Source of the DNA: Mycolicibacterium helvum
Lineage (GTDB): Bacteria; Actinomycetota; Actinomycetes; Mycobacteriales; Mycobacteriaceae
DNA: 64,000 bases
Direction of reading: 5' to 3'
Assembly: GCF_010731895.1 (NCBI RefSeq)
Contig: NZ_AP022596.1
Location: 5,332,001 to 5,396,000, forward strand
In this document: piece by piece, positions 1 to 64,000 of the stretch
How positions within the stretch are numbered: position 1 is the stretch's first letter
How the letters are laid out: every line of letters starts with the position of its first letter
Translations under genes and position numbers: made by a program
The notes under the pieces: generated by a model
What the model saw: only the letters and a program-made list of their open reading frames with translations
Database searches by the model: none
What the model was told of the DNA's origin: nothing

Positions 1-348
1 CACCCCCGAAGGCGGTAGCACTTCGATGGAGTCGCCAGCAGATACGTTGTCGCACAGCCAGTTCGATGCGTATCCGTCGGCCGTCCGTTTCACCGTGACC
101 TTGGGTGCGGAATCGGTGTGCGGCGAGCTCGCCAGCGAATAGCAGCGTGCCACCGACCCGGTCTGTCGGCTGGGCACTCGAAGTGTCAGGAACTGTCCGG
201 GCCGATAGCGAAACCGTTCACGGTGGTCGTCGGGGATCTCGAACACCAGCGACGTCGCGTCAGCGCCCTCCGGTATGACATCGGCTACCGTCACCATCAC
301 ACCCCGTCCCGGGATGACCACTTCACTGCCGTTGTCGACGTTGGGCAT
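1..348 (-). CDS. KshB-like oxygenase reductase, N-terminal part (cut by window edge)
   Basis: This reading frame is open from an ATG at 348 to the left edge, giving 116 residues without a stop. It reads like the start of KshB/Hmp, the reductase of 3-ketosteroid 9-alpha-hydroxylase, which passes electrons from NADH through FAD and a [2Fe-2S] cluster to the Rieske oxygenase KshA. The FAD-binding barrel is visible: YRPGQFLTLRVPS, then RTGS-type and RCYSLASSP motifs, then VKRTADGYASNWLCDN and LPPSG, all close to the KshB family as I recall it. The NAD and plant-type ferredoxin domains would lie outside the window. A GGAG lies about 10 nt before the ATG. It is divergent from the monooxygenase gene at 451, so about 100 bp hold both promoters. 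Other class IA oxygenase reductases are possible. Confidence 0.8.
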   Translation of the reverse strand, partial: MPNVDNGSEVVIPGRGVMVTVADVIPEGADATSLVFEIPDDHRERFRYRPGQFLTLRVPSRQTGSVARCYSLASSPHTDSAPKVTVKRTADGYASNWLCDNVSAGDSIEVLPPSGV

Positions 349-450
349 GGGATTGATTCTCCGGCGCGATGGCCGGTAGCCGCCGTCTTGGCGTCCGGTG
401 ACCGGGAGGGACCTCGTACGGAAGTCTCAGGACCGCTTACCGTTCGGCGC

Positions 451-2064
451 GTGAGCAGTGAATCGAAGACCTCTGTGGATGTCGTTGTGGTCGGGGCCGG
501 GTTCGCTGGCCTGTATGCCCTGCACAAGTTCCGCTCGCAGGGACTGTCCGTCCGGGTGTTCGAGGGGGCACCTGACGTGGGCGGCACCTGGTACTACAAC
601 CGCTACCCGGGCGCCCGGTGTGACGTCGAGAGTGTGGACTACTGCTACTCGTTTTCCGATGAGCTGCAGCAGGAATGGACGTGGACCGAGAAATACGCCA
701 CCCAGTCAGAGATCCTGGCCTACATCAATTGGGTTGCCGACAAGCTCGATCTGCGGCGCGATATCACCTTCAACACCCGTGTGACGGGCGCCGCGCTCGA
801 CGAGCAGAGGTTGCGGTGGACCGTGAGCACCGACAGCGACGAGACCGTCGAGGCTCGATTCGTCGTGATGGCGACCGGCCCGCTGTCCGCAGCCATGACC
901 CCTGACTTTGAAGGTTTGGACACCTTCGGCGGCGAGGTTTACCACACGGCGCACTGGCCGCACGAAGGCGTCGACTTCACCGGTAAACGAGTTGCTGTCA
1001 TCGGCACCGGATCCTCAGGCGTCCAATCCATACCGATCATCGCCGAACAAGCTGAGCACCTGTATGTCTTCCAGCGCACGCCGAACTACAGTGTCCCAGC
1101 GGGCAACCGGCCCTTGACGGCCGACGAAGTCGCCGACACCAAGGCCAACTATGCCGAACGACGGCGGATGTCCTGGCGCAGCGGCGGCGGCTCACCGCAC
1201 GTCGCGCATCCCAAGCTGACGATGGAGGCGACACCCGAGGAACGGCGGGCGGCGTTCGAAAAGCGCTGGGAGCTTGGCGGTGTGCTGTTCTCGAAGACCT
1301 TCACCGACCAGATGGTGTCCCTGGAAGCCAACGAGGAAGCGCGAAAGTTTTACGAAGAGAAGATCCGATCGGTGATCGACGATCCCGAGCTCGCCGAGCT
1401 TCTGATTCCGAATGACCATCCGATCGGCACCAAACGAATCTGCACGGACTCGAACTACTTCCAGACGTTCAACCGGCCCAACGTGACGCTGGTGAGCGTG
1501 AAGAAAACTCCTATCGAGTCGATCGACGCCACGGGCATCGCCACCTCTGAGGCGCACTTCGAGATCGATGCGTTGGTCTTGGCCACCGGATTCGACGCGA
1601 TGACCGGCACGCTTGCGAAGATCGACATTGTCGGCCGTGGTGGCCGGCGATTGGTCGATGATTGGGTCAACGGACCGCGCACGTACCTCGGACTGGGCAC
1701 CGACGGGTTCCCTAATTTGTTCCTGGTGTCCGGTCCGGGAGCTCCGGCGGTCCTGGCGAACATGGTGCTCCATGCCGAGGCCCACGTGAATTGGATCGCC
1801 GACGCCATCGAGTACCTCGATGATTGCGGCTACGACGCCATCGAGCCGACCACCGAGGCGGTCGACAACTGGATCGCCGAATGCGCCCAGCGTGCCGAGG
1901 CGACACTGTTCACAAGAGCCAACTCCTGGTACATGGGTGCGAATGTGCCGGGTAAGCCGCGCCAATTCATGCTTTTCATCGGTGGATTCGGGACCTACCT
2001 CGACATCTGCAGCGAGGTGGCCGCCGCCGGATACAAGGGGTTCGATCTGCTCAAGGTGCCGTAG
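451..2064 (+). CDS. Flavin-containing Baeyer-Villiger monooxygenase (copy 1)
   Basis: The 537-residue product should insert one oxygen atom next to a ketone, using FAD and NADPH, to give an ester or lactone. Visible motifs are GAGFAG (15-20, FAD), GGTWYYNRYPGARCDVES, the BVMO fingerprint FGGEVYHTAHW (159-169) and GTGSSG (185-190, NADPH). The frame stays open upstream to 118, but that stretch overlaps the divergent reductase gene. The GTG at 451 matches the start of the paralogue at 10676, so I chose it. It abuts the SDR gene at 2065 with no gap. The setting with steroid enzymes suggests a cyclic or steroid ketone, but the substrate cannot be read from the sequence. Confidence 0.9.
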   Translation: MSSESKTSVDVVVVGAGFAGLYALHKFRSQGLSVRVFEGAPDVGGTWYYNRYPGARCDVESVDYCYSFSDELQQEWTWTEKYATQSEILAYINWVADKLDLRRDITFNTRVTGAALDEQRLRWTVSTDSDETVEARFVVMATGPLSAAMTPDFEGLDTFGGEVYHTAHWPHEGVDFTGKRVAVIGTGSSGVQSIPIIAEQAEHLYVFQRTPNYSVPAGNRPLTADEVADTKANYAERRRMSWRSGGGSPHVAHPKLTMEATPEERRAAFEKRWELGGVLFSKTFTDQMVSLEANEEARKFYEEKIRSVIDDPELAELLIPNDHPIGTKRICTDSNYFQTFNRPNVTLVSVKKTPIESIDATGIATSEAHFEIDALVLATGFDAMTGTLAKIDIVGRGGRRLVDDWVNGPRTYLGLGTDGFPNLFLVSGPGAPAVLANMVLHAEAHVNWIADAIEYLDDCGYDAIEPTTEAVDNWIAECAQRAEATLFTRANSWYMGANVPGKPRQFMLFIGGFGTYLDICSEVAAAGYKGFDLLKVP

Positions 2065-2871
2065 ATGCCGTCGGGCTTGCGCGACAAGGTCGTTCTGGTC
2101 ACCGGTGCGGGCCGAGGCACGGGCCGGGTGCACTGTGAGCGGTTCGCCGACGAGGGTGCTGACATCATCATGGTCGACCACATCGGTGCCGCGGACGACC
2201 TCCGCGAAACCGCGCACCTGGTCGAACATCGGGGCCGGCGTGCCGTCGCCGGAACGGCCGACGTCGCCGACCTCGCCGCAGTCACCGCCGCGGTCGACAA
2301 GGGTGTTGGGAAACTCGGCCGTCTCGACGTCGTCGTCGCCAACGCCGGCATCCATTCTCCCGGCGGACCCGCGTGGCAGATCAGTCCGCAAGACTGGCAG
2401 CGCACCCTCGACATCAACGTGACCGGCGTGTGGCACACGGTCCGTGCCGGCGTTCCACACATCGGTCTCGACGGCGGCTCCGTCGTGATCATCAGCTCCA
2501 CCAACGGTTTACGAGGCACCGCCGGTACCGCGCACTACACGGCCAGTAAACATGCCGTTGTCGGGCTGGCCCGCACGCTCGCCAACGAGCTGGGTCCTCG
2601 CCGTATTCGGGTCAATACCGTGCACCCCGGCGCGGTCGCCACACCCATGGTGCGGAACACGGCAACGTACAAGCGGCTGCGGCCCGATCTCGACAACCCC
2701 ACCGAAGTCGACGCCGCCGAGGTTCTCACCGCGCGCAACCTGCTTCCGGTGCCGTGGGTTGAGCCCGTCGACGTGGCCAATGCGGTCGTGTTTCTCGCAT
2801 CCGACCACGCCCGTTACATCACCGGAGCTCAACTGGTCGTCGACGCGGGCCTGACCCAGAAGACGATATGA
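2065..2871 (+). CDS. SDR family oxidoreductase, mycofactocin-type (first)
   Basis: A 268-residue short-chain dehydrogenase with TGAGRGTG (13-20, nucleotide binding), NAG near 93-95, and catalytic Ser144/145, Tyr158 and Lys162. The insert around residues 40-60 (RETAHLVEHRGRR) and the tail LLPVPWVEPVDVANAVVFLAS resemble the mycofactocin-coupled SDR subfamily, which keeps its NAD(H) bound and reoxidises it through mycofactocin. That makes it a likely alcohol dehydrogenase or carveol dehydrogenase-like enzyme. Its ATG follows the BVMO stop directly and its stop overlaps the next SDR by four bases (ATGA), so the three genes are almost certainly one operon. Alcohol to ketone to lactone is the natural order for SDR plus BVMO. 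Confidence 0.87.
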   Translation: MPSGLRDKVVLVTGAGRGTGRVHCERFADEGADIIMVDHIGAADDLRETAHLVEHRGRRAVAGTADVADLAAVTAAVDKGVGKLGRLDVVVANAGIHSPGGPAWQISPQDWQRTLDINVTGVWHTVRAGVPHIGLDGGSVVIISSTNGLRGTAGTAHYTASKHAVVGLARTLANELGPRRIRVNTVHPGAVATPMVRNTATYKRLRPDLDNPTEVDAAEVLTARNLLPVPWVEPVDVANAVVFLASDHARYITGAQLVVDAGLTQKTI

Positions 2872-3701
2872 CCGGGCGGCTGGCGGGAAAGACCGCACTC
2901 ATCACCGGGGCGGCACGCGGCATCGGCCGTGCCCAGGCAGTCCGGTTCGCCGAGGAGGGCGCGGCGATCGTGGGCCTCGACATCTGTGGACCCGTCGACT
3001 CGGTGCAGGTGCCACCGAGCACGCCGGAGGACCTCGACGAGACGGCGCGGCTGGTCGAAGATCGTGGTGGCCGCATGGTGACCGACATTGTCGACGTGCG
3101 CGATCTGGACGCGTTGCGGGCGGCAGCAGATCGAGGTGCCGGCCATTTCGGTGGACTCGATATCGTCTGTGCGACGGCGGGAATCACTTCCCGTGAGTAT
3201 GCCGTCGACATGACCGAGTCAATGTGGCGGACCATGCTGGACGTCAACCTCACCGGGGTGTGGAACACCTGTACTGCTGCCATTCCCCATCTGATCCGTG
3301 GTGGCGGCGGCTCGGTGGTCCTGGTGAGTTCGATCGCCGGGCTGCGCGGCTTGGTCGGCGTCGCTCACTACACGGCCGCTAAGCACGGTGTCGTCGGCTT
3401 GATGCGAAGCCTCGCAATCGATGTCGCGCCGCACGGGATCCGGGTCAACTGTGTGCATCCGACCAACGTCGATACACCGCTGATTCAGAACGACGTGGTG
3501 CGAAGTGGGTTTCGACCCGACTTGAGCCGGCCGCCGACCAGGGATGAGTTCGCTGAGTCCGCAACCCGGATGAACCTGCTTCCGGTGCCGTGGGTCGACC
3601 CGGTGGACGTCGCCAACGCCAGTCTTTTTCTGGCGTCCGACGAGGCGCGTTACATCACCTCGGCCAGCTTGCCGGTCGACGCGGGCGCTACTCAACGATG
3701 A
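2868..3701 (+). CDS. SDR family oxidoreductase, mycofactocin-type (second)
   Basis: A 277-residue SDR with TGAARGIG (13-20), Ser154/155, Tyr168 and Lys172. It carries the enlarged 40-75 region (VQVPPSTPEDLDETARLVED) and the NLLPVPWVDPVDVANA tail typical of mycofactocin-coupled SDRs. It is clearly related to the preceding SDR but not a recent duplicate. Translation is coupled to the upstream gene by an ATGA overlap. Its stop codon lies inside the first unit of a 20-bp tandem hairpin repeat (3685-3724). The substrate is probably a secondary alcohol; identity is not resolved. Confidence 0.87.
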   Translation: MTGRLAGKTALITGAARGIGRAQAVRFAEEGAAIVGLDICGPVDSVQVPPSTPEDLDETARLVEDRGGRMVTDIVDVRDLDALRAAADRGAGHFGGLDIVCATAGITSREYAVDMTESMWRTMLDVNLTGVWNTCTAAIPHLIRGGGGSVVLVSSIAGLRGLVGVAHYTAAKHGVVGLMRSLAIDVAPHGIRVNCVHPTNVDTPLIQNDVVRSGFRPDLSRPPTRDEFAESATRMNLLPVPWVDPVDVANASLFLASDEARYITSASLPVDAGATQR

Positions 3702-3724
3702 GTAGCGCTACTCAACGATGAGTA
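3685..3724. repeat. Two tandem copies of a 20-bp hairpin unit across a stop codon
   Basis: The unit GCGCTACTCAACGATGAGTA is present twice head to tail (3685-3704 and 3705-3724). Within each unit CTACTCA pairs with TGAGTAG (its last G comes from the next base) around an ACGA loop, so the RNA can form two successive 7-bp hairpins. The first unit contains the TGA of the preceding SDR. The second ends just before the GGAG that probably serves the next gene. It could slow 3' decay or modulate readthrough, or it may simply be a recent slippage duplication. Confidence 0.75.
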
Positions 3725-3739
3725 GGAGTTGAGAGACGG

Positions 3740-4615
3740 GTGTCCGAGCAGCGCGTGTATGTCGTGACCGGGGCGGCCTCTGGTATGGGAAGAGCCGCCG
3801 CCGACTGCTTGAGAGCTGATGGCCACCGGGTGATCGGCGTCGACCTTCGCGACACCGAGGTGATCGCCGATCTCTCGACCGCCGGGGGACGGTCGACCGC
3901 CGCCGGTGCGGTGCTCGCGATGACGAACGGGCGGCTCGACGGCGCCGTCTTGGCCGCGGGGGTCGGTCCTCGGCCCGGAGCGCAGAACGTACCGACCATC
4001 TTGTCGGTCAACTATCTGGGTGTCGTGGAGCTGGTCGAGGCGTGGCTGCCCGCACTCGCCGCTGCCGGCTCCGCGAAGGTCGTTGTCGTGGGGAGCAATT
4101 CGGCGACCACCATGCCGATGGTTCCCGGACGCGCGGTGCGCGCGTTGTTACGCGGTGACCTCGATGCTGCGGTGCGTGCTGTACGGATGTTTCGATCGGC
4201 GGCGCCGGCGATGGCCTACGGCGCCTCGAAGATCGCGCTGATGCGCTGGGTGCGCCTGACGGCGGTGCAGCCGGAATGGTCCGGCGCCGGGATCCGGCTC
4301 AACGCGATCGCGCCGGGTGCTGTGGACACACCGTTGCTCGGTGAACAGCTCGCGACACAACGCGAGGCCAAGGCCGTCACAACGTTCCCGGTGCCCATCG
4401 GAGGTTTCGGCAACGCCCGCCACCTCGGCGAGTGGATGCGATTCATGGTTTCCGACGCCGCTGACTTCCTCTGCGGCAGCGTGATCTTCGTCGACGGGGG
4501 ATCGGACGCGTACTTCCGCGCCACGCACTGGCCACGGCGGGTTCCGACCGCCGGGATACCGCGGTACCTGTACCGAATGGTTGCGTTCAGGCATGTGCGA
4601 TCGCGACGGTCGTAA
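3740..4615 (+). CDS. SDR family oxidoreductase, hydroxysteroid dehydrogenase-like
   Basis: A 291-residue SDR starting at GTG 3740, with GGAG about 11 nt upstream. It has TGAASGMG (10-17), a VVVVGSNSA stretch carrying the catalytic serine near 119-121, Tyr160 and Lys164. The short core after the Rossmann motif (VIADLSTAGG) and the long region between Ser and Tyr resemble the 3-alpha-hydroxysteroid/carbonyl reductase group more than the mycofactocin SDRs before it. It ends with a basic tail. It is co-directional with the SDR pair, 38 bp away, and fits a steroid or terpenoid ketone reductase. The assignment to SDR is firm; the substrate is inference. Confidence 0.83.
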   Translation: MSEQRVYVVTGAASGMGRAAADCLRADGHRVIGVDLRDTEVIADLSTAGGRSTAAGAVLAMTNGRLDGAVLAAGVGPRPGAQNVPTILSVNYLGVVELVEAWLPALAAAGSAKVVVVGSNSATTMPMVPGRAVRALLRGDLDAAVRAVRMFRSAAPAMAYGASKIALMRWVRLTAVQPEWSGAGIRLNAIAPGAVDTPLLGEQLATQREAKAVTTFPVPIGGFGNARHLGEWMRFMVSDAADFLCGSVIFVDGGSDAYFRATHWPRRVPTAGIPRYLYRMVAFRHVRSRRS

Positions 4616-4746
4616 GGTCGAACCGCGGAGATAGTGTTCGCCCGAGTGTGACCCGGTCGACTCCCAGTCAATGGCACACATTGTGTGACTGCGCTTCGAC
4701 CGCGATGCACATTGGAGGCACACATGGAATGGGCGGAGGATCTGAG

Positions 4747-5601
4747 ATGACTGCAGTCGACAACGACGTGGTGACCTACGAAGTCGTCGGCGGAACGGCG
4801 GTGGTCACGATGAATCGACCGCGGTACCGCAACGCGCAGAACTCCGTCATGACCTACGCACTCGACGCCGCGTTTCAACGGGCCGTCGACGACGACGATG
4901 TGCGCGTGATCGTTTTGGCCGGCAACGGTGACCATTTCAGCGCAGGCCACGACATCGGTACACCGGACCGCGACCACCACGTGTCCTATGAGAACAAGGC
5001 CGCGCTCTGGTGGGATCACGTCGACAAAGAGGGCGGCGACATGCGCTACGCCCGTGAGGTCGAGGTCTATCTGGGCATGTGCCGGCGGTGGCGCGAGATC
5101 CCGAAACCCACCATCGCGATGGTGCACGGTGCTTGCATTGCCGGCGGCCTCATGCTGGCCTGGGTCTGCGACCTGATCGTCGCCTCCGAGGACGCCTTCT
5201 TCTGTGATCCAGTGGTGCGAATGGGAATTCCGGGGGTCGAATACTTCGCGCACCCATGGATTCTGGGGTCCCGCTTCGCCAAGGAGATCCTTTTCACGGG
5301 GGACAAGTTCGGTGCGCAGCGCGCCTACGAGATCGGGATGGTCAATCGAGTCGTGCCCAAAGCCGAACTCCGCGACGCGACACTGGCGATCGCCGAGCGC
5401 ATCGCGACAATGCCGAGATTTGGTCTCGCGCTGACCAAGCGGGCGGTCAACCAGTGCGAAGATCAGATGGGATTGCGCAACGGGATGGATGGGGTGTTCG
5501 GGCTGCATCACTTCGCGCATGCGCACAACGTGGAGGTGGGTCGAGACTCGCTCGGTGGGCTGGATGCCAAGACGATGGCCGCACCTCGTAAACGGCCGTA
5601 G
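4747..5601 (+). CDS. Enoyl-CoA hydratase/isomerase family protein
   Basis: A 284-residue crotonase-fold protein. The chosen ATG at 4747 has a strong GGAGGA six bases upstream (4735-4740); longer in-frame starts lack this. The acyl-CoA oxyanion loop SAGHDIG and the second loop HGACIAGGLMLAWVCDLIVAS are visible. The protein has an insert (HHVSYENKAALWWDHVDKEG) between them. Crotonases hydrate or isomerise enoyl-CoA thioesters, and some cleave rings in steroid degradation. The glutamates usual in hydratases are not clear here, so the exact reaction is open. It is probably in the same transcription unit as the upstream SDR (131 bp gap). Confidence 0.87.
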   Translation: MTAVDNDVVTYEVVGGTAVVTMNRPRYRNAQNSVMTYALDAAFQRAVDDDDVRVIVLAGNGDHFSAGHDIGTPDRDHHVSYENKAALWWDHVDKEGGDMRYAREVEVYLGMCRRWREIPKPTIAMVHGACIAGGLMLAWVCDLIVASEDAFFCDPVVRMGIPGVEYFAHPWILGSRFAKEILFTGDKFGAQRAYEIGMVNRVVPKAELRDATLAIAERIATMPRFGLALTKRAVNQCEDQMGLRNGMDGVFGLHHFAHAHNVEVGRDSLGGLDAKTMAAPRKRP

Positions 5602-5686
5602 CCCAGAGTTTTCCACAGACGCGCGTTCGTCCACAGCTGCCGCTGGAAGCCTCGAGACTGTCGGTGGCCCGACATAGAATTCGAAC

Positions 5687-6970
5687 ATGGTTTCGATCTC
5701 GGCAGCGTTGGATGCGCTGGACGCTGCGGTCGGACTTCTGGGTGCCGCTGATATCGAGGAGTTGCCGGCGGCCCAGCGGTTCGCCGCGATCGAGCGGCTG
5801 GAGAGTGCGGTGCGTCGCCAGGTCGCGGTATCCCATGAGCAGATCACCCAGCTGGAGCGCTACGAGGGCTGTCCGCCGATCCCGATCGTGTTGGCTGACG
5901 TGTTGCGGATCAGCCGGACAGCGGCCAAGCGTCGAATGCGCGATGCCGGACAACTGACCCCGCGCAGAACAATGACCGGCGAGCCGTTGGCGGCGCTGCT
6001 GCCAGAGACCGGCACGGCGTGGAAGGCCGGCGAATTGGATGGCGAGCACGTGCGCGTCATCCAGAAGTTCTTCCGCGATCTGCCCGATCACGTCGGTCTG
6101 GTCGAAGAGGAGAAGGCCGAACGCACCTTGGCGCAGCATGCCCGGACGCTGCGGCCGGATCAGCTGGAGAAAGTGGCCGATCGGTTGGCCGTCCACCTCA
6201 ACCCCGACGGGAAGTACTCCGAGGAAGACCGGGCCCGCAAGCGCGGCTTCCAGTGGTGCGGGGGCCAACGCCCAGACGGAATGAGCGTCGGAAAGCTCAT
6301 CGCTGATCCGGTGCTGAGGGCACAACTGGATGCGTTGTTCGCCAAAACTGCCGCGCGTGAGCCCGACGATGTGCGCAGTCATGCTCAGCGCCAACACGAC
6401 GCGTTGGCCGATCTGGTCCGCAGCCGCCTAGGAGATCCGAAACTAGGCCAGCACAACGGACTTCCGGTCACCATGATCGTCACGACGACCCTCCAGGAGC
6501 TGCAGCGCCGTGCGGGACACGCAGTCACCGCCGGCGGGACGCTGATCCCGATCACGGACCTCATCAGAGCAGCCACGCCGTCATACAACTACTTGGCGGT
6601 GTTCGACGGTGTGACGGGCAAATCGCTGTGGTTGGGTCGCAGCAAGAGGTTGGCCTCAGCCGATCAGCGAATCATGTTGCTGGCCAAATACCGTGGCTGC
6701 TCAGCGCCCGGGTGCACCGTCAACGGCTACAACAGCCAGGTCCACCATGCGGCCAAGGATTGGAAGCACGGCGGCACCACCGACATCGACGACATGACCC
6801 TGGCCTGCTCATGCGACAACCTCCTGGTCGAAAACCACGGCTGGACCACCCGCCAACGTCCCGACGGCCAGACCGAGTGGATCCCGCCATCCGGCGTCCC
6901 GCTGCGCGGAGGTGTCAACGACTATCACCACCCAGAACGATTGCTTCCCAAAGACGACGAAAAAGATTGA
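5687..6970 (+). CDS. DUF222 / 13E12-repeat family protein with HNH endonuclease domain
   Basis: A 427-residue protein of the mycobacterial 13E12 repeat family. The N-terminal helical DUF222 region (about 1-290) is followed by a C-terminal HNH module: GCSAPGC, then VHHAAKDWKHGG, then TDIDDMTLACSCDNLLV. These are putative zinc and metal ligands of a nuclease fold. Members are numerous in mycobacteria, often as dispersed repeats, and their role is unknown; association with mobile sequences is common. The ATG at 5687 follows an 85-bp gap after the hydratase. It faces the flavoprotein gene ending at 6991. Confidence 0.85.
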   Translation: MVSISAALDALDAAVGLLGAADIEELPAAQRFAAIERLESAVRRQVAVSHEQITQLERYEGCPPIPIVLADVLRISRTAAKRRMRDAGQLTPRRTMTGEPLAALLPETGTAWKAGELDGEHVRVIQKFFRDLPDHVGLVEEEKAERTLAQHARTLRPDQLEKVADRLAVHLNPDGKYSEEDRARKRGFQWCGGQRPDGMSVGKLIADPVLRAQLDALFAKTAAREPDDVRSHAQRQHDALADLVRSRLGDPKLGQHNGLPVTMIVTTTLQELQRRAGHAVTAGGTLIPITDLIRAATPSYNYLAVFDGVTGKSLWLGRSKRLASADQRIMLLAKYRGCSAPGCTVNGYNSQVHHAAKDWKHGGTTDIDDMTLACSCDNLLVENHGWTTRQRPDGQTEWIPPSGVPLRGGVNDYHHPERLLPKDDEKD

Positions 6971-6990
6971 GGTAAACGGCAGCTGACGCG

Positions 6991-8451
6991 CTATCCGCGC
7001 GCCGCTGAGCGGCCGGCCCGACGGCCGTAGAAACTGCCGTCTCCCAGCGAGATACCGCTGGCGTAGCCCCACGCCGCGAGACCCGCAGTGCAGCGCCCGG
7101 CCGCGTACAAGCCGGGGATTGGTTCGCCACTGACATGCAGCACCTCGGCCGAAAGGCTGGTGCGCAACCCGCCGAGGCTGAAGCCGCCGGTCGCATGCCG
7201 CAGATCGATGGCTCCGATCGGGCTGCCCAGCGGGCGTAGCCACCGAGCTTTCTTGTGTAGCAGGGGGTCCTCACCGCGTTCCGCACCTTCGTTGTAACGC
7301 GCCACCGTGTCTTGCAGGCTTCCGAAGGGGAGACCCATCTCGGCCTCGAGCTCGGCCACCGTCTCGCACACCCACTTCGGCTTCCGCAGAATAAGTTTCG
7401 GCGTTTGTGACGCCAGGGCCCCGTCCTGGCCCTGCTCGTCAATGATCAAGAAGGCTTTGTCCTCCTGGTAGTACAGCGTGTGTTGGCCCGCGCGGCCCGG
7501 GTAGGTGTCCTCGGCCACATAGCGCTGCCCTCGCGCATTGACCAGGATCCCGCGCACCAGCTGCTGTGGATCGACCAAGAAGGCGACCTCGGTGGCGTCC
7601 GTGTGCGCCAGATCGGCGCCCAGTGCCTGGGCCATCCGGATACCTTGTCCGTCATGGTGTTCCACCGCTGAGATGGGCCTACCGGCGATGCGAGGCGTGA
7701 AGCGGGCCATCATTGATTCGTTGTAGGCGAAGCTACCGGTGGCCAGCACCACCCCGCTGCGAGCCTTGATCGCGATGTCGGTGCCGTACTGGCGGGCGGT
7801 GATGCCGACCACCCTGCCGTCGGACTCGACGATCAGCGCCTGTACCCGCACATCGTAGACCGACTGTACGCCCAGCCCCGTCGCGGTCTGCACGAGCGGC
7901 TTCATCAGCATGAACCCGGCGCTGGCCTGGCCCTGCTTCTTGTTCTGCATCTTCGGCACGTGCCCCCGCGGCGCCGGTTCGGCAATGGTGTTGAACGGGT
8001 AGGCATCCTCGCCGCCGCTGTACATCAGTCCTTGGTCGCCCAACGGTTCCCAACCTGGCTCGCCGAAGAACTCCGGTTTGAACGGCACCCCGCAGTCCAC
8101 CAGCCACTCGAAGTGGGCCACGCTGCCGGCGCAATAGTCGGCGATGCGCTCCGTGTCGGCGCCCGGACCCATCGCTGTGTTGAGGAAAGCCGCCATATTG
8201 TCAATGGAATCGCTGAAACCACAGGCTGTTTGCAGCGGTGTGCCACCACCCAGATAGATGAACCCACCGGCCAATGCCGCCGCACCACCCCAGGCGCCGG
8301 CCCGTTCGAGCACCAGCACATCAGCGCCCGCCCGCGCGGCCTCGACCGCCGCGGTCGCCCCGGCGACCCCGTATCCGGCGATTACCACATCGGCTTCGTG
8401 ATCCCAGCTCGTTACCGAGGCGGCCGAGACCGGGCGGAGCTCGGCGCTCAC
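6991..8451 (-). CDS. FAD-binding dehydrogenase, KstD/fumarate reductase type
   Basis: A 486-residue flavoprotein with GYGVAG (26-31) for FAD and the C-terminal signature GLYAAGRCTAGLAAWGYASGISLGDG, as in 3-ketosteroid delta-1-dehydrogenases and related fumarate reductase-like enzymes. These desaturate ring A or reduce C=C bonds. The GTG at 8451 lies one base after the stop of the upstream dioxygenase gene, so the two are tightly coupled; the frame upstream to 8547 overlaps that gene and was rejected. Order in the operon is HsaA-like, HsaC-like, then this gene. A 3-ketosteroid dehydrogenase isozyme is the best guess, but a related enoate reductase is possible. Confidence 0.83.
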   Translation of the reverse strand: MSAELRPVSAASVTSWDHEADVVIAGYGVAGATAAVEAARAGADVLVLERAGAWGGAAALAGGFIYLGGGTPLQTACGFSDSIDNMAAFLNTAMGPGADTERIADYCAGSVAHFEWLVDCGVPFKPEFFGEPGWEPLGDQGLMYSGGEDAYPFNTIAEPAPRGHVPKMQNKKQGQASAGFMLMKPLVQTATGLGVQSVYDVRVQALIVESDGRVVGITARQYGTDIAIKARSGVVLATGSFAYNESMMARFTPRIAGRPISAVEHHDGQGIRMAQALGADLAHTDATEVAFLVDPQQLVRGILVNARGQRYVAEDTYPGRAGQHTLYYQEDKAFLIIDEQGQDGALASQTPKLILRKPKWVCETVAELEAEMGLPFGSLQDTVARYNEGAERGEDPLLHKKARWLRPLGSPIGAIDLRHATGGFSLGGLRTSLSAEVLHVSGEPIPGLYAAGRCTAGLAAWGYASGISLGDGSFYGRRAGRSAARG

Positions 8452-8452
8452 G

Positions 8453-9361
8453 TCAGGGCCGCATGGCGGCCGGCAGGTCGCCGACCCACTTGTGGCCCCA
8501 GTAGCTGTCGGCGGTGATTTCCTCAGCGGTGTAACGAGTTTCGTCAACCCGTAGACCGCCAGTACCGAACTCGATGTCCCAGTCGCCGGGCGCCCGGACG
8601 TAGAACGACACCATCTTGTCGTTGGTGTGGCGGCCCAACGTAGAGGACAGCTGAAACCCTTCCGCCGCGATGCGGTCCAACGCCGCCCCGACCGCGTCGA
8701 GCTCGTCGACCTCCACCATCATGTGGATCAATCCGGGGTCGCGCTGGTGGGTTGCCGGCGCGATCGCCAGGCTGTGGTGGCGTTCGTTGATACCGAGGAA
8801 GCGAATCCGGATCGGCCCGAATTCCTTGGGCAGCGGCACCCGGAACGCTCCCCGGGACACGAAACCCAATACCCCGGTGTAGAAGTCGAACAGCCCGGGC
8901 GCGTCGAGAGCAGGTAGCACCACGTGACCCAGCCCTTGGTCGCCGGTGACGAACCGGGCGCCGAACGGGGTGACGACGGGGCTGTGGTCGAGGACCGCGC
9001 CGTGGAACACCTCCAGATGGGTGCCGGCCGGGTCGTCGAACGCCACGACCTCCTCGACTCGCCGGTCGTCGGCTTCGGACTGTGACAGTTGCTTATAGGC
9101 CACCCCGGCACCGTCGATCACGTCCTTCACCTGCTCGAGTGCTGCGTGGTCGCGGACCTCCCAGCCGACGGTGGCGATCCGGTCACCGTCGCCGGGAATC
9201 ACGATGATGCGGGCGGCGCGCTCGTCCATCCGCAGATACAGCGCCGAGGGATCCGGTCCCTTTCCTTCGGCGAAACCCAAGACACCAAAGGCGAATTGGC
9301 GCCATCGGTCGATGTCGGCGGTGTGGATGGTGACGTAGCCGAGGCTCTTGAACAGGCTCAC
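8453..9361 (-). CDS. Extradiol ring-cleavage dioxygenase, HsaC/BphC type (VOC fold)
   Basis: A 302-residue two-domain vicinal-oxygen-chelate protein. The expected Fe(II) ligands are His146 (LGHVVL), His213 (LIHMMVEV) and Glu264 (DIEFG). Second-shell His195, His245 and Tyr254 are also in place, so it should be active. HsaC cleaves the catechol formed from ring A of the steroid (3,4-DHSA) by meta fission. It sits 13 bp after an HsaA-like hydroxylase and immediately before a KstD-like flavoprotein, so the set makes a catechol and opens it. Length and ligand spacing fit the family. Confidence 0.9.
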   Translation of the reverse strand: MSLFKSLGYVTIHTADIDRWRQFAFGVLGFAEGKGPDPSALYLRMDERAARIIVIPGDGDRIATVGWEVRDHAALEQVKDVIDGAGVAYKQLSQSEADDRRVEEVVAFDDPAGTHLEVFHGAVLDHSPVVTPFGARFVTGDQGLGHVVLPALDAPGLFDFYTGVLGFVSRGAFRVPLPKEFGPIRIRFLGINERHHSLAIAPATHQRDPGLIHMMVEVDELDAVGAALDRIAAEGFQLSSTLGRHTNDKMVSFYVRAPGDWDIEFGTGGLRVDETRYTAEEITADSYWGHKWVGDLPAAMRP

Positions 9362-9374
9362 CAGTCCGCGCCTG

Positions 9375-10559
9375 TCAGATCATCGCCCGCAGCGGGCCCT
9401 GCGGCTCGACGCCGAAGGAGCTCAGCGCGGCGGCGTGGTAAGTGGTGCCCGGCACGTGGATGGCGTGCGCCATACCTGTGTGGGCATCGCGCCAGTAGCG
9501 TTGCAGCGGCTTGTCCATCCGCATCGCGTTGCCGCCCGAGCGGGCGAAGATCTCATCCACCGCGCTGACCGCGCGCCACACTGCGCGGACCTGCGTCCGT
9601 CGCCCGGCTGCCCGATCGGCGAACGAGACCTCCTTGCCGGAATCCACCATGTCGTAGATGCGGTCCACGTTGGCCAGGATCTCCTGGCGAGCGGCGTTGA
9701 TGTCGGCGGCCGCCTCACCGATCGCGTACATCACGTATGGGTCATCTTTGATGGCGGTGCCTGCCGCGCTGACGCGCTCACGCTGGTAGTCCAGATGCGC
9801 AGCGAGTGCCCCCTCGCAGATACCGATGGTCGCCGAGGAGATGCCCAGCGGGAACATCGTCGACCATGGCATCAGGTAGAGGGTGTCGGTCATGCCGGCC
9901 TCCCGCTGGGCCGTGCCATCCATCACCTTGAACGCGTCCATCACGCGGTAGTCGGGGACGAAGGCGTCCTTGACGATGACGTCCTTGGAGCCGGTGCCGC
10001 GCAATCCGACAACATCCCAGGAATCCTCGACGATGGTGTAGTCCTTGCGCGGGAGGATCATATGCAGCATCTGCGGCGGCATCTGGATCTTGCCGTCGGC
10101 GTCGCTCTTGATGGCGCCGAGGAAGATCCAATCGCAGTGGTCGGTACCCGAGCTGAACTGCCACCGTCCGTTGAAGATGTAGCCGCCGTCGACCGGCTTG
10201 GCGATGCCTTGGGGGGCGTAGGGGGAGGCCACCCAGGTGTCGACGTCGTCGGCCCAGATCTCCTCGGCCACCCGTGGGTCGGCATAGGCCAGCTGGTAGG
10301 GGTGCACGCCGACCACACCGTTGATCCAACCGGCGGCGGGGTCCAGTGCGGCCAGCGCCATCACGGTCTCGGCGAACTCACGCGGATGTACTTCCAAGCC
10401 GCCGAACTTCGCGGGTTGAAGCAGCCGGATATGGCCGGCTTCCTTCATGGCCTTGACGGTCTGGTCGGTGAGTTTGCCGATCTTCTCGGCCTCTACAGCC
10501 TGCTCGCGCAGCTGATCAGCTAGCTGCATGGTTGTGTCGAGCACCGAAGCGGTCATCAT
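9375..10559 (-). CDS. Flavin-dependent monooxygenase of acyl-CoA dehydrogenase fold, HsaA-like
   Basis: A 394-residue protein resembling HsaA, the oxygenase of the 3-HSA hydroxylase that turns the ring-A phenol into a catechol using reduced flavin from HsaB. Shared features include LLQPAKFGGL, WVASPYAPQG, FNGRWQFSSGTDHCDW, VVGLRGTGSKDVIVKDAFVP and the C-terminal RYWRDAHTGMAHA. No HsaB-type flavin reductase is in the window. It starts at ATGATG (10557-10559) after an AAGGATGA stretch, is first in the HsaA/HsaC/KstD-like operon, and is divergent from BVMO copy 2. Confidence 0.87.
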   Translation of the reverse strand: MMTASVLDTTMQLADQLREQAVEAEKIGKLTDQTVKAMKEAGHIRLLQPAKFGGLEVHPREFAETVMALAALDPAAGWINGVVGVHPYQLAYADPRVAEEIWADDVDTWVASPYAPQGIAKPVDGGYIFNGRWQFSSGTDHCDWIFLGAIKSDADGKIQMPPQMLHMILPRKDYTIVEDSWDVVGLRGTGSKDVIVKDAFVPDYRVMDAFKVMDGTAQREAGMTDTLYLMPWSTMFPLGISSATIGICEGALAAHLDYQRERVSAAGTAIKDDPYVMYAIGEAAADINAARQEILANVDRIYDMVDSGKEVSFADRAAGRRTQVRAVWRAVSAVDEIFARSGGNAMRMDKPLQRYWRDAHTGMAHAIHVPGTTYHAAALSSFGVEPQGPLRAMI

Positions 10560-10616
10560 TCATCCTTGTCAAGGTTTGGGCTGTCAGTTTCATCCTGAAC
10601 CCGCGAGACGGTCAGT

Positions 10617-10634
10617 ATCGGGCAATGTCCCGAT
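10617..10634. promoter_or_regulatory. Inverted repeat in a divergent promoter region
   Basis: ATCGGG and CCCGAT form a perfect 6-bp inverted repeat around CAATGT. It lies between the divergent HsaA-like and BVMO genes (10560-10675), 41 bp before the BVMO start. The position and symmetry suit an operator controlling one or both operons. No matching regulator gene lies next to it. Confidence 0.35.
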
Positions 10635-10675
10635 GAGCGGGGCAAGTTAGCCGGTGTCGACCTACGCTGCTCGGC

Positions 10676-12286
10676 ATGAGCGCAGGCAACGACGCACTCG
10701 ACGTGGTGGTGGTCGGCGCCGGATTCGCCGGGCTGTACGCGTTACACAAGTTCCGTCAGCAGGGCCTTTTGGTCAGGGCCTTTGAGGCGGCCCCCGATGT
10801 GGGCGGCACCTGGTATTTCAACCGCTACCCGGGGGCGCGGTGTGACGTCGAGAGCGTCGACTACAGCTACTCGTTCTCCGACGCGCTGCAGCAGGAATGG
10901 ACGTGGACCGAGAAGTACGCCGCCCAACCGGAGATCCTCGCCTATCTCAACTGGGTCGCCGACACACTTGACCTGCGCCGTGACATCACGTTCAGCACCC
11001 GGGTGACATCCGTCGTGCTCGACGAAACCGCCCTGCGCTGGTCGGTGGCGACCGATGACGACCAGACCGTCACCACCCGATTCGTCGTGATGGCCACGGG
11101 GGCGTTGTCGTCGGCGATCACGCCGGCATTCGAAGGTCTCGAGGATTTCGGCGGCGAGATCTATCACACCGCGCACTGGCCGCACGAGGCGGTGGATTTC
11201 ACCGGCAAGCGGGTGGCGGTCATCGGCACGGGTTCCTCAGGCATTCAATCGATTCCGATCTTCGCCGAGCAGGCCGAGCAGCTGTACGTCTTCCAGCGCA
11301 CCCCCAACTACAGCATTCCGGCAGGCAATACCGCGCTGACACCCGAGCAGGTGGCCGAGGTCAAAGCCACCTACCCCGAGCGCCGGCGGATCTCGATGCG
11401 CAGCGGCGGCGGTTCGCCTTATGTGGGCACGACCAGGCTGACCATGGAAGTGTCGGCAGAAGAACGGCGCGAGGAGTTCGAAAAGCGTTGGCGGCTAGGC
11501 GGTGTCCTGTACTCCAAGACGTTTCCCGACCAGCTGACCAACTCCGAAGCCAACGACGAGGCACGCAGGTTCTGGGTGGAGAAGATCCGGGCGGTGATCG
11601 ACGATCCACAGATTGCCGAGTTGCTGATCCCCGACGATCACCCGATCGGATCGAAGCGAATCTGCACCGACGCCAATTACTTTCAAACCTTCAACCGGCC
11701 CAATGTGGCATTGATCAGCGTCCGCCGCACGCCCATCACCTCGATCGATCAGACCGGCATCAACACCTCAGATGCCCACATCAACTTCGATGCGATCGTG
11801 TTCGCCACCGGATTCGACGCGCTCACCGGCTCATTGGGCAAGATCGAGATCGTCGGTCGCGGGGGAGAGCGGCTGCTCGACGACTGGGCCGAAGGACCCC
11901 GCAGTTACCTCGGACTGGGCGACGACGGCTTCCCGAACCTGTTCGTCATCACCGGCCCTGGCGCGCCCGCTGTGCTGGCCAACATGGTGTTGCACGCCGA
12001 GTCCCATGTTGACTGGGTCGCCGACGCCATCGGCTACCTCGACAAGCATGGTTACGCCGGCATCGAGGCGACCCCGGAGGCCGTCGAGAACTGGCTCGCC
12101 GAACTCGATCGGCGCGCTGCGACCACCCTGTTCCCGCGAGCCAACTCTTGGTACCTGGGTGCCAATGTGCCGGGCAAGCCACGGGTCTTCATGCTCTTCA
12201 TCGGCGGCTTCGGTGTCTACAACGACATCTGTGCCGAAGTCGCCGCCGCCGGATACAAGGGCTTCGAGCTGATCAAAGCGGGCTAA
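10676..12286 (+). CDS. Flavin-containing Baeyer-Villiger monooxygenase (copy 2)
   Basis: A 536-residue close paralogue of the gene at 451; by eye roughly four of five residues agree along the whole length. It has GAGFAG (14-19), GGTWYFNRYPGARCDVES, the fingerprint FGGEIYHTAHW (158-168) and GTGSSG (184-189). It should oxidise a related ketone to an ester or lactone. It stands alone on the plus strand between two minus-strand Hsa-like operons, and its TAA overlaps the stop of the convergent hydrolase. Two nearly identical BVMOs within 11 kb suggest a local duplication kept for different ketones or for dosage. Confidence 0.9.
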   Translation: MSAGNDALDVVVVGAGFAGLYALHKFRQQGLLVRAFEAAPDVGGTWYFNRYPGARCDVESVDYSYSFSDALQQEWTWTEKYAAQPEILAYLNWVADTLDLRRDITFSTRVTSVVLDETALRWSVATDDDQTVTTRFVVMATGALSSAITPAFEGLEDFGGEIYHTAHWPHEAVDFTGKRVAVIGTGSSGIQSIPIFAEQAEQLYVFQRTPNYSIPAGNTALTPEQVAEVKATYPERRRISMRSGGGSPYVGTTRLTMEVSAEERREEFEKRWRLGGVLYSKTFPDQLTNSEANDEARRFWVEKIRAVIDDPQIAELLIPDDHPIGSKRICTDANYFQTFNRPNVALISVRRTPITSIDQTGINTSDAHINFDAIVFATGFDALTGSLGKIEIVGRGGERLLDDWAEGPRSYLGLGDDGFPNLFVITGPGAPAVLANMVLHAESHVDWVADAIGYLDKHGYAGIEATPEAVENWLAELDRRAATTLFPRANSWYLGANVPGKPRVFMLFIGGFGVYNDICAEVAAAGYKGFELIKAG

Positions 12287-13137
12287 TCCCGCTGCAGGAA
12301 GCTCATCACCGTGCTCTCGAAGGCTTGCTTGGCCTCGATCATCACCCAGTGCCCACAGTTGGGAAACACGTGCAGTTCGGCGTTGGAGATGGTGCGCATC
12401 GGGATCAGCGCCATGTCCAGCGGGCTGACCCGGTCGTCGCGGCCCCAGGTCAGTAGCGTCGGCGCCTTCACCTTGTGCATGGTGGCCCAGGGCAGTGGGA
12501 AATCGGCGTTGCGCATCATCTTCGTCATGGCCGCGAAGGCGGCCTTGCCGTACATGCGGCGCGCGCTGGCCAGCGTGTCCGGGTCGGTGGCCAGTGTCCA
12601 GCGCTCTTCAATGAGCTGTTCGGTCACCAGTGCGGGGTCATAGACCATCGAGTTGAGCCAGTCGACCAACCGTTGCCGGGTGGGGTCCTCGGTGAATTCC
12701 TGCAGCAGCCGGATGCCCTCACTGGGGCCTGAGCTGAAGATATTGGTGCCGATTCCGCCGATGGTCACCAGCTTGCCGATCCGGTCGGAAAAGTTGATCG
12801 CGAAGTTGATGCCGACGCCGCCGCCCATCGAGTTGCCGATCACATCGACTCGGTCCAGGCCCAGGGCGTCGACGAAGGCCGGCACCGCTGCCTGCGCGTC
12901 CAGCATGGGGTGGCCACCGAAGTCGTCGCTGACCCCGAAACCGGGAAACTCCAGCACCAGGCACCGGTAATGCTCGGCGAAAAATGCCAGGTTGCCGCGG
13001 AAGTTCCGCCAGCCGGTGACCCCGGGGCCGGACCCGTGCAACAGCAGCAGAACGGGTCCTTCGCCGGCCTCGTGGTAGCGCAGAACGCCCTTCTCGGTGG
13101 AGATCTCGCGCCGCGTGCCTTCGTAAGTCGTATCCAC
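12283..13137 (-). CDS. Alpha/beta hydrolase, HsaD-like meta-cleavage product hydrolase
   Basis: A 284-residue alpha/beta hydrolase. HGSGPG marks the oxyanion region, GNSMGG holds nucleophile Ser103, GRDDRVSPLD holds the acid (Asp235), and NCGHWV holds His263. The spacing and the motifs LEFPGFG and SPLD match HsaD/BphD, which break a C-C bond in the product of extradiol cleavage. With the HsaA- and HsaC-like genes this completes a three-step ring opening. It overlaps the BVMO stop codon tail to tail and is divergent from the cyclase gene. Confidence 0.88.
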   Translation of the reverse strand: MDTTYEGTRREISTEKGVLRYHEAGEGPVLLLLHGSGPGVTGWRNFRGNLAFFAEHYRCLVLEFPGFGVSDDFGGHPMLDAQAAVPAFVDALGLDRVDVIGNSMGGGVGINFAINFSDRIGKLVTIGGIGTNIFSSGPSEGIRLLQEFTEDPTRQRLVDWLNSMVYDPALVTEQLIEERWTLATDPDTLASARRMYGKAAFAAMTKMMRNADFPLPWATMHKVKAPTLLTWGRDDRVSPLDMALIPMRTISNAELHVFPNCGHWVMIEAKQAFESTVMSFLQRD

Positions 13138-13306
13138 GGGTGCTATCCGATCACCGCCGCCGCCGGGATGGCAACCAGGCGTACCGGTGGACGGGCCGCG
13201 ACATCCACAAATTCACCATTGGCCACAGCAGCCTCATTGGTCACAACGTGCGGTAATCTGCTCGGGGACCCGTGTCTTTCGGGTCGTGGCGGGCGAAGGG
13301 ATGCCT

Positions 13307-15529
13307 ATGACGCAGGTGTCTGACCAAGACGCTGCCGAGGCGGTTACCGAGAGGGACCCGGCGGCCGACTTGCCGCGAAACCGCCTAGATCGTTTCCGCC
13401 GCCGGCGGCTGTTGGCCCACGTGAGCATCCTGTCCAAGTTGATTCTCATGATGGTGCTCTGCACCGTGCTGGCGTCGGCTGTCATCGGCGGGATCGCGTT
13501 CCAGGCCGGACGCAGTGAGATGCGTGACGCCGTATTCAGCCGGTTGACCGAGGTGAGGGAATCCCAGGCGCGCGAGCTGACCTCTCAGATTACCGATCTG
13601 AGAAATTCGCTGATCATTTATACCCACGGAGTGGTCGCTCGCAACGCGCTCGAGGCGTTCACCGCGGGATTCGACCAGCTGGCGAACGCCCAGATCAACC
13701 CAGAGCAATCGCGGTCGATCGTCGACTACTACAACAACGGCTTCATCAACGAGGTCGAACGTTACAGCGGCACCAAGCTCGACCCCGCCGCCGTGCTTCC
13801 GACATCCAACGCCCAGCGATATCTGCAAGCCAACTACACCGCAAAGAGGCCCCTCAATCTCGATGACGGCGATCAATATGCCATCAGTCTGGATGACGCC
13901 CACGATGGAAGTGCGTGGTCCGCGGCCAATGCTCAGTACCAGGACTTCTTCCGGCAGATCGTGACACGCTACGAGTTCGAAGACGCGCTTCTGATCGACG
14001 GGCGCGGCAACGTCGTCTACAGCGCTTACAAGGATGTCGACCTCGGTACGAACATCGTCGATGGCCCCTACGCTGGATCCAAGCTCCACTCGGCGTATCT
14101 GAAGGCGATGACGTCGAACACGGTCGACTATGTCGGGTTCACTGATTTCGAGCTTTATCAGCCAGCCGAAATGCAGCCGACTGCGTGGATGGTGGCCCCG
14201 ATCCTCAATGACGGCCGCACGTCCGGGGTACTTGCGCTGCAGTTCCCGATCACCAAGATCAACCGGTTGATGACGTTCGATCAGCAGTGGCGGCAAGTCG
14301 GTATGGGTGACACCGGCGAGACCGTGTTGGGTGGCCCCGACGATCTGATGCGATCAGATTCGCGTCTCTTCCTGGAGAATCCTCAGCAGTACAAGACCGA
14401 TGTCGTCGACGCCGGCACTCCTTCTGACATCGCTGACATGGCGATCCGGCAGGGTGGCACCACCTTGGTTCAGCCGATGACCTCGGCGGCGACCCGCAAC
14501 GCCCAAAAAGGGGAGACGGGAACCATCATCACTCAGGACTACCTGGGGCAGGACACGCTTCAGGCCTACGCGCCGGTGGTGATCAAGGACTCCGACCTGC
14601 ATTGGTCGATCGTCGCGAAAGTGGATACCAGCGAGGCGTTCGCTCGCGAGACTTCGTTCACCAAGACCATGGTTTTGGTTACCACCGGGATCATTTTCGT
14701 GGTGTGTCTGTTGGCGATCTATCTGGCCCAGGTATTCGTGCGGCCGATCAGACGTCTGGAAGCTGGCGCACAGCGGATCAGCGCCGGTGACTATAACGTC
14801 ACCATCCCGGTCGACACCCGTGACGAAATCGGTGATTTGACAGAAGCTTTCAACGAGATGGGCCGCAGTCTGACGGTCAAGGAGGACTTGCTCAACGAAC
14901 AGCGCAAGGCCAACGACCAGCTGCTGAGTTCCCTGATGCCTGAATCCCTCGCTGAGCGGTTCAAGCAGGGTGAGGAGACCATCGCCGTCGAGCACCAGAA
15001 TGTGACCGTCATCTTCGCCGACATCATCGGGCTCGAGCGACTGCAGGCAGAGTTGGCCCCCGACGCGTCGCTGACGTTGATCAACGAATTGATCCGCCAG
15101 ATCGACGCAGCCGCAGACACTCTAGGAATGGAAACCGTTCGCACGGTGCGGAACGGTTATCTCGCGAGTTGCGGGCTTACCGTTCCGAGATTGGACAATG
15201 TCCGCAGGACAGTCGATTTCGCGTTGGAATGTGAGCAGATCGTTGACCGGTTCAACAACGAGACCGGCAATGACTTGAGCGTTCGGGCCGGTATCGACAC
15301 CGGCGCTGTCAGCAGTGGTCTGCTCGGCCGACCGTCGGTGGTCTATGACATGTGGGGTTCTGTCGTCAACCTGGCTCACCAGATCAAAGACGGCTCACCG
15401 CAATCCGGGATCTACGTCACCTCCAGCGTCCACGAGGTGCTGGAGGAGACGATGCGATTCGAGTCGGCGGGAACCACGTTGGTCGACGGTGAGGCGCAAC
15501 CGATCTGGCGACTCTCGGGGCGCCGCTGA
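13307..15529 (+). CDS. Membrane class III cyclase homologue with HAMP domain, probably degenerate
   Basis: A 740-residue protein. The ATG at 13307 is favoured because GAAGGG ends six bases before it. Order of parts: cytoplasmic N-terminus, TM1 (about 43-65), a large extracytoplasmic sensor region (about 70-450, Cache-like), TM2 (about 452-477), HAMP (about 475-525) and a cyclase domain (about 565-735). The first metal Asp is present (IFADIIGL, Asp572). The second is replaced by Asn616 (VRNGYLASCG), and the motif usually read as VWGDxVNLASR is MWGSVVNLAHQ, losing the Arg. Loss of these residues predicts weak or no catalysis. The architecture and the following gene match M. tuberculosis Rv2435c. 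Confidence 0.87.
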   Translation: MTQVSDQDAAEAVTERDPAADLPRNRLDRFRRRRLLAHVSILSKLILMMVLCTVLASAVIGGIAFQAGRSEMRDAVFSRLTEVRESQARELTSQITDLRNSLIIYTHGVVARNALEAFTAGFDQLANAQINPEQSRSIVDYYNNGFINEVERYSGTKLDPAAVLPTSNAQRYLQANYTAKRPLNLDDGDQYAISLDDAHDGSAWSAANAQYQDFFRQIVTRYEFEDALLIDGRGNVVYSAYKDVDLGTNIVDGPYAGSKLHSAYLKAMTSNTVDYVGFTDFELYQPAEMQPTAWMVAPILNDGRTSGVLALQFPITKINRLMTFDQQWRQVGMGDTGETVLGGPDDLMRSDSRLFLENPQQYKTDVVDAGTPSDIADMAIRQGGTTLVQPMTSAATRNAQKGETGTIITQDYLGQDTLQAYAPVVIKDSDLHWSIVAKVDTSEAFARETSFTKTMVLVTTGIIFVVCLLAIYLAQVFVRPIRRLEAGAQRISAGDYNVTIPVDTRDEIGDLTEAFNEMGRSLTVKEDLLNEQRKANDQLLSSLMPESLAERFKQGEETIAVEHQNVTVIFADIIGLERLQAELAPDASLTLINELIRQIDAAADTLGMETVRTVRNGYLASCGLTVPRLDNVRRTVDFALECEQIVDRFNNETGNDLSVRAGIDTGAVSSGLLGRPSVVYDMWGSVVNLAHQIKDGSPQSGIYVTSSVHEVLEETMRFESAGTTLVDGEAQPIWRLSGRR

Positions 15530-16944
15530 TGGCTGACATATTTACTTCCGCATGGTTTTACTGGGCGATCGGAATCGCAGTCGGACTGCCGCTGGGTCTG
15601 GTCGCGCTGACTGAGTGGCAACATGCGTTGCAGCGCAAGAAGAGTGTGCTGCTGCGGCCCGTGACGATCCTGCGAAACTATTTGCTCCCGCTGGCCGCGC
15701 TGCTGCTGTTGATGCTGGAGGCCAATCGGGTTCCGCCCCAAGCTACATCGGTGCGGGTCGTGGCCACGCTCGCAGCCTTTGTCGTGCTTGTGCTGATGCT
15801 GTCGGGAATCAAGGCTGCTGTGTTCCAGAGCGCACCCGACGGCTCCTGGCGTAAACGCATGCCGTCGATCTTCCTCGACGTGGTGCGTTTTGTGATCATC
15901 GCGGTAGGCCTGGCGATGATTTTCGCCTACATCTGGGGCGCTAACGTCAAAGGACTGTTCACCGCGCTGGGGATCACTTCGATCGTCGTCGGCTTGACGC
16001 TGCAGAACTCGGTGGGGCAGATCATCTCCGGGTTGTTGATGCTCTTCGAGCAGCCGTTCCGGCTGGGCGACTGGTTGCAGACACCTCAGGCCAAGGGGCG
16101 TGTGGTGGAAGTGAACTGGCGCGCTATCCATCTGGAGACCGGCACCGGGCTGCAGATCACCCCGAACTCGGTGCTGGCCGCGGCGTCGTTCACCAACCTC
16201 AGCCGCCCCGAAGGTAAGCACACGTGCGAAGTGGAGACCGTCTTCGCCCACGACGATCCACCCGAACGGGTATGCGCGATGCTCACCCTCGCGGCATCGG
16301 AGCTTCCTCAGCGTGACCCGAGCCGAAGCCCCAACACCGTCCCGATTGGCGGGATGCAATACCGGACGAAAATCCCGCTCATCTCGCCGGCAGAAGACGG
16401 CAAAGCCAAAGCTAGGTTCCGGCGCTGGATCTGGTACGCCGCACGCCGGGAAGGGCTGCACCTCGACGAAGCTGACGATTCGTTCTCCACACCGGAGCGG
16501 GTAGAAGAGGGCATTGTCAAGGTAGTCGGTCCGACATTCCGGTTGACCCGCGAGGAGCACGAGGACCTGGTCGAGCATGCCAGGATCGAGTGCTACGCCG
16601 ACGGCGAGCGGATGCAGCGAGCGGGCGAGACACCCTCCGGGATGACATTCGTCCTGGCGGGCGCTGTGCAGATGAACGCAATCATGGAAGACGGCTCCGA
16701 GGTGATCGCCTGGACTCAGGATGAGGGTTCCTTCCTGGGGCAGTCCACGCTCACCCGTCAGCCGGTTCTCGGGTCCGCCTATGCGGTCGGGGAAGTCACC
16801 GCGGTATACGTCGGCCGCGATAAGATCGCTGATCTGGTGCAGCGCAATCCGCAGCTGCTACAGGAGCTGGGCCGGACTATCGAGGAGCGCCGCGCGCACG
16901 TGCTTCGGGCCATTGACCAGGCGGCCGAAGTGGATATTGATTGA
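15529..16944 (+). CDS. MscS-type mechanosensitive channel with cyclic nucleotide-binding domain
   Basis: A 471-residue membrane protein. Several N-terminal hydrophobic segments lead to an MscS pore and beta domain (GITSIVVGLTLQNSVGQIIS, then EQPFRLGDWL) around residues 140-190. A C-terminal cNMP-binding-like fold (about 340-450) contains FVLAGAVQMN and GSFLGQSTL. Such fusions are called bacterial cyclic-nucleotide-gated channels and resemble Rv2434c. Its ATG shares a base with the cyclase stop (TGATG), so the two are co-translated and probably work as a sensor-channel pair. Whether it binds cAMP is open, since the PRAAL-type Arg of the phosphate cassette is not obvious. Confidence 0.88.
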   Translation: MADIFTSAWFYWAIGIAVGLPLGLVALTEWQHALQRKKSVLLRPVTILRNYLLPLAALLLLMLEANRVPPQATSVRVVATLAAFVVLVLMLSGIKAAVFQSAPDGSWRKRMPSIFLDVVRFVIIAVGLAMIFAYIWGANVKGLFTALGITSIVVGLTLQNSVGQIISGLLMLFEQPFRLGDWLQTPQAKGRVVEVNWRAIHLETGTGLQITPNSVLAAASFTNLSRPEGKHTCEVETVFAHDDPPERVCAMLTLAASELPQRDPSRSPNTVPIGGMQYRTKIPLISPAEDGKAKARFRRWIWYAARREGLHLDEADDSFSTPERVEEGIVKVVGPTFRLTREEHEDLVEHARIECYADGERMQRAGETPSGMTFVLAGAVQMNAIMEDGSEVIAWTQDEGSFLGQSTLTRQPVLGSAYAVGEVTAVYVGRDKIADLVQRNPQLLQELGRTIEERRAHVLRAIDQAAEVDID

Positions 16945-18152
16945 GCGACATGGCTTCTGCCGCAGCGTATGACCTGGTGGTCGTCGGAGCCGGCATCATC
17001 GGTCTGGCCGTGGCCAGGGAGTGGATCCAGCGCCGCCCCGCCGACTCGGTGGCCGTCCTCGAACGCGAGGACCAGCCGGCACGCCACCAGACCGGTCACA
17101 ACTCCGGGGTGATCCACGGCGGCATCTACTACCAGCCGGGATCGCTCAAGGCCCGGCTGTGCGTCGAAGGCGCCCGCCTGATGTACGAGTACTGCCAGCA
17201 CAATGGCATCAGCCATGAACGTTGCGGCAAGCTGATCGTCGCGTTGTCTCCTGACGAGTTGGGTCGGCTGAACGACCTGGAGGCACGGGGCATCGCCAAC
17301 GAAGTGCCCGGGCTGCGCCGGATCGGTGCCCAGGAGATCGCCGATATCGAACCCAATGCCGTTGGGCTGCAGGCACTTCACGCACCCAATACCGGCATCG
17401 TTGACTACCCCGCGGTGGCGCGGGCGCTGGTTGGCGAACTCGTGGCGGCAGGCGTCACGGTCCGCTTCGGCAGCGCGGTCACGGCGATCGACGGCGCCGA
17501 CAAGCCGGTCGTCCACACCGCCGACGGTCCGCTGCGCGCCCACACGGTCATCGCATGCGCCGGGCTGTGGGCTGATCGGCTCGCCCGCCGCGCCGGAGCG
17601 CCGCGCGAGCCCCAGATCGTGCCGTTCCGCGGCGCCTACCTCGGACTGAAGTCCACCGAGCAGCCCCGGCTGAACGGGATGATCTATCCGGTGCCCAACC
17701 CCGAGCTGCCCTTCCTGGGCGTGCACATCACCAAGCACATCACCGGTGACGTGACGCTCGGTCCGACCGCCATGATGGTCGGCGCCCGCGACGCATACTC
17801 GTTGCGCCGGTTGAGTGTTCGGGATTCCTGGGAGACGCTGACCTGGCCGGGCACCTGGCGGGTGGCGCGCCGGTACTGGCGGGTGGGGCTCGGGGAGATC
17901 CGGATGGCCGCCAGCAGACGGGCCTTCGTCATCGCGGCTGCGCGCTATATGCCGGGCCTGTCGCTGGCCGACCTGGACGGTAGCTCGCACGCCGGCGTGC
18001 GCGCGCAGGCAGTCGGCCGAGACGGCACGCTGGTCGACGACTTCGTCATCTCCCGCGACGGTCACATCTCACACGTGCGCAACGCGCCGTCGCCGGCTGC
18101 GACCTCGGCGTTTGCGCTGGCCCGCGAACTGGTTGACCGCGTCACCCGCTGA
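16941..18152 (+). CDS. lhgO: L-2-hydroxyglutarate dehydrogenase/oxidase (LhgO family)
   Basis: A 403-residue FAD-dependent oxidoreductase of the DAO fold. GAGIIGLAVA binds FAD. The LhgO hallmarks HNSGVIHGGIYY, SLKARLC and the C-terminal SHAGVRAQAVGRDGTLVDDF are clear. It oxidises L-2-hydroxyglutarate to 2-oxoglutarate, feeding electrons to the membrane or oxygen. The start may be TTG 16941, overlapping the channel stop by four bases, or ATG 16950. The overlap suggests co-transcription with the channel, although the functions are unrelated. Confidence 0.9.
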   Translation: MSDMASAAAYDLVVVGAGIIGLAVAREWIQRRPADSVAVLEREDQPARHQTGHNSGVIHGGIYYQPGSLKARLCVEGARLMYEYCQHNGISHERCGKLIVALSPDELGRLNDLEARGIANEVPGLRRIGAQEIADIEPNAVGLQALHAPNTGIVDYPAVARALVGELVAAGVTVRFGSAVTAIDGADKPVVHTADGPLRAHTVIACAGLWADRLARRAGAPREPQIVPFRGAYLGLKSTEQPRLNGMIYPVPNPELPFLGVHITKHITGDVTLGPTAMMVGARDAYSLRRLSVRDSWETLTWPGTWRVARRYWRVGLGEIRMAASRRAFVIAAARYMPGLSLADLDGSSHAGVRAQAVGRDGTLVDDFVISRDGHISHVRNAPSPAATSAFALARELVDRVTR

Positions 18153-18209
18153 GCGCCTCAGTACTGCTGATGCCCTGCGCTGGAGATGAGCCTGGCGGAC
18201 GCCGACGGC

Positions 18210-19661
18210 TCAACCCCACTCGTGGTTCATCGCGCGCGACTCCGCGACGTCCTCGATCGAGGCAACAGGCCGCATCTGCGGCCGGGTGACGGCGATCAGC
18301 AGCATGGCGGCGCCCGCGGTGATCGCACCGAGCGCGAAGATGATGGTGAAGCTGCTTTCTGGGACGTGGCCGTGCTGTGACCGGCCGAGAAGGACTGCGA
18401 CAATCGCCGCGGCGATCGAACTGCCGACGGTGCGTGCGATCGCGTTCATGCTGGTGGCGACACCGGTTTCGCCGGGCTGGACCTCGCGCACCACCAGCGC
18501 GGGCAGGGCGCCGTAGGCCAGGCTGATGTAGGCGTTGGCGAGCACACCGGCCGCGATCACCTGCCAGGGTTGGTCGTGCAGGGTGGCCAGTAGGACGAAC
18601 CCGATGACTCCGGTGGCCGCGCCGACCACCAGCACCGTGCGTGCACCGAAGCGGTCGATGTAGCGACCGCTGGCCACTGCAGTGAGGAAGCCGGCGAGCG
18701 CGCCGGGCAGCAGGAAGACCACGCTGGCGCCGAGCACCGTCGCACCGAATCCGTAGCCACTGCCCGCCGGGGCCTGGACGAAGTCGGTCAGGCCGAGGAA
18801 CGCGAAATACAGGCCCATCCCGACCAGGATGGTCGCGATGTTGGTCAGCAGAATCGGGCGGCGCGACAGCATTGCCGTCGACACCAGCGGTTGACGGCAC
18901 CGACGCTCCCACCACCACCAGACGCCGAGCACGGCCACCCCGACGGCGATAGAGCCGACGGTGCGGGCCGAACCCCAACCCCAGCTGTGGCCCTGGGTGA
19001 TCGCGAGCAGCACCGCGGACAGGCCCAGCGCGAGTCCGGCTGCACCGGCCCAGTCGACCGTGCCTTCGGTGCTGCGCGGCCTGCTCGGCAGGACCACTAG
19101 TGCGGCGATGATCACCAGCACGGTGAACACGGTGGTCAACCAGAACACCCGGTGATAGCCGGCGTCGCCGCGCATCAGCAGACCGGTGACGACCAGGCCC
19201 ATGCCGCCGCCGAACCCGAGCGACCCGGAGAGCACGGCCATGGCCCGCATGAGCCGGTCGGCGGGCAACTCCTCGCGCAGGATGGACACCCCGATCGGGT
19301 AGAGGGCGTAGGACGCGCCCTGCAACACTCGCGCCGTGATCAGTAGCGGCAACGACGATGTCAGCGCCGCCAGCAGTGATCCGCCGAGCACGACGGCGAG
19401 GACGGCCAACAGCACTCGCTTCTTGCTGTAGAGGTCGGCCAGCCGACCGATCAGCGGGGTGGTGGCCGCGGCGGCCAGCAGGTTGGCGGTCACCGCCCAG
19501 CTGACGTCGACGGGGGAGGCGTGCAACTGGCGGGCGATGACCCCGAGTACCGGCACGACACCGGTCTGCAGGACCGCGACGGTCAGTGCGACGACGCTCA
19601 GGGCGGCGACCAGAAGCCCGGGGCGATGGTGGCCGATGCCGCGCGTCTCCAGTTCCGACAC
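18210..19661 (-). CDS. MFS drug/proton antiporter, DHA2-like
   Basis: A 483-residue polytopic membrane protein with 12-14 hydrophobic stretches. GRLADLYSKKRVLL is the MFS signature between TM2 and TM3, and WAVTANLLAAAATTPLIG precedes it. The GTG at 19661 is chosen because GGAGG lies about four bases upstream and the earlier in-frame residues are arginine-rich and unlike an MFS start. It is likely an efflux pump of broad substrate range. It is divergent from the thioesterase gene with less than 100 bp between them. Confidence 0.87.
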   Translation of the reverse strand: MSELETRGIGHHRPGLLVAALSVVALTVAVLQTGVVPVLGVIARQLHASPVDVSWAVTANLLAAAATTPLIGRLADLYSKKRVLLAVLAVVLGGSLLAALTSSLPLLITARVLQGASYALYPIGVSILREELPADRLMRAMAVLSGSLGFGGGMGLVVTGLLMRGDAGYHRVFWLTTVFTVLVIIAALVVLPSRPRSTEGTVDWAGAAGLALGLSAVLLAITQGHSWGWGSARTVGSIAVGVAVLGVWWWWERRCRQPLVSTAMLSRRPILLTNIATILVGMGLYFAFLGLTDFVQAPAGSGYGFGATVLGASVVFLLPGALAGFLTAVASGRYIDRFGARTVLVVGAATGVIGFVLLATLHDQPWQVIAAGVLANAYISLAYGALPALVVREVQPGETGVATSMNAIARTVGSSIAAAIVAVLLGRSQHGHVPESSFTIIFALGAITAGAAMLLIAVTRPQMRPVASIEDVAESRAMNHEWG

Positions 19662-19756
19662 GTGGCCTCCGTCCTGATTGCCGGCACGGACTCGTTGATT
19701 ATGTCGTCTAAGCATCCGGGCGCCGACACCGGGCTGCCCTATGCGAAGATGCCCGG

Positions 19757-20569
19757 ATGGCCACCCGACCGGCGCATTTCATATCCGATCCCGACGGCAT
19801 CTTCCATCCGACGGAGAACGCCCGAAGCCGCTGGGGCGCCGACATGCTCAACGGCCCGGCCGTGGTGGGCCTGGCGGCGTTCCATCTGGAACAGCGGTTC
19901 GGGGTGCCCGGGTTTCTGCCCGCTCGCCTCACAGTCGACCTGTTCAAGGCCGCCAAGCGGGTTCCGACGGTCGTCCAGTCACGACTGGTCCGTGACGGAC
20001 ATCGGGTGCGCAACAGCGAGTGTGACGTCATCCAGGGTGAGGTGATCGTCGCCCGCGCCACGCTGGTGCAGTACCGCCAGTCCGAAGCGCCGCCAGGCGA
20101 AGAGTGGGCGAGCGCGGCTTCGTTCACCCCACCGCCGAAGGCGGACCCACACGCGTACGTCATCGGCAGCGATGATGCCGGCTGGAGCCCTGGCGGGGGT
20201 GTCCACCAGAACACGTCACGAAAGCGCGTGTATCACAGTCCGATCGACGTGGTCTCCGGTCACGACATCACTCCGTTTGTGCGCAGTGTCATCGTCGCCG
20301 AGGCCACCAGCCTGGTCAGCAATATGGGCACCAAGGGCATCGGCTACATCAACGGCGACCTCACCGTTGCGCTCAGCCGGCTTCCGCAATCGGAAAGCAT
20401 CGGTGTGCAAGGTGATTCGCACTGGGTATCGGACGGGATTTCGGTCGGCACGGGAACACTCTTCGATGATGCCGGCCCGTTCGGAACCGGCCTGGTCACC
20501 GCGATCGCCAACCCGGCCGCTCAGATTGACTTCAGCGCACCCGATGCGATGCCAGAGTTGAGCGTCTGA
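19757..20569 (+). CDS. TesB-like acyl-CoA thioesterase family protein (double hotdog)
   Basis: A 270-residue protein with two hotdog-like halves. Characteristic stretches are WGADMLNGPAVVGLAAFHLE, LFKAAKRVPTVVQSRLVRDGHRVRNSECDVIQGEVIVARAT and, in the second half, YINGDLTVALSRLP and IGVQGDSHWVSDGISVGTGTLFDDAG. These match thioesterase-superfamily proteins common in mycobacteria, which hydrolyse acyl-CoA. It stands alone on the plus strand. The catalytic Asp/Gln/Thr triad cannot be assigned with confidence. Confidence 0.75.
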   Translation: MATRPAHFISDPDGIFHPTENARSRWGADMLNGPAVVGLAAFHLEQRFGVPGFLPARLTVDLFKAAKRVPTVVQSRLVRDGHRVRNSECDVIQGEVIVARATLVQYRQSEAPPGEEWASAASFTPPPKADPHAYVIGSDDAGWSPGGGVHQNTSRKRVYHSPIDVVSGHDITPFVRSVIVAEATSLVSNMGTKGIGYINGDLTVALSRLPQSESIGVQGDSHWVSDGISVGTGTLFDDAGPFGTGLVTAIANPAAQIDFSAPDAMPELSV

Positions 20570-20944
20570 GTCAGATCAGGGCACGCAATTGGTCGTGCGG
20601 CAGCGCCGGGGGAGACGTCATCGGGCCACCCTACTGTCGGCCGGCGGCGGGCTCTACGCCAGAAAGACCACGGACGCTGGGAAAGATCTGCAACCTTCCC
20701 CAGCGCCGCCTGTCGCTCGCACCACACCCCCCAGTCGTGGTGCGAGCGACAGGCAATTCCGGCACCCCGACGGAATCCGTGTCTCGATTGTTGTTGATGC
20801 AAAACTATCGGCGCTGGGCTACCCGCGCACGCGTAGTGCACTACTTGATTTCAGCGTTCTAGCAGGTTGACTACCTGTCGCTACGCAGAGTCCGTGGCCG
20901 GGGCATGATCGTCAGTGGCCAGCCGAGAAGCGAACGGAGATCAG
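20570..20944. other. Intergenic stretch with a long perfect inverted repeat
   Basis: No convincing coding sequence was found here. The only clear structure is the 18-bp-arm inverted repeat at 20708-20754. The rest, up to the RBS at 20936-20939, should hold the promoter of the rhodanese operon. Confidence 0.5.
20708..20754. repeat. Perfect inverted repeat, 18-bp arms and 11-nt loop
   Basis: GCCTGTCGCTCGCACCAC (20708-20725) is followed by an 11-nt loop and its exact complement (20737-20754). The RNA stem would be very stable. There is no T-run after it, so it is not a canonical intrinsic terminator, though mycobacteria may use such stems. A dispersed palindromic element or a mini-inverted repeat is the alternative. 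It lies about 140 bp after the thioesterase stop. Confidence 0.8.
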
Positions 20945-21793
20945 ATGGCAGCGCGCGCGGATGTCTTGATAACAGCCGAGGCGCTGGTCAACCAGTTGGC
21001 AGCCGGTGAACCGGTGACGGTGCTGGACGTGCGCTGGACGCTGAGCGAACCGGACGGACACGAGCACTACCTGCACGGACATCTTCCCGGTGCGGTGTAT
21101 GTGTCATTGGACGACGACCTGACCGACCACGGGGTGTCCGGCCGTGGTCGCCACCCACTGCCGTCGGGATCTGCGGTACAGGAAGCGGCGCGGCGCTGGG
21201 GCATTCGCAGCGGCGTTCCGGTGGTGGTTTACGACGACTGGAACCGGGCGGGGTCGGCCCGCGCCTGGTGGGTACTGACAGCGGCCGGGGTGCCCGATGT
21301 GCGGATCCTGGACGGCGGCTGGTCGGCGTGGCAGGCCGCCGGCGGCGCCGTCGAAGCAGGTCCGGTCGATCCGGTCCCCGGCGACGTCACCGTCTGCCAC
21401 GAGGACCTCTACGCAGGGGCGTTGCCGACCCTGACGGCCGATGAACTCGACCGTGGGCCGCTGCTCGACGCCCGCGCGCCGGAACGGTTCCGCGGTGAGG
21501 TGGAGCCGGTCGACCCGGTCGCCGGCCACATACCTGGGGCGCGCAACGTGCCCAGCACGGTGCTGCTGGCTGGCGACGACACGTTCGTCGCCAGCGCCGT
21601 GGTGGATGAGCTGCTCAGCGAGCGCGGAATCGACGCTGCCGCCCCGATCGGGGTGTACTGCGGTTCGGGCATCACCGCGGCCGTCGCCGTCGCGGCGCTG
21701 ACCGCGGCGGGCCACGAAGCTGCGCTGTTCCCCGGGTCCTGGTCGCAGTGGAGCTCGGATCCTGACCGGCCCGTCGCTCGAGGTGCGCAGTGA
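20945..21793 (+). CDS. Thiosulfate/3-mercaptopyruvate sulfurtransferase (tandem rhodanese)
   Basis: A 282-residue protein with two rhodanese domains. The first (about 5-140) lacks a catalytic Cys. The second (about 165-280) has the active loop CGSGITA with Cys239. Such enzymes move sulfane sulfur to cyanide or thiols. ATG 20945 has GGAG six bases upstream, so I prefer it to GTG 20915. Its stop overlaps the next small gene (GTGA). It heads an operon of sulfurtransferase, small membrane protein, ion channel, thiolase and DUF35 protein, all overlapping by four bases. Confidence 0.9.
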   Translation: MAARADVLITAEALVNQLAAGEPVTVLDVRWTLSEPDGHEHYLHGHLPGAVYVSLDDDLTDHGVSGRGRHPLPSGSAVQEAARRWGIRSGVPVVVYDDWNRAGSARAWWVLTAAGVPDVRILDGGWSAWQAAGGAVEAGPVDPVPGDVTVCHEDLYAGALPTLTADELDRGPLLDARAPERFRGEVEPVDPVAGHIPGARNVPSTVLLAGDDTFVASAVVDELLSERGIDAAAPIGVYCGSGITAAVAVAALTAAGHEAALFPGSWSQWSSDPDRPVARGAQ

Positions 21794-22032
21794 CGATGGA
21801 GACGGTCCGGTTGTATCTGAAGATCCAGGCGATGAGCTTCTTGTTCGGCCTGGTCGGACCGATTTTTCTGGCCCTGTATTTCGCCGCCCAGCCCGACCCC
21901 ACGTTGAGGTGGATGTACTACTGGGGGTTGGTGATCACCGCCATCGATGTGTTGGTGGCGCTGGGCCTCACCGATCAGACCCTGCGAGCCCATCAGGTCG
22001 CTCGAGAACAGCAGGAGGCCCGTTCATCGTGA
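21790..22032 (+). CDS. Small two-span membrane protein, function unknown
   Basis: An 80-residue protein with two hydrophobic segments (about 12-32 and 44-60) separated by a short PDPTLRW loop, and a charged C-terminal tail (DQTLRAHQVAREQQEARSS). It overlaps the upstream rhodanese and downstream channel genes by GTGA at each end, so it is translated with both. A role as an accessory subunit of the channel is possible but only from position. I do not recognise the family. Confidence 0.7.
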   Translation: MTMETVRLYLKIQAMSFLFGLVGPIFLALYFAAQPDPTLRWMYYWGLVITAIDVLVALGLTDQTLRAHQVAREQQEARSS

Positions 22033-22796
22033 CGGTCGCACAGGAGTCGCCCGGCCGGACAGAAATCTCCGAGACGCGATTGCAGCGCTGGGAGACTCAA
22101 GCGGAGTGGCCATTAGCGGCATGCGCGGCGGTCTTTCTCGCACTCTTTTCCGTCAAGGTGCTGGCTCAACCTCAGGGCGCTAACAGGAACATCATCCACG
22201 GGATGTTGTTTGTGCTGTATCTGCCGTTTGTCATCGACTATGTCGCACGCCTGGTGCTGGCCGAACACCGTCTGCGATGGTTCGTTCGTCACCTGCTCGA
22301 CCTACTGGTCGTCGTGTTGCCTTTGATGGGTCCACTGCTCCTGTTACGGCTGGTTGCGCTGGTAGGTGCGTTACAACGGGCGATCGGCGACGCGATCCGG
22401 GGCCGCGTCGCGGCATACACGGCGTTCAGTGCTGTGCTGTTGGTCTACGCAGCGTCGCTGGCGGTGCTGCAGGTGGAACGTCCGGCAACCGGTGCCAACA
22501 TCACGAATTTCGGTGACGCTGTGTGGTGGGCGATCAGCACCATCACCACCGTCGGGTACGGCGACCTTTATCCGGTCACTGTGCTGGGAAGAAGCGTCGC
22601 CGCACTGCTGATGATTGGCGGGATCAGCATGGTTGGTGCGATCACCGCCACCATTGCGAGCTGGATCGTGCAGCGGGTCGCAGCCGAGGACACCGCTCAA
22701 CAGGCCGCCACTGTGGCGCATATCGAAGGCCTGCAAGCTGAGGTGGCTCGCCTCGCCGAAATCATTGCTGGGCAAGCAAACCGTGGGGAGAGATGA
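22029..22796 (+). CDS. Potassium channel protein (TVGYGD selectivity filter)
   Basis: A 255-residue channel. The filter TTVGYGDLYP follows a pore helix (VWWAISTI). The hydrophobic segments before it include an arginine-containing helix, in the style of a voltage-sensor-like or six-TM K+ channel. A C-terminal helix (about 225-252) is probably a coiled coil for tetramerisation. The GTG at 22029 overlaps the stop of the small membrane protein, and the stop overlaps the thiolase-like gene. The role is K+ flux across the plasma membrane. Confidence 0.88.
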   Translation: MTVAQESPGRTEISETRLQRWETQAEWPLAACAAVFLALFSVKVLAQPQGANRNIIHGMLFVLYLPFVIDYVARLVLAEHRLRWFVRHLLDLLVVVLPLMGPLLLLRLVALVGALQRAIGDAIRGRVAAYTAFSAVLLVYAASLAVLQVERPATGANITNFGDAVWWAISTITTVGYGDLYPVTVLGRSVAALLMIGGISMVGAITATIASWIVQRVAAEDTAQQAATVAHIEGLQAEVARLAEIIAGQANRGER

Positions 22797-23989
22797 ACCG
22801 GGGACCGTTCGACGGCAAGGCCGTGATCACCGGTGCCGGCAAGTCCCAGGTCGGGCGGCGGCTCGGCCGAACCGGGCTGGAACTGACGCTGGAAGCGGTG
22901 CTCCGTGCGATCGAGGATGCTGGTCTGGCCGTGGACGACGTCGACGGCATCGCCAGCTACCCGGGTGCGGTCGTCGCCAACCCGGGCTTTTCCGGCGCCA
23001 ACGTCACTGACGTGCGCACGGCGCTGGGGTTGCGCAGCCGCTGGTACATGTCCGGGCTGGAGACAGCGGGTCAGATCGGACCGGTGATCGAGGCGTGTAT
23101 GGCCGTCACCCTCGGACTGGCCAACCATGTGGTGGTCTTCCGGTCGGTGTGGGAGTCGACGGCGGCACAACAGTCCGGTGGCGGCCATGCATCGGTGTTG
23201 CTCGGCGGGGGCGGGAAACTGCCGCCTCAGATGGAATGGACCGCCCCGTTCGGTGCGTTATCGGCTGCCAACTGGCTGGCGATGCCCGCGCAACGCTACA
23301 TGCACGACTTCGGGCTCACCCGTGAGCAACTTGGTGCGATCGCGCTGACGGCACGGCGTAACGCGGGCCTCAATCCTGACGCGGTGTACCGCGACCCGAT
23401 GACGATGGAGGACTATCTGAGCGCGCGGATGATCTCAGAACCGTTGTGTCTGTACGACTGTGACGTGCCCTGTGATGGGGCCACCGCCGTCGTCGTGTCC
23501 CGCCGGGATGCTGCCAACGGCTTGCCCCGTCACCCGCTGACGGTGGAATCCGTCGGCCCCGGGATGTTCGAAAGGCCAACCTGGGAACAGCGATTCGACC
23601 TCACCACGATGGCCGCACATGACTCGGCGGCCACCCTGTGGGAGAACACCGGGTTACGGCCGAATGACGTCGACATGGCCCAGCTTTACGACGGATTCAG
23701 TTTCCTGACAGTGATGTGGTTGGAGGCATTGGGATTCTGCGACCACGGCCGGGTTGGTGAGTTCATCGAGGCGGGGGAGCGGATCGCCCTCGATGGGCAA
23801 CTGCCGCTGAATACCAGTGGCGGCCAACTGTCGGGCGGTCGCCTGCACGGGATGGGCTTTCTGCACGAGGCCTGCGTACAGCTGTGGGGTGAGGGTGGTG
23901 AGCGCCAGGCTCCTCGCACTCCCGAAGTCGTCGCGGTCGGCGTTGGCGGCGGTCCCGTCGCCGGCTCGATGTTGGTGAGCAGCCGATGA
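22793..23989 (+). CDS. SCP2-type thiolase-like protein (Ltp2/lipid-transfer family)
   Basis: A 398-residue thiolase-fold protein of the lipid-transfer type, with AQLYDGFSFLTVMWLEALGFC and NTSGGQLSGGRLHGMGFLHEA, the C-terminal motif of Ltp proteins. In Ltp2 this fold acts as a retro-aldolase on steroid side chains together with a DUF35 partner. A DUF35 gene follows with an ATGA overlap, supporting that pairing. The usual thiolase nucleophilic Cys loop is not evident (the region reads SGGGHASVLLGG), consistent with aldolase-type members. Placement behind a K+ channel is odd. Confidence 0.85.
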   Translation: MNRGPFDGKAVITGAGKSQVGRRLGRTGLELTLEAVLRAIEDAGLAVDDVDGIASYPGAVVANPGFSGANVTDVRTALGLRSRWYMSGLETAGQIGPVIEACMAVTLGLANHVVVFRSVWESTAAQQSGGGHASVLLGGGGKLPPQMEWTAPFGALSAANWLAMPAQRYMHDFGLTREQLGAIALTARRNAGLNPDAVYRDPMTMEDYLSARMISEPLCLYDCDVPCDGATAVVVSRRDAANGLPRHPLTVESVGPGMFERPTWEQRFDLTTMAAHDSAATLWENTGLRPNDVDMAQLYDGFSFLTVMWLEALGFCDHGRVGEFIEAGERIALDGQLPLNTSGGQLSGGRLHGMGFLHEACVQLWGEGGERQAPRTPEVVAVGVGGGPVAGSMLVSSR

Positions 23990-24429
23990 GTTATCAGCGA
24001 CCGGGTTTGCGGCTGGCGCCCAGCCCGACACCCGAATCGGCGGCGTTCTGGACCGGTGGGCGCGACGGGGATTTGCTGATCGCTCGCTGTCACACGTGTG
24101 GGCATTTCTTTCACCCGCCCGGACCGGTCTGTTGGCGTTGCCGCAGCTTTGACGTGGCCCCCGAGAAGGTGTCCGGGAAGGCAACAGTCGCTGCGTTCAC
24201 CGTCGACCGACAACCCTGGATCCCGGGTTTCGAGCCGCCCTACATCGTCGCGATCGTCGAAATTGCCGAGGATCCCGACGTCCGGCTGACCACCAATGTC
24301 GTGGACGTCGAACCAGAAGACATGCGTATCGGGCTCGAGGTGGAAGTGTTCTTCGAGGATTGGACGGGGTTATCCGGCGGGGAGGACACCCGCGTGTGGA
24401 TTCCGTTGTTCCGGCCCGCAGCCCGTTGA
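23986..24429 (+). CDS. DUF35 OB-fold protein with rubredoxin-like zinc ribbon
   Basis: A 147-residue protein. The N-terminal ribbon CHTCGHFFHPPGPVCWRC gives a four-cysteine zinc site, and the C-terminal part is the OB fold that can bind acyl-CoA. DUF35 proteins pair with thiolase-like enzymes (for example Ltp2 with ChsH2) and are needed for their activity. Overlap with the thiolase-like gene by four bases fits a complex. It ends the operon that began at 20945. Confidence 0.88.
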   Translation: MSYQRPGLRLAPSPTPESAAFWTGGRDGDLLIARCHTCGHFFHPPGPVCWRCRSFDVAPEKVSGKATVAAFTVDRQPWIPGFEPPYIVAIVEIAEDPDVRLTTNVVDVEPEDMRIGLEVEVFFEDWTGLSGGEDTRVWIPLFRPAAR

Positions 24430-24467
24430 GGGGCGGGGCTTAACTGTTGTAGGACAACGGGATTGGG

Positions 24468-24731
24468 TCAGTCGCGAACCCAGACGGAGATGTAGCCGAT
24501 GGGGATGCCGGTGCGGGTGGCGATGCATTCGCGGGCGGCCAGTTCGACCTTGTCGCGCGAAGTCGCCTCAGCGGCGTCGTTGATCTCGGGAATCTGGATG
24601 ACCCAGCGATTGGTGTCGAAGCGGATGTCGATCTCGAAACACTGACCGGCCATCGGCCGGAGCAGGGAATGGGTGCGAAGACCCCGTTGCGGACGGGTAG
24701 AGAAGCCGCGAGTTCTGTAATGAGTACGCAT
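24468..24731 (-). CDS. Small HicB-like conserved hypothetical protein
   Basis: An 87-residue frame whose conserved-looking part is FEIDIRFDTNRWVIQIPEIN followed by an ELAARECIATRTGIPIGYISVWV helix-strand end. The order of strands and helix is like the HicB antitoxin fold, though no HicA partner is present. ATG 24731 has GGAAAG about seven bases upstream; an alternative ATG at 24653 gives 61 residues covering just the fold. The 24720-24932 plus-strand frame overlaps the longer form, so the start is uncertain. Confidence 0.55.
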   Translation of the reverse strand: MRTHYRTRGFSTRPQRGLRTHSLLRPMAGQCFEIDIRFDTNRWVIQIPEINDAAEATSRDKVELAARECIATRTGIPIGYISVWVRD

Positions 24732-24987
24732 CTTCAGGCTTTCCGGAACGATTCTGGGCCGCGGCAAAACATACTCTTTAACGGTGCGGAATACAAAATC
24801 GCGGCAACCGAGCGCTGGCCGCCGAGATCGGTCGACTGGCCACCGCAGTTCGACTCCGCTCACGGTGGCGGTGGCGGTGGCGGTGACAACGACAAGCCTA
24901 AGGCGACGCCGGTCGTGACGCCCGGCAGTTGACCTCAGCAAACTGAACCCGCTGCCGGCACCCCGCGGCTAGGCTGCACCCTTACAC

Positions 24988-25851
24988 ATGCTCAAACGGG
25001 GGCGGGCAATGTCGGCAGCGAGGTTGGCGGGATACGTCGGGGGTTTGGCGGTCGCCCTCGGGGTCGGGCTTGCCATGGGTACGGCGAGCGCGCAGCCCGC
25101 GTCGGCCGCGCCAACCGGTGCGTCAGACAGTCCGAGCTCGCACAGCGGCGCGGCGAGCAGTGCGCGAGGGCCGAAAGCCACTGCGGCACGCCGGGCGCCG
25201 GCAGCCCGGGTGTCCCAGAACAGCGCGAAGCGATCAGTCGAGACTCCGCTTCGAGCAAGCGCCGTTGCTCAGACGGCTCGCACAGTGGGTCAGTCCAAAC
25301 CGGCTGTGTCTTCGGCGGACTCGGCCCGCTACCCGCTGCGGGATCTGATCGTCACCTTCAAGAACACGCATTTGAGCGTGCCACTGCAGATGGTGTTTTT
25401 CGTCAAACAAGTTGCCGGCAATGCCACTTTCACCGAGAACTCGGTTTACGACCTCCACAATGTCGACCAGTACGACTGGAACAAGTTGACCGGCATCTCG
25501 TTCACGTTCTGGCGCCCTGACACCGATGCCATCATGGTCGCGTGGCGCTACAACGTCGACACTCAGATGTTCGAGATCGGGCCGTACTACAACCTCGATA
25601 CGGCCAGGATCATGCCGACCGACGACGAGATCATCTCGGTACCGGTTGGTGAGAAGTTCACGTTCAACGTCGACTATCAAGGCATCACCCTGCAATACGG
25701 AGACTCGGTGGTGTACAAGCCGATTCCGGAAGGCCTACACCCGAATCAATTGTCCGCGTTCCGGATCAACAGCTGGTTCGGCGGGACGAGCCGGGCTCCC
25801 AGGACGATCTCGTACTACATGCAGTTGAAGCCGTGGTGGAAGACGTTGTGA
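24988..25851 (+). CDS. Secreted protein of unknown function
   Basis: A 287-residue protein with a classical export signal: KRGR, then the hydrophobic AGYVGGLAVALGVGLAMG and a cut site near ASA-QPASA. A low-complexity Ala/Ser/Pro linker (about 40-110) leads to a compact domain (about 115-287) rich in aromatic residues (FTFWRPDTDAIMVAWRYNVD, MFEIGPYYNLD). No catalytic motif or cysteine is evident. The start may be ATG 24988 or ATG 25009. It converges on the repeat protein at 25854. I do not recognise the family; cell wall or extracellular location is inferred from the signal. Confidence 0.75.
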   Translation: MLKRGRAMSAARLAGYVGGLAVALGVGLAMGTASAQPASAAPTGASDSPSSHSGAASSARGPKATAARRAPAARVSQNSAKRSVETPLRASAVAQTARTVGQSKPAVSSADSARYPLRDLIVTFKNTHLSVPLQMVFFVKQVAGNATFTENSVYDLHNVDQYDWNKLTGISFTFWRPDTDAIMVAWRYNVDTQMFEIGPYYNLDTARIMPTDDEIISVPVGEKFTFNVDYQGITLQYGDSVVYKPIPEGLHPNQLSAFRINSWFGGTSRAPRTISYYMQLKPWWKTL

Positions 25852-25853
25852 CG

Positions 25854-26606
25854 CTAGTTTCGCGAACTCGGGGGACAGATCGCGGGTTGCAAACCTAGCG
25901 AGTTGGCCATGGCGTACTGGTTCTGACACGCGTTCACGCCGGAGTCTGGTGGTGTGGTGGCACCCTGGGTTTCCGGGCAGGGGGTGGGTTGTAGGCCGAT
26001 GGCGATCGGCATGGCGCTTTGGTTTTGGCAGGCGGTGGTCCCGGAGTCCGGTGGTGTGGTGGCACCCTGGGTTTCCGGGCAGGGGGTGGGTTGTAGGCCG
26101 ACGGCGATCGGCATGGCGCTTTGGTTTTGGCAGGCGGTGCTTCCGGAGTCTGGTGGAGTGTTCGGGCCCTGGCTCGCCCGACAGGTGGTGGGGGGCAGAC
26201 CAAGGGAGTTCGCCATGGCACTTTGGTTTTGGCAGGCGGTGATCCCGGAATCTGCCGGAGCGTTCCCGCCGGGACTGTCCTCCGACTGGTTTTTGTCCGG
26301 CGAGGTGGTCTCGTCCTGACTCGTATCCGGATTGGTCGCGGACGAGGAGTTCGGAGAGCCGGAGCCGTCCTGCTTGGCGCCCTGATCGTTGCTGGCGGAG
26401 TTATTCGTGCCCTGTTTGTTGTCGGCCTTCGGGGCGGTCGACGGGCAGGGCGGGGGGTTGTAACCACCACGCTGAAAACAACCGGCCACGGCAGTGCCGG
26501 TCGGCGGGACGGCATGGACAATTCCGAACCCCATCGTGGCGGTGACGACGATCAAGGCAACTGCGCACCGGCCCCAAACGCGCTGTCGCATCGATGGTGT
26601 GGGCAA
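25854..26606 (-). CDS. Secreted protein with four 34-residue Cys-containing tandem repeats
   Basis: A 250-residue protein. A signal peptide (about 1-32, VALIVVTATMGFGIVHA) precedes a Gly/Ser/Asn/Asp-rich linker (about 50-115). Then come four tandem units, the last slightly shortened, each beginning DSG and carrying ACQNQSAM and, further on, a second Cys. Two cysteines per unit could form an internal disulfide outside the cell. Units 2 and 3 are nearly identical, pointing to recent expansion. I do not know the family. It lies tail to tail with another secreted protein gene. Confidence 0.75.
   Translation of the reverse strand: MPTPSMRQRVWGRCAVALIVVTATMGFGIVHAVPPTGTAVAGCFQRGGYNPPPCPSTAPKADNKQGTNNSASNDQGAKQDGSGSPNSSSATNPDTSQDETTSPDKNQSEDSPGGNAPADSGITACQNQSAMANSLGLPPTTCRASQGPNTPPDSGSTACQNQSAMPIAVGLQPTPCPETQGATTPPDSGTTACQNQSAMPIAIGLQPTPCPETQGATTPPDSGVNACQNQYAMANSLGLQPAICPPSSRN
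25934..26260 (-). repeat. Coding tandem repeat, 102-bp unit, about 3-4 copies
   Basis: The DNA repeats with a period of 102 bp, matching the 34-residue protein units. Phrases such as GGTTTTGGCAGGCGGT recur at this spacing on the plus strand. Copies in the middle are almost identical at the base level, which makes length variation between strains likely. Confidence 0.75.
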
Positions 26607-26823
26607 CTATTCAGATGTTGTTGATGCACTGGCACTCGCCGGCGCTCTCAAATCGCGCGCCGCCGAGTCGATCCTCGATCGGGCCGGAAAACATGCAACT
26701 GTTCCTTCCGCCGGGCTTACCCCTGGAAGGTAGCTGATCGTCTACGGAATTGCCGCGGTTGGAGCCAGGAGCCGAGATACTCCTCCGCGTGGGAGTGCAG
26801 CCCGATGTGTCAGACCCATCGGG

Positions 26824-27252
26824 TCAACTCGGGTAGCGACTCACTTTGGTCGGGTGGATGACAAACCGAACCCATTCTGCGGCAAGCATTTCGGCGAGCT
26901 CATCTGCCCGGTTCGGATCGTCGAGATCCCAGTAGCGGGCGGCGAGGCGGCCGGCCAGGTCGGTTGCTCCGTCAGGTTCGACCGTGGCGCGGCCGGTGAC
27001 AGACACCCAGCGTTCGCGTTCACCCACCGGGGCGACGACGACGAGCGAGGCGCGGGGGTCGCGGCCCATGTGGCGCACCTTGAGCGAGTCCGGTCCGGTG
27101 AATAACTGGATCGTGGCCTCGGCAGTCGCCTCGAACCACACCGGACGGGGCTGTGCCGGGATGGGTCCCCCGGCCACGGACAGGAACCCGTGCAACGGGC
27201 GCTGGAGGAACTCGAGATCCTGTGTGGTCATTGAATTGGCGTCGTTGCTCAT
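26824..27252 (-). CDS. Pyridoxamine 5'-phosphate oxidase-like flavin/F420 protein
   Basis: A 142-residue split-barrel protein of the PPOX family. Typical features are the N-terminal FLQRPLHGFLSVAG, then PRPVWFEATAEATIQLFTG, KVRHMGRDPRASLVVVAP and RWVSVTGRATVEPDG. Mycobacterial members bind FMN, F420 or heme-related cofactors and reduce diverse substrates. ATG 27252 has AAGGA six bases upstream; upstream in-frame sequence is not PPOX-like. It lies 31 bp after the NmrA-type gene in the same direction, probably one operon. Confidence 0.83.
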   Translation of the reverse strand: MSNDANSMTTQDLEFLQRPLHGFLSVAGGPIPAQPRPVWFEATAEATIQLFTGPDSLKVRHMGRDPRASLVVVAPVGERERWVSVTGRATVEPDGATDLAGRLAARYWDLDDPNRADELAEMLAAEWVRFVIHPTKVSRYPS

Positions 27253-27283
27253 CGTGGTCCTTTCGGATGAGGAGATTGGGTGG

Positions 27284-28120
27284 TCATCGATGCCACGCTC
27301 CGGCCGCTGCAAGCCGCACGACATAGTCCTCAAAAGCACGAGGGGGCCGCCCCAGCAGCGAGGACACGCCGTCGGTCGTCGCAGCGAGCACCCCACGTTC
27401 CATCAGGAGGAACATGTCGGCGACGATGCGGGCGTCGTCTTCGCTCAACCCTTGCTCGACCGCTGTTGCGATGTACTCGGCAGAGGAGATCTGCTTGTAG
27501 GTGATGGGTAAGCCGGACGCCCGCGAGATCAGCTCGACGGCCTCACCGAAGGTAATCGCCCGCGGTCCGGTCAGCTCGTAGATGCGTCCGGCATGCCGGC
27601 CCGGCTCGGTCAGCACCACCGCCGCGGCGTCGGCGACGTCGTCGATGTCGATGAACGGCTCCGGGACGTCGCCGGCCGGCAGTGCCAGTTCGCCGGCGAC
27701 GAGCGCGGCGTGGAACTCGCCTTCGTCGAAGTTCTGGTAGAAATTGGACGGCCGAAGAACGGTCCACTCTAGTGTCGAGCCACGCACGGCCTCCTCAGCG
27801 GAGCGCATGTCCAGCCCGAACCTGGCGTCACCCCAGGTATCGGAGCCGTGCCCGGACAGCAGAACTAGGCGTCGCACTCCGGCGGCCTCGGCCTGTGCGA
27901 CGAACTCATGGACTCGACCGACCTCGTGGGGCGCCACCACGTAGACGGCGCCAACTCCCTGCAAGGCCGCGTCCCAGCCGCCGGGATCGGACCAGTCGAA
28001 GGGAGTCGGGCTGGATCGGGACGCAGCGCGTACGGCCGTGCCATGCAACCGCAAGCGGGCAACGATCCGCCGACCGGTCTTGCCGGAGGCGCCAAGGACG
28101 AGAACGGTGTCGTTTGTCAT
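27284..28120 (-). CDS. NmrA-type NAD(P)-binding protein / atypical SDR
   Basis: A 278-residue Rossmann protein. VLVLGASGKTGRRI is the nucleotide-binding loop, followed by VYVVAPHE, LLSGHGSD, LEWTVLRPSNFYQNF and PFIDIDDVADAAAVVL, all typical of NmrA/HSCARG-like proteins. These are quinone reductases or redox-sensing regulators. It is divergent from an AraC regulator (80-bp gap), a common arrangement for regulator and target. Confidence 0.85.
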   Translation of the reverse strand: MTNDTVLVLGASGKTGRRIVARLRLHGTAVRAASRSSPTPFDWSDPGGWDAALQGVGAVYVVAPHEVGRVHEFVAQAEAAGVRRLVLLSGHGSDTWGDARFGLDMRSAEEAVRGSTLEWTVLRPSNFYQNFDEGEFHAALVAGELALPAGDVPEPFIDIDDVADAAAVVLTEPGRHAGRIYELTGPRAITFGEAVELISRASGLPITYKQISSAEYIATAVEQGLSEDDARIVADMFLLMERGVLAATTDGVSSLLGRPPRAFEDYVVRLAAAGAWHR

Positions 28121-28200
28121 GCCCCCAGTGAACGGCACGAACCCAGAGCCTTCCATGGGTGATAAGCCGGATTACCTGTCCATTCGTCTAATCTCATGCA

Positions 28201-29163
28201 ATGGCTGTGTTCGATGATCTGATTCGCGGGGTGCGGGCGCACGGCTCGTTGTTCGGCAGCTCCACCCTGTCGCCGCCCTGGGCGCTGCACTTCGTGGACG
28301 GGGCGCCGCTGACGCTGTGCACCGTCCTCGGCGGGTCGGGGTGGATCGTGCCGGAAGACGGTCCGCCCGAGGCGCTGCGCGACTACGACACCGTCGTCGT
28401 GAGGGGACCCGCGACGTTCACCTTCGTCGATGCGCTCGACACTTCGGCGGAGCCAATTGCGTGCGGGGAGAACTGCGCGACGCCCGAGCAGGGCGGTACT
28501 CGACACCGGCTCGGCTGGAACGACGGTGGCTCTAGCGACAGCGGCGCAACGACATTCATCGTCGGCGCCTACCCGGTGCGGGGCGAGATCAGCCGCCGGC
28601 TACTGGATGCACTGCCCGTCGTGTTACGCGTGGACGCCGGGGGAACGGGGGACCCCGTGCTGGATCACCTCGCCGCCGAAGTCGCCATCGACGCTCCTGG
28701 CCAGCAGGTGGTGCTGGACCGGCTGCTGGACTGGATGCTGGTGTGCACGCTGCGCGAGTGGTTCGACCGGCCCGGTGGAACGTCACCGGCCTGGTGGTCC
28801 GCCCAGCGGGATCCCGTGGTCGGCGACGCGCTGCGCCTCCTGCACGCCGACCCGGCGGCGCCGTGGACGGTGTCCTCACTGGCCGACCGCATCGGGGTGT
28901 CACGGTCTACGCTCGCCAAGCGGTTCACCGACCTCGTCGGTGAACCGCCGCTGACATACCTCACAGGATGGCGTATGACGCTTGCGGCGGACCGTCTGAT
29001 CGGGCAGAAGTCGGCGACCATCGCCGAAGTTGCTCGGGCCGTTGGCTATTCGGATCCCTTTGGTTTCAGCGCAGCGTTCAAACGGGTCCGAGGCGTCAAT
29101 CCCAGCGATTTTCGAGGAAATGCCACCCGCTCGGTGGACGAACCTTCCGGGACCGCGTCCTAG
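28201..29163 (+). CDS. AraC family transcriptional regulator with cupin domain
   Basis: A 320-residue regulator. The N-terminal cupin sensor (about 1-190) contains the usual WALHF and VVVRGPATF stretches. The C-terminal double HTH (about 210-310) reads LADRIGVSRSTLAKRFTDLVGEPPLTYLTGWRM and IAEVARAVGYSDPFGFSAAFKR. It likely senses a small molecule or redox signal and controls the divergent NmrA-PPOX pair from the shared 80-bp region. Confidence 0.88.
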   Translation: MAVFDDLIRGVRAHGSLFGSSTLSPPWALHFVDGAPLTLCTVLGGSGWIVPEDGPPEALRDYDTVVVRGPATFTFVDALDTSAEPIACGENCATPEQGGTRHRLGWNDGGSSDSGATTFIVGAYPVRGEISRRLLDALPVVLRVDAGGTGDPVLDHLAAEVAIDAPGQQVVLDRLLDWMLVCTLREWFDRPGGTSPAWWSAQRDPVVGDALRLLHADPAAPWTVSSLADRIGVSRSTLAKRFTDLVGEPPLTYLTGWRMTLAADRLIGQKSATIAEVARAVGYSDPFGFSAAFKRVRGVNPSDFRGNATRSVDEPSGTAS

Positions 29164-29417
29164 TCCATGAACTACAGGTTTCGCGACAATGTGGCAGAAG
29201 GGCAGTCCGCCTGCCTTACGTCACGGTGACGAATTGATACTGGGCCGCCTGTCGTCCCGGATTACTTCAACATTTCCCGGGTCGGGTGGCGTCCCGTTGT
29301 TGGCAGCTGCTATCTGGTAGTGGTGGTGACGCTCGGAGCAGGGTGCTGATGCTCGAATCATCGGCAGTGGCACCTCAATGCGTGTGACAGGTGTTGTCAC
29401 CCTCGGGTTTGGGACCG

Positions 29418-30596
29418 TTAGGTGAAGATGGCGGGGGTTGTGAGGGGTCCGCGAATGGCGGGGGTGTCACGCCATGTTGGTTCACCGCAGAGGGTGAGTC
29501 GACGTGCCAGGACTTTTGGTAGCGAGGAGGTCATTTCGAGTCGGGCGAGTGCGGCGCCGAGGCAGTAGTGCGTACCGTGCCCGAAGGACAAGGATGCGGG
29601 TCCGTCACGATCGGGTTGGAGTTGGTCGGGCTGGGTGAAGACTGCTGGATCGCGGTTGGCGGCGGCAAGGACCACGAGGACGGGCTCGGTTGCGCGGATG
29701 GCGACGCCATCGACGATGTGATCGCAAGTGGCGGTGCGCCCGAGGGCCTGCACCGGACCGTCGAGCCGAAGCAGTTCGTTAAACAGCTGCCCGTCGATGG
29801 CGTCGACGGTGTCGACCAGCCGCACTCCGTCCGGGCCAGGCGTTAGTAGCCGAATTATAGAGGCGCCCAGTAGGTTCGCTGTGGTCTCATGGCCGGCAAC
29901 GGCGATGATCACCGCCATGGTGACGACGTCGTCGAGTTCAAGATCTGGATCGGCACCGATAAAGCTGAGGAGGTCATCGCTGGGATGGGCGCGGCGGTCG
30001 GCCGCCAAGGGTAGTAGTTCGGTGAGCAGTGTGGCCAACGCTGCCGTTCCGTCCTCGACGACATCGGGGTCCACAAAATCGCCGAGCATTCTGCTGATAG
30101 CCGGGGATTCTTCCCGCAGCAGTCGCGCCGAGTCGACGTCCAACCCCAACCACGCCGCTGCGACCGCGATGGGCAGCGGCAACGCCACATCGCTCATAAA
30201 GTCGAACTCCACTCCGGCTGGAATGTGATCGATCGCTTCCGCGGCGATCGCCTCGATGCCTTCTGCCAGCCCGTTGATGAAGGTACGGGTGAAGACGTCA
30301 CGGACTGCACCGCGTAGGCGGTGATGATCGCCACCGTCGGTGGTCAAGATGTTGCGGCGCAGAATGTCTGAGCCAATTGCGCGGACGGCGCGCGGCGCGT
30401 TCGGATTCGCCAGGGGGTTACTAGTCCAGCCGGGTTCGCCCAGGATCTGCTGGGCGGAGTGATAGCCAAGGATCAACCACGCACCGGCGTGGTCGTCCCA
30501 GACCACGTTGCCTTCGCGGCGGCGCTGCTCGTAGAAGGGGTAGGGGTCGGCGGGATCCCAGGGCAGTCTCCCGGTTGTGATGTCACGGGTGGTCAT
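29418..30596 (-). CDS. Cytochrome P450 (first)
   Basis: A 392-residue soluble P450. The I-helix reads AVAGHETTANLL (oxygen-activating Thr), the K-helix ELLRLDG lies at the usual place, and the heme loop is FGHGTHYCLGAALARLEM with the proximal Cys. It hydroxylates an unknown organic substrate using ferredoxin. ATG 30596 sits inside the end of the upstream ABC1 gene (14-base overlap), so the two are translated together. No ferredoxin gene is adjacent. Confidence 0.9.
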   Translation of the reverse strand: MTTRDITTGRLPWDPADPYPFYEQRRREGNVVWDDHAGAWLILGYHSAQQILGEPGWTSNPLANPNAPRAVRAIGSDILRRNILTTDGGDHHRLRGAVRDVFTRTFINGLAEGIEAIAAEAIDHIPAGVEFDFMSDVALPLPIAVAAAWLGLDVDSARLLREESPAISRMLGDFVDPDVVEDGTAALATLLTELLPLAADRRAHPSDDLLSFIGADPDLELDDVVTMAVIIAVAGHETTANLLGASIIRLLTPGPDGVRLVDTVDAIDGQLFNELLRLDGPVQALGRTATCDHIVDGVAIRATEPVLVVLAAANRDPAVFTQPDQLQPDRDGPASLSFGHGTHYCLGAALARLEMTSSLPKVLARRLTLCGEPTWRDTPAIRGPLTTPAIFT

Positions 30597-32001
30597 GATG
30601 GTCCAATGCAGAAGGTAGACCGCGCTCGTGTGCCCAGGCGTGGTGTTTCTTGCCGAGTTCGGTGACCGGTTCGGCTGTTCCATCGAAGTCCTCGACGATC
30701 GCCTGCACCGGCAGCGTGGCGTTGAGGCCGGCGCACACGCTGCTGACGGCCAGCTGGACGCGGGCGGCGAACACGTAGTCGTCAGGGGCGGTCATGCGGG
30801 CCACCGGATGGTCGGTGTCGCGGACGTCGAACAAGCTACGAACGACACGGTTTATCGATTCGGCGGTATAGGTCACGGGCTGCGGTGTCGTCGTCATGCT
30901 CTCGTAGAGAAGTTCAGACTGCCATTGATATAACTCTTCAGCGGTCAGGTCGGAGTCGGCGGTGAGGTAACCGGCCTGAACCATGATGTCGCGCATGTCC
31001 TCTTTGCGGCCTTCGGCGAGTGCGCGGTTCATGGCTACCTGTCGCCAGCGCTGGAGTTCGGGTAGGACCTTGACGCAGCCGAAGTCGACAAACCCCACGG
31101 TGCCGTCGGTGTTGAAGCGATAGTTACCGGGGTGTGGGTCGGCGTGCATCAGATTGGCGTGCCGGAAGCTTCCGTACGCGAATCGCAGAATGGTCTCGGC
31201 CCAGAGGTTTCTGAGATCCTGCTCGGCCTGTTGCGCAGCGCTCCAGTTCATCCCGTCGAGATAGGTCATCGTCAACACCCGATCGCCAGACATTTCGGTC
31301 ACGACCTCGGGGACCCGGATGAACGGGTGTCCTCGATAGAGTTCGCTGAATGCGGTGATGGTGGCTGCCTCGTGCCGATAATCCACCTCTTCGGAGATTC
31401 GCGCCGCGGCTTCGCGGGCCACGCTCCGAACGTCCATCTTCATTCCCGATGCCGCCGCGGTGAAGCGCAGGAAGGTTGCTAGCAGCTCAGTGTTGGCCAG
31501 ATCGTCACGGATGGCTCGAGCCACACCGGGGTACTGGATTTTGACGGCGACCTGACGACCGTCGTGCAGGACGGCGCGGTGCACCTGGCCGATCGATGCG
31601 GCTGCCATCGGCTGATCGGTGAAGTCGGCGAACTGCTCGACCGCAGAACCGAGTTCGGCATCGAGGACCTCACGAACCAGCATGGGGTGCATCGGCGGCG
31701 CATCGGCCTGCAGGCGGTTCATGGCTTTCTGGTAAGGCTCGAACCCGCCGGTACCCAGCGTGCGGGTGTCGAGCATCGACATGATCTGGCCGATCTTCAT
31801 CAGGACACCGCGGGAGTGGCCGAGCAGTTCGGCGTAGCGCTCGGCGGTGCGTTCGTGAAACCGCTCGACAGCGCCTTCCTGGCCCGCTTTCTCCCGCAGG
31901 CCCGCGACGAGTCGCCCGCCAGCAGCCCGCGCGGTGAAACCCGCCAGCGGCATCGTGCGTCGAACCCGTCCCCGTGGAACGGCATCATCCTGGTGCGGCA
32001 T
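30583..32001 (-). CDS. ABC1/UbiB-type atypical kinase (AarF family)
   Basis: A 472-residue protein-kinase-like protein. The KxGQ motif (MKIGQIMSM), the alanine-rich loop AAASIGQVHRA, the lysine in VAVKIQYPG, HADPHPGNY and VDFG are all present. UbiB/ADCK proteins have ATPase activity linked to lipid or quinone homeostasis at membranes. It begins after GGAGGA and is divergent from a TetR gene. A TTGACA box lies upstream on its strand. Coupling to a P450 suggests a shared lipid-related substrate or shared regulation. Confidence 0.88.
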   Translation of the reverse strand: MPHQDDAVPRGRVRRTMPLAGFTARAAGGRLVAGLREKAGQEGAVERFHERTAERYAELLGHSRGVLMKIGQIMSMLDTRTLGTGGFEPYQKAMNRLQADAPPMHPMLVREVLDAELGSAVEQFADFTDQPMAAASIGQVHRAVLHDGRQVAVKIQYPGVARAIRDDLANTELLATFLRFTAAASGMKMDVRSVAREAAARISEEVDYRHEAATITAFSELYRGHPFIRVPEVVTEMSGDRVLTMTYLDGMNWSAAQQAEQDLRNLWAETILRFAYGSFRHANLMHADPHPGNYRFNTDGTVGFVDFGCVKVLPELQRWRQVAMNRALAEGRKEDMRDIMVQAGYLTADSDLTAEELYQWQSELLYESMTTTPQPVTYTAESINRVVRSLFDVRDTDHPVARMTAPDDYVFAARVQLAVSSVCAGLNATLPVQAIVEDFDGTAEPVTELGKKHHAWAHERGLPSALDHHDHP

Positions 32002-32051
32002 TGCGTCCTCCGACCTTGCCTTCGGGAGTAAAGTACTCTCTTGTCAAAGGT

Positions 32052-32063
32052 AAGTGATCACTT
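32052..32063. promoter_or_regulatory. Palindromic operator candidate AAGTGATCACTT
   Basis: A perfect 12-bp palindrome lies between the divergent ABC1-P450 operon and the TetR gene, ending 11 bp before the TetR ATG. The position is right for autorepression and for control of the divergent operon. The identity of the binding protein is inferred only from adjacency. Confidence 0.5.
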
Positions 32064-32074
32064 GGGAGGGGTCA

Positions 32075-32674
32075 ATGACAGCATCCGCGCCGACACGCGA
32101 TCGGTTGGTCACCGAAGCGATGCGGCTGTTCAGCGCGAAAGGGTACGAAGCCACCAGCGTCTCCCAGATCGAAGCGGCCGCTGGATTAGCGGCGGGCTCG
32201 GGCGCCCTGTATCACCACTTCAAATCCAAGGAAGCGCTCCTGGCCGCCGGCATCGACCGACAACTGGACCGTCGCCGCGCCATGCATGACATCCGGGCAC
32301 TATTCGCAGGTCTCGGAGACCTGCGAGCCGAGCTCACCGCGCTGGGCCGGTACCTGCTCACCGTCGTCGACGAGGAGATCGAGCTTCTGCAGATCGCCGC
32401 CCGCACACCGGCAGGCCGATCAATCCGCCTCGACACCGCCTACGCCGCGCTCGTCGACGGGCTCAACGCCGAACTGGCCGAATGGATCATCGCCTGGGCG
32501 CCGACGCTGCCGCAGCAAGACTGCACGACACTGGCTGCGGTGGGCGTGAACAGCATCCTCGGAACCCGTTTCGCGACCAGCCTTTTCCGCCAGGCCGAAG
32601 CACGCATACCCGACGATCGCTACCTCACGGAATGGACAGCACTGCTCGCCACCCGCATCGAAGCGCTTCCCTGA
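32075..32674 (+). CDS. TetR family transcriptional regulator
   Basis: A 199-residue regulator with the N-terminal HTH (AMRLFSAKGYEATSVSQIEAAAGLAAGSGALYHHFKSKEALL, about 12-54) and a helical ligand domain. ATG 32075 is preceded by GGGAGGGG; the GTG at 32054 overlaps the palindromic operator and was rejected. It probably represses the divergent ABC1 kinase/P450 operon. The inducing ligand is unknown. Confidence 0.88.
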   Translation: MTASAPTRDRLVTEAMRLFSAKGYEATSVSQIEAAAGLAAGSGALYHHFKSKEALLAAGIDRQLDRRRAMHDIRALFAGLGDLRAELTALGRYLLTVVDEEIELLQIAARTPAGRSIRLDTAYAALVDGLNAELAEWIIAWAPTLPQQDCTTLAAVGVNSILGTRFATSLFRQAEARIPDDRYLTEWTALLATRIEALP

Positions 32675-32844
32675 CGTACGTGGCCAGTTCGCGCACTCGG
32701 CGGCGAACCTCCCTGCTGCGGCCGTGCTCCCAACGACCATCTGCTTGAGCTGGTGGGCCCACATGCGTTCGAAATTCGTCCAGTCCGTATCTCGTGATGT
32801 GCGGTTTCTTGAAGCTTGGCGGGTGCCCTGCCGTAGGGGAGGTG

Positions 32845-33156
32845 CTACGGATCCTTGAAGACGTCGTGGTCACCGACCCGACGCCAGCGGCACCGCAGCT
32901 GCTGGTCGACGGTGACGAGTTCGAAGGTGGCCCGGCCGTCGGGGCTCGCAAACGACCACGTCATCTCCAACACGCCTGGGGCGCCTTGGACGGATTTCAC
33001 CCGCAGCGCTTTCGGCCAGACTGCTGCGGGATCGACTTCCAGTGCCGCGCACGCGGGTATGAACTTGGTCTTCAGTGCCTCTCGGAATGCCGCTTGATGT
33101 TCGGGTTTGAGCCGTTTGAAATCGGCGTCGAAGGCAGGGGTGGTTTCATACTTCAT
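32845..33156 (-). CDS. RelE/ParE-like toxin
   Basis: A 103-residue protein beginning MKYETTPAFDADFKRLKPEHQAAF, in the pattern of RelE-fold toxins, with a C-terminal VTVDQQLRCRWRRVGDHDVF strand end. RelE toxins cut mRNA at the ribosome or bind gyrase. It overlaps the AbrB-like antitoxin gene by ATGA, with the antitoxin first. The catalytic residues are not certain. Confidence 0.75.
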   Translation of the reverse strand: MKYETTPAFDADFKRLKPEHQAAFREALKTKFIPACAALEVDPAAVWPKALRVKSVQGAPGVLEMTWSFASPDGRATFELVTVDQQLRCRWRRVGDHDVFKDP

Positions 33157-33464
33157 TGGCCGTCCGCGTGCGCGTCGAGCTGGCCGAGGTGTTCCAACAA
33201 TGCGTCACCGTCGCGGTGGACCGAAACCTCACCCGCGGCGACATGGCTGTCCACCTCGCGCTCACGCTGCTGCCACCGTTCGGTCCAGAACCATCGCTGA
33301 TCCGCCGGAATAGGTAATGCGGGCCTGAGTTCCAACACTCCGTCGCCGCGCTCGACGATTTCAACCTGTGCGCCTGGCTCATCGAGGTGCAGCCTGCGAC
33401 GCACCTCGACCGGCAACGCCACAACTCCTCTGGACTGAACGGTCACATAACCACGGAACGTCAT
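33153..33464 (-). CDS. SpoVT/AbrB-like antitoxin
   Basis: A 103-residue protein with an N-terminal swapped-hairpin AbrB domain (VTVQSRGVVALPVEVRRRLHL, about 7-27) that binds DNA, and a C-terminal charged tail likely to neutralise the toxin. It is first in a two-gene unit with the RelE-like toxin. It sits at the edge of the mobile-element debris, as toxin-antitoxin pairs often do. Confidence 0.8.
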   Translation of the reverse strand: MTFRGYVTVQSRGVVALPVEVRRRLHLDEPGAQVEIVERGDGVLELRPALPIPADQRWFWTERWQQREREVDSHVAAGEVSVHRDGDALLEHLGQLDAHADGQ

Positions 33465-33500
33465 AAAACCATCTTCGCACAGATGCAGTATTACAGCAAT

Positions 33501-33744
33501 TCAGAAAAACAGTTTTACTGGTACCGGCGCGTGCTTGAGAGGTGCGAGTTCGATCAGGGCTTGCGCTAGACCGCTCTCCCGACCCGGCATCAGATCGCCG
33601 CAGCTGACGCAGTCCACGTTTATGGTGACGCCACTGCAGCGCCGGCACGCGGGCCGGTTGTGGATGATGCCAGGAAGTACCCCTTGGTGCCCGCAAGCGC
33701 AGATGCCGGTGATGCGTTTGGCCGCCTGATAGCAAGTAACCACA
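33501..33744 (-). pseudogene. Fragment of a recombinase-associated protein with zinc ribbon
   Basis: About 80 residues in frame with the broken integrase, but unlike its C-terminus. CACGHQG, then CRRCSGVTINVDCVSCGDL gives paired Cys-x2-Cys knuckles. This resembles the N-terminal zinc-ribbon region of a large protein encoded with integrases in actinobacterial mobile elements. The rest of that protein is missing. The fusion to the integrase frame at about 33745 probably marks a deletion joint. Confidence 0.5.
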
Positions 33745-34652
33745 GACCGATTCGTTGGGCTAGTTGGCGACCAGCTGGTAGTGGCGTCCGCATCGGTCGC
33801 AGGGGACCGGCCACCGCTGTGGGTCTTCAGGCTTCCGGCAGGGGAGCGGTCCGCGGTCGCGAATAGCTCCCGGCCCTCGGAGCACCAGTACTGCAAAAGG
33901 TCTACCACCCAAGGAAATTCGGGCGACGTCAGAACCGTCCGTCGGCGTGGCCCCGATCCCTTGGTGTCCTTGGCCCAGCGAACGGTCATCGCACCGAAGT
34001 TGCCATAGCGGGGAACGTGCGGGTTTGGTGCAAAGTCGGTCAGGTCGAGCATGACCAGTTCTCGTCGACGCAGTCCAAACGCGTAGCCGATCTTGAATGC
34101 CGTCGAGTCACGCAGCGCCGTTAGCCAACGTTCGGACACCTTACTGTGGGCGTCATCCACGACGTCGAACAGGTGCTGCAGTTCAGCCTTTGCAAATGCG
34201 CGGCGTCCCGGTGGAACCGCGTCGTCCGCGGTGTGCTGCGGCGTGTTCCATTCAAAGACGAACTACGACGGCACGTCACGGAATTGCTTCTCGCAGAAAT
34301 CAACCCATCCATATCGACTGTCACTGACATAACTACAGAACATCGATATCGCGTTACTATACGAGCGCACCGTCGACAGAGCGATCGGTGTCGCCTGCGA
34401 CCGTAGTTCAGCGAGGAATTGATCCACGTCGTTCGCTCGCCAGCGCCATGGGTACTCGTTGGTGAATTCGACGAATCGGGCGATCACACGGCACCGTGCT
34501 TTGATCGTGTCGATCTCGAGGCCACGAGCCAGCATCTGAGCTCGCCAGCCATCAAGCATTGCGTCGAAGACGGTCTCGTCTGCTCGCAGCAGCGAAACAT
34601 CGTCGGCACGCAGAATCCGAGGGACGAAGCCCGGAAGCTCCTCAGCGGCCAT
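33745..34652 (-). pseudogene. Tyrosine recombinase remnant with in-frame amber codon
   Basis: Reading leftwards from ATG 34652 (GGTGGAG upstream), the SAM-like core-binding domain is intact (LDGWRAQMLARGLEIDTIKA through STVRSYSNAISMFCSY). A TAG at 34263-34265 interrupts it, but the frame then continues without shift (FVFEWNTPQHTADDAVPPGR). The first catalytic-domain box follows, GLRRREL with the box I arginine. The HxxR and Tyr boxes are missing; sequence switches to a zinc-ribbon protein near 33745. It cannot be an active recombinase as it stands. Confidence 0.75.
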
Positions 34653-34979
34653 CGCCGACTCCACCTGACAGTCGGCTCGACGACGTGATGCCGCCTGGGA
34701 CGTTGACCGGGAAGTCGAACGGAGAATGCGCAATGTCTCAGCGGGACATAGTAATTCGTCACTGTGACGTTTTGGCGGGTTGTCGGCGGATGAGAGGCAG
34801 CCCGGTGCGGACTTTCCAGGCGGGCTTGAGTGAACTGGCATCGGGATCTCGTCACCTAACAATGAAATCGTTCATTAAGTAGTGATTGAAATCTACGTAG
34901 AGCTGGAGCAAACGGGGTGCCGTTGTATGGAACGGGAGGGGTCAAGCGTGTCAGCTGCACCGACGTTGTCATCACGCAG

Positions 34980-35022
34980 AGGTGCGAGTCCTTGCACCTA
35001 ATGCAACCCGCATTGGGTTTTT
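34980..35022 (+). terminator. Two overlapping hairpins ending in a T-run
   Basis: AGGTGC/GCACCT forms one stem (34980-34999). CCTAATGC/GCATTGGG forms a second (34997-35017) and is followed by TTTTTG. The stems share CCT, so the two structures compete. The second is a good intrinsic terminator on the plus strand. No plus-strand gene precedes it, so it may end an unrecognised small RNA or be left from a lost gene. Confidence 0.5.
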
Positions 35023-35044
35023 GCCGATAAGCCACATTATGTCA

Positions 35045-35079
35045 AGTTAAGTACTGCATATTCCATCAGATGAATCACG
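35045..35079. repeat. Att-like block, copy near the integrase
   Basis: AGTTAAG, TACTGCATATT and GATGAATCACG follow one another here. TACTGCATATT recurs at 49934, AGTTAAG with ACTGCATAT at 54265, and GATGAATCACG at 46130. The block lies about 390 bp from the start of the broken integrase. It may be an old recombination core or the boundary of an inserted element. Confidence 0.4.
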
Positions 35080-35214
35080 CAGCATTTGTGTGACTCTCAC
35101 CTGCCGTGCCGGTGCGGATCATCGAAAAGACCTGGACACCAGGAATTCACGGTTGCGGCGGAAGACCCCGAAGAATCCCGTAAGCCCGACGAAGATGCCA
35201 GTTAGCCCACCCAA

Positions 35215-35933
35215 TATTTGGCTGGCTATACCGGGGCAAACGTGGTGCGGCGCGGTCGCGACCCCACCAGCGAAGCGTTGTGGACGCTGGCAGATGTGCA
35301 AAATCTGCTCGATATCTGGATCGCCACGGTCTGGCAGAACCGCCCGCACAAGGGGCTACGGCATCCGGCGATGCCCCGCAGGGATCTCACCCCCAACGAG
35401 GCCTTCGCCGCGCTGTCCGCGGTCGCTCCACAAGCCAATCTCGCCCTGACCGCCGAGGACTACATCGAACTTTTGCCGGTCGCCTACCGGTCGATCCAGC
35501 CCTATGGCATCAATTTCGCTGACCTGCACTACGACGCACCCGAACTCTACGAGTACCGCAACACCGCCAGTGGGCTGCCCGGGCCGGCTGCCGGCCGCTG
35601 GGAAATCCGTTACGACCCCCACCGCATCAACACGATCTTCGTTCGCGACCATCGTCGTGGCCGATGGATCCACGCTGATTGGACACTGGCCAAACACGCT
35701 CTAGCACCGTTCTCACTCGAGATCCTGCACGCCGCGAAACAGGCTGTCGCCCAACGCGGCGCACCTAACACGGCCGCAGAATACCTGGCTGAAATCACCC
35801 GAATCCAAACCGGACTACGCCGAACCGCACGCGAACAACGCCTCCACAACCGCACCACTCAAACACCCTCGGCCCTCCCCACGGCGGGCGCGCCGACCGT
35901 TGCCCCGCGGTGGCCGCGTCGACGAGGACTGAC
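35215..35933 (+). pseudogene. Mu/TnsB-type DDE transposase, C-terminal remnant
   Basis: About 240 residues read like the end of actinobacterial Mu-type (TnsB-like) transposases: GYTGANVVRRGRDPTSEALW, IWIATVWQNRPHKGLRHP, AEDYIELLPVAYRSIQPYGIN, then RWEIRYDPHRINTIFVRDHRRGRW of the beta-barrel domain. The catalytic DDE core is absent; sequence breaks at about 35215 with stops just before. A frameshift near the end is likely, because another frame reads VDED-stop three bases before the next gene's ATG. Confidence 0.72.
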
Positions 35934-35935
35934 CG

Positions 35936-36091
35936 ATGGCCGTGCCCGACACCTTGGCTGCCTGGCGGACTTTCGTGGCCCACCACCCCGTTCAGCCATC
36001 CACCCTCACCCCACGCCCTGTTGCTACCCAACATTTTCCGCCGATACCACTCGAGCGTTGTGAGGATCCCGTGAAAGTACGGCAGGCGTAG
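35936..36091 (+). pseudogene. TnsC-like ATPase, N-terminal stub
   Basis: A 51-residue frame from ATG 35936 (MAVPDTLAAWRTFVAHHPVQ) follows the transposase remnant as the AAA+ partner gene does in intact elements. It runs about 43 residues before the sequence changes and hits TAG at 36089. No Walker motif remains. The call rests on gene order and a plausible N-terminus. Confidence 0.4.
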
Positions 36092-36108
36092 GTTTCACTG
36101 CCTCGAGT

Positions 36109-36702
36109 TTGGGAACCCACAACCAGGTGGACCGGGACGCGATTGTTGACGCAGCACTGGAACTCTTCGTCAGCCGGGGGTATCAGGCGACAACGTTCGG
36201 CGACATCGCATTGGCAAGTGGTGTCGAATCCGATCTGCTGGCCGCAGCGTTTCCGGACCACGTGTGCTTCATCTTCGCTGTCGCGGATGCCATGTTCGCC
36301 GCCGTCTTCGAAGAACTGGCCAAGGCCCCACAGGCGGAAGACCTCGTGGAAGTCCTGCGGGCCGCTCACCTCAGCGTGGTTGGTCGGATCGTCGCAGGTG
36401 AGGGACCTGTACCGCTAATGCGAATGTACCTCATGGGAAGGGTCCTCGCGACCAATACCGCTGTGGCGCAGGCTGTCTCGGTTCATCGCAAACGAGTGCT
36501 CACGTGCGGCATGGCTGATCAACGCGGCGTCGGCCACGACGATCCCCAGATAGTGAGGGCTGTGATGGTGTGGTCGGCGATCATGGCATGCACCCATGCG
36601 GCAGGAATCCACGACGGAGTGGCACCCGACCACTTCGCGACGGACCTCACGGAACGGCGGCTGGACCGGAATTGCAACCTAGTCCGTCGAGGCTGGCCAT
36701 GA
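36109..36702 (+). CDS. TetR family regulator, possibly 5'-altered
   Basis: A 197-residue frame with a TetR-type HTH (DAIVDAALELFVSRGYQATTFGDIALASGVESDLLAAAFPDH) and helical C-terminus. The only in-frame starts are TTG 36109 and GTG 36127, neither with a strong RBS, and the transposon stub ends only about 20 bp before. The insertion may have replaced the original promoter and start. The recognition helix ends AAAFPDH rather than the usual YxHFxxK. Confidence 0.65.
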   Translation: MGTHNQVDRDAIVDAALELFVSRGYQATTFGDIALASGVESDLLAAAFPDHVCFIFAVADAMFAAVFEELAKAPQAEDLVEVLRAAHLSVVGRIVAGEGPVPLMRMYLMGRVLATNTAVAQAVSVHRKRVLTCGMADQRGVGHDDPQIVRAVMVWSAIMACTHAAGIHDGVAPDHFATDLTERRLDRNCNLVRRGWP

Positions 36703-37014
36703 CGGACTCGCTAGTGCGAGCATCCAGCTCAAGGGCTAGGCGGTACCCGGCGACACGAGGGATCCGTGCCACTGACTTCGTTGGGATCCCGGAAACCCCC
36801 ACCGCGAGTGGCGAACACGGTCAACACCGGCACGCTCGTTGGCAAGGCCTCGAGCGGCAAGACGAGCGAGGGGACGCCCGAGAAGATCAGCAGGGCTTTG
36901 CCGATTAAAGCCGCGGTTGAACAGTAGCGGCGCAGCCCGGCAGCGTAATCGCAAATCCCCACGCCCTGCTGCGGACCATATCTTGACCTCTGCGACAACT
37001 CGGCGACCCACAGC

Positions 37015-37122
37015 ACTCGCCAGACCGGAAATGACAACTTCACTGAGACGAACGGGACCACGATTGTCTCAGTCAACTTGGCATCTTCGCAGCTGGCGGA
37101 TGACAACAAGACTGAGACCGGA
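37015..37122 (+). repeat. 108-bp mobile-element-like repeat, copy A
   Basis: Homologous to the copies at 37603 and 45817 from about CGGAAATGACAAC (37026) to GAGACCGGA (37122). It holds three half-sites of type ATGnCAAnTTnACTGAGAC in the order direct, inverted, direct. The outer left 10 bases differ from the other copies. A further inverted half-site follows at 37135-37160. Confidence 0.75.
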
Positions 37123-37160
37123 CATCGCCTGTTGTGTCCTGTCTCAATGAAGTTGTCATC
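37099..37160. repeat. Imperfect inverted repeat with 26-bp arms
   Basis: The arm at 37099-37124 (GATGACAAC...GAGACCGGACA) is complementary at 21 of 26 positions to 37135-37160, with a 10-bp centre. It joins the third half-site of copy A to an additional inverted one. This looks like a recombinase- or transposase-recognised end. Confidence 0.65.
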
Positions 37161-37189
37161 TTTCGCAGTGAATTTGTCCTTTAACGGAG

Positions 37190-37378
37190 TCACTGCGCGT
37201 GGTGGTGAAGATGCGGAACTTGGCGGGCGCCGGCCTGGCCGTCTCGGGACATGCAGTGATGGCATCCATCGATGACCCAAAGACCAAGGGGCGCAATGCA
37301 CGGACAGCTGTCGCAATCGATGTGCAGGCGGCCGCACATGGAGCACGCCACTGAAAGCTCGTCGAAAAGCTCGGCCAT
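37190..37378 (-). CDS. Small cysteine-rich protein, function unknown
   Basis: A 62-residue protein starting at ATG 37378 with a very good RBS (GGGAGG, six bases upstream). It has CSMCG, CDSCPC and CHHC, seven cysteines in 40 residues with several histidines, suggesting a zinc or metal site. It lies between repeat copies A and B, so it may be cargo of the element or its remnant. No family is recognised. Confidence 0.5.
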   Translation of the reverse strand: MAELFDELSVACSMCGRLHIDCDSCPCIAPLGLWVIDGCHHCMSRDGQAGARQVPHLHHHAQ

Positions 37379-37774
37379 GTCGCGGCCTCCCTTAGCATCT
37401 GTTCATTTCGTGATGCGGTGTCTCTGCCGACTCTGGTGACCATACGTCTGGGTGAGGGCCCGCGGCATGAGTAGTGCAGTACTCGATTACCACACTGCGG
37501 GGTCCGGATGCCGTCGCACGGTTTGCGGTCCGCCCCGGTGACGGTAGTTGGCTCGGTACCAAGTTGTCGTGGAATGTGGCTGGCACGTTTTCGCGATCGA
37601 TCGGTCGCCATTACGGAAATGACAACTCCACTGAGACAAACGAGGCCACGGTCTTCTCAGTGAACTTGGCATTTCTGCAGTTGACGGGTGACAACAAGAC
37701 TGAGACCGGATATTCCTCCTCTCTTCAGTGGGTGCCCATAACCGTCGCTGTAGGCAGTTGTCAGTGGTTCGTCT
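37379..37774. other. Noncoding stretch with second 108-bp repeat copy
   Basis: No supported gene lies here. It contains the RBS of the small cysteine-rich gene (37385-37390, minus strand) and repeat copy B (37603-37710). The P450 gene ends immediately to the right at 37775. Confidence 0.5.
37603..37710 (+). repeat. 108-bp mobile-element-like repeat, copy B
   Basis: Starts GGTCGCCATTACGGAA and ends CTGAGACCGGA, exactly as copy C at 45817, with equal length. Half-sites are at about 37619-37637 (direct), 37652-37673 (inverted) and 37688-37706 (direct). It is in the same orientation as copies A and C. Confidence 0.8.
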
Positions 37775-39070
37775 TCATTCCAAGATCACTGTGGTGCCGC
37801 GACCAGGCACATGTGTGATCGAACGGCGATGTACCGGCTCGGGCTCGCGTCGGTCGGGACGTAGCTGGTTACTTGCGAACAATGCAGCCAGCACGATTCG
37901 CATCTCAAACTCCGCGAAGGTCGCCCCGAGGCAGCGGCGCACACCTCCGCCGAACGGAATCCACGTGTAGGTGCCCGCGTGATGGCCGAGGAATCGCTCA
38001 GGTCGAAATTGTTCAGGGTCGGGGTAGATTTCAGGTCGCCGATGCATGAGGTAGATCGACGGCACGACGGCCACCCCGGCGGGCAACGGCACCCCGCCGA
38101 TCACCATCGGCTCTTTGAGCCGTCTGCCTACCAGCGAGACCACTGGTCGCAGTCGAAGTGACTCCTTTACGACGGCGGCAATGTACTCATGGGCATCGGC
38201 GCGTGCTGCCTCGACAAGTCGCGACTGGATGTCAGGGTGTCGGATGATCCGTTCGACCGCCCAGGCCAGCCCCGATGCCGTCGTTTCGTGACCGGCCAAC
38301 AGCAGCGTGATGAGTTCATCGCGCACCTCGCGGTCACTCATCGGATCACCATCGGCGTGCTTCGCCTTTAGCAGCATCGAGAGCACGTCGGTGCGCTCAT
38401 CAAGGTCGTCTACCTGCCGCCGCGCGGCGATCTCTTCATAGAGAAGTCGATCTACTTCTCTGAGAACTCTGTGGGTGAGCGCGGTCCTCATCTGTTCAGG
38501 GCCGACCACCAACATCATCATTTGACCGAAGACGTTCATGGAGAGGGCAAGCATGCGTCGCAGCGCGGCCCGCAGCCGATCTACGCGTTCCCCGTGCTGG
38601 AGTCCAAACACGACGCGCAGGATGACTTCCAGTGTCAACTTCTGCATCTGAGGGAGCAGTCTCACCGGTTCACCACGCGGCCACCGAGCGATCTCCGCCT
38701 CGGCAATGTCCCTGATTGTGTTCGCGTAGCTTTGCAAGTGGCTGCCGCGAAACGCGGGCATCAGCAGGCGGCGCTGCTCCCTGTGGGCGTCACCATCGAG
38801 CAGCATTACCGAGTTCGGCCCGACCACCGGCAACAGCACGCGGTTGGCTTCACCCGCGTGCAACAGTTCGGGAGATGCGGTGAATACCTCCCTGACCACC
38901 TCGGGATGGGAAACCATCACGATGGCTCCCAAGCCCACGAGCTTCATGGTGAACATGTCGCCGTGTTGGGCAGCGCAACGTGTCATGAAGTCCCACGGTC
39001 GCGCTATCCACGCCGCAGTCTGAACAGCGATGGGAAGTCGCGGGCCGGCTGGCAGCGTTTCGACAGTCAT
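37775..39070 (-). CDS. Cytochrome P450 (second; CYP137/138-like)
   Basis: A 431-residue P450. Motifs are LLAGHETTASGLAWA (I-helix), KESLRLRP (K-helix ExxR), PERFLG and the heme loop FGGGVRRCLGATFAEFE. The long form with a PAGPRLP start resembles mycobacterial CYP135/137/138-type enzymes, whose substrates are unknown. It lies inside the region bracketed by repeat copies B and C, on the opposite strand to the CBASS genes, with no redox partner nearby. It may be chromosomal sequence caught between insertions or true cargo. Confidence 0.88.
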   Translation of the reverse strand: MTVETLPAGPRLPIAVQTAAWIARPWDFMTRCAAQHGDMFTMKLVGLGAIVMVSHPEVVREVFTASPELLHAGEANRVLLPVVGPNSVMLLDGDAHREQRRLLMPAFRGSHLQSYANTIRDIAEAEIARWPRGEPVRLLPQMQKLTLEVILRVVFGLQHGERVDRLRAALRRMLALSMNVFGQMMMLVVGPEQMRTALTHRVLREVDRLLYEEIAARRQVDDLDERTDVLSMLLKAKHADGDPMSDREVRDELITLLLAGHETTASGLAWAVERIIRHPDIQSRLVEAARADAHEYIAAVVKESLRLRPVVSLVGRRLKEPMVIGGVPLPAGVAVVPSIYLMHRRPEIYPDPEQFRPERFLGHHAGTYTWIPFGGGVRRCLGATFAEFEMRIVLAALFASNQLRPDRREPEPVHRRSITHVPGRGTTVILE

Positions 39071-39596
39071 CAGTCCCCCACAAAGCCGCTCGGCAACATC
39101 AATTCGCCTCAGGACTCTAGGTGTTGGGCCTGCCAGTCATACCCGCAATGCTGAAGAAAAGTAAGCCGTCAATGTTTGGGAGCCGGCAAAGATGTGTGTC
39201 GACCTCAGGAGCGAGTAACGAGCAGCGCGCTAATTGATGGCAACAATCCAGGCAAGACATATCCCCTGTCCCCACAGCCGCGGAGCCGAAACTGACGGCC
39301 CCGGGCTCACATTCGCGCCACAGCGTCCCGCGTGTGGCCGGCCTACCAGGTGGAGAGCCGTCAGCGACACGGACAATAGCGATAGAAATTATCTATGCGG
39401 TCAATTTTGCCGGCGCGGTTTTGAACGAAAAGGCCCACACGGTCCAACGAACGCCGGGTGGAGTGATCGTTCGATTCGAACCACCCATAACCACCGGCCC
39501 GGGATAAGTCAGGTTATCGAGTGGTCGACTACGCGTGCGCCGCTATGTCGGCGCTGTCTAAGCTCCCGCCGCGGAAGGGGAAATCGGCGGGCATCG
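39071..39596. other. Divergent intergenic region, no gene supported
   Basis: The frame of the sigma-like gene stays open back to 39234, but that stretch has no family character and is rich in Arg, His and Pro, so it is treated as noncoding. It should contain the promoters of the P450 (leftward) and of the sigma/HTH/peptidase/CBASS block (rightward). AT-rich patches occur near 39380-39400. Confidence 0.45.
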
Positions 39597-40553
39597 GTGA
39601 GGAGCGGCGTCATCTCGGCATTTGACGAACTGCAATACGCCGGGCATCTCGGTCAAGAATGCCTTGCTCTCGTCCAAAAGCTTCTGCGGGAGGAACTGCG
39701 AAAATTCCTCGCACTGGCGAACTTGGAGTTCGAGGATGTCGTGCAAGACTTCCTCGTTGACCGCATCAAGCCACTCACGGCATCGTTGCTCAGCCAGGCG
39801 ACAGGTGACGACTCTCTTGCGAAACTGTTGCGAATGTCGATCAGGAATTGGCTGATTGACCGCGCACGGGAGACAGGTGTGGGGCATATTCGTCGCACCG
39901 TCGAGAAAGTGCTCAGCGCGGCAACAGATTTCGAACGTGTACCAGATGACGAGGTCGGTGCTGGACGATGGCGAATGGCGGGCACCGAGGCTCAACCATG
40001 GGTGGGCCGCGTCGGTGACCTTACCGCTGCGGCCTGGAGCGTGCGCGACGTTCGAATACCGAAGTGGTCCAGCACTACGCGACGTGCACCTCTCGCCGAC
40101 CGCGAATCGCTAGTTGCGATCATTCGTTCGGTATTGACGAGTGCTGAGGGCAGCGTGGAGATCGCGCACTTAGTAGCTGTATTCGCCAATCGGTTCGCGG
40201 CCGCGCTGGACCCACGTTTCGCTTCGATCGATGACGACGATAATCCGATTGACGTTGAGAGCGTGACGCCCGACCCCGAAGAGAGCCTCCTCGCCGAGGA
40301 GCTCGCGTTGGACGTCGCCACCGCCGCAGCCGAAATCGCCAGCCGGCTTACGGACACCGAACGCGAGATCGTACCGATTCTCCACGACAGCAGGGCGATT
40401 CGGCTGAAACTCGGCAAGGGCCGTACACAGTGCGCTGCCTTCGGAGCCAGACTGAAGGCTAAGATTCGCGAACTTGCGGGTACCACTGACGATGCCGAGG
40501 AGATTGTCCGGGAGGTGGTGGCGCTATGCGGAGGCGTATCCAATGCCGGATGA
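39597..40553 (+). CDS. RNA polymerase sigma factor-like protein
   Basis: A 318-residue protein from GTG 39597. The N-terminal part reads like sigma region 2: FEDVVQDFLVDRIKPL (45-60) and KLLRMSIRNWLIDRARE (76-92), as in sigma-70 proteins where this helix melts the -10 box. A middle segment (about 105-235) is unusual and acidic. Region 4-like sequence follows at 250-295 (LTDTEREIVPILHD...RLKLGKGRTQCAAFGARLKAKI). It overlaps the next gene by 11 bases and is first of a co-directional run ending in CBASS. It could direct RNA polymerase to that operon. Similarity is weak, so an atypical HTH regulator is the alternative. Confidence 0.55.
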   Translation: MRSGVISAFDELQYAGHLGQECLALVQKLLREELRKFLALANLEFEDVVQDFLVDRIKPLTASLLSQATGDDSLAKLLRMSIRNWLIDRARETGVGHIRRTVEKVLSAATDFERVPDDEVGAGRWRMAGTEAQPWVGRVGDLTAAAWSVRDVRIPKWSSTTRRAPLADRESLVAIIRSVLTSAEGSVEIAHLVAVFANRFAAALDPRFASIDDDDNPIDVESVTPDPEESLLAEELALDVATAAAEIASRLTDTEREIVPILHDSRAIRLKLGKGRTQCAAFGARLKAKIRELAGTTDDAEEIVREVVALCGGVSNAG

Positions 40554-41580
40554 TCCGAGAGATGAGTCGTCAGACTCCACCACAGGGGAACACTCAGGCC
40601 CTTCGCGTGCGGAATGGAGGAGACAGTTGAGCAAGCGTGCGCGCGATTACCTCGAACTGGCGCGACGCGCGGCAGCCCCACAACTGTCTCCTACGAGACG
40701 CCGCGCCCGATTCGGTGACACCCGCGATCATCCGATAGAGGCGGGGCAGATCTGGCGAGCGTCGTGGGATGAAGTCAGCATGCTGGTGGTGGTTCGCGAC
40801 ATTGACCACACAGAACTGAAGGTCATCCCGCTGACCATAGACCCGCCGGCCGAGGATTCGGATTGTGTTGTGCTAGAGGCGAAATTGACGGCCTTCGATA
40901 CCGAAGTCTCACTCTGGGCGGGGCTAGCCTCCACTCTGCCGTTGCGAGTGCTCGACGAAATCATCGATCAGCTGCCAAATGAGACCTCCGAATGGTTGTT
41001 CACTGCCGATCTGGCGAAGCCACCTCGCGGTGTGCGCCGTGGCCGGGCTCCTACAAACCCGTTCGAGCCTTCGATTGAAATCAGGGCCATGATTGATGAC
41101 GACCTCACCACACTGCGATCGAGCCCGGCACTGCCCGTTGCGACCGATGAAGACAGCCGACCCGTCCCGTCATTGGCTTCATTGCTCGGCAAAAACGTCG
41201 ATCTGGCGGCACTCGTCGCTGCGCTCTCGCCGCTCGGCTTAGACCAGCCGGCGGTCATGAGTCTTCTTCGCGGCAAGCGACCGGTTTCCCCGGAGATCGC
41301 TGATGCTGTCGCGACTGTCACCTGCATCGAGCCGGCGCAAGTCGCTGCAGCCGTCCAGCCGCTGCCTGCCCGGTTTGTCGAAGAAGTCGACCATCCGCGC
41401 TGGCGCCAAGTCTGGCGCGAACGCGCCGAACGCACTGGCAGCCGCGAAGAGGAAGCGCGCTTGGCAGCCAGCTACGAGATGTTCGCTCGCGCTGCACGCC
41501 AGACCGGCGCCCCGGAACCCGACTGGCATGCACGCTTGGCGCAGTTCCGAGTGGTCGAAGGACCTTTAGGGGCTTCGTGA
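40543..41580 (+). CDS. HTH-containing protein partnered with ImmA/IrrE peptidase
   Basis: A 345-residue protein, ATG 40543 with GGAGG eight bases upstream. Around 65-100 (IEAGQIWRASWDEVSMLVVVRDI) it resembles a small SH3-like/PemK barrel. Around 215-272 (LAALVAALSPLGLDQPAVMSLLRGKRPVSPEIADAVATV) it has the rhythm of an XRE-type HTH. The C-terminal 60 residues are charged helices. ImmA/IrrE peptidases usually cleave an XRE repressor encoded beside them, and this gene overlaps the peptidase gene by four bases. A role as the cleaved repressor is inferred. Confidence 0.5.
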   Translation: MPDDPRDESSDSTTGEHSGPSRAEWRRQLSKRARDYLELARRAAAPQLSPTRRRARFGDTRDHPIEAGQIWRASWDEVSMLVVVRDIDHTELKVIPLTIDPPAEDSDCVVLEAKLTAFDTEVSLWAGLASTLPLRVLDEIIDQLPNETSEWLFTADLAKPPRGVRRGRAPTNPFEPSIEIRAMIDDDLTTLRSSPALPVATDEDSRPVPSLASLLGKNVDLAALVAALSPLGLDQPAVMSLLRGKRPVSPEIADAVATVTCIEPAQVAAAVQPLPARFVEEVDHPRWRQVWRERAERTGSREEEARLAASYEMFARAARQTGAPEPDWHARLAQFRVVEGPLGAS

Positions 41581-42614
41581 TGCTCGGCAGGTACATCGAA
41601 GAAGCGCAGGCACAGGCGAAGTGCATAGAAGCTGCCGCCGAGAGCCTCCATCCCGGTGCAATCGCGAGGTTGCGTGTAGACCCGCTTGGCGAATTGAGGA
41701 ATTGGGAGGATCTCGCGGTCATCGAGATCGACGAGTCTTTGGACAGCTCGGCGTGTTCGGTCGCCGGCAGCTACCAGCCAAACCCACCGACACTCGTCGT
41801 GACCAAATCCCTGTCTCCCGCCCGTCGTGGGTTTACCGCGCTCCATGAACTCGGTCATCACCTGCAGCAAACCGATATCGGCCTGGGTAACGCGGTTTTC
41901 GGATACAGCGATCCGGATCAGTTCGAGGAGGAGGCCTGCGACGCCTTCGCGGCTGGAGTCCTGCTGCCCGATGAGGAGCTACGGGCCCGAATAGGTCCGC
42001 GTGGTCCGACCGCACAGGATGTGGTCGACGTGTACCACGTCCACTCATCTGCCTCGAGAGAGGCGTGCTGCGTGTGGGCCGCCCGGCACCTGCAGGGCGC
42101 GGGGGTCGTGGTGTTACTCGACAGCGCAGGCGTGGTTCGTTTCGCAGCACCGAAGAGTTTCATACCGCCGGCGAAGGACTCCGACCAGTCACGCACTCCG
42201 CTGATCGAAGCAGCACTGCGAAACCGCGATAGCGGAGCCAGCCGTGACGAGACATTCGTGATCTACCGGAACGGAACGACCAGCGACACCATGTATGGGC
42301 AGGCACGCTGGTTCGACGCCAACTACCTCGTCGCCGTCCTCGCCCGCGACAACGTCGCATGGAAGTCTCTCGCCCTGCCGCGTCCTCACAGCGGCAACCC
42401 TGGCAGTCCTCGATGGTGGACGTGCGAAACCTGCGACGATTCGTTCTCCGTCGCTGAACGCTGCAGCAGGTGTGGCGAACCGCAGTGCACCAACGGCCAT
42501 TGCGGATGCCACGCCAAACGCGCCGCGAAAGACAAAACTTGCCCCCGCTGTTCCTTTGTCCTTCATCCGTCGCGATTCGACGAAGGCAGCGAAGTGTGTC
42601 GAGACTGCGTCTGA
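41577..42614 (+). CDS. ImmA/IrrE family metallopeptidase with C-terminal zinc ribbons
   Basis: A 345-residue protein. The zinc peptidase motif is HELGHH (His90, Glu91, His94), with the third ligand probably Glu119 in EEEACDAFAAGVLLP, the standard ImmA signature. The C-terminal 65 residues are cysteine-rich: CETC, CSRC, CTNGHCGC, CPRC and CRDC, i.e. two or more zinc knuckles that could sense nucleic acid or stress. The family cleaves repressors, and CapP of CBASS belongs to it. It overlaps the HTH gene and lies 95 bp before the CBASS unit. Confidence 0.83.
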   Translation: MMLGRYIEEAQAQAKCIEAAAESLHPGAIARLRVDPLGELRNWEDLAVIEIDESLDSSACSVAGSYQPNPPTLVVTKSLSPARRGFTALHELGHHLQQTDIGLGNAVFGYSDPDQFEEEACDAFAAGVLLPDEELRARIGPRGPTAQDVVDVYHVHSSASREACCVWAARHLQGAGVVVLLDSAGVVRFAAPKSFIPPAKDSDQSRTPLIEAALRNRDSGASRDETFVIYRNGTTSDTMYGQARWFDANYLVAVLARDNVAWKSLALPRPHSGNPGSPRWWTCETCDDSFSVAERCSRCGEPQCTNGHCGCHAKRAAKDKTCPRCSFVLHPSRFDEGSEVCRDCV

Positions 42615-42709
42615 TCAGGCCAAAGACGACGAGCCGGACGATTCCGGCGGTGTGACGTCAGACCTCAGTGAGAGGGTCACAGGGCCCTCCGGTCTATCGA
42701 GGAGACGTC

Positions 42710-42907
42710 ATGCCCTATCGCAGCGCGATCAGCGGCCGCTACATCAGTAAGGCGGCCGCGGCCCGCCACCCGAACACCTCGGTGCGCGAATCACCCGGCT
42801 CGAACAGCGGATCTGGGACCCACTACCGCAGTGCGGGCACCGGTCAGTACGTTCCCGCGTCCGAAGCGGCCAAGCATCCGAAGACCACGCTCCGTGAGAA
42901 GGGCTGA
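42710..42907 (+). CDS. Small protein with two internal 25-residue repeats
   Basis: A 65-residue protein from ATG 42710 with GGAG upstream. It consists of two copies of YRSA(x)2G(x)Y(V/I)...AA(x)HP(x)T(x)2RE joined by a Ser/Gly linker. Small proteins of this type occur in actinobacterial phages and islands; their function is unknown. It is one base before the Cap5 start, so it is translated within the CBASS operon and may be a fourth component. Confidence 0.7.
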   Translation: MPYRSAISGRYISKAAAARHPNTSVRESPGSNSGSGTHYRSAGTGQYVPASEAAKHPKTTLREKG

Positions 42908-42908
42908 C

Positions 42909-44147
42909 GTGGGGTCCCAGGCAACCGCACGCGGCGTCGATAACGCACTCGCCTCGAACAAAGCTGTCGGCCCCGCCGGGCAGACCCGCACCGTTTCCGA
43001 ACGCATCGCCCGGCGAGTATGGGTCGCGGCGGGTGGTCGCTGCACGATCTGCAATCGTTATCTGCTCGACGACGAGACCACCGGGCAGGATGTGATGATC
43101 GGGCAGCTCGCCCACATCGTCGGCTGGTCCACGGCCGACGGGTCTCCTCGAGGCTCTGAGGACCTGGACACAGCGCTCCGTAACGAAGCCGACAATCTGA
43201 TGTTGCTGTGTTACGACCAGCACAAGGTCATCGACGAGAAGTCGCTGTGGACCGTGTACGACACGGACACCCTGCGCTCGATGAAGCGCATGCATGAGTC
43301 TCGGGTGCGTGACCTCACTGCGATGGGTCACGACAGGTCAACAACCGTACTCAGAGTGGTGGGAAGCATCCACGACCAGGCCGTCGATCTGACCGATGCC
43401 CGCATCCGAGAAGCTCTCTTCATCCGTAACCGATTCCCCGACTGGACCCTTCGAGGATCCGACGAGTACGAGGTTGACCTCCGCGCGCTGCCCGGTGAAC
43501 GCGCCGGCACCTCCGTCTACTGGGCTTCAGCACACGCTCACCTTGACGAGCGAATCGGCCATCTGCGCAGGATGGTCGCCAAGGGCAGCGTCACTCACCT
43601 CTCGGTCTTCCCCCTCGCCCGCATCCCGGTGTTGATCCTCCTGGGAACGCTTCTCGACGACACCGTCCCCGTCGACCTCTACCCGAAGCGGCGCGACGGC
43701 GACGAGGGCTGGGGATGGACCCCCACGGCGGACCGTGTCGGCTTCGGCTTCACCAGGGCCCGCCTCGGCAGCGACCCCACGATGGTGGCACTACTGGTGT
43801 CGGTTTCCGGCTCCGTCGATCAAGACCGGCTGCCAGACGAGATCGATGGCCGTTACACAATTTACGAACTCCGACCGACCGACACGCTCCCAGCCCCAGG
43901 GCTGATTGGCAGCGCAGACGCACTCGATGCATTCAGCCAGACCTGGCGTGAGGTCCTCGCAACCGTCGAAGCCCAGCACCACGGTGTGCAGGGCCTCCCC
44001 ACGTTCTCTGCCGTACCCGCTGCCGCGGCCGTCAGCATGGGACGACACCTCATGCGCGCCGCACACCCTCCCCTGCACATCTACGACCGCGTAACCAGCA
44101 GCGACACATACGAATTCACAACATCGACAGCCACAACAGCACCGTGA
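42909..44147 (+). CDS. cap5: HNH-SAVED effector nuclease of CBASS (Cap5)
   Basis: A 412-residue protein from GTG 42909. The HNH domain shows CTIC (Cys45, Cys48), His69 (QLAHIVG), Asn96 (ADNLMLLC) and Cys101/His105. The C-terminal SAVED domain (about 185-400) contains VYWASAHAHLDERIGHLR, LSVFPLARIPVLILLGTLLDD and the DRVGFGF core. In CBASS, SAVED binds the cyclic oligonucleotide made by the CD-NTase, and the HNH then degrades DNA, killing or arresting the infected cell. It is 10 bp before the CD-NTase gene. A longer start at 42831 overlaps the small protein and was rejected. Confidence 0.9.
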   Translation: MGSQATARGVDNALASNKAVGPAGQTRTVSERIARRVWVAAGGRCTICNRYLLDDETTGQDVMIGQLAHIVGWSTADGSPRGSEDLDTALRNEADNLMLLCYDQHKVIDEKSLWTVYDTDTLRSMKRMHESRVRDLTAMGHDRSTTVLRVVGSIHDQAVDLTDARIREALFIRNRFPDWTLRGSDEYEVDLRALPGERAGTSVYWASAHAHLDERIGHLRRMVAKGSVTHLSVFPLARIPVLILLGTLLDDTVPVDLYPKRRDGDEGWGWTPTADRVGFGFTRARLGSDPTMVALLVSVSGSVDQDRLPDEIDGRYTIYELRPTDTLPAPGLIGSADALDAFSQTWREVLATVEAQHHGVQGLPTFSAVPAAAAVSMGRHLMRAAHPPLHIYDRVTSSDTYEFTTSTATTAP

Positions 44148-44157
44148 AGAGGAGCTC

Positions 44158-45312
44158 ATGACCACCCCGACGATGAATCCACTGTCAGCCCTACTCACGG
44201 GAGCAGTAGACCTTCTCGACATCCCACCCCATCTCCGGGATCTCGTCGTTGCGCGCTACCAGGACGTCGGCCAATTCCTCGCCGACAACGGTGGCGATCG
44301 CTGCAGCATCTACCCGCAAGGGAGCTTCCTGCTCGGCACCGCCATCAACCCACCCCAGCAGACCGAATACGACATCGACCTCGTCTTCCGCGACGGGATC
44401 ACCAAGGACGAAACCTCCCAAGCCGAGCTGAAGGAGCGCGTCGGTGACATGCTCGAGGCCTACAACGACCACAAAGTCGGCGCGGAGGACGCACCCGATG
44501 ACTTCTCCGAAAAGCGTCGATGCTGGACGCTTTCCTACTCCAGTCAGGGATTTCATCTCGACGTGCTGCCGGCGGTCATCGACACCGAATTCAAGAAGTC
44601 ACCGAACGGGATCCTGCTCACCGACACCAAGTTGAGGCCATGGCAGTACGCGAATCCCAAGGACTACGCGATCTGGTTCCGCGATCAGTCCGAGGAGATG
44701 CGACGCAAGATCGCCGCCAGCGCCCGCGCTGAAAACGTTGCCGATGTCCCAAACTGGGCGGTGCGCTCAACACTGCAGCGACTCGTCCAGGTGTTGAAGT
44801 GGCACTGCTACCTCGATTTCGCCGACGACATCGACAACCGACCCCCGTCGATCTTGATCACGACTCTTGCAGCTCACGCCTACAGTGGCCAAGACGATCT
44901 CGGCGCGGCCATCCTTGAGGTGATCGACGGAATGCCGAACTACATTTTGAAGTCCGAAGGACGTTGGCTGGTGCGCAATCCGGCTCAGCCCAAAGAGAAT
45001 TTCGTCGACAAGTGGAACGAACCCGACACCGCTCATCGGCGAGAAGCGTTCAACGGCTGGCTTCGTAGGGTCCAACGAGACATCGAAATCGCCTCCGAAG
45101 CAAGAGATTCAGGTCTCGACATCCTCGTCGACCGCCTCAGCGATACGTTTGACCGAGGGGTGCTCGAGAAGTCCGCGGCCAACTGGGCGCGGACCACCGT
45201 GGACTTGAGAGGGCAGGCAAGGCTCGGAATCTCCTCAGGTACAGGTGCACTCGTGATCGGCTCGACGCGCCCAACTCCCCGGCACGGGTTCTACGGCCGT
45301 GGCCCGGCGTAA
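44158..45312 (+). CDS. CD-NTase, cyclic oligonucleotide synthase of CBASS
   Basis: A 384-residue nucleotidyltransferase. The active site is QGSFLLGT (Gly55-Ser56), YDIDLV (Asp72, Asp74) and HLDVLPAV (Asp135), i.e. GS-x(n)-DxD plus a third Asp. The downstream helical domain and VPNWAVRSTLQRLVQVLKWH match CD-NTases. On phage infection it should make a cyclic di- or trinucleotide that activates the HNH-SAVED protein. Clade and product cannot be told by eye. The stop overlaps the E2-like gene by 14 bases. Confidence 0.92.
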   Translation: MTTPTMNPLSALLTGAVDLLDIPPHLRDLVVARYQDVGQFLADNGGDRCSIYPQGSFLLGTAINPPQQTEYDIDLVFRDGITKDETSQAELKERVGDMLEAYNDHKVGAEDAPDDFSEKRRCWTLSYSSQGFHLDVLPAVIDTEFKKSPNGILLTDTKLRPWQYANPKDYAIWFRDQSEEMRRKIAASARAENVADVPNWAVRSTLQRLVQVLKWHCYLDFADDIDNRPPSILITTLAAHAYSGQDDLGAAILEVIDGMPNYILKSEGRWLVRNPAQPKENFVDKWNEPDTAHRREAFNGWLRRVQRDIEIASEARDSGLDILVDRLSDTFDRGVLEKSAANWARTTVDLRGQARLGISSGTGALVIGSTRPTPRHGFYGRGPA

Positions 45313-45712
45313 TGAGTACCTGAACGTCAGCCAACAGGCATTCGCCCTCCGCAATCTCCTTCCTGACGCGACGATCACGCTCAGGCGCGGCACACGCCTG
45401 ACCATGACCGCTGACCTTCAACCGACTCCGATGTCCCGCCACTACAGAGTCAAGATCGATTACCGGCTCGGTGCATTGCCCGAGGTAAGCGTGATCGCGC
45501 CGGAACTGCAACTCCATAGCGCGGCTGACGAACTGCCCCATACGTTTCCAGGCGAGAAGCTGTGCCTGCACCTCCCAGGTGAATGGTCACCCAGCATGTA
45601 CATCGCGCGCACTACCGTCCCGTGGACCAGCGAATGGCTGTTCTACTACGAACTCTGGCTCATCACTGGGACCTGGGAGGGCGGAGGCCACGGTGAGTCC
45701 AGTTCCGCATGA
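45299..45712 (+). CDS. E2-like ubiquitin-conjugation-type protein of CBASS
   Basis: A 137-residue protein. HTFPGEKLCLHLPGEW (Cys89 as candidate catalytic cysteine, His81 and His91 near) and YIARTTVPWTSEWLFYYELWLITGTW match the stand-alone E2 proteins of short type II CBASS. These conjugate or prime the CD-NTase through its C-terminus, without an E1 or JAB protease. The CD-NTase ends ...YGRGPA, a small-residue tail suited to conjugation. GTG 45299 lies within the CD-NTase end, so expression is coupled. No E1 or JAB gene is present. Confidence 0.85.
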   Translation: MARRNEYLNVSQQAFALRNLLPDATITLRRGTRLTMTADLQPTPMSRHYRVKIDYRLGALPEVSVIAPELQLHSAADELPHTFPGEKLCLHLPGEWSPSMYIARTTVPWTSEWLFYYELWLITGTWEGGGHGESSSA

Positions 45713-45816
45713 GGCGGGGCGCATTGCTTCTTGCGACATGGCCGGCGTATCTCGACGGGGGCCGCAAATGCTCGAGCGTGACGTGTACGCGGACGCGGCC
45801 GCCAGTCAGCCTTCTG

Positions 45817-45924
45817 GGTCGCCATTACGGAATTGACAACTTCACTGAGACAAACAAGATCGCAATCGTCTCAGTCAAGATGGCATTTCTGCAGGTGGCG
45901 GATGACAACATCACTGAGACCGGA
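45817..45924 (+). repeat. 108-bp mobile-element-like repeat, copy C
   Basis: Same length, ends and orientation as copy B, with half-sites at about 45833-45851 (direct), 45868-45888 (inverted) and 45901-45919 (direct). It begins 105 bp after the E2-like gene stop, so copies B and C are direct repeats flanking the P450, sigma/HTH/peptidase and CBASS genes. Confidence 0.8.
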
Positions 45925-46118
45925 CAGTCGTCGTCATTATTTCTTCCCCCATATATGAATGATGATGATGCCGTTGCATAACAACAAAGCATTACCTACC
46001 GCTAGTAAATCCATCGCACCCAGTTCGGCCATGGTGATATGCATAGAAACGGGTATGATTCGGTGCGCCCCAGGATATTCCGATTAGCTCCGCGTGCCTT
46101 GGTCATGCGCCGCAATGA

Positions 46119-46139
46119 GTGATTCATCGGATGAATCAC
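46119..46139. repeat. Perfect 21-bp palindrome, att-like
   Basis: GTGATTCATC and GATGAATCAC flank a central G. The right arm plus next base (GATGAATCACG) is identical to 35069-35079 next to the broken integrase. A short dyad of this form suits a tyrosine recombinase core site, or a dimeric repressor operator for the AlbA_2 gene that starts 155 bp later. Confidence 0.55.
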
Positions 46140-46293
46140 GAAACTCCAGCCCGTTGCGCCCGCAACCAGGTTGGCTCTATGCGCGGGGTCCGCGGCCGAA
46201 CGTGGCTGACGGACAATGCGATATCCAAACAAAGACCGGGTGCAACGACAACTCCGCAACCCGGGTTTGGCAGGATGGAGGACACTGACAGGT

Positions 46294-47688
46294 GTGCAGA
46301 ATTTTCCGCGCCTCGCAAAACTATTCGGGTGCCAACTGGACAAGCTCGATGAGCCGGCTATCCGCGCAGCCATTGCCGCGCGCATTCCCGAGGGCGACGA
46401 CCTCGATTTCAAGCAAGCCCATCACGATGAGCCGGACGAGCTCGCCAAGGACGTTGCGGCTTTTGCGAACAGCCGTGGCGGCCTGCTCGTACTCGGTGTC
46501 GCCGAAGACGATGGCTGCGCCAGCTTCGCGAAGCCGGTCGATATCAGTGATCAGATTCAACGCCACATTCAGCAGGTCATGGCCAGTCGGATCCACCCAT
46601 TCGTGCACGGTGTGGAGCTTCGGGCCATCCCTACTCCCCAGGCTGGTCACGGGTTCCTGCTGCTTATAGTTCCGGCGAGCTCGCAGGCCCCACACGCGGT
46701 CGTCGAGCCTGGTAGCGACGGAAGTTTGCGCTATCCGGTGCGGGCTGGCACGACAACGCGTTGGCTGTCTGAGCATGAGTTAAGCGTCCGTTACGCCGAC
46801 CGATTTCAGAGCAAGTCCGCCGCGAGCACTCGGCTCGACGAAATTCACACCGAAGGCCTGGCAAGGATCGCGGGATGGCGCTCTCCGTGGCTAGCGGTCA
46901 GCGTGGCTCCGTTGGTGCTCGGCTCCCGCGGCGTCGGAAGTGAACGACTCGCGGCCGAGATCGGCTTCACCCACTCCGTGTGGGCGCCGATAGCCACATC
47001 ACCGTTCCGCAACGGCCAGGCCGTTTCTGGCCGCCTCGTTGCGGGCCGAGCCCGCGCGATCTTGACCGAACACATCGGATACGCCGGCCGATCCGAACAT
47101 CCGCATGCCGAACTGTATTACAACGGTGCGGGATTCGCTGCTACGGACCGTGACCACAAACTCGCCAACGATGGTGCGCTCGTGGCTGCAGGCAAGGACC
47201 CTAGCGCCGATGCCATCCTGCAGGACGCCCTAGAAGTTCAGCTGCTGGCCCTGTTGTGGATGCTAGCCCAGCATGCCGCCGATACCGGCGCAGCTGGTGA
47301 GTTGCTGGTCCGTGCCCACCAACTCCCCCGGCAGCAGACCGGTTCCGGCCGCGTCGTCACGCCAGCGCAAATGTGGGAGCCGACTAGCTTTGCCGCCGAT
47401 GACAACTGGAATGTTTACACGATTGCAGATGGCTCGTTCCTGATGCCACACCAAACTCAGCCGGTTGACACCACTGTTTTCTTGGACGAACTGGTAGGCA
47501 ACGAACGTCGAACTGTGCAGGTGGCCTACGACATCGCCGCTGATCTGCTCGGTGACTTCGGCGTACCCGAGCCGATGATTCTTCGACCAGATGGCGAACT
47601 CAACGTGCGGCGGTTGCACACTTCCCGTAAGGACGCTATTACGGCTTGGGCTGAACCACTCGGCCTGGCGGCGCCACCCACTGTGTAG
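46294..47688 (+). CDS. AlbA_2 (Schlafen-type) domain protein
   Basis: A 464-residue protein if started at GTG 46294 (GGAGG about 13 bases upstream); ATG 46216 is an alternative. An AlbA_2 domain is clear at about 20-160: GDDLDFKQAHHDEPDELAKDVAAFANSRGGLLVLGV, followed by HGFLLLIVPASSQAPHAV and RYPVRAGTTTRWLSEHEL. The rest (about 180-460) is unknown. AlbA_2/Schlafen proteins bind nucleic acids and several act in phage defence or as regulators. It stands just outside copy C, beside CBASS, which supports a defence role. Confidence 0.78.
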   Translation: MQNFPRLAKLFGCQLDKLDEPAIRAAIAARIPEGDDLDFKQAHHDEPDELAKDVAAFANSRGGLLVLGVAEDDGCASFAKPVDISDQIQRHIQQVMASRIHPFVHGVELRAIPTPQAGHGFLLLIVPASSQAPHAVVEPGSDGSLRYPVRAGTTTRWLSEHELSVRYADRFQSKSAASTRLDEIHTEGLARIAGWRSPWLAVSVAPLVLGSRGVGSERLAAEIGFTHSVWAPIATSPFRNGQAVSGRLVAGRARAILTEHIGYAGRSEHPHAELYYNGAGFAATDRDHKLANDGALVAAGKDPSADAILQDALEVQLLALLWMLAQHAADTGAAGELLVRAHQLPRQQTGSGRVVTPAQMWEPTSFAADDNWNVYTIADGSFLMPHQTQPVDTTVFLDELVGNERRTVQVAYDIAADLLGDFGVPEPMILRPDGELNVRRLHTSRKDAITAWAEPLGLAAPPTV

Positions 47689-47935
47689 GTGTGGTGCCCC
47701 TCAGGACACGACTGGCAACGGGCTGGCGGCCCACGCCCGGCAGCGGGACCCTCACACGCACCATCGCGGTACCGCACTCCCCCAGCCTCAACTGCATCGC
47801 TATTGCGCACACGCCCGCAGACGAATACGACCGAACCGAACATGGCGGGTTACCGGTAAAGTGAAAGTGGTATTGCCCAGCGGCCCAACGGTTCTCGCCT
47901 ATCGCGCAAGGCCGAGGAATGCCATCATCGCCCCG
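47689..47935. other. Convergent intergenic region
   Basis: No gene is supported between the AlbA_2 stop and the DinB-like gene stop. A 10-bp palindrome TTACCGGTAA (47850-47859) is the only feature noticed. Confidence 0.4.
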
Positions 47936-48586
47936 TCAGGATCGGCGGAGTGGATCCCGGCCATTCCAGGCGACGAGGCGGTCGATGGCGGGGGCGTCGT
48001 CGGAGATCGGGACAGCCTCGGCGAACGGGACGCCGACCTTGTCTAGGCCCCTCGCGGCCGAGATCTCCTCGTAGAGAGCTCGGCGGTTCTCGGCCGGGAG
48101 GATCTGGCGTGCCCCGTCGAACGCCGCGGCGACGACTGTGTCGTCCCAGTCGGGCTGCTGACCGGTCGCTGTCGCAAGGTCCCACGTGTGGACAGTCAGC
48201 TCGGAGAAGTAGGACGCCAGCACCTCGGCGCCGTTGCCTTCGATCCACGGCAGTGCCATGGGGCGTTCGAGCACGGCGTCGTCGCTCCAGGCATCCGCGG
48301 CTCGTCTCCCCGACTCCCGCCACGCATCGAGCCAGCGATCGTCGGCGACAGCGGTGTCGGTGACTGCGAAGGGATCTTCGCCGTTGCCGAGCGCGGCAAC
48401 CCGGTCAAGCACGCCGATGAGGTGGGCGAGCAGTGCTCGCACGTCCATGTCTGTGCATGGCGTCGGGTCCGTGAGTCGCTCTGGCCGGACGCCGGCAATG
48501 ACGACCCCGCTGGTGGCGATGGCACGGTCGAGGATTGGCCGGGGATCCTTGAGGTGGTCTGTGGTGGAACTAGTCGATGTGATCAT
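47936..48586 (-). CDS. TIGR03086/DinB-like metal-binding protein (mycothiol-type)
   Basis: A 216-residue protein from ATG 48586. The N-terminal four-helix bundle has CTDMDVRALLAHLIGVLDRV, with HTWDLATATGQQPDWDD further on, the pattern of mycothiol-dependent maleylpyruvate isomerase-like and TIGR03086 proteins. The metal ligands would include the His in LLAHLIG and the His in VHTWDLA. These act in thiol-dependent detoxification or isomerisation. It is divergent from a WYL regulator with a 63-bp gap. Confidence 0.8.
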   Translation of the reverse strand: MITSTSSTTDHLKDPRPILDRAIATSGVVIAGVRPERLTDPTPCTDMDVRALLAHLIGVLDRVAALGNGEDPFAVTDTAVADDRWLDAWRESGRRAADAWSDDAVLERPMALPWIEGNGAEVLASYFSELTVHTWDLATATGQQPDWDDTVVAAAFDGARQILPAENRRALYEEISAARGLDKVGVPFAEAVPISDDAPAIDRLVAWNGRDPLRRS

Positions 48587-48649
48587 GGCACCATTGTGCC
48601 GACCTAAACCGGTCACCTTGTGGCCAGTTTGATGTGGAAGTGAGGTCGC

Positions 48650-49804
48650 ATGCGAGCCGACCGGCTAGTAGCCATCCTCCTCCTTCTACAACAGCGCGAG
48701 CAGGTCACAGCATCGGAGGTCGCTCTGGAGCTGGAGGTGTCCGAGCGCACCGCCCGCCGCGACCTCGAAGCGTTGAGCGGCGCCGGGGTTCCCGTGTACT
48801 CCATGCAGGGACGAGGGGGCGGGTGGCGCCTCCTGGGCGGCGGTCGCACCGACCTGTCCGGCCTGACGGCGAGCGAGTCTCGCGCTCTGTTTCTGGTTGC
48901 CGGACCCGCCTCGACGGTAACCCCGGCCGTGAAGGCTGCTCTGCGCAAACTCGTACGCGCGCTGCCCGAGCCCTTCCGGGAGCAGGCAGAGGCGGCCGCG
49001 ACATCAGTTGTCGTAGACCCGCGACGCTGGGGATCCAGCCAGTCCGAGCCCCGACCACCCCGGTTTCTCGACGAACTTCAAGAGGCGGTGATCCGCGGTA
49101 TCCAGGTACGGCTCGGCTACGTCGACCGTAAGGGCTCGGAGACCGAGCGGACCGTGCACCCACTGGGCATCGTCGCCAAGGGCTCGACGTGGTACCTGGT
49201 CTCCAATACGGAGGCCGGTCGACGGACCTTCCGGATCGACCGTGTCTCGTCGGTCGAGTTGACCGACGATGCCGTCGAACGGCCCGAGGGATTCGACCTT
49301 GCCGAGAGCTGGCGCGAGATCGCCGACGAGGTCGATCGAAAGCGCACTCCCCTCGAGGCCCAGGCCATGTGCGCTCCCGACGGGCTCGGTCTGCTCCGGA
49401 TGGTGCTCGGGGGCCGCCTCGAAGTTGGCGGTTCCACGCCCGACGGCCGGATCGAGATCGTGATCCGCGGCCACAACGAGTACGCCCTCGCAGGCGAACT
49501 TGCCTGGCTCACTGAATGGCTCGAAGTCACCGGCCCGCAGGGCGTGCGCGACCACCTAGCTTCGATCGGCGGTGCGCTTGTAGCGCGGTACAGCAGAGCC
49601 GGGCGCCACTCGCTCAGCGACCTCGCAAACACTGAGGCCACGCACGCTCCCGACACACCGCTGCCCGCGCGGACTCGCCTGACAAGTCGCACGGTCTCGC
49701 GCCTCGGCCCCATGGGTATCCCCGATGGCCGCTGGCCGACGGAACGGGACGCGCCCACTCCCCGTCCGGGCGAACCAGTTTCGGACCAACCATCAAACCG
49801 CTGA
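48650..49804 (+). CDS. WYL-domain transcriptional regulator (YafY/PafC type)
   Basis: A 384-residue regulator. The N-terminal winged HTH is RLVAILLLLQQREQVTASEVALELEVSERTARRDLEAL (about 5-42) followed by GGGWRLLGG. The WYL region (about 140-205) includes GSTWYLVSNTEAGRRTFRIDRV. WYL domains bind nucleic acid or ligands and control stress genes. A low-complexity tail (about 330-384) is unusual. It probably regulates the divergent DinB-like gene; such pairs are common in actinobacteria. Confidence 0.87.
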   Translation: MRADRLVAILLLLQQREQVTASEVALELEVSERTARRDLEALSGAGVPVYSMQGRGGGWRLLGGGRTDLSGLTASESRALFLVAGPASTVTPAVKAALRKLVRALPEPFREQAEAAATSVVVDPRRWGSSQSEPRPPRFLDELQEAVIRGIQVRLGYVDRKGSETERTVHPLGIVAKGSTWYLVSNTEAGRRTFRIDRVSSVELTDDAVERPEGFDLAESWREIADEVDRKRTPLEAQAMCAPDGLGLLRMVLGGRLEVGGSTPDGRIEIVIRGHNEYALAGELAWLTEWLEVTGPQGVRDHLASIGGALVARYSRAGRHSLSDLANTEATHAPDTPLPARTRLTSRTVSRLGPMGIPDGRWPTERDAPTPRPGEPVSDQPSNR

Positions 49805-50025
49805 GCTGCCAATTGCAGCGATTCAATCCGGAGCAACCGTGCTGACAGCCTGTGGCAGGTCGCCGGTGGCAATCCGCCGGCCCACCGCGGCAAGGAATAC
49901 AGCGAAATCGAATACGGCGGGTTAGCAATAAACTACTGCATATTGCATCTGGTGAAGCATTGCCTGCGGCGGCGTGATGTTGTCGCCGTCCTCGTCGTGT
50001 ACACACGCTACGGTCACCTCTGCCC
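49805..50025. other. Noncoding stretch with att-like repeat
   Basis: No gene is seen between the WYL regulator and the gene fragment at 50026. The block 49934-49959 (TACTGCATATT, then GCATC, GGTGAA) matches the one at 35052. Confidence 0.4.
49934..49959. repeat. Att-like block, second copy
   Basis: TACTGCATATT is identical to 35052-35062, and the following 15 bases agree with a few changes (CATCTGGTGAAGCA here, CATCAGATGAATCA there). It lies shortly before a gene fragment whose 5' end is lost. Confidence 0.4.
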
Positions 50026-50268
50026 CGGAGGCGGCAACGCCTGGGCTACCTCACCTTCGCTGAGGACAAGGCGGCCCATCCGTATGACGAGGTCTTCCAC
50101 GACACCCCACCTTGCGCTCCGAGGGGCCGCGACTTCACTGATTGGCCTATGCGCCAGACGATTTTGGAACAATGGGAACCGGTCCGTTGCGACCGGTGCG
50201 GGATACCGCTGATGCGAAGCGGTTGTCGGCGAACGACATCCAACATGGCCGGCGAACTTTCGAGGTAG
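50026..50268 (+). pseudogene. Gene fragment with Cys-x2-Cys motif
   Basis: One frame with no start codon of its own reads LGYLTFAEDKAAHPYDEVFH, then RGRDFTDWPMRQTILEQWEP and CDRCGIPLM before TAG 50266. The composition is protein-like and the CxxC suggests a zinc site, but the 5' end is missing and the upstream frame is stopped at 49975. It probably is the end of a gene truncated at the nearby att-like block. No family is recognised. Confidence 0.35.
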
Positions 50269-50373
50269 TTATAGACACGTGAGATAAATCCATTTATGCT
50301 GCTGACTTGCTGTCAGTAGCCTGTGCGCGGGCGGCACATGCAATCTTGGCTACTACCGGGGGAAGTTGCCGAC

Positions 50374-53300
50374 ATGAGTTCGACTCAGCGCTGCGAAATC
50401 GTTGCCGACGTCGTGGGGAACCTGCGTGTCCTGCCGGCCGAATTCGGTGGTATGGCTTCTTCGAGGTTCGGCGCCTTTGGGCACCAGCGAGTACTGACCT
50501 GGGTAGGCGCTTCGGCTGTGGCGCTAGGCATCGGTGCCGCGATCGCGTCTACAGCCGCGGTGGCCGCCGCGGACACCGGGGCGTCCGGCAGGAACGGATC
50601 GACTTCGTCGAGTGGCCCGTCGACCGGCAAGACATCCTCGAAGGCAACAGGGCACGCCGGTCCCGCTCGCACGGCGAAAACTCCATCTCAGACAAAGATT
50701 TCGTCACGTAGTTCCGGGGCTGGCGCCAGCGAGACCACCAAGCCCGGCTCCCCCGCCAGTGCAGTGTCGGCGCAGACGAGTCGCACGAGCGAGGTCGCCC
50801 CGCCCACCGATACGAGCGCCGAAGTCGCCACCCAGTCGCCTGCGATCGACTCAACGGTCTCAGTCGCGAAAACTCCGAGGTCCGCGCAGGTCGGTGTTGG
50901 TGGCGGCCTCGATTCGCTACTCAGCGTTTTCTTCAGCAACGGCACCGCCGCGCATCCCAACGGCGGCATCATCATCGGCAACGGTTATTCCTACACCGCC
51001 GACACCTGCCCGACGAGCGCGTGCAACGGTGGCCGCGCCGGCCTGCTCGGCAACGGCGGTAACGGATACAACGGTGGAAATGGCGGCGCTGCAGGCTGGT
51101 TTGGCGACGGCGGCAAAGGCGGCTCTGGTGCCACCGGCATCAACAACGGCGCCGGCGGCAACGGTGGCAACGGTGGCCTGATCGCGGGCAACGGCGGCGC
51201 CGGGGGCAACGGTACGCAAACCCAGGGCGGGGCCACGGGCGGAAACGGCGGATCGGCCGGTCTGTTCGGTAGGGGCGGAAGAGGCGGAAATGCCGGCGTG
51301 GCCCTCGGAGCCGTGGGCGCCAACGGTGGCAGAGGCGGCAACGGTGGCGCGTTCGTGGGCAATGGCGGGACCGGCGGCATCGGTGGCGACGCCATCGAAT
51401 ACGGCGGCAAGGCAGGCGCGGGCGGCAACGGTGGCAATACCGGGGTGATGTCGCTGGGTGGTGTCGCCGGAAACGGCGGCGTCGGCGGCAAGGGCTCCTA
51501 CGGCGGGAACGGCGGAAACGGCGGAAACGGCGGCATTTTCGCCCTGTACGCCACCGGTGGCGTCGGCGGAACTGGCGGCGAGAGCCCATTTCTCGGCCAC
51601 GGAGCCGACGTCGGTGGCAACGGCGGCCATGGTGGACGCGGCGGTCTGTGGATGGGCAACGGCGGCGCCGGCGGCGCCGGCGGCTACGGCGGCGGTGACG
51701 GTGGCGACGGCGGTGACGTGGGGGTGTTGTCGGTGTTTGGCCGAGGCGGCGCCGGTGGCGCCGGTGGTATCGGCCAACAAGGGCGCGCCGGCGACAACGG
51801 CACCGCGGAGGATCCGAATGGCTACGCCGGGTTCTCCGGCACCGAAGGAGGCAGCGGCGGCAACGGCGGCAACGGGAGTCTGCTTTTCGGCGTCGGTGGC
51901 AACGGTGGCAACGGCGGCAAAGGCGGCTGGGGCGGCACCGGCGGCAAAGGCTTCAGTTACTGGACGGCCACCTACAACGTCAGCACCGGCAACGGAATAA
52001 ACGCCGGCGATGGGGGCACCGGGGGCGACGGCGGACCCGGCGGAGCCCTGGGTGGAAAGCCTGGCCGCGGCGCCTACCTGTTCGTAATGCCGTCGGGCGG
52101 GTCGGCCGGCGCCAGCGGTGTCGGCGGCCAGGGCGGCCAAGGCGGCGGTGGTGGAAACGGTGGAATCACCAACGACTCCAATGGGACTGGTGGTCTCGGC
52201 GGCCGGGGCGGTGACGGCGGAAAAGGCGGCTCAGGCGGTCAGAATAGCGACGGCGGAAACGGCGGCTGGGGCGGCAGCGGTGGGCGAGCAGGCTGGGGCA
52301 TAGGTACCGGCGGCCAGGGCGGCGACGGCGGCAACGGTGGCACGGGCGGTGCCGGTGGCGCCGGAACCGCCACCACCGCCGCCGGCGACGGCGGAACCGG
52401 CGGTGTCGCGGGAGCGGGTGGCCAGGGCGGTCAAGGCCAATACAGCGACGGCGGCGACGGCGGCAATGGTGGCAACGGCGGTGACGGCGGAGCGGGGGGC
52501 ACCGGTGGCCCCCGCCAAAGCAGCGGCGGTGGCGGCGGTAGCGGCGGTGGATACGGCGCCGGCGGCACCAGCACGTACGCCACGGCGGGCGACAATGGTC
52601 AGTACGGCAACGGCGGGAACCGGGGCCAAGACGGTTCCCCAGCTTCGGCGTCCGCCGCAGCTGTGGTGACCGTAAGCGACTCTGCGACAGCCAAACTGAC
52701 CCGCGCTGCCGCGGCAGCCTCGGCGTCCCCGTTTGCTGCGCTGCAATCGATGTGGACCGCGATGACCCACCAGTTGTCCTACATCTTCTTCAACCAGGCA
52801 CCCACCGTGGCACCGAGTGTGTGGAGCCAGTGGGGGCCCACCAAGCTGATCACTGTGGACCTCAATGCGGCCGGCAACAACGGTTTCCCAGTCACCTACT
52901 CCATCAAGACGCAGCCGAAGTACGGCACGCTCACGTTCGACGAGAAGACCGGCCGCTACAGCTACGTCGCGAATCCGGAGTTCGTAAACTCAGGCATCAG
53001 CGACAGTTTCGTGATCACCGTCAACAATGGTGATAGCGCGAAGTTGCCCGGCTTCGCCGGCTTCGTCCAGTCGACGCTGCACTCGGTCGCGGTCGCGCTC
53101 GGGATCGCCAAGCCGGACACCATCGACCGGCAGGTCAACGTGACCGTCACCGGCACAGGCGTTTACGGCGGCAACGTGGTGGAGCTGGCGCAGCTGTACC
53201 GGCTACAAAGCTACGGGAACTGCCTCTTGATGGCGTCGGCGATGGCGGCGGCTCAAGTCACCGGATCCTCAACCGTGGCCGAGGACACTGTCGTTCAGTG

Positions 53301-53826
53301 GGCCAAGGAACTGGATAGCGTCGCCTCCCCTGGGCGAAAGATGTACCTCAGCGAGCGGATCGAGCTGGGCGCGTCACCCAAAGATGCCCCGCGGTTGTTG
53401 GAGCAGCACTGGGCGGTCACAGCGGTTAACACCGACTACGCGACCTACGACGCAAATGGCAACCGGATCGCCAGGGCGACCGCCGCCGACGGGCAGCGTG
53501 CGCTCAACGACATGGACGCCGCCCTGGCGCAAGGCAGCGCGATCACCGTGGGTATCAACAGCAACTCGCTGTATTCGTCGCGGGCCGGCTGGCGTGCCCC
53601 ATCGGCGAATCCCGACTTCACCACTTACAACCACCAGATCCAAGTGCTCAGGGTGGACACGGTCAACGGCAAGGTGTGGGTCAACGACAGCGCGTTGGAC
53701 AGCGGGGGGCAGGAATTCAGCCTCAGTGGATTCATGAAGGCATGGGGGGCAACGGACTACAACCTGACGATCGTCACGGCACTTCCCCAGTCAGGAAGCA
53801 GCGACTCCGCAATCAGTGTGGTGTAA
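50374..53826 (+). CDS. Secreted PGRS-type repeat protein with C-terminal C39-like cysteine peptidase domain
   Basis: An 1150-residue protein if started at ATG 50374; ATG 50452 gives a tidier signal ([20 protein letters not shown]). There is no PE domain. A Ser/Thr/Ala linker (about 55-200) leads to a glycine-rich GGxGGxG region (about 213-755), then a cadherin/VCBS-like segment (about 820-925: [29 protein letters not shown]). The C-terminal domain (about 940-1140) has [16 protein letters not shown] with Cys950, [10 protein letters not shown] with His1087 and VWVNDSALD with Asp1105, the layout of C39/papain-like peptidases. It may act on peptides at the cell surface. Confidence 0.82.
51010..52640 (+). 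repeat. PGRS-type glycine-rich coding repeat
   Basis: GGCGGCAACGGTGGC-like triplets repeat for about 1.6 kb, encoding NGGNGG/GGAGG motifs interspersed with short spacer sequences (for example LFGRGG, LFGVGG). The complementary strand is open for long distances only because of this base bias. Confidence 0.85.
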
Positions 53827-54097
53827 GCGAAGCCCGCCGCCGCGCCGACTGGATACTTCAGCGACGACCGAACATTAGTGAAAGTGGGGATGCCCGAAAG
53901 CCCCGCATGCGCCGACAAGATGCGCGAAAAGATCGAAGTGGGTTCGGGCTCGGCTCTCCGCTGCTGCAGTGTGTATCGTGCAAATCCACTGGACCACGCT
54001 AATTTTGGCTCGATAGTCGCTTTCGCTATGGAGCGTTGCAGGCGACCGCAATGCCATACGCCCGATAGCCGCGCCCGACTATTAGCGCGGCAAGCTC
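53827..54097. other. Intergenic stretch, nothing clear
   Basis: No gene, strong hairpin or repeat was recognised after the PGRS-type gene. Confidence 0.4.
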
Positions 54098-54262
54098 GTG
54101 AGCCCAACGCGCGATACTGAGGTCTCCGAGGATCTCGACGTTCACGCGGCGCTCGACAACGCCATCATCGAAGTCGGCAGGTTGACACCTTCGGAGATCC
54201 GGCACGACTACACGACGTGTCGAGTGCCGGTGACCCAGCCAGATGCATACCGGCAAAAGTAG
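54098..54262 (+). CDS. Possible 54-residue protein or gene remnant
   Basis: A short frame from GTG 54098 to TAG 54260-54262 reads EVSEDLDVHAALDNAIIEVG then RLTPSEIRHDYTTCRVPVTQ. The codon bias and charge pattern look coding. The RBS is weak. It may be the last part of a lost gene. Function unknown. Confidence 0.35.
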   Translation: MSPTRDTEVSEDLDVHAALDNAIIEVGRLTPSEIRHDYTTCRVPVTQPDAYRQK

Positions 54263-54264
54263 AC

Positions 54265-54281
54265 AGTTAAGACTGCATATA
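54265..54281. repeat. Partial att-like block, third copy
   Basis: AGTTAAG directly followed by ACTGCATAT, matching 35045-35060 with one base missing. It lies right after the short frame ending at 54262. Confidence 0.3.
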
Positions 54282-54325
54282 TTAGTGTCAGTGGTAGGCC
54301 ATCGGACCAGCGCGACACAGCGACT

Positions 54326-54341
54326 GGTCGCCATAGCGACC
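54326..54341. promoter_or_regulatory. Inverted repeat before LLM oxidoreductase
   Basis: GGTCGC and GCGACC flank CATA as a perfect 6-bp inverted repeat, 29 bp before the start codon at 54371. It could be an operator or a leader hairpin. Confidence 0.35.
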
Positions 54342-54370
54342 GCGCCACAAGCGAAAGAAGCACTTAGACA

Positions 54371-55240
54371 ATGGAATTGGGCGTACACTATATTGACTTC
54401 CTACCCGGGGAACCAGCCCGACTTGCGATGATGCTCGCGGACTCGGCACGGGCTGCAGAAGAGGCCGGGGCCGCTATGTTCACCCTCGCCGATCACCTAT
54501 TCCAGATGGAAGGCGCCGGACGTGCCGAGGATCCGTTCCTGGAGGGATACACCAGCCTGGGTTACCTCGCCGGCCAGACGCGAACGATTACGCTAAGCAT
54601 GGCGGTCACTGGGGTCACCTACCGCTATCCGGGAGTACTGGCGAAAATCGTTACCACACTTGATGTCTTGTGCGGTGGTCGCTCGATGTTGGGCATCGGA
54701 GCGGCCTGGTACGAGCGCGAACACATCGCTCTCGGAGTGCCGTATCCGTCGCTGCGCGACCGGTTCGAGATGCTCGAGGAGGCTCTCCAGATCTGTGCCC
54801 AGATGTGGAGCGACGACAACGGTCCATTCACTGGGAAGCATTATCAGCTGGCGGAGACGATCTGCGCTCCGCGGCCAGTGCGTCGCCCGCCCATTCTTAT
54901 CGGTGGCGGTGGTGAGAAGAAGACGCTGCGATTGGTCGCCCAGTACGCCGACATGTGGAACACAACGTCCTCCGATCCGCAGGAACTGGCCCATAAGATC
55001 GATGTCCTGCGGCGACACTGCGATGACGTAGGTCGCGACTTCGCCGAGATCCGTCTGACCGCAGCGCTATTCACCGCCGATCCATTCACAGGTGACGCTT
55101 TCATGCGGACCGCCGAGACCCTCGCCGGCCTGGGTGTTGACCTAGTCAACGTCGGACCGCTGCCAGGTAACCCGGATCCGGCCGGGTTCATCCGACGCCT
55201 CGGCGAGCAGGTAATACCGCGCCTAGCCAATCTGGGCTGA
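54371..55240 (+). CDS. LLM-class F420-dependent oxidoreductase
   Basis: A 289-residue luciferase-like TIM barrel. Typical features: FTLADHLFQ, SMAVTGVTYRYPGVLAKIVTTLDVLCGGRSMLGIGAAWYEREH, PPILIGGGGEKKTLRLVAQYADMWN and VDLVNVGPLPGNPD. Mycobacterial members use coenzyme F420 for redox on diverse substrates. The gene stands alone. Its stop is immediately followed by an IS30-like fragment. Confidence 0.88.
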   Translation: MELGVHYIDFLPGEPARLAMMLADSARAAEEAGAAMFTLADHLFQMEGAGRAEDPFLEGYTSLGYLAGQTRTITLSMAVTGVTYRYPGVLAKIVTTLDVLCGGRSMLGIGAAWYEREHIALGVPYPSLRDRFEMLEEALQICAQMWSDDNGPFTGKHYQLAETICAPRPVRRPPILIGGGGEKKTLRLVAQYADMWNTTSSDPQELAHKIDVLRRHCDDVGRDFAEIRLTAALFTADPFTGDAFMRTAETLAGLGVDLVNVGPLPGNPDPAGFIRRLGEQVIPRLANLG

Positions 55241-55242
55241 CG

Positions 55243-55335
55243 TTGCGCGCGATTGCCGACCGACTCGGACGAGCCCCGTCGACCATTTCTCGGGGATTGC
55301 GGCGCAACAAGCCCGCCGGCCGGGCATACGCCGTG
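55243..55335 (+). pseudogene. IS30-type transposase HTH fragment
   Basis: About 30 residues (LRAIADRLGRAPSTISRGLR then RNKPAGRAY) match the helix-turn-helix of IS30 family transposases (RAIAxxLGRxPSTISREVRRN), with the usual Glu replaced by Gly. No catalytic part follows. It is a leftover of an insertion directly after the LLM gene. Confidence 0.6.
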
Positions 55336-55785
55336 CTTTCCGCGCACGGCGTGTCGATCAGCCCGTCCATCCAATGCAACACGGCGGCCTTCATCTCTGC
55401 ACTCATCGGCGTGGAGTCCGCCGGGAGTCGCTGTCCACCAACGCTATTCATTACTCACTTATCGGTGGACTGGCCAGGACATTGGCGCTGATCTTCGCCG
55501 GCCAACTCGAGCCCAACAATTTCCATATATCAGGTTCGATCGATCGAGATCCCCTATCCGCTTGGGTGTTCCGTGCCGTCATCATCAGGTGCGCGCGCTA
55601 TCGTCGCCCCTGGTCGAGGGCGCGAGAGTCTGTCGCAGGCTTGACCCCGCGATTGGGGCGTAGCTAGCGCGCTAATCAACAATCATGGACTGCCACCTCC
55701 GGTTGATCTAGGCGACGATCCTGAGGCAATTGACTCATACTAATGAGGTACCATTAAATGTGTTCCTGTGAGGCGAGGAGTCAGC
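55336..55785. other. Intergenic region upstream of the sulfatase
   Basis: No convincing gene is present. The right end holds the sulfatase promoter, the TAATGAG operator (55741-55756) and a GAGGAG RBS (55775-55780). Confidence 0.45.
55741..55756. promoter_or_regulatory. TetR-type operator before the sulfatase
   Basis: TAATGAGGTACCATTA has TAATG/CATTA outer symmetry and shares TAATGAG with the perfect operator at 58752. It ends 29 bp before the sulfatase ATG, suitable for repression. Confidence 0.5.
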
Positions 55786-58002
55786 ATGGATACATACGAC
55801 GCGGCCAAGCGTCCGGGCGCCCCCAATGTGGTCATGATCGTGCTGGATGACCTCGGCTATGCCCAGTTGGGCTGCTACGGATCAGATATTCGAACCCCGG
55901 CCATTGATCGCCTCGCTCGCGAAGGGTTGCGATACAGCCGCTTTCATGTCACTGGATTGTGTTCGCCGACACGAGCATGCCTGCTCACTGGCCGCAACCA
56001 CCACTCGGTCGGGATGGGCTTCCTTGCCGACATCCCGACTGTCCACCCGGGCTACACCGGCAAGATTCCGGCCTCGGCGCCAACGCTGCCGCGCTTGCTG
56101 CGGGATTCCGGGTGGAGCACGATGGCCGTCGGCAAATGGCATCTGGCGCCGCGCGGCGAACGAACGAGTGCTGGTCCGTTCACCCGCTGGCCGTTGGGAC
56201 TCGGGTTCGAGCGCTACTACGGCTTCCTGCTGGGCGACGCGAATCATTGGGACCCACAACTGGTTCGAGATAACACTTATCTTGACGGCCCTGATGTGCG
56301 CCCAGCCGGCTACCACTTGACCGAGGACCTCACCGATGAGGCGATCAGGATGGTGGTCAGCCAGCAACAGTCAGCGCCCGGCAAGCCGTTCTTCCTGTAC
56401 TTCGCCACGGGGGCCATGCACTCACCGCATCATGTACACAAGAGTTGGGCCGACGCCTATGCGGGGCAGTTCGACATCGGTTGGGACGCCTGGCGAGACG
56501 AGGTGTTCGCTCGACAGCTCGCCGAGGGCGTGGTGCCCGCAGGTACCACGCTCACCGGCCGGCCGGATTGGGTTCCGGCTTGGACCTCCCTCACTGCAGA
56601 CGAACGTGCCGTGTATGCGCGGATGCACGAGGTGTATGCGGGCTTTCTGAGTCATACCGACAGCCAGATCGATCGATTGATCCGCACTCTGGAAGAACTC
56701 GATATCTTGGACAACACGCTCGTTCTCGTCATGTCCGACAATGGGGCCAGTGCAGAAGGGGGCGTGGCGGGCACCAGCAACGAACATCGGTTCACGCATC
56801 GGGTGCCAGAGTCGCTGGCCGACAATCTCGATCGCCTACCGGACTGGGGTGGCACGTCAGGGTATCCACACTATGCGTGGGGCTGGGCGTGGGCTGGCAA
56901 TACCCCTTTCCGTTTGTGGAAGCGCTATGCCTGGCTGGGCGGCACGCGCGTCCCGCTGATCGTGCATTGGCCGCAGGGCATCCGTGACGGCGGCGCTGTC
57001 CGTTCACAGTTTGCGCACGCGATCGACGTCATGCCAACAGTCCTGGAAGCCTGTGCAATTCAGCCTTCGGCCTCTGCCGAGAGCTCCGAGGGCGGAATGC
57101 ATGGGGCGAGCCTGTTGCGGACATTTCACGACGCGGCGGCGCCCGAACCCCGATCCACCCAGTACTTCGAAGTTGTAGGTTCCCGATCCATCATTGCCGA
57201 TGGCTGGAAGGCCACGACCGATCATGTGGCCCAAGGCGTGATGGACGAGGAAGCGCTGCTTGAAGGAAGCCGGGACTTCGCCGCCGATCGATGGTCGTTG
57301 TTTCGGGTCGACGACTTCTCCGAAGGTCACGACCTGTCGGCGAGTCACCCCGACGTGGTATCGCGATTGGCCGCGCGGTGGGAAGCCGAGGCCGCTCGCT
57401 ACAACGTTCTGCCACTGAGTGATTCGCTGGTGACGCGAGCGGCGGAGATGGTATGGCCCGAATTCCCGCCCGGGCAGCGTGTGGTGTTGCGCCCGTCGGG
57501 GGGGCCGGTCGCCGATGAGGCACTCCCCTTGCTGTACAGCCGGTTGTTCGCTGACGTCGAGGTCCCGCCGGAGGATGCCAACGGTGTGTTGTTTGCGATC
57601 GGCAACTGGACCGGAGGGCTGGCGGCATTTGTGATCGAGTCCAGGTTGCACATTGCTGTCGCCGCCCCGGGCGGCGACAGCATGGTGCGAGCCGATCGGC
57701 TACTGGTGGAGGGCCGCCACAGCGCAGGCTGTCGGTTACATCGCCTCGACGGCGGAACCCGAGTGGAGGCGGTGATCGACGATACCGTCGTCGGCTCTGT
57801 GATGGCCCGGGTGACGCTGCCCCATGTGTGGCAGCATGGCGGGACATCAATGTTCTTGGGCCGAGACCGCGGACTGCCGGTATGCGAGCTGTATCGACCA
57901 CCGTTTGTGTGGAAGGGTCGATTGCATTCGGTGACAGTAGAATCCGATCTGGAATCGCTACCAGGTCAGGAACTTCTCCGGGCTGCGCTCAAGTCTGAAT
58001 GA
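55786..58002 (+). CDS. Type I (formylglycine) sulfatase
   Basis: A 738-residue sulfatase. The metal-binding start is VLDDLGYAQLGCYGS (Asp21, Asp22) and the active motif is CSPTRACLLTGR (CxPxR, Cys59 to formylglycine). GKWHLAP and SDNGASAEGG also fit arylsulfatases. The C-terminal 200 residues add a beta-rich domain typical of larger bacterial members. ATG 55786 has GAGGAG five bases upstream. It should release sulfate from an aryl or alkyl ester. No maturase gene is adjacent. Its regulator is probably the TetR at 58013. Confidence 0.92.
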   Translation: MDTYDAAKRPGAPNVVMIVLDDLGYAQLGCYGSDIRTPAIDRLAREGLRYSRFHVTGLCSPTRACLLTGRNHHSVGMGFLADIPTVHPGYTGKIPASAPTLPRLLRDSGWSTMAVGKWHLAPRGERTSAGPFTRWPLGLGFERYYGFLLGDANHWDPQLVRDNTYLDGPDVRPAGYHLTEDLTDEAIRMVVSQQQSAPGKPFFLYFATGAMHSPHHVHKSWADAYAGQFDIGWDAWRDEVFARQLAEGVVPAGTTLTGRPDWVPAWTSLTADERAVYARMHEVYAGFLSHTDSQIDRLIRTLEELDILDNTLVLVMSDNGASAEGGVAGTSNEHRFTHRVPESLADNLDRLPDWGGTSGYPHYAWGWAWAGNTPFRLWKRYAWLGGTRVPLIVHWPQGIRDGGAVRSQFAHAIDVMPTVLEACAIQPSASAESSEGGMHGASLLRTFHDAAAPEPRSTQYFEVVGSRSIIADGWKATTDHVAQGVMDEEALLEGSRDFAADRWSLFRVDDFSEGHDLSASHPDVVSRLAARWEAEAARYNVLPLSDSLVTRAAEMVWPEFPPGQRVVLRPSGGPVADEALPLLYSRLFADVEVPPEDANGVLFAIGNWTGGLAAFVIESRLHIAVAAPGGDSMVRADRLLVEGRHSAGCRLHRLDGGTRVEAVIDDTVVGSVMARVTLPHVWQHGGTSMFLGRDRGLPVCELYRPPFVWKGRLHSVTVESDLESLPGQELLRAALKSE

Positions 58003-58012
58003 CCGGACGCCG

Positions 58013-58717
58013 TCAAGGACGCAATGCCTCAACAGTTTCCGCCGACGCCGGCGCGTGGATGATCGCAGTCAGCGAATCGATGAGGTCCGACACGAACATC
58101 GCGGTGGGCGGCGCATCAGTTGCGGTTGTCCGTTGTCGCTGATGGTCGGCAACAGCGTTCAGGCAACTGATATAGAGAAAACGAAGCCGCGCCGCGGCGA
58201 CGGCTTCGGGGAGATGTGATAGATAACCCCAAATAAGCTGATTGAGCTCTTGTCCGTGCTCGGTCAACGAGGGGTCGGCCAAGATCCACGCGTGCCCGCC
58301 TGGTTCGCCGTATCCGTGAAACAACAGCTGAGCCACCAGCTCGACATGGCGCTCCCCCCGCTCAATACTGCCAACCTGAGGCAGAACCAAGGCCTCGAGG
58401 AGGCGTCTGAGCTCGACCGGCTGATCGCCCGAGCGCGCCTGGTCGAGCAACCGTCCCCGATCCTGGTCGATACGTTCGAGACGGTCTTCGAGGATGGCCT
58501 TGATCAGCTCCTCTTTGGATCCGAAGTGGTAGTTCACCGCCGCGGCGTTGCTTTGGCCGGCGGCAAGTCTGATCTCGTTGAGGCTGACGGCATCGATTCC
58601 GCGATCGGCGAACATCGCTTCCGCAGTAGTGATCAGTTTGATACGCGTCGCCACCCCGCTGCTGTTCCGGCCGCGGGTGCGTGCCCGTTCCCGAATACGG
58701 TCCGACTCCGAGGGCAT
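58013..58717 (-). CDS. TetR family regulator, likely repressor of the sulfatase
   Basis: A 234-residue TetR protein: HTH at about 25-70 (KLITTAEAMFADRGIDAVSLNEIRLAAGQSNAAAVNYHFGSKEELI). ATG 58717 is preferred since earlier starts cross the operator. It converges on the sulfatase gene, 10 bp apart, and is divergent from the GAP-family gene. A perfect operator lies 34 bp upstream of its start, and a related one sits before the sulfatase, so autorepression plus sulfatase control is likely. Confidence 0.88.
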   Translation of the reverse strand: MPSESDRIRERARTRGRNSSGVATRIKLITTAEAMFADRGIDAVSLNEIRLAAGQSNAAAVNYHFGSKEELIKAILEDRLERIDQDRGRLLDQARSGDQPVELRRLLEALVLPQVGSIERGERHVELVAQLLFHGYGEPGGHAWILADPSLTEHGQELNQLIWGYLSHLPEAVAAARLRFLYISCLNAVADHQRQRTTATDAPPTAMFVSDLIDSLTAIIHAPASAETVEALRP

Positions 58718-58751
58718 CGCCCGATCGTACGCATTTCCGACCCGAAGTATA

Positions 58752-58767
58752 TAATGAGACCTCATTA
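58752..58767. promoter_or_regulatory. Perfect TetR operator TAATGAG-AC-CTCATTA
   Basis: A perfect 7-bp inverted repeat with a 2-bp centre in the divergent region between the TetR and GAP-family genes. The half-site TAATGAG recurs before the sulfatase. Confidence 0.6.
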
Positions 58768-58801
58768 GTCTTGTTATGGCGACGAGAAAGCTTGGTGCGC
58801 A

Positions 58802-59443
58802 ATGCGGGTGGAGCTGGCATCGCTGGCGCTGGTCATCGCCGTGTCGCCGGCCTCGGTGCTTCCAGCGATCCTGATGCTCCACACGCCCCGTCCACTCGCC
58901 GCGGGATGGGCGTTCGCCACGGGCTGGACGTTGACCTTGGTAGCTGCGACATGGCTTTTCGTCGGAATCGCCGGGCAAGTGCCTGACGCCGCCGGTCCCC
59001 CGCCACACTGGATCCGACCCGCCACGCTGATTCTGGCGGTGCTCCTGATCCTCGCCGGCGCCGTCACCTGGATGCGTCGGGGGCGAGCCGCACGTGCGCC
59101 GGTATGGCTGCGAGCGCTGGATTCTGTTACTCCGCCGCGGGCCCTGATAGTTGCACCGGTTCTGGTGTCCCTGAACCCCAAGGTGCTCTCCGCCTGCGCC
59201 GCAGCCGGTTTCAGCGTCGGGGCTACCACGCAGACGAGCCTGATCCGGTTAGGTGATGTGGCCGGTTTCGCCGCGCTCGCCAGCGTGACCGTGATACTGC
59301 CGGTGCTGAGCTATGTCATCTGGCGTGAGCGCATGAACGCACCCCTGCAACGGCTCAAAGTTGTTCTGGAGCGCCATAATTCCGCGATCCTCGCGGTGGT
59401 CCTCATCGCGGTGGGGCTGCTGCTGTTACTGCAAGGCGCGTGA
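58802..59443 (+). CDS. GAP family membrane protein (Sap-like)
   Basis: A 213-residue protein with about six hydrophobic segments and the GAP/LysE-like arrangement: ASLALVIAVSPASVLPAILML at the start, SVTPPRALIVAPVLVSLNPK in the middle, and a C-terminal LAVVLIAVGLLLLLQG. Sap in M. tuberculosis, a family member, aids glycolipid (sulfolipid) export. Being next to a sulfatase and its repressor is suggestive. It probably shares an operon with the esterase 31 bp downstream. Confidence 0.78.
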   Translation: MRVELASLALVIAVSPASVLPAILMLHTPRPLAAGWAFATGWTLTLVAATWLFVGIAGQVPDAAGPPPHWIRPATLILAVLLILAGAVTWMRRGRAARAPVWLRALDSVTPPRALIVAPVLVSLNPKVLSACAAAGFSVGATTQTSLIRLGDVAGFAALASVTVILPVLSYVIWRERMNAPLQRLKVVLERHNSAILAVVLIAVGLLLLLQGA

Positions 59444-59474
59444 TGACGCTGCCCTGATGTGAAGGAGAAAGCTC

Positions 59475-60389
59475 GTGTCCTTTCCTCACTCGCAATCCCA
59501 CTCGAGGCGCGCGAGCAGACGATTGCTCGCTCTCCAGAAGCTCATGCTTTTGGCGACAGCAAAAGTAGGGTCTGGTCAAGACGTGGGCCGAACGCGCAGG
59601 ATGACCCGTTCGATGGAGTCGCTCCAGCGGCGAGTGCGCGGCGTCGAGGAGGCCACCGACACGGTGTCCGGGGTGCCCGTTCGGTGGTTTCGTCCGGCCC
59701 GGGTCGGCGCAGGGCTGATCTTCCACGTGCACGGCGGGGCGTTCGTAGCCGGTAGTTCGCTGGCAGCCCGCGCCCATAGTGGCCTGGCCCGGCGTCACAG
59801 CGCCGAACTGGTGAGCGTCGATTACCGACCTGCACCGGAGCATCCGTTCCCCGCAGCACTGGACGATGTGTGGGCGGTCTATTCGGCGGTAGCGCATGAC
59901 CGGCCCACAGTCATTGTCGGGGAATCCGCCGGAGGCGGGCTGGCCATGTCGCTGGTGCGACGGGTGCTCGACGAGGGTTTTGTCGCGCCGAAAGGTCTGG
60001 TGACGATGTTTCCTTGGGCGGATCTGACCAACAGTGCGGACAGCTTCCTGCGGAATGAGCACCGAGATCTGCTTTCCCGGGAAGGTCTTTCGCGGAGCGC
60101 TGCGGCCTACGCCGGTGACCATGATCTGAAGATGCCGCTGGTGTCGCCAATCTACGGCTCCTTTGCCGACTTTCCTCCCACACTGATCGTCGTCGGAACC
60201 CACGACTGTCTACTCGATGACTCCCGCAACGTCGCGACCCGAATGGGTGCCGCCGGTGTAGAAGCCACGCTTGTCGAGATAGCTTGCGGATTCCATGGTT
60301 TCGTTCTGTTACCCACTCCGGAGTCGAAGAAGGTCCAGCGGGACATATCGTCCTTCGTCGGTACTGCGCTCAACGATCAGTGCGGCTGA
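59475..60389 (+). CDS. HSL-type alpha/beta hydrolase (esterase/lipase)
   Basis: A 304-residue hydrolase. HVHGGAF is the HSL oxyanion motif, GESAGGG holds the nucleophilic Ser, VVGTHDCLLDDS the Asp, and CGFHGF the His. This matches mycobacterial Lip-family enzymes acting on short or medium acyl esters. GTG 59475 is preceded by GAAGGAGA. It is convergent with the TetR gene at 60426. Confidence 0.88.
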   Translation: MSFPHSQSHSRRASRRLLALQKLMLLATAKVGSGQDVGRTRRMTRSMESLQRRVRGVEEATDTVSGVPVRWFRPARVGAGLIFHVHGGAFVAGSSLAARAHSGLARRHSAELVSVDYRPAPEHPFPAALDDVWAVYSAVAHDRPTVIVGESAGGGLAMSLVRRVLDEGFVAPKGLVTMFPWADLTNSADSFLRNEHRDLLSREGLSRSAAAYAGDHDLKMPLVSPIYGSFADFPPTLIVVGTHDCLLDDSRNVATRMGAAGVEATLVEIACGFHGFVLLPTPESKKVQRDISSFVGTALNDQCG

Positions 60390-60425
60390 GGTTCTCGTTT
60401 CGCGGGCCACGCGATGCGCAGGGCC

Positions 60426-61001
60426 CTACCGCAGGCCGTGCTCGAGGAGATCGAAGATTGCGTTCAGCGCGTTGCGTGGATCGGGCTCGTCGCCGACAAA
60501 CTGCGGGATCTCCAGGACGTAACGAGCCACTGCGCGAGCGGTGATGTCGTCGGATGGCCGACCCAGTTCAGCTGCAATGGCCTCGGCTAGAGGTGCCTCG
60601 CAGCGGATCCAGAGCTTGCGTGAGTACTCGCGGAGCGCCGGAGTGGTCATAATCAGTTCGGTACGTCGGACGAACGTGCGCGTGGGATTCTGTTCGAACG
60701 GCCCCCTGCCGGCCATGAACTCTCGCAGCGCGGTGAGCACCGACGTCTGCGGCGGCCGGCCATGCACTGCGGCCAGCAGACCTTCTCGTCGTTCCACTCC
60801 ATCGTCGAACATGACGGCCGGTTTCCCGTCGGGAACGTGTTTGAACAGCGTGGGAACTGATACGTCGACCTCGTCGGCAATGTCTTTGACCGCCACGGCG
60901 TCATAACCACGGGTGAGAAAGAGGCGCTCGGCCGCCTCGGCTAACGCGCGGCGCGTTTGCGCATTCTTGCGGGCGCGGCGGCCCGGCGCATCAGTCGTCA
61001 C
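60426..61001 (-). CDS. TetR family regulator, divergent from monooxygenase
   Basis: A 191-residue TetR protein with HTH at about 15-60 (AEAAERLFLTRGYDAVAVKDIADEVDVSVPTLFKHVPDGK). It is divergent from the FAD monooxygenase with 91 bp between, the usual geometry for repressor and target. Confidence 0.87.
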   Translation of the reverse strand: MTTDAPGRRARKNAQTRRALAEAAERLFLTRGYDAVAVKDIADEVDVSVPTLFKHVPDGKPAVMFDDGVERREGLLAAVHGRPPQTSVLTALREFMAGRGPFEQNPTRTFVRRTELIMTTPALREYSRKLWIRCEAPLAEAIAAELGRPSDDITARAVARYVLEIPQFVGDEPDPRNALNAIFDLLEHGLR

Positions 61002-61029
61002 CGGCTCATCGTAGCGAGTCGTGACAAGT

Positions 61030-61078
61030 TGCTAAGAACATTTACTCAATATATAACGTTAGTGACTAAATAAATCCG
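61030..61078. promoter_or_regulatory. AT-rich divergent promoter/operator
   Basis: This AT-rich patch in otherwise GC-rich DNA contains TTAGTGACTAA, a palindrome with a central G, and a mirror-like TTTACTCA to its left. It lies between the TetR and monooxygenase starts and is the likely operator and promoter region. Confidence 0.5.
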
Positions 61079-61092
61079 AGTTGGGAGTGCAC

Positions 61093-63084
61093 ATGGACGG
61101 CAAGACATCCGATCGCCCGACCGCCCTCGTCGTCGGAGGTAGCCTCGTCGGCCTCTCGGCGGCAGTCTTCCTCGCCTCGCAGGGAGTACCGACGACGCTC
61201 ATCGAGCGGCATCTCGGCAGTTCGCCACATCCTCGCGCCATCGGCTACACCACTCGGACCATCGAGTTGTTCCGTAGCGTCGGAATCGAGCTACCGCCGA
61301 GCGCGCAGAACGGTCCACCGCGTCGGGCTCGCGTCGAAAGTCTTACCGGACAATGGTTCGAGGAGTACCCGTGGTCGCCACCGCTGCCCGCGGCCGCCGC
61401 AGGAGATGCAGCTGACCACTCACCGGTGCGCGCCAGTGCACTAGCCCAAGACGCTCTGGAGCCCATTCTCCGCGAACGTGCCGGCGCTCTCGGGGCTGAT
61501 TTGCGGTTGGGTTGCGAACTGGTGTCCTTCCGTGACAACGGTGATGGTGTGACTGCCACCGTGCGCAGACGGCATGACGGCAGCGAGTACCGCATTGATG
61601 CGGACTATCTGGTGGCTGCCGACGGAGCCGACAGTGGGATCCGGAACAGTCTGGGCATCGGCCGCACGGGACGAGGCCTGCTGTCAGTGCAGCGCAGCAT
61701 CCTGTTCCGCGCGCCGGAGTTGGACCAGTATCTGCGCCACGGCATCGTGCAATTCGAGATCGAACAACCCGGATTCGATGCCTTTCTGACCACCTACTCG
61801 GACGGACGCTGGGTACTGATGCTCAAGGACGACATCGACCGCACGGAAGAGGATCAACGGGCCGTCATCCGGCGCGCCACTGGAATCGATGACCTCGCGG
61901 TCGAATTGATCACCACGGGACGTTGGGACCTGTCGGCGCTCATCGCCGACCACTTCAGTTGCGGAAGGGTGTTTCTCGTCGGAGACGCCGCACACCAGCT
62001 CCCACCTAATCGCGGTGGTTACGGTGCTAACACCGGAATCGCTGATGCCCACAACCTCGCCTGGAAGATCGGCGCAGTGCACACCGGCGGCAGTGAGGCG
62101 GCGCTCCTCGATACCTACGACGCCGAGCGGCGGCCTGTGGCATGGCTACGTCACCAGCAGATTTTCGCCCGCGCTGACTACAAGGCCTACATCGACACCC
62201 CCACCTCGGATATCGAGATCATCGACGACGTCGCGATGGAACTCGGCCAGCTCTACCGCTCCGTCGCTCCGGCTGATACGGCCGGCCAGCTGCCGGACGC
62301 CCGCAGACCCGAAGAGTGGGCCGGGCAGCCCGGCACCCGGGCGCCACATGTATGGATCGCTCCACGTCGCTCGACGCTCGACCACTTCGGCCGAGGCTGG
62401 ACTCTCGTCACCGGCTCCGAAGCGTGGCGCGGTGCCGCGCAGTCAGCCGCCGGCCAGCTCGGAGTGTCGATCGAGTTGCTCTGCTTCCCCGCTGAATCGA
62501 CGCAGCACGCCGCCATCGCGAAGGCGTACGGGCTGGGACCCGGCGGAGCTTGCCTGGTGCGCCCCGACGGCTACATCGCATGGCGCGTCATGACGGCCCC
62601 GGCCGACCGCTCGGCGGCGCTGACGGACGCAATCAGCTATGCCGCAGCACTCCCCTCGCGTCCATCGAAGTGGGACGATCAGGCCGCCATCATTGACCTG
62701 ACCGCGCGTTACGCCGACGCGATCAACCGTGGCTGGGCCGGCAAGACAATTCAGCCCGAGAGCGTTGCCGACATCTTTACGCCGGACGGCGTATTCGAGC
62801 ACCCCGGCGCGGACCCGACCATCGGAGCTGCCGCGATCGCGGCAGCGTTACCGGACGCCACGGCTTCGGTGCCCTTCGCCATGCATGCCTTCCTAAGTCC
62901 CGTCCTCGTCGTCGACGGTGGCCATGCCCGCGGCCAGTGGCTAATGTGGGTCGCCGCCGACGACGGCGACGACCCACGCGCCGCGTACCTCGGCGCCGAC
63001 ATCCAGTACACGCGCACCCCGGGTGGATGGCGCATCCAGTCGATCGTCATCACACCCGGGATGCGCGTACCGGCTCACCGATGA
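61093..63084 (+). CDS. FAD-dependent aromatic monooxygenase fused to a SnoaL/NTF2-like domain
   Basis: A 663-residue protein. Group A flavin monooxygenase motifs: VVGGSLVGLSAAVFLA (GxGxxG-like with Gly-Ser), VAADGADSGIR (DG motif) and GRVFLVGDAAHQLPPNRGGYGANTGIADAHNLAWK (GD motif). A thioredoxin-like region follows (about 410-545), then a C-terminal SnoaL/NTF2-like domain (about 550-660: AAIIDLTARYADAINRGW, FTPDGVFEHPG, WRIQSIVITPG). ATG 61093 has GGGAG six bases upstream. It probably hydroxylates an aromatic or polyketide-like substrate under control of the divergent TetR. Confidence 0.87.
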   Translation: MDGKTSDRPTALVVGGSLVGLSAAVFLASQGVPTTLIERHLGSSPHPRAIGYTTRTIELFRSVGIELPPSAQNGPPRRARVESLTGQWFEEYPWSPPLPAAAAGDAADHSPVRASALAQDALEPILRERAGALGADLRLGCELVSFRDNGDGVTATVRRRHDGSEYRIDADYLVAADGADSGIRNSLGIGRTGRGLLSVQRSILFRAPELDQYLRHGIVQFEIEQPGFDAFLTTYSDGRWVLMLKDDIDRTEEDQRAVIRRATGIDDLAVELITTGRWDLSALIADHFSCGRVFLVGDAAHQLPPNRGGYGANTGIADAHNLAWKIGAVHTGGSEAALLDTYDAERRPVAWLRHQQIFARADYKAYIDTPTSDIEIIDDVAMELGQLYRSVAPADTAGQLPDARRPEEWAGQPGTRAPHVWIAPRRSTLDHFGRGWTLVTGSEAWRGAAQSAAGQLGVSIELLCFPAESTQHAAIAKAYGLGPGGACLVRPDGYIAWRVMTAPADRSAALTDAISYAAALPSRPSKWDDQAAIIDLTARYADAINRGWAGKTIQPESVADIFTPDGVFEHPGADPTIGAAAIAAALPDATASVPFAMHAFLSPVLVVDGGHARGQWLMWVAADDGDDPRAAYLGADIQYTRTPGGWRIQSIVITPGMRVPAHR

Positions 63085-63310
63085 CGTGCTCGCTCGACAC
63101 GCCGATCCACATTTCCACCTACACCGCGAGCGCCGCATCCGCGGCAGCCCAGTTGGTTTCGACCATGTCTGCGTTCTCGTTCATGCCGCCATCATCAGAC
63201 GCTGCCACGACAACGGTATGTCGGTGTTGGAGCGTCAAGTCGAGTGACTTTGCCGATCACGCGCCCGGTTTCGCGGCAACGACATGCAGCGAAGTTCTAA
63301 TCTCCGCTGC
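63085..63310. other. Intergenic stretch, nothing clear
   Basis: Frames continue from the monooxygenase but none resembles a known protein. It is followed by a possible gene fragment. Confidence 0.35.
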
Positions 63311-63318
63311 TACCGGAA

Positions 63319-63430
63319 ATGAGCCCCGCCGCCGAGTTCGACTGCGTCGGCGTGGGGTGGGCAGTGCGGGCTGCCTGTTCGCCGGACAACTTCGGCTTCC
63401 CGGCCCGCAGCACCTGCCCTGGCCCGTCGA
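63319..63430 (+). pseudogene. Possible GMC oxidoreductase N-terminal fragment, frameshifted
   Basis: MSPAAEFDCVGVG, then after a shift of frame GSAGCLFAGQL, together resemble the FAD-binding start of GMC oxidoreductases (FDYxVVGxGSAGCxxAxxL). Nothing of the rest of the enzyme is seen. It is short and degenerate, so the call is weak. Confidence 0.3.
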
Positions 63431-63527
63431 CTTACCTCGACCAACATCTCCCCGGGCGTCCGTCGCCGCTCACCATCGCATCGGTGAGCGCTTCGCCAAT
63501 CGGATCCGCGCAATGTCCGGCATGTTC

Positions 63528-64000
63528 TCAACTGGTGCCGGCGTGCGGGGCCACGGCCAGTGAAGCCAGAACGGCATCGACCGTCTGGGCGACAAGAGCG
63601 GCATCGACCGGTAGATGCCGAAACAGAACCCGGTAGTACACCGGCGCCGCGAGAGCATCGAGCACGAACTCCATATCGAACGACTCACGAATCACGCCCC
63701 GCTGCCGCGCGGACTCGAGGGTCTGAGCGGTGGACTCTCTCCGAGGAGCGAACACCCTCCGAAGAAAGTCCTCGGATAGATCTGGAGAGCGGGCCAGATC
63801 TGATACCAACGCCGGCAGAATTGCACCCAGAGTCGTGCCCCCTAGCGCAGCGGCCAGTGTCGTGATGCCGACGATCAGATCGGCCCTGAGGTCGCCGGTG
63901 TCGGGAGTCGGGGCGGCACCGAGTTCACTGACGACGGTGTCGACGATCAAATGCCGTTTGGAGGGCCACCGGCGGTACACCGCCGGGCGGTGCACCCCGG
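63528..64000 (-). CDS. TetR family regulator, C-terminal part (cut by window edge)
   Basis: The frame runs off the right edge. It begins within the HTH: GVHRPAVYRRWPSKRHLI is the recognition helix plus following helix. The ligand-binding half resembles the AcrR/TetR group with a TetR_C_33-like domain (LRADLIVGITTLAAALGG, then FVLDALAAPVYYRVLFRHLP). The first part of the HTH lies outside the window. The target is unknown. Confidence 0.85.
   Translation of the reverse strand, partial: GVHRPAVYRRWPSKRHLIVDTVVSELGAAPTPDTGDLRADLIVGITTLAAALGGTTLGAILPALVSDLARSPDLSEDFLRRVFAPRRESTAQTLESARQRGVIRESFDMEFVLDALAAPVYYRVLFRHLPVDAALVAQTVDAVLASLAVAPHAGTS

Follow-up and report, generated by a model that had tools for sequence, protein, structure and literature searches.

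How bacteria silence toxic immune operons and switch them on when required is an open question, and it is raised in concrete form by a locus of Mycolicibacterium helvum. Within the window, the stretch of 64,000 nucleotides analysed here (contig NZ_AP022596.1, positions 5,332,001 to 5,396,000), three overlapping genes on the forward strand encode a sigma-like protein (39597..40553; 318 aa), a protein combining a MazF-like SH3 barrel with an XRE-type HTH (40543..41580; start at ATG 40543 or TTG 40627) and an ImmA/IrrE (M78) metallopeptidase with a C-terminal zinc-ribbon-like region (41577..42614). Downstream of this trio, on the same strand, Pfam and PADLOC recognise a CBASS operon with genes for an HNH-SAVED effector (42831..44147; PDLC00749, E 1.5e-152), a CD-NTase cyclase (44158..45312; PDLC00780, E 1.2e-111) and an E2-like protein (45299..45712; PDLC00863, E 2.4e-48), so that the PADLOC assignments comprise a CD-NTase plus a Cap effector. 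The HNH-SAVED ORF opens at 42831, and its homology starts near 42957. A 65-codon ORF (42710..42907, forward strand) with a Shine-Dalgarno-like GAGGAG, conserved in loci L006 and L007 and without a Pfam family above cut-off, is possibly the first gene of the payload transcript. The arrangement of three genes ahead of CBASS on one strand had been described in a sequence-only reading of this DNA; its coordinates and strand were verified, and the trio proved to be conserved in further loci.

The first protein is predicted to adopt a fold with the layout of sigma regions 2 and 4, with a linker domain between them, in agreement with its earlier description as sigma region 2/4-like. Its match to the sigma70-ECF family TIGR02937 (E 0.0016) scores 18.1 bits against a cut-off of 42.9, and no Pfam sigma family was found above cut-off in 29 sigma-like homologues. 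Pfam and PADLOC gave no name to the first two proteins of the window, and sequence searches of solved structures with the sigma-like and HTH families returned nothing useful. Structure prediction, which the sequence-only reading had put forward as a check, yielded both a sigma-like and an HTH fold, and the outcome in which neither appears did not materialise. We infer that both RNA polymerase and the promoter-like site described below are targets of the sigma-like protein.

The third protein is a clear M78 (ImmA/IrrE) peptidase that matches PADLOC capP; its sequence also matches the CapP chain 7t5t_A and IrrE chains, the latter aligning in the peptidase core only. Its HELGHH motif and extra zinc ribbons, already noticed from the letters of the DNA, correspond to intact M78 residues and a zinc-ribbon-like Cys/His tail: both the HExxH motif and the tail residues are kept in 28/28 aligned homologues. 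This Cys/His-rich tail is a candidate sensor. The M78 peptidase PprI/IrrE is activated by single-stranded DNA and cleaves the repressor DdrO (PMC10904395, in excerpt); the PprI/IrrE-DdrO pair differs from the trio in operating without a sigma factor. The genome to which the window belongs contains five M78 matches, the window peptidase included, and none of the short loci around the other four matches the three family profiles; the profile of the HTH protein has a single match in this genome.

For the middle protein, a MazF-like SH3 barrel of the MazF/CcdB type is predicted, and an XRE HTH is present in its family; the protein itself comprises 317-346 amino acids. A profile search of solved structures with this protein found only a phage CI repressor (E 0.44). 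A finger-like Hx3Cx2C motif lies within the first 120 residues of three of the 64 middle proteins from complete trios (L063, L064 and L068), compared with one of 741 other genes called by a simple codon-usage script, and the three loci carry three different payloads. Pfam zf-HC2 is found above cut-off in the L064 and L068 proteins and below it in L063 (18.8 vs. 22.2 bits). The zf-HC2 domain ('putative zinc-finger') serves as an anti-sigma finger. Judged by this finger, which occurs in three trios, the middle protein probably acts as an anti-sigma factor and not as a plain repressor of the CapH type. The window's own middle protein has neither the zf-HC2 domain nor the Hx3Cx2C motif, and it is therefore not a member of the zinc anti-sigma (ZAS) group but only likely to act as an anti-sigma factor. 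Its earlier description as an HTH and SH3-barrel protein thus stands, with the role of a plain CapH-type repressor having become the less likely one. We infer that it inhibits the sigma-like protein and is in turn cleaved by the peptidase.

Two distant loci show related arrangements. In L125, a sigma-like gene is followed by the gene for one protein joining an Hx3Cx2C segment, an SH3 region and Peptidase_M78 (E 1.6e-7), a fused chain that unites parts encoded separately in the window; in L131, a sigma-like gene is followed by one for an Hx3Cx2C-SH3 protein. The finger of both loci is a motif seen by eye to which Pfam gave no name, and a search of solved structures with the L131 finger segment found nothing useful. 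Further downstream, L125 encodes a HerA-type ATPase; the next gene in L131 encodes a RecF/SMC-type ATPase.

The XRE HTH of the middle protein family also accommodates derepression of the CapH/CapP kind, in which the HTH protein would be an ordinary repressor destroyed by the peptidase after DNA damage, the conserved site beyond the peptidase gene its operator and the sigma-like protein an accessory activator. The matches of the peptidase to PADLOC capP and to chain 7t5t_A fit this explanation, as does the position of CapH+CapP ahead of CBASS and Bub operons (PMC13373217, in excerpt). We nevertheless consider it unlikely: it assigns no main role to the sigma-like gene, although every full trio has one, and three middle proteins carry a finger indicative of an anti-sigma function. 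Motif discovery upstream of the trio, where the HTH protein may act as a self-repressor, gave an operator motif, GGTGTATGCAGGC..GAAGCC, in the Streptomyces clade and no motif clearly above shuffles in the clade of the window (log-likelihoods of 63.8 and 89.4, with shuffles reaching at most 51.7 and 78.3).

Homologues in the protein database (E <= 0.001) numbered 80 for the sigma-like protein, 55 for the HTH protein and 494 for the peptidase, and their sources among the matches listed (120 of the 494 for the peptidase) were actinobacteria. Loci were fetched by peptidase alignment (the best 80 of 239) and searched with the three family profiles. Of these best 80 loci, 64 had the complete trio, arranged as sigma-like gene, HTH gene and peptidase gene, nearly all of them from Actinomycetota; the other 16 include loci cut by contig edges and distant peptidases. 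With the window's own genome counted each time, the HTH profile matched 15 of 297 genomes of the genus (7 with E below 1e-50), 11 of 397 in the order sample and 8 of 394 in the class sample; the cassette is therefore rare and patchy, as fits mobile defence genes. A broader sigma alignment found matches in 10 of the 394 class genomes, 4 of them strong.

We clustered the neighbouring ORFs, named representatives by Pfam and PADLOC and then ran the family profiles on all loci. A recognised immune payload accompanies 49 of the 64 full trios: CBASS in 28, Ubl/E1 "Bub"-type operons in 16 (13 of them with DUF6527) and MBL plus E2-E1-JAB in 5. Twenty-three of the CBASS payloads consist of CD-NTase, E2 and a TM effector; the remainder are CD-NTase + HNH-SAVED + E2 (2), HNH-SAVED (2) and CD-NTase + E2-E1 + JAB (1). 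According to excerpts of PMC13373217, CapK+CapS precede the same kinds of payload (CBASS, Bub, MBL). No CBASS or ubiquitin-like payload was recognised in 15/64 full trios, 4 of which have DUF3892 only and 11 none of these kinds; among the 11, L060 and L073 leave 2 and 115 bases downstream. The payload candidates of L039, L045, L049, L055 and L065 matched no Pfam family above cut-off. Searches of genomes added loci with Bub payloads (L114-L116; in L116 no sigma-like gene was found and the peptidase is split over two ORFs), with CBASS payloads (L120, L122, L134 and L135) and without a recognised payload (L117 and L119), some of which resemble loci of the peptidase-alignment set. The neighbourhood survey that the sequence-only reading had called for hence shows the trio travelling with defence genes, before CBASS or ubiquitin-like operons in 49/64 loci, and not spread widely through unrelated settings.

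This distribution also bears on the idea that the three genes form a toxin-antitoxin or abortive-infection unit of their own, with a MazF-like toxin, and merely lie beside other defence genes. The predicted MazF fold and the 15/64 loci without a recognised payload would suit such a unit. The barrel, however, lacks the MazF loop when compared by eye with the MazF sequence, a promoter-like site sits between trio and payload, and the trio lies directly ahead of several kinds of immune operon. We have set this idea aside as highly improbable because of the steady link to the downstream operons.

Alignment of the peptidase-payload gaps revealed a common block of which the sequence-only reading had made no mention. 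In the window, it has the sequence GGACGATTCCGGCGGTGTGACGTCAGACCTCAGTGAG (42636-42672, forward strand), begins at the 22nd base past the peptidase stop and reads GGAC-N16-CGTCAGA-N5-GTGAG, with GGAC-N16-CGTCAG as part of the longer motif. Typical ECF promoter boxes are GGA..-N16-CGTC. The layout of the site, which is conserved with the regulator, resembles this type, and we propose that the sigma-like protein recognises it. By eye, it consists of two boxes and shows no palindrome, which speaks against its being the operator of a CapH-like repressor.

A 12-position pattern, CGTC[AT]G[AT]-N5-GTGAG, was matched at 11 or more positions in 27 of 68 gaps, compared with 0.12% of shuffles. Among non-redundant gaps, 23 of 49 reached this level, as did 0.2% of 9826 windows drawn at random from these loci and none of the 48 regions examined upstream of the trio. 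Correct spacing of GGAC ahead of CGTC was seen in 16/50 gaps; 2% of the control windows showed it, and of the upstream regions L070 alone. Since the pattern had been drawn from the same data, unsupervised motif discovery was repeated on a single payload class and the result tested on the others. Training on 21 gaps of the CBASS-TM class gave a motif that, at p<0.01, was recovered in 17 of the 28 gaps belonging to other classes. Among the four HNH-SAVED gaps, those of the window and L006 scored above each of the 800 controls; in the Ubl/E1/MBL class, which here includes the CBASS locus L014, 11 of 14 gaps reached p<0.001, and 4 of 10 'other' gaps reached p<0.01 (3 of them p<0.001). It was not significant in L008, L070, L019, L063, L068 and six 'other' loci. 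Conversely, a motif trained on the 14 Ubl/E1/MBL-class gaps recovered 17 of 21 CBASS-TM gaps at p<0.01 (11 at p<0.001), and the gap of the window was again above all controls. The motif is also present without a recognised payload in L017, L049 and L055.

A matrix built from 13 other loci scores the window site at 45.3 bits, and no other place in the window exceeds 11.3. In the 6.4 Mb genome the full pattern is matched perfectly once, and the runner-up has two mismatches. Across the 297 genus genomes it is matched perfectly twice, the second time in a genome (G208) that lacks a match to the HTH protein; the other six genus genomes with a strong HTH match have no perfect site. Site matches with up to 3 mismatches were not in excess (1 found vs. 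3.09 expected). Taken without the GTGAG part that follows them, the two ECF-like boxes are too short to carry weight in a single window.

The regulator proteins were concatenated for a tree of 70 rows, built by a quick method and with several long branches. On it, the type of box (GGAC or CTAC, where assignable) changes once; changes of payload type number 17, or 11 if 'other' is disregarded, payloads still being clustered (shuffled mean 38.6). Rows with CTAC carry CBASS, Bub, MBL and DUF3892 payloads; those with GGAC carry HNH-SAVED CBASS, TM CBASS, Bub, E2-E1-JAB CBASS and unrecognised ones. One box change as opposed to 11 payload changes means that the cis element goes with the regulator and not with the payload. 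A different sigma factor or a global damage regulator could in principle use the site as an ordinary promoter, with the trio controlling something else, as ECF-like boxes may suit several sigma factors and the two boxes by themselves have a chance expectation of 0.66 per window. This is very unlikely in our judgement, given that the box type tracks the phylogeny of the trio and that the long pattern is perfect only twice in the genus.

We therefore favour, with a probability of roughly 0.7, the interpretation that the trio is a payload-independent sigma/anti-sigma/protease cassette that switches on the adjacent immune operon via a dedicated promoter. In the resting state, the middle protein, with its N-terminal segment, MazF-like SH3 barrel and XRE HTH, would keep the sigma-like protein inactive. 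Infection or DNA damage would switch on the ImmA/IrrE peptidase, which would cleave the middle protein; the freed sigma-like protein would bring RNA polymerase to the ECF-type promoter (GGAC-N16-CGTC) past the peptidase gene, and the immune operon, in the window the small ORF and the genes for the HNH-SAVED nuclease, the CD-NTase and the E2-like protein, would then be transcribed. DNA damage is a candidate signal, likely by analogy with ssDNA-activated PprI and with CapP. Of the two possibilities raised at the outset by the sequence-only reading, a new induction circuit or a defence system of its own, the position before immune operons in 49/64 loci supports the former and does not favour the latter.

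A precedent comes from the Calp system of type III CRISPR, where CalpL cleaves the anti-sigma factor CalpT and thereby frees the sigma factor CalpS (PMC12751052, in excerpt). The three-part logic of protease, anti-sigma factor and sigma factor is shared, CalpT and CalpS having been compared by description, and a sigma/anti-sigma/protease switch is the simplest account of the trio. CalpT is reported to be a MazF homologue. The window differs in that its protease is an ImmA/IrrE M78 enzyme and not a SAVED-Lon CalpL, its SAVED protein being an HNH nuclease; CRISPR is absent, the middle protein adds an HTH, and the proposed target is the neighbouring immune operon, which has a conserved promoter-like site of its own. 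Points of resemblance to ECF sigma factors and their zinc anti-sigma partners are the predicted sigma fold, the zf-HC2 of some partners and the GGA..-N16-CGTC layout of the promoter-like site; in contrast, the trio's sequence stays under the family cut-offs, a soluble metallopeptidase is part of the operon and an immune operon is the target.

Among the Cap controllers, CapH+CapP likewise place an HTH protein and an ImmA-type zinc peptidase with HExxH, matched in sequence by the window peptidase, ahead of CBASS and Bub operons (PMC13373217, in excerpt). The trio adds a sigma-like gene, a two-box promoter-like site and a zinc-ribbon-like peptidase tail, and its HTH protein has a MazF-like barrel and sometimes a zinc finger. 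CapK+CapS and CapW are also controllers ahead of immune operons (PMC13373217, in excerpt), and they differ in being kinase/STAS or WYL proteins without a sigma factor. The best reading is that the trio serves like CapH+CapP, CapW or CapK+CapS and works like Calp; the features compared do not place it within either Calp or the Cap controllers. The matches listed from the open-licence literature, covered by titles and abstract starts, contained no description of the trio or of a sigma factor for CBASS or Bub; an ECF sigma factor or metallopeptidases appear in other conflict systems (PMC8195603 and PMC7159879, in excerpt). CapW or CapH+CapP have been counted in 219 of 544 Bub operons (PMC13373217, in excerpt), and this count may include HTH-peptidase pairs of the sigma cassette.

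It is fairly probable that sigma factor, MazF-like/HTH anti-sigma factor, ImmA peptidase and promoter travel together through Actinomycetota as a portable immune sigma cassette, and that the immune operons behind it are of at least four kinds, namely two CBASS types, Bub and MBL-E2-E1-JAB. If true, this cassette links the Calp and CapH/CapP designs and adds to the 'controllers of associated pathways' a class that would be the first among them to rely on a dedicated sigma factor. CapW, CapH+CapP and CapK+CapS are repressors released by DNA damage (PMC13373217, in excerpt); unlike them, the cassette would recruit polymerase by its own sigma factor to a precise promoter. Through the motif, further immune operons may become recognisable, with L017, L049 and L055 as candidates, which would offer a handle for finding new systems in Actinomycetota.

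Among more distant kin of the trio (a sigma-like gene, an HTH protein with a MazF-like SH3 barrel and an ImmA/IrrE peptidase), L125 carries a fused form of the cassette (4812-10758): the sigma-like gene is followed by a single protein that unites a finger-like segment, an SH3 region and Peptidase_M78 in one chain, and then by further genes, among them one for a HerA-type ATPase. At L131 (5019-9183), the order is sigma-like gene, finger-SH3 protein and RecF/SMC-type ATPase; the finger-SH3 protein had no match to an HTH or peptidase family. In L039, L050 and L119, the peptidase match stops early and another protein comes next; the one at L039 shows a weak similarity to APH (E 0.038).

Eighteen of the 64 full trios found among the best 80 of 239 loci (within L029-L054, the Streptomyces clade, and at L074) have a DUF3892 gene (about 94 aa) between the cassette and payloads of several different kinds, a position as if it belonged to the cassette. 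Many Streptomyces-clade trios are preceded by a distinct motif, GGTGTATGCAGGC. In the window, a 65-codon ORF with an internal repeat (42710-42907), for which Pfam gave no family above cut-off, sits between the peptidase and HNH-SAVED genes and is kept in L006 and L007.

Directly downstream of the window's CBASS genes is an SLFN/AlbA_2 gene (46216-47688; Pfam 9.1e-13; PADLOC PDC-S50 1.2e-5), which may be a further defence gene. A 384-aa protein (48650-49804) resembles, by eye, a helix-turn-helix plus WYL regulator. Upstream of the trio, integrase- and transposase-like pieces, likewise judged by eye (33501-36063), suggest a mobile island.

At L133 (3120-6938), a Ubl/E1/DUF6527 operon is accompanied by a divergent single-chain protein, by eye an HTH plus ImmA-type peptidase; this reads as the same payload under a different controller. 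In L017, where transposase-like genes (by eye) come next, L049 and L055, the promoter-like motif is present downstream of the trio with no payload recognised after it; the genes behind this motif are possibly new immune genes.
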